Source: Yponomeuta sedellus
Lineage: Eukaryota > Arthropoda > Insecta > Lepidoptera > Yponomeutidae
Direction of reading: 5' to 3'
Length of the DNA stretch: 64,000 nucleotides
Assembly (NCBI GenBank): GCA_934045075.1
Contig: OW203751.1
Location: forward strand, 1,499,822-1,563,821
Shown piece after piece: positions 1-64,000 of the stretch; position 1 is the first letter of the stretch; each line of letters starts with the position of its first letter. The notes beneath the pieces are model-generated. The model did no database searches and was not told the DNA's origin. It saw nothing but the letters and a program-made list of their open reading frames with translations. Made by a program: the position numbers and the translations under genes.

Positions 1-29
1 CCAGGACTACTCCGAGGCCGAGGAAGCCG
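1..29 (+). CDS. scaf: scarface-like gene, partial exon at window edge
   Basis: The window opens inside a short coding stretch that reads QDYSEAEEA and ends with one base of a split codon before a GTACCT donor. That base joins the two leading bases of the exon at 804 to give Asp, so the phase fits. The acidic run would precede the CLIP domain. The donor is weak and only 29 bases are visible. Confidence 0.55.
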
Positions 30-3000
30 GTACCTGTTAATAGTAAGTTGGAAATGGTATTCCTTAACACTTTAGCGGGCAGAGCTGGTATTCATTTTTC
101 TTTGCACTTTTTATGGTTACCTACACACAATCTCACCAACTAGTCGGTGCCTTTTTTCGCCATTTTTATCACCAAATTACTCTAATATTGATACACCCTT
201 CATACATTATAAGGCGTTAAGTGCTAGTTGTGACGTCATAATCTGAGCCTGATTTCCCCCCCCCCCACGTGTTTTCTTACCACGTTTTTGTTATTACGTT
301 GTTTAGTTTTTGACTTGGTTTTTATGTAGCCTATAAATGTCCCACTGCAGGGCACAGGCCTTCTGTCAGAGAAAGAGAGAGATTGGGCTTGAATACATTG
401 CGACTCTTTTTTTTTTTTTTCAACAAAGTTAACTATGATTACAGGGAGTCCCTAATTCAATTGTTAAGATAACAAAAAAGAACAATACTGAATAATAAAA
501 GAACAATAACAATACAAGTATAAGCACACAATTACAAACTATTACCTTTTCAACCTTTTCATCATTTTCATCTTAATTTTTCTTATATTTTTTTATCGGT
601 TGTGGACTTTATTTCAAAGTGTTGAGGTTCAATTCAACCCTTTGCTAAGCAGTGATATAGAAGTTCCCACCATAAATTGACCTTTGCAATAAACTCCACA
701 ACCAATAAAAAATATACTAGCTTTGCCCGACAAAGGGTAAACATCCTCTCTAGAACATCCATATGACGGACATCCATTTTATGCACTATCCTCGTTCCTG
801 TAGACGACATCCCCTCCGGTTGTGCTGCCGCTCTGAAGTGCACCCCCGTCGAGTACTGCACAGCCGAGGGTGTGATGAGCAAGAGTCTCGTGGTGCTGAC
901 CAGGGATCAGGAGGCATTCCGAGTGCCTTTGACTGTGAGTACCTTTTAGTAGCCCTTGACGCAAGCGCATCAACATAAGTTATCCCCCAATCCGGACTTG
1001 GCTCCCTTGAACAATTTACTGTACATAAAAAAGGATATTACAAAGATATTTCTTTACCTAAGACTGCAGCCTTATCACTAAAAGTGAGCTCTTCCAGACA
1101 AACTTTTAGCTTGAGTTTCTCTCTGGGGGCACCATCTTTCTGTAAAAAGCTTGTAAAAAGGAGGTGTGCAGATCGTCCTATTTTTGGCACAAATTCAAAA
1201 TGAAGTCGACAGAGGATTTCGACGTCAAATTTCTTTTATTTTGATCTAAATAAATAAGATGCTAAATAAAACGAGGAAAACATTAAAAATCTCTTCGTTC
1301 TTACCTTCGTTAGCTCTGATTGCTTCAAAATTCTGACCGATCCTCGTTTGCTCTTGATTGGCTATAGTCTTGTACTGGACAAACAGTGCAGTGAGTCTAT
1401 AAAGCAGAATTGAATTGAACTGAGGACATCATGTATTAGCGCTACTGATAATTCCACCTCCCCATCCTCCTATGATTAACATAACTGCAACCTTACCCTC
1501 CCCACACAGGACTGCAAAAACCTTGAGACCGGCGAGGTGGGCAAATGCTGCCGCGACCCCGACTACACCGATCCCTGGCCCACCAACCTCATCGGCAAGT
1601 GGACCCAGGGTGTCTTCGGAGGCAACGACGGGAAATACGTGCCCGATAGCCGCGGGAGCCCTAGCATTTCAAGCCCAATTGTCACCGTGAGGCCCCCTGT
1701 AACTGGATCAGTATTTTTGAACAACTTCAGGTGATTATACTATTTTTATTTTTAATGCACTAACCTGTGTTAAGGACAAATTTAACACTATTTATTCTGT
1801 ACGTAATACAGAGAATAGTGTAAAGATGTTCGAAATTTCACTGATGCCGGTGAGTCGCCCATTGGCTCAATTGGTAGAGCGCTGGCACGGATAGCCAGAG
1901 GTTGCGGGTTCGAATCCCGGCATGGGTGAAATTTTTAGCCTCTAAATAGGTTTTTAAACTTCAGGTGAGTCTCCTAAACTTCTCAATCAATCAAATACAT
2001 TTATTTCAACGTTACGTATTTTCATTCTGTTTGCTGAATGTAAATTTACAATGTAAAATGTAAGCCGCTGCCTTCGGGCCGTATTGTAGTGGAGAAAAAG
2101 GCAACGGGAACAAATCTCCACTCTGACCATCTTTTCTCAAGTCCTCTTAAACCAAATACATCAGTTGCTACCTATACGTATACCTAATAAGATTTCATGA
2201 TTGCCATTAACAACCCTAAATGCCAAAGCATTAGTCAAATGTCTCACAATAATAGGGGAAAACATAAGTGCTGCGGCCAGACACACGAACAGCGCTCGTT
2301 CACGAGCATAACGCAGTGCTCAGCCATCACCAGTCTCAACCATTTTGGAGGGAGATAGATAACCCGAACACCACGCCGCCATTCGAACCGACCTAATGAC
2401 CGAATGCTCATAATTTTGCTTGTTCATCTTATGGTGCCTGCCCGACTAGCGAAGGTTGGCAGTCAGCTCTGCAAATTTATCTCTGTCTCTCGCAAGGCGG
2501 AAGAGCTCGGTCCACTCCCGTAGGTTTCTCAACCAGGATTTCTTTCTCCGGCCTTCGCGTCTCCTGCCCGCAATTTCTCCCATCACTATAACTTGTAGGG
2601 AGACAGTATCTTTGTAGAAAATCAAAGATTTATTCTATTACTGGGCGCATCTATATTCGTAAAGGTGGCTTCAGGCTGGGTGTATTCCCATGGTTGTGAT
2701 GTGCCTACCTGGTTACCATAGCACAGGGTATCCTAGTTTGGGACGAGGACAAGTGATTGAGTCGTGTGGAAATTATTTTTGTTAATATTACTAGATGACT
2801 AAAAAATTTAAAATGCAAAATATAATATTCAAAAACCTATTTCGAGGCTAAAAATTCCACCCATGCCGTGACTCGATCCCGCGACCTCTGGCTATCAGTG
2901 CCAGCGCTCTTCCAACTGAGCTAATGGGCGACTCACCGGCATCAGTGAAATTTCGAACCTCTTTACAATACTCTCCGTATTACGTACAGCCTATTAGGTA

Positions 3001-6000
3001 CTATTTAGGCTCTAAATAGGTTTTTAAAATTGTCCTTAGCACGGGTTTGTGCATTAAAAAGAATCTAATTATAATATTCAAAGTTAAGATTCAAAATTCA
3101 AAATTCAAATTTCAAAATTCAATATTCAACATGCAACATTTAAAATTCATAATTCAAAATTCGTATTAAAAAAAATCAATATTCAAATTCCAAACTCTAC
3201 ACGCAAGACTCACAACTCAAAAATGTAAACTCAAAAGCAAAACTCAAAAATTAAAAAATCTTAACTCAACACTAGAAATTCCAAATTCGTCAAAATTCAA
3301 AATTCACCCGTGTTATGAAGCGTTCTCTTCCGCCCGATTAGTTGCATTAATTGAATGTTCCAGAGCTCTTTTAACCCTGAACATTTCTTTTTTCTAAGGT
3401 AAACACGAGCAGTAGACATAATTAAAACTGTGGTTAAAACTCCACGGCACCTGAAAAAGTGCCGAAACGTTGGAAAATTGTAAAAAATGTAATAAACGAG
3501 CATAAATCCTTATAAAAACAGTTTTAATTAATCCTGAACATTTCTTCCAGATCAACCGCAAAGCCGACCCTCCCCCCGTACGGGCTCAACCAGGTCACCC
3601 CTGGGTTCCCGTCCGTCACCACCAACTCCTTCGCCCAAAAGGAACAGTTCGAGATTCGCAACCAGGGCCAATACGCCCAGGGCGGTCAGGGTCAGTACGC
3701 CCAGGGTGGCGTGGGTCAGATCGGCATCGGAGCTGTAGGACAAGTCGGTCAGGGTAAGTTTTCTCCTTTCCTCCAATATTCAGGGCCTAGTGGAAAAGAT
3801 AAGATAAGAATATTACTTATTGCACACAAGATGATGAAAATGGGTCAAATCGCGAGTATTTATTTGAAAATACGTAATTACCTTAATTCCCGACGTTAAA
3901 TAATCGCGTTTTTAATATAATGTAACTGAATATATAATATGTGTGAGAAGTCGTGAATCATTAACAAAGACTAAAATTAAAATGATATGCATTTAAAAAC
4001 CTATTTAGAGGCTAAAAATTTCACCCATGCCGGGATTCGAACCCGCAACCTCTGGCTATCCGTAGCGCTCTACCAATTGAGCAATACTCTCCAATTCATT
4101 CCAATTCGCTCAATTGGTAGAGCGCTGGCACGGATAGCCAGAGGTTGCGGGTTCGAATCCCGGCATGGGTGAAATTTTTTGCCTCTAAATAGGTTTTTAA
4201 ATTTGTTCCTTAGCACGGGTTAGTGCATTAAAAATAAAAATAAATGTGTAATGATATGCATTTATTATCGGTTAAATACATAGATAGAGTAGGTGTGCTT
4301 CAACAGATTAAGTAATAGATACTACCCCAATTACTATTTGCATTTTGATTACAAACACTAACACAATCTTGCGAACACGATATCGATCGATATCAACCCT
4401 TGTAGGTCCGCAGTGCTGGAGCACGGGTCTCTTCCTGCATTGCAGGAAGGTTAGGCCATACTCCAGCACGAACACAAAAGAAAACGCTGCGGCTCAGCAA
4501 AATGCCAGCCACAGGCAACCAGCGCTGGTTTTCAGCCGCAATCCAGCTGATTCGCTGTGGCGTAAATAAATAGCAAAGACAAAATAAAATTGTACAACCC
4601 CGTAGGCAACGTAAAAGTGAGAGTAAAAATGAAAAATGTTTATACAGTTGAATGTATATAATTATAAATTTCTGAGGCTTATAGAACTTAAACTTAGAAT
4701 TAAGGGAAAAGTAGAATGGAGCACAATGTAACTTCGTGAAGGGACAATGTCTCTACACTAGGCATAGCCTGTATTGTGGGCGACGGTTTCATGAGGCGCT
4801 TAGGAGCGCCACCAATGAAATAAAAAACGTTACTGGTTTCATAATACGTAGGTATCTAAATGTTAAACGCTCGTGGCCTAGCGGAACCTAGTGATTGGAA
4901 TCAGTCACTTTGGTTAAGCAACAACAGGCGCGGTCAGATACTGGATGGGTGACCCTTTATACGTCCCCACTGTTGGGGCACGGGACTCTTCCTGCATCGC
5001 AGGAAGGTTAGGCCATACTCCACCACGGGGGCCAAGTCTGGGTTGGTGGAGGGTTGTAGGACAGTGGCGGGCCTTACTGTCAGAAGTTATCAAGCCGCCC
5101 ATAAGGCCTCTGACATGGCTTAACGACTGCCATTACACGATAGCCGGCAACAACGGCTTAACGTGCCTTGCGAAGCACGGAAGCGCTCGGAAAAATGCCA
5201 CTAGCGGTAGTCACGGGCTCACCCATCCTGTACCTGACCGCGCATGTTGTTGCTTAATCAAGTGATTGATTCCAATCACTCGGTTCGCCTAGGCCACGGC
5301 CCCTAAGCGACCTAATAATAAATTTGGCGTGTTCTGTGTACGTGACAGAGTCATCAGCAACTGGAAACGAAGCGCTATCAAAATAATCAGCTACTTATGC
5401 ATTATGAATGAGTATTTTCGTAACGAGTCGTGGAAAGGCGCCCGCGAATCTGCCAAGGTCTCTCCAAAGTTGTAATCCGATAGCGAATATGTCAAGTGGC
5501 CGTTTGGCCACCGGTCAGGGGTCACGGCGTGGTCAAATTGTAAAAGCACACTAATATTATAAAGGCGCTGCTGCTGTGGTGTCGGCCTAGAGAATAGCAC
5601 CAACCGAAATTCTTCCCGCGGGTGTATATACTTACTAAAATATTTTTTGGTCGAATGGAACAGATATTTACTATTTAAGACTTGCTTGAAAAGAGAGTCA
5701 AGTAGCGTATTATCGACCGTGTGCGAAACGCCGATATTCGGCAAAACACCAAACTTGTAATGTAGCTTATGTAATACTGTTATTTCGCTGTGTGGTGTCG
5801 GCCTAGAGCACCAACCCAAATTCTTCCCGCGGGTGTCGTAAAAGGCGACAAAGGGACTCAAACCGGGGGGGTGGGCAGCAGCGCCCCCTGCAGTACAATT
5901 GTACCAAACTGCGATCCCCAACCCGCATGCCCAGCGTGGGGATTATGGGCATTACCCCCTAATGATGGTACAACCTTGCGCTCATTTGGGTAGGGCTATA

Positions 6001-9000
6001 TATATGTCCAGCAGTGGACTAATAATAGCCTGAAGAAAAAAGAATTACAAAGGCGAAAGTTTATGTGTGTGTATGTGTGTTCTTCTTCACGTCTAAACGG
6101 CTTTTATACCAGTTCTTATTGTTATCAATCCTCGTATGTCCCACTGCTGGGGCACGGGTCTCTTCCTGCATCGCAGAAAGGTTAGGCCATACTCCACCAC
6201 GGCGGCCAAGTCCGGGTTGGTGGAGGATTGTAAGACGGTGGCGGGCCTTACTGTCAGAAGTTATCACGCCGCCCATAAGGCCTCTGACATGGCTTAACGA
6301 CTGCCATTATATGACAGCCGGCACCAACGGCTTAACGTGCCTTGCGAGCACGGAAGCGCTCGGAAAAATGCCACTAGCGGTAGTCACGGGACGCTTACCG
6401 ATCCTGTACCTGACCGCGCCTGTTGTTGCTTAACCAAGTGATTGATTCCAATCACTCGGTTCGCCTAGGCCACGAGCGCTTCATCACACTCCACACACAG
6501 GGGCTACTCGTAATAGCTAACTCCTGCAAAAAAAATATCTTCTTTTATTTTCGAACTAAAACTTTCGTAAGCACGACAATTTTTTAAATTTTTCATAATG
6601 TAAAAATTCCGTGCTTCGCAAGGCACGTTGCGCCGTTGGTGCCGGCTGTCATGTAATGGCAGGCGTTAAGCCGTGTCAGAGGCCTTGTGTACGGCTTGGT
6701 AACTTCTGACAGTAAGACCCGCCACTGCCTTACAATCCTCCACCAACACGGACTTGGCCCCCGTGGTGGAGTATGGCCTAACCTTCCTGCGATGCAGGGA
6801 GAGACCCGTGCCCCAGCAGTGGGCACATACCGTGGGTTGATATCATATCATCATGGCTTTCAAACCACCCAGCATTCATGCTGTACAATGATCTACTGAT
6901 ACGATGATACTTACGATGGCCTCTGCGTTATGCTCGTGAACGAGTGCTGTTCGTGTGTCTGGCCGCAGCACTTGTCATGTTTTCACGACCTATTTGGAAT
7001 TTAAAGTCATTAATGGCAATCATGGAATCTTATCACACGTATCTGATGTATATAGATTTTAGAGGACTTGAGAAAAGATGGTCCGAGTGGAGTTTTTTCC
7101 CCCGCTGCCTTTTTCTCCACTACACTACGGCCCGAAGGCAGCGGCTTTCAGTTTCATGTTACATTGTACTTTGACATTCAGCAAATAGTTTACATTCTAT
7201 TTGTTGAATGTCAAAGTCTTTACGTTGAAATAAATTTAATTGAATCGGCTTCATAATCAATAATCATTGACCTCCACAATATTCCACTGCGGTGGATTTT
7301 TACAGCATTTAAATTAGGCCCCTAGTTTTACGGCATTTTAAATTCGTTCTCAGTTTAATGTCTGCATATTTTATCGGTTATTAAATTGTAAAAGCTCAGA
7401 GGTCAATAATACCTGCTTCTGCGAGTTCCAGCGGGGCAGCTGACGACACGTTTGCATTTGAGCGCATGGCCCCATTTATATGTTCTGCTTTCTAGTGTAC
7501 AATTAATTTAGTTTCATACGAGTAATCACTTTGACATTATTCTAATTCAATTCAATTCTGTTATTATGTCTATTTCGTATTAATCCATCACGATTATGTG
7601 CATACATACTGTGAAATTGTAGATGTAATACTTGAGTGCCATTACCATCTACTTTATATGTTCACGTCCTCAGTGGCGCAGCGGTTTGGCACGCTGACTG
7701 TAAAACCGAAGGTCTCGGGTTCGACCCCCGGCCGGGTCAAACTAGGAAACGAACTTTTATAGTTTGTCTCGGGTCTTGGATGTTATCTATGTATTTGCTG
7801 TATTAAATCTATCGTCGAGTTAGCACCTACAACAAAAATCACTTAGTTGTACTTAGTATAGGGCTAACGAGATCTGTGTAATATGTCCATGAATATTTAT
7901 TTATTTATTTATTTATTTATTATTATTTATTTATACGTGTCTAAGTGAAATGTACCAAAAGATGAAATAAATACAGTAAAATTAAGTTCTCAGCTTATCT
8001 TATCCCAAAGGCAGTAAATTTTTGTTCGTGTCAAATCTATCTATCTAATAAGCCCATCAGCCATTCAGGAATCGCTCGTAGCTCCGGCTGCTTGAGTGAT
8101 CTTTAACGATCACTTAGATAAAGCCACATAAGCGTTCAGTGCATGGATGGCTAAACCGTCTATGACTAACGCTAGTGGAATTTTTCCGAGCGATTCCGTG
8201 CTTCGCAAGGCACGTTAAGCAGTTGGTACCGGCGGCCGTCGATAGATGGCAGTCCCGTGCCCCTCGGTGGGGACATAATGGGTCGATGATTAATCGCCCC
8301 ATAAACAGAGCCCACTGCTGGGCGTAAGCCTCTTCTCTTTCACGCCAACCCGTCGGGTCTTTTGCTATTCTCGTCCAATGCTTTCCAGTCGCTTTCACAA
8401 TGTCGTCGGCTCACCGGGATGGCGGTCTGCCCACCGTTCTTGGCCACCACTCAGTGGCTATCTTAGTCCGTCTTCCCGCCTAACCGAATACAGTCCCCAC
8501 TGCTGGGGCACGGGTCTCTTCCTGCATCGCAGGAAGGATAGGCCATGCTTCACCACGGGGCCAAGACCGGGTTGGTGGAGGATTGTAAGTCAGCGGCGGG
8601 CCTTACTGTCAGAAATTATCAAGCCGCCCATAAGGCCTCTGACATGGCTTAACTACTGCCATTATATGACAGCCGGCACCAACGGCTCAACGCCCCTTGC
8701 GAAGCACGGAAGCGTTCGGAAAAATGCCACTAGCGGTAGTCACGATAGCCACGGGGACGGAACTGACCGCGCCTGTTGTTGCGTAACTCAAGTGATGTGA
8801 TTCCAATCACTGGGTTCGACTAGGCCACGAGCGCTTTATCTCCATCTCCAGATAAACATTATTAATCTTTGTTTTAGGTACCCAACAAACTAATCAATTC
8901 ACGTCGCAAACGCAGCAGACACAGTACCAGAACCAAAATCAGAACCAGAGGGGTCAAGGTCAGCTCGTGACCCAAGGTCAAGGTCAACTCGTGACGCAGG

Positions 9001-12000
9001 GCGGCGGCGTTTACCAGCAGGGCGGCAAGGGCCAGTTCGGCATCGGAGGAGTCGGACAAATTGAGATTCAGGAGCAGGTGAGACAGAAATCAGGAATCAG
9101 GGATTATTTCCTACCCCCAGATTGGGTTTCTAAAGGTTTTATTTAAAGTAGGGCTGAAACTGCGGTTTAATGAACGTTACTATTCAAACTAGGTGTCTAT
9201 TTCAAAATCTAGATCATTTTGGAGAAAAAAATGGACAATAAAAATCCAAAGTTAGTCGTTTCAAAGTCCTTAATTGACAGAGTTTACCTAAATATTATAA
9301 AACATAGAACTCATGCATTGTACTGGCTTTAATTCCTGACATCATTGTCATCTAAATAATCCTTTATGTTACAGTAGCCCTTTTGGCACAAAGTGTACTT
9401 TACGCATTTTAGTTTTGCTGAAGGTCTGGTTAGGTTAGGTTAGATTTTAGGCTCACCAGACAGGTCTTAAGATTTGCTAGTCAATAATATAAAAATGAAT
9501 CGCCGAATGCCTTGTTAGTGCATTAAAATAAAAATAGTGTAATCATGTGGGTACAGTGATATCGTTCCGATGTTAAACCTAACTGCAAAGTAGGTGGTCG
9601 GGGCTGTAAGTAATGCAATTTGCTTAAGTCAGATGTCGCTGCCTGTACGTAATACAGAGAATATTGTAAAGAGGTTCGAAATTTCACTGATGCCGTGAGT
9701 CGCCCATTGGCTCAATTGGTAGAGCGCTGGTACGGATAGCCAGAGGTTGCTGGTTCGAATCCCGGCATGGGTGAAATTTGTAGCCTCTAAATAGGTTTTT
9801 GATTTGATTTGATTTGACCTACCAACAAATATGTATGGAGCCCTCTGTGTGCGAATTCGCCTTGCACTTGGCCGATGTTTTAAACTATTTATGTATATTA
9901 TTTGTATGTATCTACTTAGGGTTAGTATAATTCTTTTCTAAATTAAGCAAATTCTATTTATATGTACCTATTTGAAATATTTTGATTTATTTGTACATCT
10001 ACTTCCTTATCCAATATAGTGCTCCATTCCATCCAAAGGTTGTCTGGAAGAGATCACTTTTAGTCTGTACTCTGTACTCTTAGGTAAAGAAATATCCGTG
10101 TAATTTCCTTACATACATACATAACCACACGCCTGTATCCCAGAGGGGTAGGCAGAGACCAGGGACTGCCACTTGCCACGATCCTGACAGATCACCTTCG
10201 CTTCATCAACGTTCATAAGTCGTTGCATGCACGCACGCCGGTTCCGGGTACTTTTTATCTTTCCCTTTGCTAATACCTACATCCCCTATCTGGTCGATGT
10301 ATGTCCGCCTGGGACGACCCTTATAATAATTTCCTTTTATATGTACAATAATGTGTTCTCTATCTATCTATCTCAAGCTCTCAATTGTTTTGCCATCAGA
10401 ACGCCCAGTCCCAATTCACGGGCATCCAAGGAGGTCAGAGGACCGAAGGTCAGGCGAACAGGGCCCAAGCACAGGCCACCGTCAGCAGAGGTCAAGGCCA
10501 GATTATCACGCAAGGTAAGTTTCACAATTTACCTTACTAGTTTTACTTACGAGTAATTAATAAAACGATACTTACTAACATTTATTGCCATTTTTGAAAA
10601 CCTATTTAGAGGCTAAAAATTGCCTGTACGCAACACAGAGAGTATTGTAAAGAGGTACGAAATTTCACTGATGCCGGTGAGTCACCCATTAGCTCAGTTG
10701 GAAGAGCGCTGGCACGAATAGCCAGATGTCGCGGGTTTGAATCCCGGCATGGGTGGAATTTTAGCCTCTAAATAGGTTTTTTAAATTGTCCTTAGCACGG
10801 GTTAGTGCATTAAAAATAATAAAATCATGTGGGTACAGCGATATCATTCCGATGTAAAACCTAACTGCAAAGTAGGTACTCGGGGCTGCAAGTGATGCAA
10901 ATTACTTCAGCCAGATGTCGCTGCCTGTACGTAATACAGAGAATGTTGTAAAGAGGTTCGAAATTTCACTGATGCGGGTGAGTCCCCATTAGCTCAGTTG
11001 GAAAGAGCGCTGGCACGGATAGCCAGAGGTCGCGGGTTCGAATCCCGGCATGGGTGGAATTTTTAGCCTCTAAATAGGTTTTTCAAAATTATATACCAAT
11101 CAAATTTCATCTTATGAGCCACAAAAAAACTAAATGGTAAAGGTAAGGACGTACTTAAATATGCTTAACCCTCAACCACTGACGTGTCATTTTGTTGCAC
11201 TACCACTGACGTTACGTATAGTATACGTACGTTAATTTGAGGACCTTCTGATGCATCAATAGAGTGTAACTTTGATGTATACTGCGATCTATTTATTTAG
11301 ACACAATCAAATAAAATAGCAATAATAAAAAAACAGTATTATTAATCATAGAAAAATATTTATTCATCAATAACCATAGAGGTAATCAAAATTACATAGA
11401 CATTTAAAAAAAATTAACACAAATATTCTCTAACAATAGGAACTTCCTTTTTTGGTTTTATTAATTACTAAGGACGGTTTTAATTAGGAAAAAATCACAA
11501 TTCTCATAAATCACAATATAAGGCACTTTTTAACAACAATTATTACAGGTTGGCTTGGAGCACTGCAAGCAGACCGGTTTACGACAAGCTTGACAGCCGT
11601 ACCGGGTTTTGCGACGTTTCAGTTTGAAACATATATAACAATTCTTCATGGTGTCAAATATAAGAAATTCGCTGCTTGATTGACCGATTTCATTATCCTT
11701 GTATATATCACTATCATCAATCGTATCTGTAGAAACGCTAACCCGGCGGCCAGTTCGCTCGGCAATGTGTGACAATGGAATGTCGTCTTCAGAAGATGCA
11801 GAATCCAAATCACAAGCGGGAGCCTCTTCACCACAATATTCGTCCTCGGAAGACACAACGCGGTCCGATTGTATGTAGTCATTTTCATCCGCCGATGATT
11901 CGTCAGATTCATTAAGCCAAGATTCTATAATTTCTTCGTTGTTGACACTATTCACTTGAACACGTGCTATTTTAGATGTAGATGGCATAGAAGAAGAATT

Positions 12001-12390
12001 TAGCCGCTTACGGTTCATTTTATCTGCCGACAAACATAAATAAATATTTAAAAAAAGTTACAATAACACTGACGCTACGTACAACATACGTCGGGTAGTC
12101 GAACTCACCTGCTTAGGAACGTGGCAGGCGTCCGCTCCCCACCGCAGCACACGCGTCACTGGCGACTAAGAAACTACCAAAAAGGGCGCGCAGAAATTCC
12201 CGCGCAAAGTCAAGATTTGAACGAAAAACCGTTTGGGTGACGTACCATATACGTACGTCAGTGGTTGAGGGTTAAATAAACCTATGAGGATCAATAACAC
12301 AAATTAAAATATGAATAATACTCACAAACAGACGAACAAAAAGTTTTTTGAACTAAAACAAAAAGTTAAAGTTTTTGTGTATGTTTGTGT

Positions 12391-12426
<36 letters not shown>

Positions 12427-13805
12427 CCACACACCCTGTGTGTGTGAGAGAGAGAGAGAGAGAGGGAGAATGTGTGAGTGTGAGCGAGCAATTGCACAAT
12501 AATTGTACAATTGCTCGCTTTAAAACCGAACAACTTGAAACATTGTACCTACATCAAGAAATTATCCAGGTAAAAATCGTCATTGACTGGGTTCCATGAG
12601 CAAGGTATAGAGGCTCCATTCCACTAGGGAACCAAGTTCGGATTGGTGGAGGCTTGCAAGACGGCTGGTCTTACTGTCAGAAGTTTTCAAGCCGCCCTAA
12701 GCCTCTGACATGGCTTAACGCCTGCCAGCTATCGACGGCAGCCGACACCTACTGCTTAGCGTCCCTCACATCCCGAATTTCTCTGGCAGGTCAAGGTCAG
12801 GTCCTGACCCAGGGCCAGGGCTCCGGCATCCGGCAGGGCGGAGGCCTCGCTGTCTCACAGGGCACAGGATTTGGCGTCGAGAATGAGTACAGCGAATCGG
12901 TGCAGCGGGTCTTCCTACAGCGATACAGCGCTGGTGGACAGTGCGGTCAGCTTAATGTGAGTCTATAAATTTGATTTGATTACCGTTACCGTTATCAACC
13001 CTTATATGTCCCCACTGCCGGGGCACGGGTCTCTTCCTGTATCGCAGGAAGGTTAGGCCATACTCCACCACGGGGGCCAAGTCCAGGTTGGTGGAGGATT
13101 GTAAGACAGTGGCGGGTCTTACTGTCAGAAGTTATCAAGCCGCTCATAAGGCCTCTAACATGGCTTAACGACTGCCATTACATGACAGCCGGCACCAACG
13201 GCTTAACGTGCCTTGCGAAGCTTAGATTAGAACTCTATTCTACACACCAGAAAACAAAATACATGAAAAGGCTTACATATCTAACTATTGCCGTATACAA
13301 TTGGCGGTCTTAACGCTAAAAGCGAGGTAGGTAGGTGTAGATGAAGTTGGAAGAGTATGTACATAAACTGACTTATAACTACTTCACGTACACCTACCTA
13401 CCTACCCTCTTCATCTTTCAGTTCTATCCATCCCAAGGTTATCTGGAAGAGATCGCTTTTAGCGTTAAGACCGCAGCCCTTAAAGACTGAATCTTGAGAT
13501 ACGGAGCCGAGACGTGTACACCCACGGTTCTACTAGTCCACCATTTTAAAGTCGCTCAGCGAGCCATGGAGAGAGCTATGCCAATAAAAATAAATTTAGA
13601 AGAAGTGCGGAAAGCAAAGTCCTTAAGTCCTCACTACCTAGCTGAAGACGTGTAATGCAAGTAATTTTTTGAAAATCTTTGAAAGCAGAATTACTAACTT
13701 TTAAAAATAACATAAAGTCTTCTTTCAGCGAAATACCCTAATACGATATTTAAGGTGATTTCCCTTCATGGCCCATAACTTTGGGACGCCCTGTATATAA
13801 TAATA

Positions 13806-13861
<56 letters not shown>

Positions 13862-16800
13862 AATTCTACATTTATTTTTACTAGCATAGCTCTCTCCATA
13901 GCTCGCTGAGCGACTCAAGGTTTTTAGTCTTTAGGGGCTGCGGTAAAGGTGACTGCCCAGAAATAGTAGTTACTAAAGAAACTTTTAGGGAGAGCGGGTG
14001 ATCGTGCTCTTCCTCTATAAAGGGAAATTTCCAGCCAGGCAGATCGTTTGCCTGGGGACGGCCGGTCTGACTGTTGTTAGTCGGACGTTATATTAATGAC
14101 TAGCTTTTGCCCGCGACTCCGTCCGCGTGGACTTTAGTTATTCAGCAAAATTATGCAACCCCGTCCACTCCCTTAAGGGTTAAATTTAGAAAAACTGCGA
14201 AACACGTGTTCAATCACTTGTGTTAAAGAGTAAAGAAAATTAGACAACATTTTTTACACTTCCCATACAAATTTTTGCAACCCTTTTCGCCCCCTTAGGG
14301 GTTGTATTTCAAAAAATCCGTCTTATTCCTTGCCTACAATATATACAGACCCTCTGTGCAAAATTTCATATTCCTAGGTCCAACGGCTTGGGCTGGGCCA
14401 AGCTATGTAGATTGCAATTTATATAGATATATATGTCATGTGAAACACTTTGATTGCGCGATGCAGAAACGTTGGAGTTTGTAGTGCGCGCGCAAAGTTG
14501 ACATGTGCTCCCCACTAATAAACATCCCACTGCAGGGCACAGGCCTTCTCTGAGAGAGTATGGGCTTAGTTACAGCGCGTGCCCACCGCGGCGTGGCAAT
14601 TTCATGCGCTGAAATATTTGAACATCCCATACACTCAGGTGTCCTCACGATGTTTTCCATCACCGTTAGCGAGTGGTATTGTAGTGGTATATTATAACTT
14701 CACAAACGTATAAAGTCTGTTAGCTTTTAGAATATACCACGGGCTCTAGAGTAGGCTTCGGTTTTCGCAAATTTTCGCCGCTTTTCGTACTGATGATCGA
14801 GTTCCGATTTCAAAATTTAGGGCAAGATAAATAGTCGTTGCTTAGCCCAAGTCCGTACTCAAGCTTCCCTAAGTATTACTTCAGGCTAACATAGCTAAGT
14901 ATCAAAGTTGACGTTTGCTTAGCTAAGCATGTTCTTAGGCCAATGCTAAGAATTAGTCCGGGTTTAGCGACTTAGAGAGTGCCAAAGTACTGTCTATGAT
15001 AGACAAATCGATTCTTAAGCAAGTGCTTTCGCTAAGACTCGTTCTTAGAAGCGACTATTTATCTTGCCCTTAGTGTCATATTAGTTCCGACTATTCTATT
15101 ACACGAATATATCCGATTCTATCCGATAGTAGCCGAGGTATATTCTAAAAGCTAACACACTATACGTAATTAAAAAAACAAAGTACAAAAATGTAGAAAC
15201 ATACGAAGACTGATTGGATATTATGACTTAAATGTCAGTCACCACTTATATTTTAAAGCTAAAACTTATGTAAATTAGAGCTATAAAATCATATTCATTT
15301 CAAAATGGGCGGTCGCTCATATTTGTGCTGTGATAAACATTCTTGATTAAAATCTAAAATTCAAAATTGATTCATTATTGAAGTGACATGAACGTCTTAC
15401 GTAACAAAAGCGGCCCCTCTCTCAATCTTTGCCACTTCTGTACATTTTCCACCAGCCAACCCGCAGGAGGTATCCTGCGGGTTGGCTGGTGGAAAATGCA
15501 ATTAGAATTAAGTCCTCCTTTTGTGCATTATCTTCTGTGCAATAAAGAATTAACAAGAATAGGTGGGTCGTGTATAAAACATTTTATGTACAACTAGCTG
15601 ACCCAGCGAGCTTCGCACCGCCTAACAGTCGATTCTTTATTTTTTTTTTCTCTCCGTAAGCACCATCCTCGTACTTCAAGGAATATTCTACAAAAAATAA
15701 TTAGCGAAATCGGTTCAGCTGCTCTCGAGATTTGCGCTTACCAACACATTCAGTGATTCATTTTTATATTATAGATAGATAAAAAACACTTAATGAACGT
15801 AAAAGCTGTTAGTTTCACAATTATGTGGAGGAGAAGCTAACAACGAAACTCCACATTCGTTCTGGCTTAACCTCATTCTTTGGCGAAATGTCACCGAATC
15901 ATCATCATCAACCCATTACGTCCCCACCGCGGGGTACGGGTCTCTTCCCTAGGCATACTCCACCACGGGGGCCAAGTCCGGATTGGTGGAGGCTTGCAAG
16001 ACTAATGGCTGGTTTTACTGTCAGAAGTTTTCAAGCCAAGGCCTCTGACTTGGCTTAACGACTGCCATCTATCGAGGGCAGCCGGCAACTACCGCCACTA
16101 GCGTTAGTCATAGACGACGCCCTATTTTACTTAAACTTCCTGATCGCTTAAGATCACTCAGGCAGCCGGGGCTACGAGCGCATCAAAAAAAAAATCACAC
16201 AAATCGAATGGTGAAATCTCAAACGGATTTCCAAAGAAATATTTTCATAGAGAATGTGGTTTCAAACTGTTGCAAACGTGGGATCCGGTCCTCAAGAAGT
16301 GTTCGAGTGGAAAAAAGTCGCATGGCTTATCGTCCGACATTGTCAGTGTATTGTGTCGCAACCCTGATAGTGCTTTGTGATGGCTGATTGAGGGTAGTCT
16401 GAAACCTTGTCAACCGAAGATGCGAACGAGTGCCAGCCATCAGTCTTCTCGTGACCACGATGACTGTAACGTCGTCGAAACGTCGAGGTAAAATAGCAAT
16501 AAATTACTACGCGATTAAGCCCCGAAAATATTCTTACTAAATATTTTCTAACATTGACCCACTGAGGACTCCCATGGCGTTCAAGAAAACACCGTCTTTA
16601 TCCAAAAGCGTCTAATTCTAGGGCACATTGCGTCACAACGAACTATTAATTCACAAGACGACGTCTCTTTTGAATATTATTACGCCAGTGTGAAGTATTT
16701 GCTAACGCCGGGTACACACCAGCTAATCGCGACCGCAAGTCGGGTGCCCTTACCAAATATGTATCACCAATAGGCGTCATGAAAGATTTTTATAGAATAG

Positions 16801-17056
16801 AATAGAAAACGTTTATTTGGTACCAGAATCAAATCATAAACAATAATGTTTTAGAGTGTAAATAAGACATGGCACCAAAATGGCCGCCGCTCAGCAAATG
16901 CCATGATCGTTGCAGACTATGGCGCTGATTTTCAGCGGTCGCCAAAATATATAATAATAATAATAATAATCACACACAATAATAATAATTCAATTCATAG
17001 ACAATTTTTATAACACTTTTAATAAAACTAACACTGGATGGGTCCCGAAATAATAG

Positions 17057-17104
<48 letters not shown>

Positions 17105-20100
17105 TAAATCCTCTTCCTTAATAACATAACAACAACATAACAATTACATACAGGCACATACAGCCTGTTAGCTTTTAGAATATACCTCGGGCTCTAGAGT
17201 AGGCTTCGGTTTTCGCCGAAAGCACACGAGTGTAATACTACTTCCTGCTCTGTATAAAACTTTTCTTCACTATTTTCAAAAGTTAAAGTTAACTGTCATA
17301 TTAGTTCCGATATTTCTATTACACGAATATATCCGATTCTATCCGATAGTAGCCGAGGTGTATTCTAAAAGTTAACAGGCTGCAATGTTGCTGGCCCCTC
17401 ACTAGGATACCCTCTGTGTCGTGGGAACCAGAAACAGCGACATCAATAACATGTAAACATCCAAGACCTGGGGTTTTTTTTTTGTCTCCAGACGGGGTAT
17501 GAACCCGGGACCTCTCACATTGTAGGCAGATATGGGGACACATTTATATTTACCAAAAATCCTATATTTCAGTAATAAACAAAAATTTTACGAAGGTTTA
17601 AGCCATTTTTCTTAAATTATTTTAAATCTGTGGGAAAACAGCTCGCAGTGTTATGGCGTCGAATCTGACGTCACGCTATGGTAAAATAAACAACGTAATC
17701 ATAATAAAGCACGGGTGAAGTTTACTAACCGTGACGTCACGCGGTGTGATGAGTGTTTCAGTCAAAGGGATTGAAAGCAGTATTATAATATTTTATTTTA
17801 TTAAAAATATTCGTAATCTATTTTAGTTTGTATCAGGTCTTGGATGTTATCTATGTAATTATAGTGTTAAACCTATCGTCGAGTTAGCACCTGTAACAGA
17901 ATTCATTTAGTTGAATTTAGTATAGGGCTAACGAGATCTCTGTAATATGTCCATGGATATTTATTTAAACACAAAGAATGGCGCGTGACGAGTACATCAT
18001 CGCCAACAAGGCAGTCGATCATAACGTCACAAACGGATAACACCGACTTTCTTGGCAAAATGTTATGTCATTGTCAGTCTGACAGATGCCTTTTAACTCT
18101 TGACACGAGATAAACAAATACACAAACTAAATGCAGTCATCACGACAGACGTGAGTTTAATCTTCGCCGTTATCTGCTAACTGTACAGTCGCCAACTAAT
18201 CTCACTTTAGAGTTTCGTTGTATAACTGTCACACAGACAATAACAACTTAATTTTGGTGGTGGCATTTTTCCGAGCGTTTCCGTGCTTCGCATGGCTCGT
18301 AAAGCCGTTGGTGCCGGCTGTCATGTAATGGCAGTCGTTAAGCCATGTCAGAGGCCTTATGGGCGGCATGATAACCTCTGCCAGTAAGGCCCGCCACTGT
18401 CTTACAATCCTCCACCAAACCGGACTCGGCCCCGTGGTGGAGTATAGAATAACCTTCCTGCGATGCAGGTAGAGACCCGTGCCCCAGCAGTGGGGACGTA
18501 CAGTATAACTAAAAACTTTGGCCGTTGCATCTATGTAGTGAGATGATCTATACAACATCCAGTGGAACTTTCACTCACACTACATGGATCAAGGGGCCGC
18601 TTGCACATTGTTTTAGATGGATTAGGCTTGCCAGCACCTATACCATCCTCACAGCTTAGTCGGCTATATTGGTAGCAATACCACACGCTAACTGTGAAGA
18701 AAGACATACTGAGGAAACCCGCTGTTTAATTGACTCCACGCGTATCGATACCAGTAGCATCATTGTAGCAAAAATTGTTCATTCTGTCCAAGATACCAAG
18801 GTCATGAAAACGCGGCTTTAGCACTTTTGTAGAAATGAAGTAAGGCTCCCTCCAGTGGGAATCGAAGTCACGACCTCTGTTGCGGTGGTCAAGCTTGGTA
18901 AGCGCATGGGTTAGTGCATTAAAAGAATATTATAGAGAACTTATGTTAACAGAAATACGTAATACACAGAATATTGTAAAGAGGTTCGAAATTTCACTGA
19001 TGCCGGTGAGTCACCCATTGGCTCAGTTGGAAAGAGCGCTGGCACGGGTAGCCAGAGGTCACGGGTTCGAATCCCGGCATGGGTAGAATTTTTAGCCTCT
19101 AAATAGGTTTTTAAAATTTGTAGCACGCTTTAATGCATTAAAAAGAATATAATTAACAGAAATATGTATACAAATCAGAATAAACACTTTTTCTTTCATC
19201 TGCTGTTAGAAAATGCTTATAGGCAGTAAGTTGGCCGCATTGTACGATTTTATTTTTAAAATTTAAGTGTAATAAAAGTATTAATTATTATATGCATGTC
19301 GATAGATGGCATTCGTTAAGCCAAGTCAGAGGCCTTATGGGGGGCTTCAAACTTCTGACAGTGAGACCAGCCACTAGTCTTGCAAGCCTCCACCAATCCG
19401 GACTTGGCCCCCGTGGTGGAGTATGGCCTATACCTTCCTCAGGGAAGAGACCCGTTCCCCTCGGTGGGGACATAATGGGTCGATGATGATGATGAATAAT
19501 AATAAAAATAGGTATTGCAACTATGTAAATACACGTAACTTAAAATGAAAAATGCCCATAATCCCCACGCTGTTCATGCGGGTTGGGATCGCAGTTTGTT
19601 AGAATTGTACTGCAGGGAGCGCTGCTGCCCACCCTCCGGTTTGTGTTCCTTAGTCGCCTTTTACGACACCCGCGGGCAGAATTTATGTTGGTGCTATTCT
19701 CTAGGCCGACACCACACAGCAACTGCCACACAGAACTGAACCCTATTGTCTTATAAATAAAGGCATTTTTCCATGCAACTGTACCTCGAAGCTCGACATG
19801 AAAGCTTGTCTGTTCGGACAAATTGACAATACATTACGTTGGACAACGAAAGAGGCCAATGGGTCGTTGTGACCTTAACTCTTTACCAGTTCGCTTAGCT
19901 ATGGATTTGTTTATCCGAATTAAACGTATAACAAAAATAAAAATAGTATAATCATGTGGGTACAGTGATATCGTTCCGATGTAAGACCTAACTGCAAAGT
20001 AGGTAGCCGGGGCTGTAAGTGATGCAATTTGCTTAAGCCAGATGTCGCTGCCTGTACGTAATACAGAGAATAGTGTAAAGAGGTTCGAAATTTCACTGAT

Positions 20101-23100
20101 GCCGTGAGTCGCCCATTGGCTCAATTGGTAGAGCGCTGGCACGGATAGCCAGAGGTTGCGGGTTCGAATCCCGGCATGGGTGAAATTTTTAGCCTCTAAA
20201 TAGGTTTTTAAACGTATAATAATAATAATAATAAATTAGCATGCTCGAGAAATGGTCGTCTCTATACAAAGAGGTCCATAATATTTCTCTGCTCTGTGGT
20301 GTCGGCCTAGATAATAGCAGCAGCCCAATTCTTCCCGCGGGTGTTGTAAAAGGCGACTAAGGGACTCAAACCGGAGGGTGGGCAACAGCGCCCCCTGCAG
20401 TACAATTCTACCAAACTGCGATCCCCAACCCGCATGCCCAGCGTGGGGATAATGGGCATTACCCCCTATGCTAGCACAACGTGGCGCTCATTAGGGGAGG
20501 GCTATGTCCAGCAGAGGACTAGTAGAGCCTGAGGACGGACGGATTTATTTAATGCATTCCAATTGGGAAATTTGAATGCATCCCTTTGCCCAGCAGTGGG
20601 GCACAGCCATGGCTAATTAAAAAAAAATCCAATATACTTGGAATACTTTGATTCCAATCACTCGCTTCGACTAGGCACGTTAAGCCGTTGGTGACGGCTA
20701 TCGTGTAACGGCAGTCATAAGCCATATCAGAGGCCCCATATTCTTGAATCCTGTGATAGCAACTTCTGACAGTAAGGCCCACCACCGTCTTAAACAATCC
20801 TCCACCAACCAGGACTTGGCCCTCGTGGTGGAGTATGGCCTAACCTTCCTGCGATGCAGGAAAACAACGGTGCCCCAGCAGTGGGGACATACAAGGGTTG
20901 ATATCGATCGAATCATGCAAAGGTCGGGGGTTTTTACCAGACAGGGGCATAGATAGCTTGATAGATAGACCACACTATATCAAATAACATCACACCAATA
21001 TTATAAAAGCGAAAGTTTGTGAGTGTGTATATTTGTTACTACTTCGAGTCTAAACGGCTAGATTGGCCTGAAAACGGCGATTTTAATAAAATTTGGTATA
21101 GTAAAGTAAGGCAAAGCAAAGCAAAGCAAAGCAAAGCAAAGCAAAGCAAAGCAAAGCATAGCAAAGCAAAGCAAAGCAAAGCAAAGCAAAGCAAAGCAAA
21201 GCAAAGCAAAGCAAAGCAAAGCAAAGCAAAGCAAAGCAAAGCAAAGCAAAGCAAAGCAAAGCAAAGCAAAGCAAAGCAAAGCAAAGCAAAGCAAAGCAAA
21301 GCAAAGCAAAGCAAAGCAAAGCAAAGCAAAGCAAAGCAAAGCAAAGCAAAGCAAAGCAAAGCAAAGCAAAGCAAAGCAAAGCAAAGCAAAGCAAAGCAAA
21401 GCAAAGCAAAGCAAAGCAAAGCAAAGCAAAGCAAAGCAAAGCAAAGCAAAGCATAGCATAGCAAAGCAAAGCAAAGCAAAGCAAAGCAAAGCAAAGCAAA
21501 GCAAAGCAAAGCAAAGCAAAGCATAGCAAAGCAAAGCAAAGCAAAGCAAAGCAAAGCAAAGCAAAGCAAAGCAAAGCAAAGCAAAGCAAAGCAAAGCAAA
21601 GCAAAGCAAAGCAAAGCAAAGCAAAGCAAAGCAAAGCAAAGCAAAGCAAAGCAAAGCAAAGCAAAGCAAAGCAAAGCAAAGCAAAGCAAAGCAAAGCAAA
21701 GCAAAGCAAAGCAAAGCAAAGCAAAGCAAAGCAAAGCAAAGCAAAGCAAAGCAAAGCAAAGCAAAGCAAAGCAAAGCAAAGCAAAGCAAAGCAAAGCAAA
21801 GCAAAGCAAAGTAAAAATTATTTATTTAGTAAAAGGTAATTGGCAGTGTACTACAGTGTCTGGTGGGCCCCACACTAGGTAAATCGTGGTCGCCCGTTTG
21901 TGAATTTCTAGTAGTAGAAAGTGCCACTGAGGCAGGAAGGGAGTTGCACAAAAATTTAGATTATATTTTATTATTAAATAGGTTTTTAAATTTGTCCTTA
22001 GCACGGGTTAGTGCATTAAAAATAAAAATAGTATAACAGAGAATATTGTAAAGAGGTTCGAAATTTCACTGATGCCGGTGAATAATAGGTACCTCCTTAA
22101 ATTGAACCCACTTTTAACTATGAAATGTCAGTTAGAACCCTGTTATCTTTGTTACAATCGTAGCCAAAGACCTTAAACACATTGACCCATAACACTTACA
22201 GCCGCCAAAGTATTGGGCCAAGATTAGCTCCAACGCTTGGCGCCAATAACTGGTTAATAAGTCACGAGTAATTTTTCATTGGACAGTCGAGAGGTTACGC
22301 AAACATCCACTGGCATGATATTACGCATTCGGTTATATTGCGAGAAACAGAAATGACATGTTTGTTTGTTATTATTATAGTTCTTCTTCAGGCTATATTA
22401 GTCCACTGCTGGACATAGCCCTTCCCTAATGAGCACCACAGCGCCCTGTCTTTGGCTTGCCGCATCCAACAACTGCCAGCAGTTTTTCACAGATCGTCAT
22501 CCCACCTGGTCGAAGGGCGTCCTACACTACGTTTTCCGTTTTCATTTTCGTCTCCACTCAAGGAAACGTTTACTCCAACGGTTCTTTCCTTCGCGCTACA
22601 GTGGGCTATATAGCCCACTGCCACTTCAGCTCGCTAATTCTCTTAGCTATGTCGATAACTTTGGTTCTCTGTGGGATGCATTCGTTACGAATCGTATCCT
22701 TTAGAGAAACTCCGAGCATAGCTCTCTCCATAGCTCGCTGAGCGACTTTGAACTGGTGGACCCTTTCGTGAGTGTCCATGTCTCGGCTCCGTAGGTCATG
22801 ACAGGTAGGACGCACTGATTGAAAACTTTCGTTTTCAAACATTGCGGTATGGATGACGAGAAGACTCGGCGTAGTTTCCCAAACGCTGCCGAGCCCAGCT
22901 GGATGTTATTATTATTGTTCTTATATTTGATTCAATTGTTGTATGTCCCCACTGCAGGGGCACAGGTCTCTTCCTGTATCGTACTTATATTAAAATACAT
23001 TAAAATCCGCTATGCCACTTAAAGTAAATCGTGAATGAAAAGGGAAGACGCTTGATAATGTATGGAATCAGGCGTTACATTGCGGGAATCCATAGCATTA

Positions 23101-26100
23101 AAATGTGAAAATTACTTTGATAAATTCCGCTAAAAATCCCACAAGCACCATGCGGTTAGTTAATGCAAACTTTTTCAAGCAGAAACAAGACACGAACACA
23201 CCACCAACGACACGCTAAAAACCTATTTGCAGGCTGTACGTAATACAGAGAGTATTGTTAAGAGGTTCGAAATTTCACTGATCCCGGTGAGTCGCCCATT
23301 GGCTCAGTTGGAAGAGCGCTGGCACGGATAGCCAGAGGTCGCGGGTTCAAATCCCGGCATGGGTGGAATTTTTAGCCTCTAAATGGGTTTTTAAAACATA
23401 CTCCTGTAATATCCTCAGCCTGACCTCGTCTTTCTCTCCCAGGGTCAGAAACCGTACGGCAACCGCAACGAGCTGGAGGTGGACTTCGCCGAGATCCCCT
23501 GGCAAGCGATGGTGCTGCTGCAGACCAACCGCAGCCTGCTGTGCGGAGGAGTCATCACCAGGCCTGACGTGGTCATCACCACGGCCAGCTGCGTTAATGG
23601 GTTTGTAGCTTCCTTGCCATTTTTACGCCTCTGGGGCATCCAAGAGTAAGAGCTCCAATACACAACAGTGCAAAAATAAAGCCTCATGATTTTATTGCTT
23701 TTTCGAGACAACGGACACGTATTTTTCTTTGATCTAATTTCTTTGGAAATAATAGTTATTTTTAAGTTATGTAGTTGATTTTCAGAACCGGAAGTGACGT
23801 AGGCTATAAGGTAACATAAAATATAATTTTACCTCTACTTTACTTTACTGGAAAAAAAACTTGTCATTGCAACGATTCGATTCGACACACCACAGACTAA
23901 AAGTTGTTAACAATTGACATTTAACTTTTTTTTTGGGTGACAAAGGCAAAGAAATGAAATAAAATGAAATGAAAAGGTTTTATTCAAAGTAGCGCAGAAG
24001 CTGCGTCTTAATGAACGTTACAATTCAAACTAGGTGTCCATTTCAAAATCTAGATCATTTTGGAGAAAAAATGGACAAAAAAACTCCAAACTTAGTCTTT
24101 TCAAAGTCCTTAATTAACATAGTTTACATAATTATTATAAACATAGAACTCATACATTGTACTGGCTATAATTCCAGACCTCATTGTCATCTAGATACCA
24201 CGCTGTAGAGCCGCTGTGCCTGTTTTTCTATTTTATTTTATAATTTCAGAAATTAAAGTACAGAAAAATCTTATTTTTCTTGTATTCCTTAAAGCTTAGT
24301 ATCCAAATGGTTTTTTTTTATTTCAGCTTCATGTTTTTTTTTGCCATTAAAACGCTGAATTCAGATCTCTTCTTCCCCTAGTTCTTGCTAACCTTCCAGG
24401 CTATATTATTAGAGCCATCTTTCTAAAGCGCATGCCACACTACTATTTTTGCTCTAGGCCATCCTCGTCCAGCTGTTAGTTTCAAAGGATACTTTATAGA
24501 GACCTTTAGATAGTCAGTCCAGCGAACCAGCACGCCACGCGTCTGCCAAGTCTCTTACATGTCAATTCAAAAACCTATTTAGAGGCTAAAAATTCCGCCC
24601 ATGCCTGGACTCGAATCAGCCAGCCAGCCAGCGCTCTCCCAACTGAGCTATTGGGCAAGTGCTGGCATCAGCGAAATTTCGAACCTCTTTACAATAAATA
24701 CTCTCTGTATTATTTACAGAGGTTCGAAATTTCGCTGATGCCGGCACTTGCACATTAGCTGAGTTAGGAGAGCGCTGGCACGGCTAGCCAGAGATCGCAA
24801 GTTCGCGTCCCGGCATGGGGAGGAATTCTTAGCCTCTAAATACATTTATAAAATTGTCCTCAGCACGGGTTTGTGCAACAAAAAGAATATAATCATGACG
24901 ACCTCTGTGGCGCAGCGGTAGCGCATCTGCCTGCCATGCGAGAGGTCCCGGGTTCGATCCCCGGCTGGGGACAAAAAAAAAACCCCAGGTCTTGGATGTT
25001 TACATGTTTGGCTTCTGGTTACCACGACACAGGGTATCCTAGTGTGGGGCCAGAGGCAATGTATGTGCCAGTATGTAAATGCTATGCTATGCTGAATAGT
25101 AACCACAAACCTTTCCTTAACAGCCTGCAAGCCAAAAACGTGCTGATCAAGGGCGGCGAATGGAAACTAGGCATCGACGACGAGCCGCTGCCGTTCCAGA
25201 TCGTCCAGGTCAAGAACATCCTCCGTCATCCTTTCTACAAGAGGGGTCTATACCAATACGACGTCGCTATCCTGGTCTTGAACGAGAACCTGAGACTGGC
25301 CAAGAACATCTACCCGATATGCCTTCCTGGTGCCCAGGACACGCTGGGTGGATTCTACAACGGAGCTGGAGAATGCTTGGTGACTGGATGGGGCCGACAG
25401 GTGTTGCAAGGTCAGTGGAGTTTTTTATTATTAATTATTGGGGTGTGGGCCCAGAGAGGTGGGCAAAACTCGGATGACGGATACCGCAAACGTGGCCGAC
25501 CGAAGCGGAGAAGGCGGGACCTCACAACCTTTTTGCCAGGCTGGCAGGAGGTGGCCATGAACATGGAGGAGTGGAAGACAAAAGGGGAGGCCTTTGCCCA
25601 GCAGTGGGTATCTCGATTACCCAATACTAGCCGCACCGACAGACTTCGTTCCGTCGAGGACAGATATTTTAATTTACTCTGTGGTTCGAGTGCGAAGGGA
25701 GAAGTGTTGTTTTTACTACTTTACTAGCGATTTTTACGTTTTTCTCTCCCTAAGAACCTTTCCTGTGCTTTAAAGAAATTATGAAAAATAAAATAGTAAG
25801 AATAGTAAGTTCCTGAGCTTCGGGTTTAGTAACACATTTATTTATATAGATATAGTTTGTTTCGGAATAAATCCTTCGTTCACAGCCATTATTATAATAG
25901 AAAAAAATCCAGTTTTTTTTTATTTACCGAAAAAGTCAGGGAGGAGAACAAGTGGTTGCATATGACAAACACATCATATGGAATCAGCGTGTTCCAGGTA
26001 TAGCGTAGGATTTAAAAAATAACCCTGTATACTCGTAGTAGAATTAAAATGAAGCGCGTATGACACACTTCTATTTTTTGTTGAAATCTTTCACTCACGT

Positions 26101-29100
26101 TGCAACGGTGATTGTGAAATGAAACGTCCTATACTAAGTGTCAAAAATAAATTTGACCAATTTTTTCTTGGGACGTGCTAATTTGGACCATTTTTTCTAT
26201 CATTTGGACGCGTTAGTACCGTGGACTTGGTCCCGGTTGGAGTTCTGGGTCCAATCTTCAACTCGAGGCAATTTTATTTAATAATAATAAATATTCATGG
26301 ACATATTACACAGATCTCGTTAGCCCTATACTAAGTACAACTAAATGACTTGTGTTATAGGCGCTAACTCGACGAGAGATTTAATACAATAAATACATAG
26401 ATAACATCCAAGACAAACTAGAAAAGTTCGTTTCCTAGTTTAACCCGGCCGGGGATCGCACCCGAGACCTTCGCGTGCTACAGTCAGCGTGCCAAACCAC
26501 TGGCCATCGAGGCCGTCATTATTAGTTTATTACTTTACTGAGCAAATAAAAAAGAGTACAGACTGTTAGCTTTTACAATATACCTCGGGCTCTAGTGTAA
26601 TACTCTGTAAATACTCCTGCTCTCTGTATAAAACTTTTCTTCACTATTTTGAAAAGTTATGTAAAGTTACAAATAACAATACAAAATAATTTCAAAAACC
26701 TATTTAGAGGCTAAAAATTTCACCCATGGCACGGTTAGCCAGAGGTCGCGGGTTCGAGTCCTGGCATGGGTGGATTTTTAACCCTCTAAATAGGTTTTTA
26801 AAATAGTCCTTAGCACGGGTTAGTGCATTAAAAATAAAAATAGTATAATCTGGCTCTGGCTATCCGTGCCAGCGCTCTACCAATTGAGCCAATGGGCGAC
26901 TCTGAATAGGTTTTTTTTTAAATTTGTCCTTAGCACGGGTTAGTGCATTAAAAATAAAAATAGTATATTCTCCTTTATAATTCATATTTTGTATCAGTTA
27001 ATTCATTAAAACTACAGTCCACGATCGAATTCTTTGATTTACCACTAAACAAATGTGCAATATCTCAAAACGTACAACTAATTGAATTTCTGTAAAATCG
27101 CATTCCATCGATCAAGACAGCTAGATTATTATTAGAGCTGTTTGTCTAACCTTGCTAAGGATGTAAAAACTTTTGGGCCCAAACTTGAAGCCTATAAGAG
27201 TCCAAATAATATTAGGTAATATTTAATAAACAGAAAACAGTTGGCACTCGTTACATACCGTACCTACGTGTTAATATTACATACGCAATGATATAATAAT
27301 GTCCTAATAATAAACAAGTTAGTGTTATAATAGGTACTTACGTCGATACTTATTTGGAGGTGTCAAAGATCTAACTACGTCTTAAATATGCACGCCTGTG
27401 CATCTGTCTTCACTGATATATCTACGGACTCTACTGATACGATAAGCTGTGTTGTTAATGAATGAATGTTTTACGAAGTGAACTTGTGAATATAAGTGAC
27501 TCTGCACGTATATCACCCCTGTATGTCCCCACTGCTGTGGCACGGGCCTCTTCCTGCATCGCACGAAGGTGAGGCCATACTCAACCACGGCCAAGTCCGG
27601 GTTAGTGGACGAGTGTAAGACAGTGTCGGGCCTGTCAGAAGTTATCAAGCCGCCCATAAAGCCTCTGACATGTCTTAACGACTGCCATTAAGTGACAGCC
27701 GGCACCAACGGCCTAACGTACCTTGCGAAGCACGGAAGCGCTCGGAAAAAATACCACTAGCGGTAGGCATTCACCCATCCTGAACCTGACCGCGCCTGTT
27801 CTTGCTTAACTCAAGTGATTCTAATCACTCGGTTCGACTAGGCCACGAGAGCTTCATTAACATTATCTTGGAATAGATTTAGATCGGATTATTCCTTTTT
27901 CTGTCAACTCCAATATCATAACGTAAAAAATAACTGTGCGAACAGTTGAATAGACAGACTCGCCCGTACAACTCGCACTGAGCTTATCCAATATATTGCG
28001 CCAAAAGGGCTACAACATAAAGGACTATACCATAAAGGATTATTAAGATGACAATGATGTCTAGAATTAAAGTCGGTATAATGCATGAGTTCCATGTTTT
28101 AAAAAAATATGTAATCTCTGTTAATTAAGGACTTGTATTATTATAATAATAATATTAAGATGTATGACATGTAACTCTTAATAAGTTATCAATAAATTAT
28201 CTGTATCTGTAAAAGACTATGTTTGGAGCTTTTTTGTCAATTTTTTCTCCAAAATGATCTAGATTTTGAAATGGACACCTAGTTTAAATTGTAACATTCA
28301 TTAAGCCGCAGTTACTGCGCTACTTTGAATAATACCTTTTCAATCCATTTCATATTATAATTTTCTAGCGACCTTAGGAACCAATCTAATAAATAACTTC
28401 AATAAATTAAACCACAACTTTCCGCTCCGTATTCCGACCTCAATTTTATTGTTTTATATGTTCTAAAACTCGCGTCTTCGCGATAATGGCATTTTTAACA
28501 ATGTATTATAAATAATAACCTCAGAAACAGCCTCCTAAGCACCAATAAAAAATTGATCCATAATAATAAATAACTTATAATGTATCGTTTGGCCAAAAAA
28601 AGATCCACTGATCTCTCGAATAAAGCGTTATCTCAAAATTGTCTATGCCCACGCTAAAAATGACACAACCTTAAATGTCATAGGTATAATTATTACGTTA
28701 TTATCGGACTTAAAGCGGTGTTAGCACAATGTATACAAATGTTGCTTCATATTTGTGAAGTACTGAGTTAAAATGAGTATGTAATGAATATTGTAGTTTA
28801 GATAATCATGTGGGTACAGCGATATCATTCCGATGTAAAAACCTAACTGCAAAGTAGGTAGTCGGGGCTGTAAGTGATGCAATCTACTTCAGCCAGATGC
28901 CGCTGCCTGTACGTAATACAGAGAGTAGTGTAAAGAGGTTCGAAATTTCACTGATGCCGGTGAGTCGCCCATAAGCTCAGTTGGATAGAGCGCTGGCACT
29001 GATAGCCAGAGGTCGCGGGTTCAAATCCCGGCACGGGTGGAATTTTTAGCCTCTACATAGGTTTTTTAAAATTTTCCTTAGCACGGGTTAGTGCATTAAA

Positions 29101-32100
29101 AATAGAAATAGTATAAAACGTAATTACCTCATTTCCTGACCTTGCTAATCGTGCTAAGGACAATTTTAAAAACCTATTTAGAGGCAAAAAATTCCACCCA
29201 TGCCGGTATTCGAACCCGCGACCTCTGGCTATCCGTGCCAGCGATCTATCTAACTGAGCTAATGAGCGACTCACCGGCATCAGTGAAATTTCGGACCTCT
29301 TTACACTATTCTCTGTATTACGTACAGGCAGCGACATCTGGCTGAAGTAGATTGCATCACTTACAGCCCCGACTACCTACTTTGCGGTTAGGTTTTTATA
29401 TCGGAATGATATCACTCACTGTAGCCACATGATTATACTATTTTTATTTTTAATGCACTAACCCGTGCTAAGGACAATTTTAAAAACCTATTTAGAGGCA
29501 AAAAATTCCACCCATGCCGGGATTCGAACCCGCGACCTCTGGCTATCCGTGCCAGCGCTCTAACTGAGCTAATGGGCGACTCACCGGCATCAGTGAAATT
29601 TCGGACCTCTTTACACTATTCTCTGTATTACGTACAGGCAGCGACATCTGGCTGAAGTAGATTGCATCACTTACAGCCCCGACTACCTACTTTGCGGTTA
29701 GGTTTTTATATCGGAATGATATCACTGTAGCCACATCATTATACTATTTTTATTTTTAATGCACTAACCCGTGCTAAGGACAATTTTAAAAACCTATTAA
29801 GAGGCTCAAAATTCCACCCATGCCGGATTATTAATTACGTTTTACCCAATAAATAATCGCAATTAGACAGGTTAATATAAAACTGTGTATGAGTATCGCG
29901 AATCATTAAGGAATACTATTTCAGCCTATATGGGTCCCACCGCACAGGCCTTCTCTCTCAGAGAAAGAGAATGGGCTTAATTACGACGCGTGCCCACAGC
30001 TGATTGGCATTTCAGGCGCTCAGGTACTTGAACACCTCAGGATCTCAGGTTTCCTCACGACGTTTTTCTTCGCGGTTAGCGAGTGGTATTGCTACTAAGA
30101 CTTCACAAATGTACACAACTTAGAAAACAAAGTCAATGCCGGGGTTCGAACCCACGACCTCCTGATTGAGAAGCCGGCGTTCTACACCGCTCCGCTACCA
30201 CCGCTCGTGTACATAACTTAGAAAACAAAGTCATGGTACATGCCCTCACTGGACATCGAAATGGTGCCTCTCGCTGCAAAAAGTAGATTTACATATATTT
30301 TCAAAATGCAGTAAATTCATAGTTTTATGGTAATTTGTTTTAGTTACACGGGCAACTAAAACAAATTGAATTTTGATTCGATTATGCAAATTATCGTCGT
30401 AAGTAAAACCGGCTTGCAACCGGTACATGCAGGTAATCTATGTGAGTAATTATGTATATTTAGGATCGTGGCAAGTGGCAAACTCCGGTCTCTGCCTCCC
30501 CACCGGGACACAGGATTGATTATTTCCACCCTGCTGGGGCACGGTTCTCTTCCTGCATCGCAGAAAGTTTAGGCCGTACTCAACCACGGGGTCAAGTCCG
30601 GGTTGGTGGAGGATTGTAAGACAGTGGCGGGCCCTTACTGTCAGAAGCTATCAAGCCGCCCATAAGACCTGTGACATGGCTTAACGACAGCTATTGTATG
30701 ACAGCCGGCACCAATGGTTTAACGGGCCTTGCGAAGCACGGAAGGGCTCGGAAAAAATGCCACTAGCGGTAGTCACGGCACGGTCACCGATCCAGCATAT
30801 TACCGCGGCTATTGTTGCTTAACCCAAGTGATTGATTCCAATCACTTGGTTCCACTATGCCACAAGCGTTTCTACACTTTACATATATAAAAATATGGGC
30901 ATACTGTTTTAATATTAAAAGATAGGTATAATTTTGCTATAGCTTTCAAACCACCCATAATTCATCCTTTAGATAAAGGCCTGCGCAGACGAGGGACTTT
31001 TGTCCCCAAGGGACAAAAGTAACACCTACGGTGTGCGGTCGTTTGTTCCCCGGAAATTGAGTGAAGCGTACGCTATGGAAGCAAATAGGTATTCTGAGAT
31101 TACATTGTGTCGTAATTTACATGAAGTTGAAAAAGAAAAGGCGTTTTAAAAGAAGACGCCGAACTTTTGTCCAGTCCGGTCTCTTGATGTCCTCGGTAAC
31201 TTGAGGGACTTTTGTACGGGGTACTTTTAGTCCTTCGTGTGCGTTATTCGATACAATTTATAAGAGATTTATATCGACGGACAAAAAAGTACCCGGGGGA
31301 TAGTCCCTCGTCTGCGCAGGCCTTAAGTTAAAACATTTTTGTTAGACATGTAATCACGATGTAAGAGGTCAACTGCAGGTTTCCTCACGCTGTCAAAGAC
31401 ATTTGTCTTCATTTCATCGTAAGGCCTTAATCTTTTAACAGGAAAACTGGTTGCTCATTAAAATGTGCGATAAGAAGCTTCGACCTAACGAAGCGTTGGT
31501 TAAGAGGTCGCTTTACAAATCAATCGATCAAACTTCCGTCCATTCACTTCAGGACATGCTTCTCTATGGCACAGCCGATTGTACCGTTTTTGGGAGCACA
31601 TATCTACTCTACGCGCGCAATATAAACTCATTTTTAGCCTCTAAATAGGTTTTTTAAAATGTCCTTAGCAGGCGTTAGTGCATTAAAAAAATAATATAAT
31701 CTTGTGGGTACAGCGATATCATTCCGATCTAAAACCTAACTGCAAAGTAGGTACTCGGGGCTGCAAGTGATGCAAATTACTTCAGCCAGATGTCGCTGCC
31801 TGTACGTAATACAGAGAATATTGTAAAGAGGTTCGAAATTTCACTGATGCCGGTGAGTCGCCTATTAGCTCAGATGGAAAGAGCGCTGGCACGGATAGCC
31901 AGAGGTCGCGGGTTCGAATCCCGGCATGGGTGGAATTTTTAGCCTCTAAATAGGTTTTAAAATAATAATAATGTTTTAGCTCTCGGTAGGTACCGTTTGC
32001 GTATCGAGATATCGGTACCGACTGACCTCCTTAGGTCGTTAAGACTGCACAGCACTGAAAACGAAAGTGTAGATGTGTCGAGAACCGGATTTTGTGGGTC

Positions 32101-35100
32101 AATGTTGTGTTCCATCGAAAGTACGGTTAGCAAAAGAAATTTCCGCGCAAAAGATAGAGTTTTTTTTCGTTTTTTTTTTTATATAGCCTATTATATAGGT
32201 CTCACTGCAGGCCAGAGGCCTTCACTCTCAGAGAGAGTTTGGGCTAAATTACCTCGCGTGCCCTCCGCGCAAGTCGCTCAGCGAGCTATGGAAAGAGCTA
32301 TGGTCGGAGTTTCTCTGAAGGATAGGATTCGTAACGAATGCATCCGACAGAGAACCAAAGTTATCGACATAGCTCAGAGAATCAGCGAGCTGAAGTGGCA
32401 GTGGGCTGGCCATATCTCGCGAAGAAACGACAACCGTTGGAGTAAACGTGTTCTGGAGTGGAGACCGCGACTCGGCAAACGTAGCGTAGGATGCCCTCCG
32501 ACCAGGTGGGATGACGATCTGCGGAAAACTGCCGGCAGATGCTAGATGCGGCAAGCTGAAGACAGGGTGCTATGGCGCTCATTAGGGAAGGGCTATGTCC
32601 AGCAGTGGACTACATAGTATAGCCCGAAGAAGAAGAAGTGCCCACCGCGGATTGACAATTTCAGGCGCTGAGGTATATGAAAACCGTATTAAATATCTCA
32701 CGATTTTCTTCACGGTTAGCGAGTGGTATTGCTACGCCGGCTTCTCAATCGGGAGGTTGCGGGTTTGAATCCCGGCACGTACCAATGACTTTGTTTTCTA
32801 AGTTTCCAAGTTTGTGAAGTTATATTAGCTAACTGTGAGGAAGACATCGTGAAGAAGAAATCTGAGAATCTGAGGTATTCACGTATCACATTCACATGTC
32901 AATCCGCGGTGGGCACGCGTGACAATTAAGCCCATACACACTCTCTCTCTGAAGAGAGAGAAGACAACGACAAGGAAGGAAGAGAACGTGAGGAAGTCTG
33001 AGAGTCTAAGGAGTTGACATACTTCAGAAGTGGACACATGGGCTTAATTACCACGCGGTGGGAACGAGTGATAATTAAGCCTATATACACCACTCTCTCT
33101 CTAGACAACGACAGGGAAGAAAGACAACGTGAGCAAATATGAAAGTCTGAAGTGTTGACATACTTCAGGAGTTGACACGTGGGCTTAATTGCCATGCGGT
33201 GGGCACGCGTGATAAGTAAGCCCATACACCACTATCTCCCTCCCTCAACAAAAGGGAAGGAAGACAACGTGAGCAAATATGAAAGTCAGAAGTGTTGACA
33301 CACTTCAGGAGTTGACACGTGGGCTTAATTGCCATGCGGTGGGCACGCGTGATAATTAAGCCCGTACCCTCTCTCTGAGAGAAGGCCTGTGCCTTACATC
33401 AACCGTATATAGGCTGCATTATTATGTGCCATTACATAAAACGTTGAAATTTCTCAACAAAATGCTGATATAATATCTTAAGCGTAATCTACTGCATAAC
33501 AATGACGTTTATAACCATTAAATTGTTAGGCCGTGTACATAACTTAATAGTTTTAAAACAATTCAAACGATTATCCTGACATTGGCATCTGAATCCGCGA
33601 AGACAGATAGATCATTGTTCGAACAGAAGAATGACTTTGAAGTGCCTGTAAATGAGTCTTAAAAAAATACTTCGACCTATTTAGAGGCTAACAATTGCAC
33701 TTTTAATTTTCATTTAAAAATTAAGTTTGTCCTTAGCACGGGTTAGTGCATTAAAAATAAAAATAGTATAAAATACTTCGACTTTTCAATAGTACGTAAA
33801 TATTTTTTAAGGCTGAGTTTGGAGTTTTTTTGTCCATTTTTTCTCTCCCCTGCTCCCCTCTCTCTCTCCTAAATGATCTCGATTTTGAAATGTACACCTG
33901 GTTTGAATTGTAACGTTCATTAAGCCACAGCTTCTGCGCTGCTTTGAATAAAACCTTTTCATTTCATATAGGAAAAAATGCCCATGCATACTTAACGTCT
34001 GGGCATTAAAATAATTACGTTTTACCTAATAAATTATCGTGATTAGACCTCTTTAATATATTGGACCTAAACAATCCTCCAGCGATCGGGACTTGGCCTC
34101 CGTGGTGGAGTACGGCCTAACCTTCCTGCGATGCAGAAAGATACCCGTGCCCCGGCAGTGGGGACGTACAAGGGTTGATATCGATATCTAAAATTGATGT
34201 GATTTAGAATAGAATAGAAACCATTTATTTATTATACAAAAAACAATTTTAACACGAAAAAACAATAAGAAAATACAATAGGTATTTAAAAATTAAAATT
34301 TTACCTGGATGGATAAAGTTTTATTTTTTATTATTAGTAAGTAAATAATTTATTTCCAAGAAGACAATACGAATTGAAGTAACTTAGAAAGAGACAATGG
34401 AGGGTATTACAAAAATTGTTTTATGTTTACCGGCAGTCCCCAAACTGAGCTAGGCCTGTATCGTGGGGACTTTATTAGTGTGCACAGTTTCCGTTTTACT
34501 TAGTCGTTGACAAATCCTAAACGTAACAGCACTTCTGGGAGATATCACTTTTTACCAACATAGTTTATGTAATATATATATCGTAGATAGATAGGTAGAT
34601 AGTTGTACATAAAAATGGAAATTGCACAGAAATTTATTAACCTAAGAGTACAGACGGCGGCCTTATCACTATCACTAAAAGTGATCTCTTCCAGACAACC
34701 TTTGGATGAACTGGACTAATACATTAGATAAGAAAGTAGATAACAAAAAAACATAGAAAATGATAATTTCAGAGGTACCTATATAAATATTTACGCCTGA
34801 AAAAAAAAAAATACAAGCCTAAATAACACTGAATAAATAAAATTATCAACAGATACATACAAATAATTTACACTGTCTAAACTGACGTAATTTAATTGAC
34901 TGTGTGTCGAGGCAATAAATGGTGATTAAACCACGTGGTTCCTCTGTACTTTTCACTTAACCCACGAATCCCACTCCGTGGGATTGCTGAGATGAACCAA
35001 AAAATTACATTAAAGCAATAAAAAATATGGTGCCGCGTCCGTCTTCAAAATGTCAATGCTACCCGCGTGATAACGAAATTAATAAAATAACTCGTACGTT

Positions 35101-38100
35101 CGTAGTAAGGCCGCTCAAATAGAAAGAGACAATAGAAGAACGAACTCGCTAACGTGATGGAAAACGTCGTACAGGCTTTATGAATTTGAATTGTTTACAC
35201 TATTTTTATTTTTAATGCACTAACCCGTGCTAAGGAACAAATTTAAAAACCTATTTAAAACCTATTCAATTGGTAGAGCGCTGGTACGGATAGCCAGAGG
35301 TTGCGGGTTCGAATCCCGGCATGGGTGAAATTTTTAGCCTCTAAATAGGTTTTTAAATTTGTTCCTTAGCACGGGTTAGTGCATTAAAAATAAAAATAGT
35401 GTAATCATGTGGGTACAGTGATATCGTTCCGATGTTAAACCTAACTGCAAAGTAGGTAGTCGGGGCTGTAAGTAATGCAATTTGCTTAAGTCAGATGTCG
35501 CTGCCTGTACGTAATACAGAGAATATTGTAAAGAGGTTCGAAATTTCACTGATGCCGTGAGTCGCCCATTGGCTCAATTGGTAGAGCGCTGGTACGGATA
35601 GCCAAAGGTTGCGGGTTCGAATCCCGGCATGGGTGAAATTTTTAGCCTCTAAATAGGTTTTTGAATTGTTTGAAAAACAAAAAACTCGACTGCCTTAAGT
35701 AAAATACATGAAGCCGTTAGGTCACAGAGCGTGACAAAGAATATACATACATCCACACATACATACATACATACATACATACATACATACATACATACAT
35801 ACATACATACATACATACATACATACATACATACATACATACATACATACATACATACATACATACATACATACATACATACATACATACATACATACAT
35901 ACATACATACATACATACATACATACATACATACATACATACATACATACATACATACATACATACATACATACATACATACATACATACATACATACAT
36001 ACATACATACATACATACATACATACATACATACATACATACATACATACATGTTGTGAACATAAAATTATTGTTCTCGTTTTACTGTCGCTACCGGGCT
36101 TTCGAGAGAACCAGCCTGTGACATCATTTTGCTGACCGTAGATTCTTATTATTACAGTTTATTGCACATGAAAAAAAAACAATACAGGGAAATACAACAT
36201 AAGAACATAACAATTAATTCTGTTCTTCCGCGGAGTGAATTAAATTACCGACATAAATTTAAGATTTTCTATACGTTGTTTGCGTGCCGTGCTTCGCAAG
36301 GCACGTTGGTGCCGGCTGTCATGTAATGGCAGTCGTTAAACCATGTCAGAGGCCTTATGGGCGGCTTGATAACTTCTGACGGTAACGCCCGCCACTGTCT
36401 TACAATCCTCCACCAACCCGGACTTGGCCCCCGTGGTGGAGTATGGTCTAACCTTTCTGCGATGCAGGAAGAGACCCGCCCCAGCAGTGGGGATACACAA
36501 AAGGTTGATATCAATACGTAGTTTTTAATGAAGAAAATTTCTTGTTAAAATAATTAATTTTGGACTCAAATTTCCTCAATCAAAAACTTAGTACAGGAAT
36601 AACCGACTAACAATAGTTGGACCGGGACCAGCAGATCGTACGTCCCCAGGCATACGATCTGCCTGGGAAATTTCCCTTTATAGTGGAAGAGCACGATCAC
36701 CCGCTCGTCCCTATAGACTTTTGTTCCCCATCGACCCGTAGGCCTGTTATCAGAAACAAGCGAGCGAGAAACTTAAAAATACGACAGATCAACACGGTCA
36801 CGTAACCGCACGGTCACCGGTTGGAATGCGGTATTTCGCAAGCTGTTGACCGTACGACTTGGCAGCTTCACAGAGGTCAGGTCGCGCTGGTCACAAGATA
36901 TTTTGACCAGTTCACGTTAGGAGCGAATGCGCGACGCTCCGAAGCAGAGATGGGTCGAGTAATTTCCGACGTGGCCTAGCCAAACCGAGTGATTGGAATC
37001 AATCACTTGTGTAAAACAACAACAGGAGCGGTCAGGTGCAGGATCGGTGCTCGTGACTACCGCTAGTGGCATTTTTCCGAGCGTTTCTGTGCTTTGCAAC
37101 GCACGTTAAGCCGTTGGTGCCGGCTGTCTTGTAATGGCAGTCGTTAAGCCGAGTCAAATGCCTTATAGACGGCTTGATAACTTCTGGCAGCTTACTGCCA
37201 GAAGTTATCAAGCGGGTCTTAACCCGCCACTGTCTTACAATCCTCCACCAACCCGGTCATGGCCCCCATGGTGGGGTATGGCCTGACCTTCCTGAGATGC
37301 GGGAAGAGTAGCCCCAGCAGTGGGGACATTCAAGGGTTGATATCCCTAGGATACACACTAGGATGTCCTGTGTCGTGGGTACTAGAAACAGCGACATCAC
37401 AAACATGAAAACATCCAGACCTGGGGTTTTTTTGACCCGAACGGGGGTTCGAACCCGGAACCTCTCGCATGGTAGACAGATGCGCTACCGCTGCGCCACA
37501 GAGGTTGTCGTTTTAAAACCCTATTTAGAGCCAAAAAATTCCACCCATGCCGGGATTCGAACCCGCGACCTCTGGCTATCCGTGCCAGCGCTCTTTCCAA
37601 CTGAGCTAATGGGCGACTCACCGGCATCAGTGAAATTTCGAACCTCTTTACACTATGCTCTGTATTACGTACAGGCAGCGACATCTGGCTTAAGTAAATT
37701 GAATCACTTACAGCCCCGACTACCTACTTTGCAGTTAGGTTTTTAGCCTTTAAATAGGTTTATAAAATTGTCCTTAGCACCTGTTAGTGCATTAAAAATA
37801 AAAATAGTATAATAGGTTGTCGTTTGTGATTAGCACTTGTGATTAACAGCGGAACCAACCCAAATGGTTAACATTAACAATGTAGCATGTCTCTTTAAAT
37901 GTAGCATGTCTCTTTCAGTGTAGCATGTCTCTTTCAATGTAGCATGTCTCTTTAAATGTAGCATGTTTCTTTAAGTGTAGCATGTCTCTTTAAATGTAGC
38001 ATGTTTCTTTAAGTGTAGCATGTCTCTTTAAATGTAGCATGTCTCTTTCAGTGTAGCATGTCTCTTTCAATGTAGCATGTCTCTTTAAATGTAGCATGTT

Positions 38101-41100
38101 TCTTTAAGTGTAGCATGTCTCTTTAAATGTAGCATGTCTCTTTCAGTGTAGCATGTCTCTTTCAATGTAGCATGTCTCTTTAAATGTAGCATGTCTCTTT
38201 CAGTGTAGCATGTCTCTTTCAATGTAGCATGTCTCTTTAAATGTAGCATGTCTCTTTCAGTGTAGCATGTCTCTTTCAATGTAGCATGTCTCTTTAAATG
38301 TAGCATGTTTCTTTAAGTGTAGCATGTCTCTTTAAATGTAGCATGTCTCTTTCAGTGTAGCATGTCTCTTTCAATGGCTACATTCTAATGTCTCTTTAAA
38401 TGTAGCATGTTTCTTTAAGTGTAGCATGTCTCTTTAAATGTAGCATGTCTCTTTCAGTGTAGCATGTCTCTTTCAATGTAGCATGTCTCTTTAAATGTAG
38501 CATGTCTCTTTCAGTGTAGCATGTCTCTTTCAGTGTAGCATGTCTCTTTCAATGTAGCATGTCTCTTTAAATGTAGCATGTTTCTTTAAGTGTAGCATGT
38601 CTTTTTAAATGTAGCATGTCTCTTTCAGTGTAGCATGTCTCTTTCAGTGTAGCATGTCTCTTTCAATGTAGCATGTCTCTTTAAATGTAGCATGTTTCTT
38701 TAAGTGTAGCATGTCTCTTTAAATGTAGCATGTCTCTTTAAATGTAGCATGTCTCTTTCAATGTAGCATGTCTCTTTAAATGTAGCATGTCCCTTTGAAG
38801 TTCTTCCTGAACTTTCAGCACATGCTGAGTCGGAGCCCATTCTCATTTGCCACACCTACGTTGATCACTCTCAGTCAAGTATAGACTAGGTACACTACAG
38901 TAACGTGAATGCCTATCTTCTGTGTGCTTTTTATGTATGCTACTTTTTTTGTTATATGCTTTGTTCGTGCTGTGACTTGTATTTGGTTTTGTACTGCTTT
39001 GCTTTGTATACGTGTGTGTGTCTTATGTGAATAAATGTTTTATCTATCTATCTATATTTAGAGGCTGATGACTCTGATCAGTGTTTTGTGGCGAAACGCC
39101 ACTGGTATGAATAACCTATTTAGCAATGTGTGTTAGCAAGTGACCTTAAGATTGGAGTGATATTGGCAAGTGTTCCAAACTGCCCGCGATCATCGAAGCT
39201 GTATACAAAAACAGTGTTGTAACATGTCCATAATGAGTTACATCTTTTCTAGATCGAAAAGTCATTGCTAAATATGTATTTTGCAAAAGATACTCGGAGA
39301 TTTCTTCAAAGCGCTCGTGGCCTAGTCGAACCGAATGATGGGAACCAATCAATTGAGTTAAACAACTACAGGCGCGGTTAGGTGCTGGATGGGTGACCGT
39401 CCTGGGACTACCGCATTGTTTCCGAGCGTTTCCGTGTTTTGCAAGGCACGTTAAGCCGTTGGTGCCGGCTGTCATGTAATGGTAGTCATTAAGCCATGTC
39501 AGAGGCCTTATGTGCGACTTGATTACTTCTGACAGTAAGGCCCGCCACTGACTTGCAATCGTCCACCAACCCGGACTTGGCCCCCGTGGTGGCGAAAGGT
39601 CAAACCTTCCTGCGATGCAGGAAGAGACCCGTGCCCCAGCAGTAGGGATATACAAGGGTTGATATCGACTTGGAGTTGTGTTGCTATTTCTATGACCAAC
39701 CGTCGCTACTACGTCACCGGACTTTTGTGAACCTATGAAATGAAAAGGTTTTATTCAAACTGCGGCTTAATGAACGTCAAAATTCAAAATATGTGTCCAT
39801 TTCAAAATCTAGACTGTTTTGGAGAAAAAATGGTTAAAAAACTCCAAACTTAGTCTTTTCAAAGTACTTAATAAGTAACAGAGTTTACATAATTACTTAT
39901 ATTATAAAACATTGAACTCATGCATTGTACTGGCTTTAATTCCAGACATAGTTGTCATTTGTCATCTAAATAATCTTTATGTTATAGTAGCCCTTTTGGC
40001 ACAAACTGTACTTAACACATTGTTTGAACCGCGCGCGAATGGAGTTTGGAAGAATAACTCCAAACTTAGTCTTTTCAAAGTCCTTAATTAACAGAGATTA
40101 AATCGATATCAAGCTTTGCATGTCCCCATTGCTGGGGCACGGGTCTCTTCCTGTATCGCCATACTCCACCACGGGGGCCAAGTCCCGGTTGTGGAACCGC
40201 TGGATACAAAGAGTTGATATCATCAATGGCGATTATTTTATCTAATTAGCGTGTTTCAGAAATTGCGCATTCTAGAAAAAAACCTTTGTACTTACGGGAG
40301 CTCATTGTAGAATAATACAGAATGGCCCGTTATCAACCCTTGTATGTCCCCACTGCTGGGGCACGGGTCTCTTCCTGCATCGCAGGAAGTTTAGGCCATA
40401 CTCCACCACGGGGGCCAAGTCCGGGTTGGTGGAGGATTGTAAGACAGTGGCGGGGCTTACAGAATGGCCCACAAAGGATGAATTAATCTTTGCCGAATCG
40501 CTCGCAGCTCCGACTGCCTGAGTGATCTTAAACGATCACGAAGGTTAAGGAACATAGGGCGCGTTCAGTGCATGGCTGGGTGACCGACTATGACTAACGC
40601 TAGTGGCGTTTTTCCGAGCGGTTCCATACTTCGCAAGGCACGCTAAGCAGTTGGTGCCGGCTGCCGTCGATAGATGGCAGTCGTTAAGCCACGTCAGAGG
40701 CCTTAGGGCGGTTTGAAAACTTCTGACATTGAGACCAGCCACTAGTCTTGCAAGCCTCCACCAATCCGGACTTGGCCCCCGTGGTGGAGTATGGCCTATA
40801 CCTTCCTCAGGGAAGAGACCCGTGCCCTTCGGTGGGGACATAATGGGTTGAACCGTTGCCAGCCTAAACTTGAGCCAATCTCGTCCATCAACTTCCGGTG
40901 GCTTGAGCAATAATATTTATTGCGCACCAGAGGCTATTTATGTAGATTTAATTCACTCATTAAGTTTGCATAAATAACTCGAAACTGAGTGCCCATCAGC
41001 CCGAAGGTATTTTCCTAGATAACTTAGCATGGCTGATGTTATCAAGGGACCTTTAGTTAATGCTGCGTTTAGAGAAAATATGGACGATTAATGTTTGTGT

Positions 41101-44100
41101 ATTCATTCTCACTTAGTGTAATTTATCGGAGGTTTATTCTGTGAAATAATGTGAGTCGTATTAATCTTCTTTGAAGGCAGCTTACCTTGTAAAAAAAATT
41201 CTATAGCATTATCTTTGGAAGAAAGCTGTGGCTTTCTTTTGTGGCAAGAGACAGACAGATAGGTTTGAAGGAACTTTCGATATCAACCCTTGTATGTCCC
41301 CACTGCTGGGGCACGGGTCTCTTCTTGCATCGCAGGAAGGTTAGGCCATACTCCACCACGGGGGCCAAGTCCGGGTTTGTGGAGAATTATATGACAGTGG
41401 TGGGCGTTACTGTCAGAAGTTATCAAGCCGCCCATAAGGCCTCTGACATGGTTTATCGACTGGTATTGTATGACAGCCGGCACCAACGGCTTAACGTGCC
41501 TTGCGAAGTATGGAAGCGCTCGGAAAAATGCCACTACGACAACGGTGGTCACGGGACGGTCACCCATCCTGCAGCTGACCGCGCCTGTAATGAAATGAAA
41601 TGAAATAGGTTTTATTCAAAGTAGCACAGAAACTGCGGCTTAATGAACGTTACAATTCAAACTAGGTGTCCATTTCAAAATCTACACCATTTTGGAGAAA
41701 ATATAGACAAAAAACTCCAAACTTAGTCTTTTCAAAGTCCTTAATTAACAGAGTTTACGTAATTATAATAAAACATTGAACTCATGCATTGTACTGGCTT
41801 TAATTCCAGTCATCATTGTCATCTAAATAATCCTTTATGTTTTAGTAGCCCTTATGGCACAAAGTGTACTTAACACATTGTTTGAACCGCGTTTCAGGCA
41901 ATGGAGTTTGGAAGAATATTATAGCATACCTATGATATACCAATTTATGTAACAAAATAATACATAATACTTTATTGATCATTGACTGATGCCCTGTCTA
42001 AACAGGATCTTAGCGTCGTTGATTGTAAAATCACAAACAGAAGGTGCGAAATCTACCAGCCACTGCGATAAATCGACCTTCTTTATGGACGAGGCGTTTA
42101 TTGGCGGAATATTTCACACTATAAATTCAAATTTAGAATCGGGTGAAATGTCAAACCGCCATTTGCAAGCGGCTTGTAAAGCTGGCGAAATATTTCCGTG
42201 GTTTTGGAAATGTTTGAATAGGGATCCTGCGTCACATTTAGATTTGAATGGCTTTGTTTTTTTCTATACTATAGAAGATAAATAAAAATATTTGTTGTTT
42301 TAAATGCTCAATTTTTTTTCGGGTTTTTCCAGCACTCATGCGCAAGATCAAGTTAAGCATTTTTTTTTCTTATAATCGTCCCACTACAGGGCACAGGCCT
42401 TCTCTTAGAGAGAGTATGGGTTTAATTACCACGCGTGCCCAACGCCGATTGGCAATTTCAAGCGGTGAGGTGTTTGCACACCTTTGATGCTCAGGTTTCC
42501 TCACGGTGTTTTCGTGGTATTATTATAATTGATACTAAAACTTCACAAATGAACATAACTAAGAAAATAAAGTCATCGGTACATGCCAGCGCTGGGAATC
42601 GAACTTGTGTCTGTCGCTTCCAAATTCATAGTTCCACCCACTAGTCCACCGCCACTCACAATAATAAAATCATTATTAAAGAAACGATTTATTAGTTTAT
42701 CAAGAGGCCTTAAGGCGGCTTGAAAACATCTGACAGTAAGACCAGCCACTAGTCTTGCAAGCCTCCACCAATCCGGACTTGGCCCCGTGGTGGAGTATGG
42801 ACTATACCTACCTTCCTCAGGGAAGAGACCGGTGCCCCTCGGTGGGGACATAATGGGTTAATTTGTTGTTTAATTTGTTTATTGAATCCTGAACGTTTTC
42901 TAATATGTATGTAGAAGCATAAAATCATTATTTTACGAGATAAATCAAAGACTTTTTTTATTTTAAATAGATTTTTAAAATTAAAGACTGATAAGCGTTT
43001 TATAAATTACTCACGCTAATGTTGCCAAACTAATAGTCACCTGCATCGATGACGTTGAATCAACCAATAGCAACCAAGGCGCGCGGATTGCCATAAAATG
43101 AAACTATCTGATAGGTCGCCGCACATCCAAAATTTGGTCATCTGCGCAGGTACATCCGCGAGACTTATTTCTTGTGTAGCACCGTACCTAAGTTTTGCTT
43201 AGCCCGTCCAAAAAACGAGAAACCGTGCGTATCTTACGCCATCTTGTCCGCCATTTTCCTTTCATTCAAATGACAGCCGAACTCGTCATTTGGCGCGTCG
43301 AGAATTTCGCGATAGCCCGCGGAAAACCTACGCAACTTAGACAAACAGACAGACAGACTGGCCCAAGGTCCTTCTGGAGGTTGCATGGGTATTAATAAAT
43401 AGACACGCAATAATGTTCTCTCTCCTTTCAAGTGAAATTCACTTCGCTTTTTGTTAGGAAAGAGGCACCTACCTCGATATCAACCCTTGTATGTCCCCTC
43501 TGCTGGGGCATGGGTCTCTTTCTGCATCGCAGGAAGGTCAGGCCATACGCCACCACGGGGGCCAAGTCCGGGTTGGTGGAGGATTGTAAGACATTGGCGG
43601 GCCTTACTGTCAGAAGTAATCCAGCCGCCCGTAAGGCCTCCGACATGGCACGTACTTACCTACGTCCAAAACATCAAAATCGAAAATAATTTATAAGACG
43701 TGACGTAAAATCTATCCTGTGACCCGAAGGGGTAGGTTGCTGCGTCTCATTATGTCCCCTCCGATGGGTACGGGTCTCTTCCCTGAGGAAGGTATGAGCC
43801 ATAGTACTCCACCACGGGGGCCAAATATTTGATAATGATAGATGGAAAAAGAAATATAAAGAATGGTGTAAAGAGGTTTGCATTGTTACAGGCTTACCCA
43901 GCCATAGCTTAGTCGGCCTAGCGCACAGGAAAGACTAGTCATCCGAGTGGTCCCTTCACCCATCTAGTGTGAGTGATAAGGCCACTGGACGCTGTAAAAC
44001 CATCTCATCATGTAGACGCAGAGCTAATGAAGATACTAAGCTTGCCCCAAACGTGGGCGTTTCGCAAGCATTCCATTTTATTGTTAAGGCCCTTCTTCCA

Positions 44101-47100
44101 ATTGGCTGGCGCCTGTCGCTGACGCCATTCTGATGTCACTTTTGACCGACTTCAAGAGAGTAGGTGGTTCTGAATTTATCGGAATCTTATTATTTTTGGG
44201 TTATTCCACTAATCCCCATTGAAAATCCCCATTGATGGGGATTTATGTATGCCCTCCGATTGCTCTAAGATGCCTGTACGGAATTAAAAAATGATTTTTT
44301 TTTTAATTGCAAGGGTAGGCTTTCCAGGTGGTCCCAAGGTCATCAAGATCAGATCATCGAGGATCTGATGATGGGATGCTGGAGAAATCGAGCACTCTTC
44401 AAAATTTAAAGACACACTTGAAGCGATTTGGGTGTTTTTTTTTATAATGACTCGTGTACAGTCTATTTATCCTTACTTGGCCAATTTAGTAAACAAGATT
44501 CTAACCTCAACATTTCCTCTACCTCACATTTGATGCCAAAACGACATATTTTCTCGCAACTTAATGAACTTTGTTAATACAATTGACAGCGTATTATCTA
44601 AAATAGTCTCCTCGATTACGTCATTTACGGGAATATGGTGCTTTGCGACTCTTGTTTACTAAAATGGACAAGTAAGAATAAATAAACTGTATTGGCTTTC
44701 GAAACATACTAAATGATATACTAAACGGGTCAAATCGCGATTATTTATTAGGGAAAAAGTAATTAGCTTATTTCCCGACGTTTCGGCAGCGTTACAGTTG
44801 CCGTGGTCTCGGGTATACTGAAGTGGCGAGTACAGTCAATTACTGTGGGTTGTCACTATTAATTTTTCCTCAGCTGGCCGACACACAACACTCACTGCGA
44901 TTTGACCCGTTTAACATATAACTATGTATGAGTGGTGAAGCGGTGGTAGCTCAGTGGGTAGAACCATGGACTGGCAAGCGAGAGCCCCAGGTTCGATCCC
45001 GAGTGCGGGCATGTACCAATGACATTGTTTAATTTCAAAGTTACGTACACTTGCGAATTTGTAGTCGCAATACCACACGCTAACGGTGAAGGAAAAACAT
45101 CGTGAGGAAACCCGCGGCTTGGTTGGCTCCGCACGTATTGACTAGTCTTTCCTGTGGGCTAGGCCGACTAAGCTGTCAGGATGGTATAGGTGCTGGGCAA
45201 GCCTACACCATCTATAAAACCATGTCCCAGGCACTACAGCGTCGGAGTGGTCCCTTCACCTGTGAAGATACTACTGGACGCTGTATAAATCATCTCTTTA
45301 AGTAGATGCAAAAAGGCCAATATTATTATTATTATGTATGAGTATCGTGAATCATTAGGAATACTACGAAACATACAATTTGGTAAGAATGTAACTTAGA
45401 AAACAAAGTTATGCAATAAGTTACTCCTATATAATATTGTTTACTAGCACAACCCCTTCCACTGTTCGCATTATTGTGGGTTAACTGGAAGAAAATACTA
45501 TCTAGTATTAAGCTCGATATCACCCCTTGCATGTCCCCACTGTTGGGGCACGGGTCTCTTCTAGCATCGCAGGAAGGTTAGGCCATACTCCACCACGGTG
45601 GCCAAGTCCGTGTTGGTGGAGGATTGTAAGACACTGGCGGGTCTTACTGTCAGAAGTTATCAAGCCGCCCGTGAGGCCTCTGTCATGGCTTAACGACTGC
45701 TATTACATGACAGCAGGCACCAACGGCTAAACGTCCTTGCGAAGCACGGATTAAGCTCGCCTTTGTACAAATTTGTTTTTAAGTAGTGCAATAAAGAATT
45801 TTCATGCTTTCATTCATTCATTTCATTCATTCGAAGTCACTGGTGCATGCCCGCACTGCAAAATCAAACCTGGGTCTCTCGCTTTCCGCGTCCGTTCTAC
45901 CCAATGGGGTACCACCGCTCAATCAATTACAGTCAATTAGATTTTTTTTTTTATTTGTGAAATATGTAAAATAACAAGTGTTTCTTATAATCTAGCCGCT
46001 CTCGGAAACCTGTTCGGTTTATCTGTCAGCGGCGGTCGTTCTTAGTCTTTAATTTTACATGCACAACTTAAGAAAGGCCTACGGAACGTACGTTTTGGCA
46101 CGCTATTTAGAAATTAATTACAATAAGCAGCGGCCATTCACAATCCGTAGGTAGGTTCTTTTGACTTATTTATAGTTGTTATAAAATTATTCTTTATCTT
46201 AAGTTGAAATTTATTTTAGTTTAGTTTAAATTTTTAAATTAAATTTATTTTTAATTTAGTTTAAATCTGATCTGATTAATCCTTTTCACAGCTCACCTGG
46301 CTGGCAGTCTGTTGCATTCACTGAACATCAGCCTGATCAACCCCGGCGAGTGTCAAGCCAAGCTCTCCCAGGACTACCCTCATCTTCTGGAACAGTACGA
46401 CCAGGACTCCTGCGCTTGCGGCCAGCCCACCAACCCCATCAACAATATTTGCAAGGTTCGTCACTTCTGCAAACTAAATGAGTATTATATTAGTTGTAAA
46501 GTCTGTTAGCTTTTACAATATACCTCGGCTACTATCGGATAGAATCAGATACATTCGTGTAATACAAATATTGGAACGAATATGATACTTAATTCTATAT
46601 CCATAATCAGCCCACATCAACCCACTGCTGGGCATAGGCCTCCTTTTTATTGCGCCATTTCTTACGGTTCTGTGCCAATCTGATCCATTTCTGACCCGCA
46701 ACCGTCACGATGTCGTCTGACCATCGTGTCGGTGGTCTGCCTACCAACCTCCTTCCCTCCCTTGGCCACCACTCCTATACTTCCGTGGTCCACCGGCCGT
46801 CTTCCCTTCTAGCCAAGTGTCCCGCCCATCTCCGCTTTAACTTTGTGATCCGCTTACCAACGTCACTTAATTAAATAAAATTAACAAGAATAGTTTTATA
46901 CAGAGCAGGAAGTAGTACTCGTATTACCTACATTACACTCGTGTGCTTTCGATGCGATGCGAAAACCGAAGCCTACTTAAGAGCCCGAGGTATATAGCCA
47001 CACATGAGAAAATTTCTTCTTTAGTTGTATAGAATCAGGCATTACTTTGCGGAAATCCATAAGCAAAGTAATTTTAACTTTTTAATGCTATTTCTTCTCA

Positions 47101-50100
47101 GTAAAAGTTTATGCTTTGTAATCAATAGCCGAAGAAGTCATAGCCGGGAACCTAACCTGGATTCTCTGGATTTTGACACAATACCGACTATCTATTAAGA
47201 CATAAGTCTTCAATATAATTATCATTGAATGTGAGTGGAAGGGCTGGTAAGGGACGTCCCAGGTGGACATACATCGGACAACAAATATGGAATATATTAG
47301 TAAAGGGGAAGATTAAAAGTACTCGGAACCGGGGTGCGTGCATGCAACGACTTATGAACGTTGATGAAGCGAAGGTGATCTGTCAGGATCGTGGCAAGTG
47401 GCAGTCCCTGGTCTCTGCCTACCCCTCTGGGATACAAACGTGAGATTATGTATGTATGTATAATTATAATTTTAAGGCCATTTTTCTATATTTCGAGAAA
47501 CATTAATTAAGCGCACCAACAGTATCTTCTCAACAGTGTGCAACTGTGTTCTAACGCGTGCATTGCCGCTTGCAGGTTGACACCGGCAGCGCGCTGGCCT
47601 GCACGACCGGCGATGGACACTTCGTCCTCCGCGGAGTTTACTCTTGGGACTCTGGTAAGTACACCGAATATTCTTAACATCTTGTACTCAGGCTGTGGTA
47701 TCAACCCTTGTATGTCCCCACTTAACGTTAACGGTGAAGGAAAACATTGTGAGGAAACCCGCGGCTTGGTTGGCTCCGCACGTATTGACTAGTCTTTCCT
47801 GTGGGCTAGGCCGACTAAGCTGTCAGGATGGTATAGGTGCTGGGCAAGCCTACACCACCTATAAAACCATGTCCCAGGCACTGCAGCGTCGGAGTGGTCC
47901 CTTGACCCATCTAGTGTGAGTGAAGATACCACTGGACGACGTATAAATCATCTCATTAAGTAGATGCAAAAGGCCAATATTATTATTTATGTCCCCACTG
48001 CTGGGGCACAGGGCTTTTCCTGTATCGCAGGAAGGTTAGGCCATACTGCACCACAGGGGCCAAGTCCGGGTTGGTGGAGGATTGTAAGACAGTGGCGGGC
48101 CTTACTGTCAGAAGTTATCAAGCCGCCCATAATACCTCTGACATGGTTCAACGACAGCCGGCACCAACGGCTTAGCTTGCATTGCGAAGCACGGAAGCGC
48201 TCGGAAAAATGCCACTAGCGGTAGTCACAGGATCCTGCACCTGACCACGCCTGTTGTTGGTTAAGTCAAGTGATTGATTCCAATGACTCGGTTCGACTAC
48301 GCCGCGAGCGCTTCTCGAAATGTATTGGCGACGTTTTTTTACCATTCGGTGTCGTTGTTAATAAAAACCAAACCACTTTTGTACGAGTATTAGGGTTGAT
48401 GAGGGTTCCTCTTCCTCAAAATGAGGAATTTCCTCATCTTTTTGGCATTTCTAATTCCTCTTCTACTTTCTCATAAGAGATTTTTTTAAAAGATCCTCTG
48501 CATCTTCCTCATATTTTAAGAGGAATTTAATAGGAAGGAGAGTTATAAATTTTGTCTACGCCATAATAGAGTTTACATCGGCAGGAGGTTTCATTGTACA
48601 TATTGACATTCATTCTTCTATTGTTCTTTTTTAAAGAGTAAGAGTAAGAAATGTTTATTCATAAACCATAACACCAAATAGACCATACAATATGAATGGC
48701 AACATAGAACTGAAGATTTAAATATAATACTTACACTTAACTAACATAGACTATAATAATATACTAGACTAACATGCAGACACAAACAGACACTTTTGCA
48801 TTGTCATTACATTTCTACATATTTTCTCGTTGGCAAACCTGTTGGCTTAGACCAGTTAAGAAGACGCTGTAAACTATACAGTCCACTTAATACCATCTCT
48901 CGACGGCCTACCTGTTGAAAAGAAATGTGTGAGGGAGAGAAAGAGATAGGGAAGTCTCCTGCATTCTCACCCTCATCCTCTTAGTCTGCCAGATTCCTCA
49001 TCCTATTCCTCAAAATCGATTTAAAAAAAATCCTCTTGCTCATAACAAGTTCCTCAACAATCCTATTTTGTACGGGAATAAGCTGCCTGAGAGAAGCTTT
49101 TAAGACTCGCTATCGATTTCTTCTTCTTCTTCTTCAGGCTATATTATGTAGTCCAACTGCTGGACATAGCCCTCCCCTAATGAGCGCCATAGCGCCCTGT
49201 CTTCAGCTTACCGCGTCCGCATTTGCCCGCAGTTTTTCGCAGATCGTCATCCCACCTGGTCGGAGGGCGTCCTACACTACGTTTGCCGAGTCGCTTTAAT
49301 CGATTTTTTTTTACCGTAGCCTCTATGTTTGTGTCCCACTGCTAGGCAAAGGCCTCCCGCAATTTAGTCCAGAGTTCCCTGTCCTGGGCCACCTCAGACC
49401 ACTCCGGCAGATGCTTGTCGAGATCATCTCTCCGCCCCGTCTTCTAGGCCGGCCTCGATTTCGATGTCCATCGTGTGGCACCCACTCTGTGACGAGTTTC
49501 GCCCACCTGTCCGGATTTATTTGTTTCTAATATTTTTTTCTTGTATTCCAGGCTGCCAGCCCGGCAACCAGCTAGCCGCATTCTACAAATTCGACCTCGA
49601 ATGGTACGAATGGGCAATCGGTCTCATCGAGAGCGCCCGCTTCGCGCAGTTCGCCACCTCGCAAAGCTCCAGGTCTCAGTTCTCCGGCCAGATCAAGGGC
49701 GTTCAGGGCCAGCAGTTCAGCGGCATCAAGTCAGGAGTGAAGGGCGGCCAAGGGTACTCGTCGTCCGCCTCCGCAACAGCTGGTTTCGGCGGTTTCAACC
49801 AGGCGGGTCAATACAGCCAGTTCGCCTCCAAGTTTACCGACTCCTCCGCGGACCAGGGAAGCTTCCCCCCCCTCGGCATCAAGCCCATACAGAACTCCTT
49901 CTCCGCTACGTACTCCGAGAAGAAGATCTACCAGTCGGAGCCGAAGATCGTCACGTTCACCACGAAGCCGGAGTACGTGACGTTCACGACGAAGCCCGAG
50001 CTGTTTACGTTCACGACTAAGCCGAAGATTGTGACGTATACCACTAAGCCGCAGATTATAACGTATGAGACGTCCGGCAGCGGTAATAATCCGCAGTATG

Positions 50101-50201: not shown

Positions 50202-50600
50202 AGTAGTTGTTTTCAAGTTAAAAGTGACAGGTTAAATTAAAAAAAAAAATGCGTTTTTTTTTTTTGTAATGTAATAATAACTTAATGATTTTGAGCAATG
50301 TGCCATAAAAAGGAGGATTTTTCGTTTCGATTTTGAGTTGCCTTGGTAATTTTTATTTTTATACAGTATTTTCTTTTCTTTTTTTTAGATTTTTTTTTTT
50401 CTCTTTTTTTTTAGATTTTATTCATACATGGAAAGGAGTCTTGTCTTGTAAATAGATAGGTTATATTTCAACGGTATCGTAATGTAATTGTATTTTAATG
50501 TTTATTTTTCCTTTATTTTTTATTTCATACACAATTATCGAACACCTGTGTAAGCTTAAGTATTTTATTTGAAGTATTTTATAAATTTATTAATAAATTT
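50202..50600 (+). other. 3' UTR of the scarface-like gene
   Basis: AT-rich sequence with poly-T runs follows the stop. The first clear AATAAA is at 50592-50597; another lies at 50787-50792. The transcript end is not determinable from sequence alone. Confidence 0.5.
50592..50597 (+). terminator. Candidate polyadenylation signal AATAAA
   Basis: First canonical hexamer after the TAG stop, 390 bases downstream, in AT-rich sequence. A second hexamer lies at 50787. Confidence 0.4.
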
Positions 50601-51160
50601 ATACATATGCGCATTATAGAACTATATTTAAGTAATCGAATAGCGTCCTACACAGCTAAAATATGCAAAATAATGTAATAAGTAAATTTTTTACATTAAA
50701 TTAGATTTTTGGCCATATTGGTTCACAATTTTGTAGAATTGTTCACATTTTTGTCATTAAACATACTCCAAGATGGTCGACTGTCTAATAAAATTGGATC
50801 TTAGAACGTAATTAATAAGTAAAATTAAATAAGTGGTTTTATAATAAAAAGATTGAACATCTTACGAAAATTAAGGTTCTTCTTTCAACGCCTACGTATC
50901 TGATTGCAGTTTCCATTTGTAATTATTATCTAAGCATAATTGTTTAAACTAAATAATTGATTGTTTAAAATGGAGATACATAATATTTACATACATAGTG
51001 GTTAGTGTTTTTATTTTTAAAATTGTTGTGTCCCGAGCGACCCCGCAAGTTTTAAGTCAATGTCAAATAACAACGTCAGAGTTAAAATGATTTTATTAAA
51101 TATTTTATTAATGATTTTATTATAAATTGCCTGACGACGACGACGATGAGTTTGACTGTC
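50601..51160. other. Intergenic stretch, unrecognised
   Basis: AT-rich; contains a second AATAAA (50787). No ORF. Confidence 0.4.
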
Positions 51161-51284
51161 CATTGACGAATCAGGTAAAGTGACGAGTTAGGGATGTTGA
51201 CAAGTTAAAGATTTTTAAGAAATTGACGAATCGGGAAAGTGACGTATTAAGGATAGCGACGAATCAGCGAAAGTGACAAGTAAT
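51161..51284. repeat. Degenerate tandem motif array
   Basis: TTGACGAATCAGGTAAAGTG, TTGACGAATCGGGAAAGTG and GCGACGAATCAGCGAAAGTG recur with intervening GACGAGTTAGGGAT-like sequence. Confidence 0.65.
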
Positions 51285-51295
51285 GCACTAACTCT

Positions 51296-51484
51296 ACTAG
51301 CTGACCCGACGAACATCGTACCACCTAACAGTCGCTTCTTTATTTTTTTTTTTTCTCTCCGTAAGAACCATCCTCGTACTTCAAGGAATATTCTAAAAAA
51401 AGAATTAGGTTATTATCGGTTCGGCTGCTTTCGAGATTTGCGCTTACCAACAGATTCAGCGATTCATTTTTATATTATAGATAG
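51296..51484 (+). repeat. Dispersed repeat (family L)
   Basis: ACTAGCTGACCCGACGAACA to TTTTTATATTATAGATAG, parallel to 15593-15780. Confidence 0.7.
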
Positions 51485-51670
51485 TGCACAACTGCGACTT
51501 AAGAGGTCCCCTGACGAGGCAATGATTAATGGAATAACCCACAATTTGTAACTATAATTTGCTTGAGGTAGGTATCTTAAATTATTAACGGTACTACTGC
51601 GAAATCACTTTTTTTTTAATTATTAGTAGTAGTTCCATCATCTGGGCTTCGACGCATGAATGGAACGACT

Positions 51671-52035
51671 CGTTATCAACCCTTGTATGTCCCCACTGCT
51701 GGGGCACGGGTCTCTTTCTGCATCGCAGGAAGGTTAGGCCATACTCCACCACGGGGGCCAAGTCCGGGTTGGCGGAGGATTGTAAGACAGTGGCGGGCCT
51801 TACTGTCAGAAGTTATCAAGCCGCCCATAAGGCCTCAGACATGGCTTAACGACTGCCATTATATGACAGCCGGCACCAACGGCTTAACGTGCCTTGCGAA
51901 GCACGGAAGCGCTCGGAAAAATGCCACTAGCAGTAGTCACGGGACGCTCACCCATCCCGTACCTGACCGCGCCTATTGTTGCTTAACCAAGTGATTGATT
52001 CCACTCTCTCGGTTCGCCTAGGCCACGAGCGCTTC
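51671..52035 (-). mobile_element. S1 SINE, intact with 12-bp target duplication
   Basis: 365 bp flanked by AATGGAACGACT at 51659-51670 and 52036-52047. Plus-strand ends CGTTATCAACCC and CACGAGCGCTTC. This copy defines the element's true termini and shows LINE-type target-primed insertion. Confidence 0.9.
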
Positions 52036-52059
52036 AATGGAACGACTGCGAAAAAAAAA

Positions 52060-52560
52060 TCGCAGTAGTTCCATCCGTTCCTTCCTCGTGGTCAAACTTA
52101 GTAGTCAAAATTATTTGACCACGAGGAATTTTAACAGTCTTCGCGGTCAAACTATCAAATTTATTAAAAAATTACACCCTGTGTCTTGAAGTAAAATTGT
52201 ACAGTTATCAAAAGTTTTGTTTAACGTTATTTATTTAAAAAGTAACCCACACCTATATCGCCATGTATAAATTCCATTTGACATTTATGAATTCATCTCG
52301 GAATATTAGTTCTAAAACAAAGTGGCATTTCCACAAACCTGACCTGACATTGGCAGAATCCTAGGGGGTGCCATAAAAAATAATTGAATTGAATTAATAT
52401 TTGTTCTTAGCGTCGAGGAGTTGATTGTACAATAAGACTACATCGTATACAGTATGTTTAAAGAGGTTATGTAGTTACGGTTTGACCACGAAGAATGTTA
52501 AAATTCTTCGTGGTCAAATCAGTGCTACTAAGTTAGACCACGAGGAAGGAAGGGATCCAT
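52060..52560. repeat. Foldback region with TTGACCACGAGGAA motifs
   Basis: TCCTCGTGGTCAAA / TTTGACCACGAGGA arms at 52084-52130 and a second hairpin at 52482-52520 (GACCACGAAGAATG / inverse). Confidence 0.6.
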
Positions 52561-52590
52561 CACGGAACAAGCCAGTGGTACTACTGCGAA

Positions 52591-52968
52591 TGATCGTACC
52601 AATATGATTATAGACGACACGATTCAAGGTTTGCCCTGCTCATGATTACAACTGAGAGTAACGGAATAAAAAACAAATTAAAGCCTTAGGGCCAGCTCCT
52701 ATATTCTTTCTTTATCATAAGATCGTTACTTAAGTATTTACTTAGTGGAATTCTCAATTCAACTTGTAAAACTGCATAGAAACTATTCACTATTTATTCA
52801 TTTTATGTATGATTTATTTTTGATAAGTAGTACTCTCAGATCATAGAATATGATCTAAGGTGGTAGGTACTATACCTATTTTCATTTCTAAACAAGGTCT
52901 CAAACGCTTATATTTCAGAATAATAATGCAATAATATTAGACACGAATCAACTATTGAAATGAAAACC
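52591..52968. other. Intergenic stretch, unrecognised
   Basis: AT-rich; nothing recognised. Confidence 0.4.
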
Positions 52969-53389
52969 TATTTAGAGGCTAAAAATTCCGCCCATGCCGG
53001 GATTCGAACCCGTGACCTCTGGCTATCCGTGCCAGCGCCCTTTCCAACTGAGCTAATGGGCGACTCACCGGCATCAGTGTAATACAGAAAATAGTGTAAA
53101 GAGGTTCGAAATTTCACTGATGCCGGTGAGTCGCCGGTAAAATTGTCCTTAGCACGGGTTAGTGCATTAAAAATAAAAATAGTATAATATTTAAAAACCT
53201 ATTTAGAGGCTAAAAATTTCACCCATGCCGGGATCCGTATGTACGGCTATCCGTATCCGTGGTACGGATAGCCAGAGGTTGCGGGTTCGAATCCCGGCAT
53301 GGGTGAAATTTTTAGCCTCTAAATAGGTTTTTAAATTTGTTCCTTAGCACGGGTTAGTGCATTAAAAATAAAAATAGTGTAATAGTATA
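52969..53389. repeat. TI repeat, inverted composite
   Basis: Antisense core (52969-53080), sense flank, second antisense start and sense end meeting at GTACGGCTATCCGTATCCGT. Confidence 0.72.
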
Positions 53390-53471
53390 ATATTGAAATG
53401 AAATTAAATCAATTTAATTTCAACAAATTTACATTCTGTCTGCTGAATGTTTAGGTGTTTTGTTTAGGTAA

Positions 53472-53663
53472 CCTGCCATAAGCCAAGTCAGAGGCCTTAA
53501 GGCGACTTGAAAACTACTGACAGTAAGGCCAGTCAATGAACTTGCAAGCCTCCACCAATCCGGACTTGGGCTCCGTGGTGGACTATGGCCCACACCTTCC
53601 TCAGGGAAGAGACCCGTGCCCTTGGCGGAGACATAATGGGTTCAAAATGACGATGATGATGAT
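53472..53663 (+). repeat. S2 SINE, 5'-truncated
   Basis: GCCATAAGCCAAGTCAGAGG to ATAATGGGTTCAAAATGACG and (ATG)n. Confidence 0.75.
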
Positions 53664-53679
53664 ACATAACATAACAAAA

Positions 53680-53870
53680 AACATGCCTGTATTTTGAAAA
53701 GGTAGGCAAAGGCGATTGTCATTAGCCACCATCCTCTCGCTTCATACAAGCCGGCTTCGGGTACACCTCCGCGCTTGAAATTGGCAATCTGTGGTGGGCA
53801 CGCGTGCTAATTAAGAACATCTCTCTCTCTCTCTCTCTCTCTGAGGAAAGGGCCGAGGCCCTGAGGTCAC
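53680..53870. repeat. LINE scrap and family F end with (CT)n
   Basis: 53680-53765 resembles the LINE at 10111; 53774-53866 is F (GTGGTGGGCACGCGTGCTAA) with a CT run at 53820-53842. Confidence 0.55.
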
Positions 53871-53914
53871 CCGCACCCGCAGGATAAAACATATTTCTAT
53901 AGTTCCTCTATTCG

Positions 53915-54180
53915 TCGCTAGATGGCGGTAAATGCATGTGCCGCCATCTATGAACATCAGGCAGAACTTTTTTAAAGGATAGGCCCTAAATTCATGAGTA
54001 GTGTTGCTATTTGACACAAGATGGCGGTAAAACAAAGTTTTCTTTCACTGCCACCTATTGAGGAGTAGCGGAACTTTTTACGTTGTAATCCGTGTGTGAA
54101 CGTAATAGTTTCGGTGGCCAATAAGAGATGGCGGTAATTATATTAGTAAGAAATCCTACCAATAGATGGCAGTAAAACCA
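53915..54180. promoter_or_regulatory. Degenerate ~105-bp array of GATGGCGG motifs upstream of gene 2
   Basis: TAGATGGCGGTAA or relatives at about 53919, 53941 (inverted), 54019, 54048 (inverted), 54126 and 54163, interleaved with GAACTTTTT motifs. The core resembles PHO/YY1 or CTCF-type sites; binding is inference. Confidence 0.45.
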
Positions 54181-54259
54181 GAAACTTTTACAATTGCCAG
54201 GTAGGTACAAGTACAAATAGGTAGTTGTAGGTACTTATTTACGTAGTAACCAAAGAGTA

Positions 54260-54268
54260 TTATATATA
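54260..54268 (+). promoter_or_regulatory. Candidate TATA box for gene 2
   Basis: TATATATAA, 87 bases upstream of the ATG at 54355. Confidence 0.35.
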
Positions 54269-54354
54269 ACCACATATAACCTCAAAATCCCCAGCGAATA
54301 TGTATACTTAGCAAAATGTCAACTAACTATTGAAAATAACACTGGAAAATAACA

Positions 54355-54587
54355 ATGGAGCAAAAGGAAAACGCGGAAAAGACAGACATCTCTACCGAGA
54401 GCTCAGGTGCTAGCTCCGGTGTCACTTATCAATCTGCCTTTTCTACTAGAACCAAAAAGAGTTCCAAGGAATCCCTTCCTGCTGTTACGAAGTGCACAAC
54501 AGATCAGGAGCACGCGAGATGCGGCTATAAAAGTGAAGTGGTTTGCACTGACCTTCCTTCAGGGTCTTTGACCGGTTCTATCACAAA
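54355..54587 (+). CDS. Gene 2 exon 1
   Basis: 233 nt from ATG to an AA|GTAAGT donor. Encodes MEQKENAEKTDISTESSG and a basic Ser-rich stretch with two Cys (KCTTDQEHARC). Confidence 0.7.
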
Positions 54588-57500
54588 GTAAGTGTGTATG
54601 TACCTTTAGTAGGTATTATCTACATAGTTTTACTGGCTAAAACTTCACTTTAGCCAGCGGACGGCCGGCCACAAGCGCAGAAGGGGTGCGGTAAAGACTT
54701 CATACAAAATTGTATTGAGACGGGGCGAACCCCATCACGGTCACGGACCATACAGAAAATGCGGGGCGAGGGGCTTGATTTCTGTACAACGTGTCGTCTC
54801 TTTTGCGCCTTTTCGTTTTTTTGTGTGGCTGGCTAATAAAATTTATTGTCTATTAATCAAATTGACGATGCAGGTAAGATAAAATTTATTTGTAAAACAT
54901 AGATAGGTAGGTACATGCCTATACATTAGTATAAGGTGTTATAAAACATAATTATTATTACAGCATGTTTTAACACTGAGGCAAACATGAGAATGGTCGA
55001 ACGAACACTGAATGAAAATGAAAGTAAATGATTGGACGTTAGGTTTATATTAACATAGGTAGGTAGTTATCTATTATTATTGTAGAATGTACTTCCAAAT
55101 ATTTAACTTTACGACGTAAAATATCACTACTTCAGGAATTGATTATTATATTATTTCTAATGCACTAACCCGTGCTAAGGACAATTTTAAAAACCTATTG
55201 AGACGTGTACGTAATACAGAGAATATTGTAAACAGGTTCGAAATTTTACTGATGCCGGTGAGTCGCCAATTAGCTCAGTTGGAAAGAGCGCTGGCACGGT
55301 TAGCCAGAGGTCGCGGGTTCGAATCCCGGCATGGGTGAAAATTGTAGTCCCTAAATAGATTTTTTAAGGAATTAATAATCTGATTTCGTCTTCATCAACA
55401 GTTTCCGCGACGAATTCGACCAGCTGACCTGCAAAATTAAGATCTTCGGGGAATCCCTGAACCTATGCAAGTGTATCTCGAACGACTTCCAGATAAGGCT
55501 CCAGGACATGGAGAACCGTCTGGAGAGGCTCGAAAGGCGCCAAAGGAATACACAGGTTCTCAGAACCGTTTTTCTTTTTAATACACATTTGAGATCTTAT
55601 CTGAGAATGCTGTTATGGTGTTGTTTGTATATGTCACCGGAAAATAACAAGATCCGCCATTTATAAATTTCCTAGGAAAATTATAAACTTTCGTAGGATT
55701 GTAAACGAGAGATATATTGTATTATACGCCCACATTTTCGCAAATTGATAAACTTACCAAATTCAAGCGTAAAATTATAAGTAAGCCTTAACGAAACGCC
55801 ACCTGCGCTCTGATTGGTTCAATAAGTCACGTGTTCCTGCTCCATCTAGAAATATCGTTGATGAACTGAAATTTACCACAGAGCTACGAAAGTTTTATAG
55901 TGGTCATGACCAAAATAGTTAGAAGTCGGTTAAAAAAGTCGTTAAAATTATGTAAGACTAAAATAAAGCAAAAGCTTTGAGACGTCGCAATGTTGCAAAC
56001 CGAAATTAGGTTCGAAGTTTCAGGATGGAGCGAAGCTCCATCCTAGAACTTCGGGTGTTAGGTTTTTTTTATATAAGAGGAAAAAAAATGGGTCCAGAAG
56101 AACAAAATCATTCATACAGCAAGATTTTGAGGTTAGGTTTACAGAAAATTCAATAATAATTTTCTCGAAAACTACGCATCTCCGGCAAGAATGGATTGCA
56201 GAGGGGGGGGGGGGGGGTCCCCATCGCTATTACATCGCTTATTATTTCTAAACTGTTACCTAAGAATATTCTATACTAGTTTGGCAAGTTTGATCGTACC
56301 TAAGTCTATGGACACAAGCATTGCCACTGTCGACATCAACCAATCAGAGAACAGTGTGTTACTTGCCGTATTTTATAAAAGCGTAAAATAAAAAGCTCTT
56401 CTGTGATTGGTCGAACTGTTTAGAATCTTACGAATGGATATCCGTTAGTTTATAAATTAACCACGAGACTTCGCAAATTGATAAATTTGCGAAAATGTGG
56501 GCGTAAAATAATAAAATTTATCTTTCGTTTACAATCCTACGAAAGTTTATAAATTTCCTAGGTAATTTATAAACTTGCGGATCTTGTTATCTTCCGGTGA
56601 CATATATACTTTTTTATTAAAAATTTATTACGTCCGTTCCGGAACACAGATGGCATATCCGGAAGTTAAGCGCACAGAACAAGTTTAGCGGACAGATTAG
56701 GATTGTTTTGTTCTGAGCACTTCTGAGGTTCTGATGGATTAGCACGGGATTAGGCTCAGAACAGATAAGGGTAGTATCTTTCATTCTGTGGTATAGTGAC
56801 AATGTGACAGCAATCAAGAATTTCGAACAATTATTGTTCTGAGGTTTTGAACGTAACGACAAAAAAAAGATAAGGAACTGATTATTGCCAGGTAGGCAAA
56901 ACTTTTCCTATTTTCAGGGATTATTTCTGGCGTTCATAGTAAATGAGTTTAAAAATCTTATATCTTTCAATGCGACAGTTCGGCAAAAAATTTCGGAACC
57001 GGAATTATAAATAATTGTTTATCGAAAATTCGGCTCATGTTTTGAAAGTATTTTAAAAGTTTTAAAAGGGCTTCGAGAAGGGTAACATCTCTATTTAGTC
57101 TGTGAAATACAGTCTCATTTGAGTTCTATGGAATCAGTACATAGAATATATTATTATATTATGAATGCATAAAACATTCGCATGAAAATCCTATCTTCAT
57201 TCTTGCACAAAAATAATATAATAAAAATATGCGTATGGAATGCATTTTTTTTATTTTTATGTGGTCTTGAAATCGAGAGACCCAAGTTCGATTCCCAGTC
57301 CGGGCATGTACCTATGACATGGTTTTCTAAGTTATACCTAGACGGTCTTAGGTTAGGTATAGGTCTACACTAATAATGAAGTTATAGTAGCAATGCCACT
57401 CGCTAGCTGTGAAGGAAAACCTCATGAGGAAACCTGAGTATCTGAGGTGTACAATCAGGGCTTGAAATTGCCAATCCGCGGTGGGCACGCGTAGTAATAA

Positions 57501-60500
57501 AGCCAATACTATATATCTCTCTGAGATAAGGCATGTGCCCTGGGACGTTTGACGGCCCCGGTGGCGTAGCGGTTTGGCACGCTGACTGTAAAACCGAAGG
57601 TCTCGGGTTTGATCCCCGGCCGGGTCAAACTAGGAAGCGAACTTTTCTATTTCGTCTCGGGTCTTGTATGGTATATATGTATTAATTGTATTAAATCTAT
57701 CGTCGATTTAGCACCTATAACACAAGTCATTTAGTTGTACTTAGTATAGGGCTAACGAGATCTGTGTAATATTAGTAACTGTTATCTAATCTGTGGTAAT
57801 ATGTCCATGAATATTTATTTATTTGCTACATAAAAAAACGTACTTTTTTTTCGTACTTTAGAACCTATTAAGTGAAAAACAATGCAAAGATGTTTTAATC
57901 ACAAGCGTACACGTATATTTACATCAGCGCAGTTAACCAATCCATAAAATTTAATATCGCTGATAATCGTATATTGACACCACCATATGATAGTAATCTT
58001 CATTCCAAAGAATGACGCGTTTTACAATAAGGGCTTACACACTATCTATAGAATGATAAAATTGCCTTGGTTACGCAACAGTCGGTTTAATGTATGCAAA
58101 AAGCATTGGCCAACACATGTTACAGTTTGTATTTTATACTTGATTGCGAATTATCAGTAGGTAATCAAATACAAACCTGCTACAGACTATCCGAATATTA
58201 TATGCAAACGAAACGGAAGTAAATAATAGTACCTAAGTCTGATAGATAGATAGAGAACACGTATTGTGTACATAGCCATGGAAATCAATGGTTTGCTGAA
58301 AGAAATCTCTTATATCGAGATGAGCTCGCCTTTGTGCACGTATTTCCTTTTGTTAACTTAATAGGTTACAGTTAAGTTTACAATCTTAATAATAACCTTA
58401 AACTTTCGCTGCTAAGATTTAAGCTGGCAAAGGTTAATTATGGGGTATTAATTGGTTTCATTCAACAATAATCCTTAAAGTTGTAATTAGCTTGCCAGAA
58501 ACGCGGTTCCAAAAATTTATAAAACACACTTTATGCCAAAAGCTCTTATGACAAACATAACGCACATGTGCGCCTTGGCGCCAACATTTTACATTTAAAA
58601 AAACTTTTCAATATTTATACAAAGTTTGGTTCTGTTTAATATTATTTTATGTATTACAGTATGAGAGTAGATAAAGTAGTGTATGGCACTGTACATAACT
58701 TGGTCTTATATATAACACTCGTGTGATACTCGCCTACGGCTCGTTTTTTTAAAACACACTCGTAAGAACCCTTATTATGCAACAGTATCATAAACTACTA
58801 TTTATATACTATTCTTAAAAAGTACATGTATACATTACACAAACTCACTCCTGTAACCCTGGAGGGGTAGACAGAAACCAAGGTTTGGCTTCATCAACAT
58901 TCACTTGCACTTAGACAAATTTTTATCTTACACTTCTCTGTTAAATTACCTATTGGTATATTTTTATAACAACTTTTAAAACTTATCTGTCGCGTAGCCT
59001 TGCTCTCTGCCTACTAGGCATACATTAATATATATTTTATCAATCCACTTACATTCTGATCATAAATAAAATATTCCACTGGCCAGTTGCTGATTGTGAG
59101 AAAACAAAGTTGTAAATTTACAATGTTACTCATAGTCGCGCTTAGTCAGTTCTCTCTACTATTGCTAGTTAGACCTAGACCTGTAATTTAGACTCATTAT
59201 TGGGTCTTTGTACGAAGCAAGCGCTGAGGTACGCTAACATCACAGACGCTAGGGTTTCCTCAAGATTTTTTCCGTCACAGTTAGCGATAACTTAGAAAAC
59301 CAAGTCATTCGTACATGCTGGGATTCGAACCCCCGATCCTCCGACTGAAAATCCAGCGTTCTACCGCTCCGCTATCACCGGTCTAACTCTCCACTATAAG
59401 CGAAGTTTAATCCAGCCATAAACTATAAAACCGGATTTTATCCAATGTTTGACCATGAACCAATATATCTTTCATACACGTCGCAGCCGATTAAAGCATT
59501 AATTTGTAATCATAATCGAAGCGAACTTTATGTCTACTTTAATGACTCCACTAAAATATCTTTCACTAGGCCAATGCCCTGTAATGAGTTGTTTGTAGGC
59601 CTCATTATGCAACGATGTTTAACTGAACCTCAAAGGCAGATTCCTTCGAGCCTCTGTGTCTACTGGATTTAGAAAAGTTACAATAATCTGTTATAAAAGA
59701 GTGTAAAGTTGGTTTTTAACCGCGCGTATGTTAATTCGGCACGATAGAGGTAGACGTAAATTGTTTTAATGATGTTTTGAATTCACATACTTAGTGCACA
59801 CGTGCATACAATGTTCTAAATTCAATTAAATTTACCCTCAAGCTGATAAAAACGGAAGACAGATGGTGGGACGATAAAGACCTCGGTGTCAATTCTAATT
59901 AGTTACACAAAACTTTTGTCATGACCACCGTGAAAAAATACCCCCGAATTCGTGAGATATTAGAGAATATTTAGCTAACTATCGTTAAAAACCTATTTAG
60001 AGGCTAAAAATTTCACCCATGCCGGGATTCGAACCCGCAACCTCTGGCTATCCGTACCAGCGCTCTACCAATTGAGCCAATGGGCGACTCACGGCATCAG
60101 TGAAATTTCGAACCTCTTTACAATATTCTCTGTATTACGTACAATTAATAATTTAATTAGTAATTTTTAGCCTCTAAATAGGTTTTTAAATTTGTTCCTT
60201 AGCACGGGTTAGTGCATTAAAAATAAAAATAGTGTAATAACTATCGTTATTCAGTTATTTAGTACTTGTAATAGTCGAATGTATAAAAATGTCGTGTCAC
60301 AGTGCTTGTTATCGATTTCCACCGAAACGGGTTCACCGATTTTTATTATAATATTTGTGTATATTTGGTGTATATTCGGTTATTGGACCTCTCAAGCTGT
60401 TTGCGATTTGGTTCGTTTGAATTTTTTTTTATCTATCCCTGTGCCAAATTTTATCCATTTCCATTCATACGCCGCAGGAATAAGGAACGAACATCCATCT

Positions 60501-60892
60501 AAGGATTATAATTATAACATTTCACATTTATATACCATTTATAAATGTATGGTCCATAACGCTCTATGTAAGAGAAGGCATAAAATATTCAATATTATGA
60601 ATCATTGCAACGAAGATGCAACCATGAAACTTTCTTTCCTTTTTTTGCCAAACTTTTAAATTAACATTAATATTGTAAAAGAGGTTTGACCCCTATCTAC
60701 TTTTTGGGCTTCCTTGCTCAAAGAGTACCACGGTGCTATTTGTCTTAGCTGTCAATTCACCCATCAGTGATACAGAAGTGTGCTTCAAATTTTCACCATA
60801 ATTTACTTTTCTTTATTCAGGCTGGAAGCAATTATCTGGAAATAATTCAAAAGAACAAGCGGCTGTCCCACAGAACTCGGCTAGATGTGAAA
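54355..60892 (+). CDS. Unrecognised small gene with coiled-coil segment (first three coding exons)
   Basis: Exons 54355-54587, 55402-55555 and 60821-60892 join in phase to give 153 codons, and the frame stays open at the last donor (GTGAGT), so the 3' end lies further on or outside the window. The ATG has a good context (ACAATGG) and in-frame TAA and TGA just upstream. Residues 1-77 are Ser/Thr/Lys-rich and likely disordered. Residues 79-130 hold FRDEFDQLTCKIKIFGESLN, CKCISNDF, then LQDMENRLERLERRQ, a heptad pattern fitting a coiled coil. The third exon adds NYLEIIQKNKRLSHRTRLD. No family is recognised and no function is assigned. Confidence 0.7.
54640..54850. other. GC-rich patch in gene 2 intron 1
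   Basis: TAGCCAGCGGACGGCCGGCC near the start and TGTGTGGCTGGCTAA at the end suggest partly inverted ends of a small element; not classified. Confidence 0.3.
55147..55364 (+). repeat. TI repeat before a splice acceptor
   Basis: tRNA-like core TTAGCTCAGTTGGAAAGAGC and GGTTCGAATCCC; short antisense-type start. Confidence 0.75.
55402..55555 (+). CDS. Gene 2 exon 2
   Basis: 154 nt after CATCAACAG; the first base completes Asn. Ends CACAG|GTTCTC. A TI repeat ends 37 bases before the acceptor. Confidence 0.75.
55628..56606. mobile_element. Non-autonomous DNA element with ~125-bp inverted ends
   Basis: TATATGTCACCGGAA at the left and its inverse at the right; arms (55628-55755, 56475-56606) share CCTAGG, TTTCGTAGGATTGTAAACGA and CGCCCACATTTTCGCAAAT. 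No transposase. A 21-bp palindrome GGATGGAGC/GAA/GCTCCATCC lies at 56022. Confidence 0.82.
56607..57253. other. Gene 2 intron 2, unrecognised stretch
   Basis: GTTCTGAG motifs recur between 56690 and 56850 but no family is recognised. Confidence 0.35.
57254..57548 (+). repeat. Family F retroposon, sense
   Basis: tRNA-like head (GAGACCCAAGTTCGATTCCC), middle CACTCGCTAGCTGTGAAGG, end CGCGGTGGGCACGCGTAG. Confidence 0.72.
57551..57826 (+). repeat. tRNA-derived SINE with (TTTA)n tail
   Basis: Head GGCGTAGCGGTTTGGCACGC, box B GGTTTGATCCCC; a ~30-base insertion lies before ATATGTCCATGAATA. Confidence 0.78.
57827..59215. other. Gene 2 intron 2, unique-looking stretch
   Basis: AT-rich, largely without repeats; a LINE scrap (CCTGGAGGGGTAGACAGA) at 58855-58920. 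No ORF of note. Confidence 0.4.
59216..59390 (-). repeat. Family F retroposon
   Basis: Antisense: GCGCTGAGGTACGC, TTAGCGATAACTTAG, and the tRNA-like head GGGATTCGAACCCCCGATC. Confidence 0.65.
59391..59986. other. Gene 2 intron 2, unrecognised stretch
   Basis: Nothing recognised. Confidence 0.4.
59987..60237 (-). repeat. TI repeat
   Basis: Antisense core (GATTCGAACCCGCAACCTCT), then a sense TI end (AGCCTCTAAATAGG) from 60167. Confidence 0.75.
60821..60892 (+). CDS. Gene 2 exon 3
   Basis: 72 nt (24 codons) between TCTTTATTCAG and GTGAGT, in phase 0 on both sides. Basic, helical-looking sequence continuing the coiled coil. Confidence 0.65.
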
Positions 60893-63800
60893 GTGAGTAA
60901 TATTTTAATAAACTAACACCCAACTTAGGAATTATAATTCGACTTGTAAGTATGCGTTTTTGTTAGGTACCTCCACCGTTGAATTGTAAATTCAATGCCT
61001 CTAATTAACATTTCAAATGAAAATACAAAGTATCTAAGTAAAAGACATCAATCAATCAGTCGTTTCGGTTACACGTTAAAACTAATTTCGCACTATTGAT
61101 TTCGGCAGAGACGGTGCGTTTAATATAAAATACAATGGCTTGTAATATTTTAAAATAAGAACACTTAGCTCATTCCATTTTTTTTTGTACGTACTTTTTG
61201 TTCTTTTCTGAGAACTATTTAGCTAATTGACTTATTTTTACACTGAAGTGCATAATTATTTTTGACGTGGCAATCAGAGTAAGAAAGACTTGTAATATTA
61301 TAGTAAGTAATATCCTATATTATTATTTTGTTACTTTTCTGTTTTCTTTGTGTGTAGTTTCTTTTGTATAAAATTTTCCATTTCAACTTTGACGAAGCGT
61401 ATTGCGAAAAAAAATATTTTTTGTAAATTATAGTTATAATGTGTCGAACGAATTCTAAGTCAGCCTGTAGGTACCACAAATGAGACAGCCTGTACAATTC
61501 ACTAACAGAATAGAGCGAATAACAGCGACTTATTTTGGAATTAGACATAGACATCATTTATTGGTAATATTCATTACAAGTCAAGACTCAGTACATAATA
61601 ACAATCCAATGAATTATTGTCATAACTTAGCGCGTCTTCGTCTAAGGCCAACCAATAAATTATAGTGATGCATTCCCAGATCTTTTATCCTCATTGAACA
61701 AATTACTGCAGATTATAATTCTAGTCTAGACCGACATGCCATTGGAAATACCAAACTTTAAAAAAGGTCAAAACATACACGCAGCGACGGCCTCGTATAG
61801 GCCGACAATCATTTCAGCATCGAGCGTGTTTGTAAATATTGACAACGTGGCGTCAATAACTCGTACCTATAATCCCCCGTTTAGTTCCCGATTGCAACTA
61901 TTAATGATACTTGGTGCCTATCTAAACATAAACATTTGCCAAGTTGCCAGCTGACATAACCTATAAATATATGCATAATAATCCATAATTCATCTCGCAT
62001 GAATTTCGTTACAGGTGTGACCGTCACATTTGTGTGACGTCATTAGAAATTATTGAATTAAAATAATCTGATTGACAAGACAACAGGAAACTCAAAGCTA
62101 TTCAAACTTTAACCCTCACGTACATGTGGGTCTCTACTGCGGCCACATGTTTTTTTTTCCTCAGTCTGTTTTCCGGCTACTTTCAGCCGCTATGCAGTCC
62201 AAAATTTGGCAATAATTTTACTGTGCGGAATTCAAGGCACTGATGACGCCCACAACAAGTCACATTGACGTAATTTTTTATGTTTAATTGCTGAAAACCA
62301 GTCCAAAACTGGTTAGCAAGCAATGTAAAGGTTGTACTGTGAACTGTTCGAAGCATATCCAGCAAAATATACCTCGTCACAGTCAAGTTTTAGAACCTGT
62401 AAAGATCCACTTCGGTAATCATCATAAGTCATTTTCCGTGGTTAAGTACGTTACACGTACTGAACCAGTTCTTGATGGACACAATGTAACGTGTAGTTTA
62501 ATAGAATTTTAACTGTTTTATGTCGCTCTACGTACTTTTCTTCTTTTGTGGGTGAACACGTAGGTACAGATGAATCATGGTGTTTGTTTCATAATGTACG
62601 TCACCATAAGATATTTAATACATTTAAAAATCTGTAGTAAACAAGACAGAATTGCAAAAAACTGTTATCTAAGATACTAATACTGCGTAAACACACACAC
62701 ACTGGTGATTTTGATGATGACTGATGTTGTTAAGAGGAAAACTGGCCAAGTGCAAGTTAAACAAACACATAGGGTTCTCCAAGTAGGTGAAAGATTTACT
62801 ATGTAAGTCGATCATCATTATTTTCTTGATTCAGATAGGAATACCTATATTACCCCATTATAGTTTAAGATTATTGTTTTTGAACTAAGAACTGATTGAG
62901 AGGTAAGTATTTCTACCAACGCATCACACTGGACAAATTAATCTTGTTCGAATTTGCTAGATCCCTGAAAATAATATGATATTATACACAATATTTCTGA
63001 TCTCAGGATTAACGCTTTTCTTATTTTCTTGTTCGTAAACCAACTTGTAGAATAAAGTAGTTCAGTGTGACGTAAAACGGTTCAAGTTGAACAAATCATT
63101 ACCGTATCAAATCAGCGTGCCTTATCAATATTTGCCTCTGATTTTACTTTGCTCTATAAGTTATCTAATGATTGAGACCTAAGTACAGAGTAATGACTTC
63201 GTATTCTTTATTCACACTAAATAATTATGGATTTCTTAATAAACTACGAAACTCTGAAGCACTGAACACGATACTCAGATACGAGTAGAAGCTATAAATT
63301 ATAGTAAAACAGTTTTATTTTATTTATCAAATACAATCTTGCTAATTAAAAATGTATCGCGAAACACTAATTAGGTCATCAGGCAAACTTACTCCGCACA
63401 TCGGTAGGTGTTTTTTCAGTGACGTATGAATGCATTCGCTAAGGGTAGTTCGTGCGAATACGTCTTTGCTCGACTGTTTTCGCCAATATTCCTTTCTCAC
63501 TCGCTCTCGTTGGTTTGCTCGTATGTCATCCTATCGGATTTCTTTTTTCCTGCTTACTGCTGTCAGTTCATATTTTTAGCCAGTGAAGTGAGTACGTTTT
63601 CCAAGTATTGTGCTGTTATTTTATTTTATTGAATTAAATATACTGAACTAATAACTTTTGTGACAAACAAATACATTATTTTTATCATGGCAAAGGTAAT
63701 ATTGATTTTGAGTTATCCACATTCTGTTATCTTCTAAATTTTAGAGTAATGATCACTTTTTCTGAATATCGTGCCATCCGCTGACGTAAAAACGTAAGAT

Positions 63801-64000
63801 TGTCAGTGATACGGTATTGTGTAGTTGTGGATACAGTTTTTTCGCTAAAATCATACTGTTTGTATTTAGTTACGGGTGCTTGCGAGTCGTGCAAAATAAT
63901 GTACACGGTGTTTAGATATGCGCAAAAACAGACGACTTCGCTTATGCATGTTATCTTAGTCTATAATTTTACAGGTTTAATAACGGTAGTAACATACGTC
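60893..64000. other. Repeat-poor 3.1-kb right flank
   Basis: AT-rich sequence downstream of gene 2 exon 3. No further exon is supported. None of the SINE families seen elsewhere is found here. A possible non-coding first exon or promoter near 63415-63596 is too weak to call. Confidence 0.4.

Follow-up and report, generated by a model that had tools for sequence, protein, structure and literature searches.

S1, a SINE with a 5S rRNA-derived head in Yponomeuta sedellus: copies, predicted head fold and estimated abundance

The 64,000-bp stretch of Yponomeuta sedellus DNA analysed here (hereafter the window) contains copies of a repeat, S1, which on sequence grounds is a 5S rRNA-derived SINE of the SINE3 type. 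The full-length consensus is 366 bp, or 367 bp with a leading G that is present in most heads. The explanation that fits the observations best as a whole, and which we hold to be very likely, is a non-autonomous retrotransposon SINE of ~366 bp with a head descended from 5S rRNA, together with a proposed route of transcription, folding and LINE-mediated copying. By extrapolation, S1 is estimated to occupy ~1e5 places genome-wide, and the fold predicted for its head is possibly conserved.

5S rRNA descent of the S1 head

The preliminary description had recognized box A, the intermediate element (IE) and box C of 5S rRNA genes in an S1 head, and all three strings were found on the + strand: GTTAAGCAACA at 4913-4923, GGCGCGGTCAG at 4927-4937 and GGATGGGTGACC at 4943-4954. 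Their order and spacing (offsets 0, +14 and +30) were as it had described, and are identical in the host 5S gene. The joined box pattern at 5S spacing, with up to 3 mismatches allowed, occurred 7 times in the window compared to 0 in 100 dinucleotide shuffles, and had 0 mismatches at 4913.

S1 heads were compared with 5S genes of the host genome (657.5 Mb in 57 contigs; the window is C34:1499822-1563821), where 47 matches were scored, all above the cut-off, and ten loci were read. The host 5S genes were located on at least six contigs (C3, C14, C19, C21, C26, C27) and on both strands, diverged copies included. Each of the 14 heads tested from the window could be aligned to an intact host 5S gene, at a score equalled by 0-5 of 1000 dinucleotide shuffles (z 3.6-14.2). 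The aligned 5S range varied among the 14 heads, 5S 40-123 being the commonest. Two S1 subfamilies were distinguished, A and the more 5S-like B, and the most 5S-like of the 14 heads belonged to the B copy at 40495, in which the box A side is closer to 5S and 65 of 85 positions were identical to host 5S 40-123. In blastn comparisons with host 5S genes, this copy matched over 57 bp (82% identity, E 1.9e-11), whereas the match of the A consensus extended over 52 bp (77%, E 5e-6). Both matches, and the longer alignments of single heads, exceed the roughly 45 bases on which the preliminary description had made its reading depend.

The strength of the resemblance differed along the head. Box A, the intermediate element and box C are clearly of 5S descent. 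The stretch following box C aligned to 5S modestly (64 of 5000 shuffles were as good for A with its T-run, 437 for A without it and 199 for B), and the 3' end of the head with its T-run is probably of 5S descent. The 5' third aligned no better than shuffles (423/5000 for A, 4002/5000 for B) and is, by this comparison, no longer recognizable as 5S. Counted on the sequences, the S1 5' end lies ~49 nt ahead of GTTAAGC, compared to 50 in the 5S gene. The Rfam 5S model gave no match at E ≤ 1 in a scan of the whole window; when five short head-bearing stretches were searched it was sub-threshold in two (E 2.4 and 1.2) and absent in three, including the locus at 4865-5302. We read these sub-threshold scores as a result of the divergence of the 5' part of the head from 5S. 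The 7SL family was not named in the searches of the same five stretches.

That the three motifs are a chance resemblance, S1 being a SINE or other repeat of another origin, could draw on the 5S model remaining sub-threshold wherever it was tried. Against it stand the 7 box patterns where 0 were expected, and it was refuted by the alignment of 14/14 heads to host 5S and the blastn matches; we give it a negligible probability.

Under a second alternative, the head would be of tRNA origin, either wholly or as a tRNA half fused to 5S. In subfamily A the 5' end, GTGGCCTAGTCGA, looks like a tRNA box A that is correctly spaced from the terminus, and by eye 11 of its 12 letters fit the box A consensus. 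5S-tRNA hybrid heads of the AmnSINE type exist. This box-A-like stretch is, however, missing from B heads, and no tRNA match was found in the Rfam searches of the five short head-bearing stretches. The preliminary description had allowed for a better match to a tRNA; compared with two tRNA-type SINE heads of the window, the S1 head aligned no better than shuffles (321 and 867 of 1000 were as good). The Rfam scan of the window returned 19 tRNA-like matches at E ≤ 1, 17 of them above the gathering score. An S1 body was common to none of the 18 examined of these 19 places; S1 lay within 450 bp at 4 of the 18, always as separate, already counted copies sharing no body with the tRNA-like element. 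Because B heads lack the box-A-like stretch and the tests were negative, the chimeric head was dropped, and a tRNA origin in either form is in our judgement very improbable. We return below to S1 as a 5S-derived SINE.

Two kinds of tRNA-headed SINE are present in the window (at 1858, 20112, 24901, 37505 and others). Window 4041-4152 matched the plant miRNA family MIR5070 in Rfam below the gathering score; inspected by eye, this segment consists of two tRNA-type SINE head pieces in inverted orientation and forms a second fold-back close to the composite S1 locus described below.

S1 copies in the window and the composite at 4865-5302

S1-like sequence made up 7,285 of the 64,000 bp of the window, and the consensus gave 35 blastn matches, some being parts of one copy. 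The principal copies outside the composite locus are:

6123-6482, - strand: S1-A, full-length
8069-8286, + strand: S1-B, internal deletion, perfect closing helix (GAATCGCTCG / CGAGCGATTC)
8493-8838, - strand: S1-A copy
15908-16184, - strand: S1-B, deletion in head; GAT repeats just past 15908
20648-20907, + strand: S1-A, 5' piece inverted (consensus 41-13 in reverse orientation ahead of 135-367), resembling a product of twin priming
27510-27856, - strand: S1-A copy
30521-30873, - strand: S1-A copy
36966-37346, + strand: S1-A, damaged box C, internal 19-bp perfect palindrome at 37172-37213
39309-39668, + strand: S1-A, full-length, head reaching CCTGGGAC
40328-40460, - strand: S1-A, 5'-truncated, 13-bp target-site duplication GGGCCATTCTGTA
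40495-40851, + strand: S1-B, most 5S-like head of 14
41277-41588, - strand: S1-A, cut inside head at consensus 60
45514-45750, - strand: S1-A, 5'-truncated, 10-bp target-site duplication CGAGCTTAAT
47988-48314, - strand: S1-A copy
51670-52035, - strand: S1-A, full-length, target-site duplication AGTCGTTCCATT

The copies at 36968 and 39310 had been described as alike. The latter does extend to CCTGGGAC as stated; box C of the former is damaged (GGATCGGTG followed by a deletion) and this copy is outside the 7 pattern matches. Its internal palindrome is a 19-bp inverted duplication with a 4-nt loop, as would arise from fold-back template switching during copying. Other repeats in the window were an (AAAGC)n array at 21103-21815 (143 copies, 98% matches), an (ATAC)n array at 35743-36052 and an array with a 19-bp unit at 37879-38796.

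S1-A was the commoner subfamily (32 of 38 heads). S1-B was represented in the window by the copies at 40495, 8069 and 16184 and by 5'-truncated copies at 19306, 42703 and 53479. At least three window B copies end in GAT repeats, which were found in none of the A copies whose ends were inspected; S1-A often ends in GGGTTGATATCGA or GGGTTGATAACG. Median head divergence from the subfamily's own consensus was 7.6% for A (32 heads) and 9.2% for B (6 heads), and the closest pair among eight well-preserved A copies was 97.5% identical, gaps excluded.

The span 4868-5298, given earlier as a single S1 copy, resolved instead into a minus-strand copy and an additional inverted head, with the following parts:

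4865-4954, + strand: additional S1-A head (consensus 1-90), 5S-like box A/IE/box C at 4913-4954, inverted compared to the adjoining copy
4950-4956, no strand: junction of tail and inverted head, 3-4 bp of common sequence (ACC/ACCC)
4954-5302, - strand: S1-A copy spanning consensus 8-356, the head (5S-like region at 5217-5258) lying at the 5302 end, then body
5180-5195, - strand: T-run (5191-5195) and proposed 3' strand of the closing helix (5180-5189) in the minus-strand copy

The head described earlier is thus the additional, inverted one at 4865-4954. The minus-strand copy 5302-4954 lacks its tail end at 4954, and the 5' strand of its closing helix is damaged. The composite contains complementary arms of 46 and 39 nt that pair at 89-90%. 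In the window, its flanks and the random sample, which together hold 117 places, adjacent S1 pairs on opposite strands were found 4 times. Two of these four (L017:1928-2143 and window 20648-20907) resemble 5' inversions as after twin priming, which the composite 4865-5302 does not.

The composite may have arisen when an S1 copy was joined by its tail to an inverted second head, through template switching at a few common bases. Alternatively, the inverted head at 4865-4954 would belong to a separate, older S1 copy, in or beside which the minus-strand copy landed, with a later deletion and no template switch. The subfamily marks of the two heads differ (GCGGAACC/GACC and GGCGAACC/GAGC) and S1 is dense enough for such collisions (112 places in 263.8 kb), both of which favor this alternative; no remnant of an older copy was found directly past 5302, and no target-site duplication was found flanking either the minus-strand copy or the composite, which argue against it. 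We rate insertion beside an older copy as a serious candidate, a little short of an even chance.

Predicted fold of the head RNA

For the S1 head RNA, a closed structure with three arms is predicted. The predicted A fold was more stable than all 200 shuffles (0/200 equally stable, z -3.1). Its closing helix would join the first 10 nt to consensus 121-130 and, complete with the leading G, is formed by GAAGCGCTCG / CGAGCGCTTC; further helices are a short one, GCCT / AGGC, a hairpin (GAGTGATT / AATCACTT) and a 5S-like arm (GCGGT..ACCGC). A T-run lies at consensus 115-119, with at least five T in 29 of 38 heads and at least four in 33. The 3' strand of the closing helix follows this T5 run, and the predicted helix is therefore not the old helix I of 5S but stands in its place. 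Fold prediction gave this helix for A, for B40495 and for B8069.

Across 38 full heads (11 from the window and 27 from outside, with partial heads, in the window those at 16184, 4865 and 41588, and random-sample heads left out), 89.8% of cells were paired compared to 33-39% when the strands were slid, and 26 double-change cells were counted compared to 7.7 in shuffles (0/500 as many). Pairs changed on both sides were not beyond shuffles (91/500; 65/500 on the 38 heads). B differs from A by one pair in each of four helices with pairing kept, namely G-C to U-G (U-A or C-G in single copies), U-A to C-G, U-A to C-G and G-C to U-A; in most B copies, one of these four compensatory pairs is a wobble. 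In the comparison of the two consensus sequences, A and B, 6 pairs were changed, with 2 broken compared to 9.8 expected (P = 0.0001) and 4 compensatory compared to 0.85 expected (P = 0.0066). The 29 pairs used for the counts on the 38 heads and on the consensus sequences were chosen after A and B had been seen, a choice that favors them. When the whole fold was predicted from A alone, two B copies showed 6 and 5 compensatory pairs compared to 1.7 and 1.9 expected (P = 0.0035 and 0.025), and 11 of 19 and 11 of 17 changed pairs were broken compared to 16.4 and 16.9 expected (P = 0.022 and 0.016). The hairpin by itself had weaker support. All of this evidence concerns a single split, A versus B, on predicted folds.

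The fold could also be a functionless by-product, in which a 10-nt inverted repeat arose once, for example by fold-back copying, and was inherited by A and B. This would suit a closing helix that has its 3' strand past the T-run, the small number of compensatory pairs (four, from one split), and the fact that over half of the changed pairs on the whole A fold are broken in B copies. It fits less well with the four helices, in which so few pairs are broken between A and B (2 compared to 9.8 expected), and with the recurrence of the closing helix in all three predicted folds. We consider a by-product unlikely, while giving it some weight.

Selection might also act on the head RNA to keep a closed fold of three arms like that of 5S, in which a closing helix has been rebuilt past the old terminator. 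Such a head may mimic 5S, binding 5S partners (TFIIIA, ribosomal protein uL18/L5) or docking near ribosomes, and bring SINE RNA to the nascent LINE reverse transcriptase, in the manner proposed for Alu and its 7SL head. We regard the 5S mimicry reading as a long shot, offered as speculation.

Retroposition, abundance and relation to known 5S SINEs

The copies bear marks of retroposition. In a 263.8-kb sample, consisting of the window and 200 kb of flanking sequence and searched with the A consensus and a B copy, 51 of 112 S1 places (fragments included) were 5'-truncated with an intact 3' end. Of 29 rows tested in the window, one of which is the composite 4865-5302 itself, 4 had target-site duplications at p < 0.01 and 25 had none at that level; by eye, such duplications were present at 4 of 7 copies outside the window. 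A few S1 copies had inverted pieces. An initial count in the window (5 of 22 ends, scan p 0.016) suggested a hotspot of 5' truncation at consensus 128-135, which would have pointed to reverse transcriptase stopping where the head is folded; the hotspot was not replicated, with 5 of 20 intact-3'-end copies in the window compared to 0 of 31 outside, and was rejected.

The S1 tail consists of CCCAGCAGTGGG then GGGTTGAT, with GAT repeats added in some B copies. RTE-like 3' ends carrying CCCAGCAGTGGG..GGGCTGATTA were found at window 46621-46632 (minus strand) and at L026:7898, and the S1 and RTE-like tails share a 12-bp aligned match (1 of 2000 shuffles as high) plus GGGNTGAT. The LINE class (RTE-like) is a reading of the protein by eye, and Pfam gave no match at cut-off on the LINE fragment. 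At 24852-25727, a trypsin-like serine protease exon (Pfam PF00089) is followed in the same open frame by an RTE-like LINE end (by eye).

From the sequence we infer transcription of S1 by RNA polymerase III, which would start ~50 nt upstream of box A via an internal type-1 (TFIIIA) promoter and would have to read through the T5 run at consensus 115-119. The head of the transcript would then fold into the closed three-arm structure, and an RTE-like LINE with a similar 3' end may recognize the S1 tail and reverse-transcribe the RNA at a nick.

The 112 places in the 263.8-kb sample covered 21.8 kb (8.3%). One exact body 20-mer occurred 19,277 times (9,714 + 9,563) in the 657.5-Mb genome, with 0 matches for a reversed-pattern control. 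The same 20-mer occurred 18 times in the 263.8-kb sample with its 112 places, which scales to ~120,000 places genome-wide (76,000-202,000 from the count of 18 alone) if young and old copies are present across the genome in the same proportions as locally. In 14 stretches of 2 kb from other contigs, five S1 places covered 1,453 of 28,000 bp (~5%), giving 117,000 places (38,000-274,000). Exact S1 body, tail and 5S words had 0 matches in viral_contigs or genome_contigs.

The preliminary description had called 5S-derived SINE families rare among insects. It named the kind correctly; lepidopteran 5S SINEs have, however, been in print since 2012 (HaSE3, then PxSE4/5, LaSE2, CsSE2 and later SINE3 families), and S1 is therefore of a kind already known. 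S1 is compared with these families here through published descriptions, in the accessible text of the sources cited. HaSE3 is a 5S rRNA-derived SINE of Helicoverpa armigera and resembles S1 in its 5S-derived head with boxes A, IE and C; it also has a 3' tail like that of an RTE-type LINE, with TGA repeats (PMC3272025), a likeness that S1 may share. It differs in having a body in common with the tRNA-headed HaSE1, whereas no tRNA-headed sibling of S1 was seen at 18 tRNA-like places, and it was reported to be much less abundant than HaSE1 and HaSE2 (PMC3272025). A 41-bp HaSE3-like piece is on record from the pink bollworm (PMC4026531). PxSE4, PxSE5, LaSE2 and CsSE2 (294-389 bp) share boxes A/IE/C with S1, PxSE4 and CsSE2 have (TGA)n tails, and the promoter region of PxSE4/5 is ~63% identical to Bombyx 5S (PMC8010984). 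SINE3-1_LyPhl, SINE3-1/2_ChrCul and SINE3-1_EnnFus are like S1 in having conserved promoter boxes and divergent upstream sequence (PMC10886601). The accessible text reports no head fold for PxSE4, PxSE5, LaSE2 or CsSE2 (PMC8010984) and describes none for the SINE3 families (PMC10886601), the latter source giving a predicted fold unlike 5S for the LTR element Ajax. The box C string is also carried by published 5S primers (PMC4778033, PMC4664967). For the Metulj SINEs of Heliconius, '5S rRNA' is absent from the accessible text of a heliconiine TE survey (PMC6685494), and no title or abstract found in the open-licence PubMed Central literature concerned a folded 5S SINE head or an insect 5S SINE this abundant.

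The estimate of ~1e5 S1 places compares with 532-4,415 published copies for PxSE4, PxSE5, LaSE2 and CsSE2, and the exact 20-mer count alone (19,277) exceeds the published 5S SINE copy numbers, with methods differing in both comparisons (PMC8010984). The lower copy number of 5S SINEs has been attributed to the presumed silence or weakness of a type-1 promoter after retroposition (PMC3272025, PMC8010984), and a 5S SINE at ~1e5 places would be a counter-case to that account. The kind of element being known, what deserves following in this finding is its abundance and a head fold that is possibly conserved. They open testable questions: whether S1 gives a polymerase III transcript, whether the T5 run is read through, and what role the folded head may have. 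If true, 5S mimicry could account for a type of SINE from which weak expression is expected having reached ~1e5 places.
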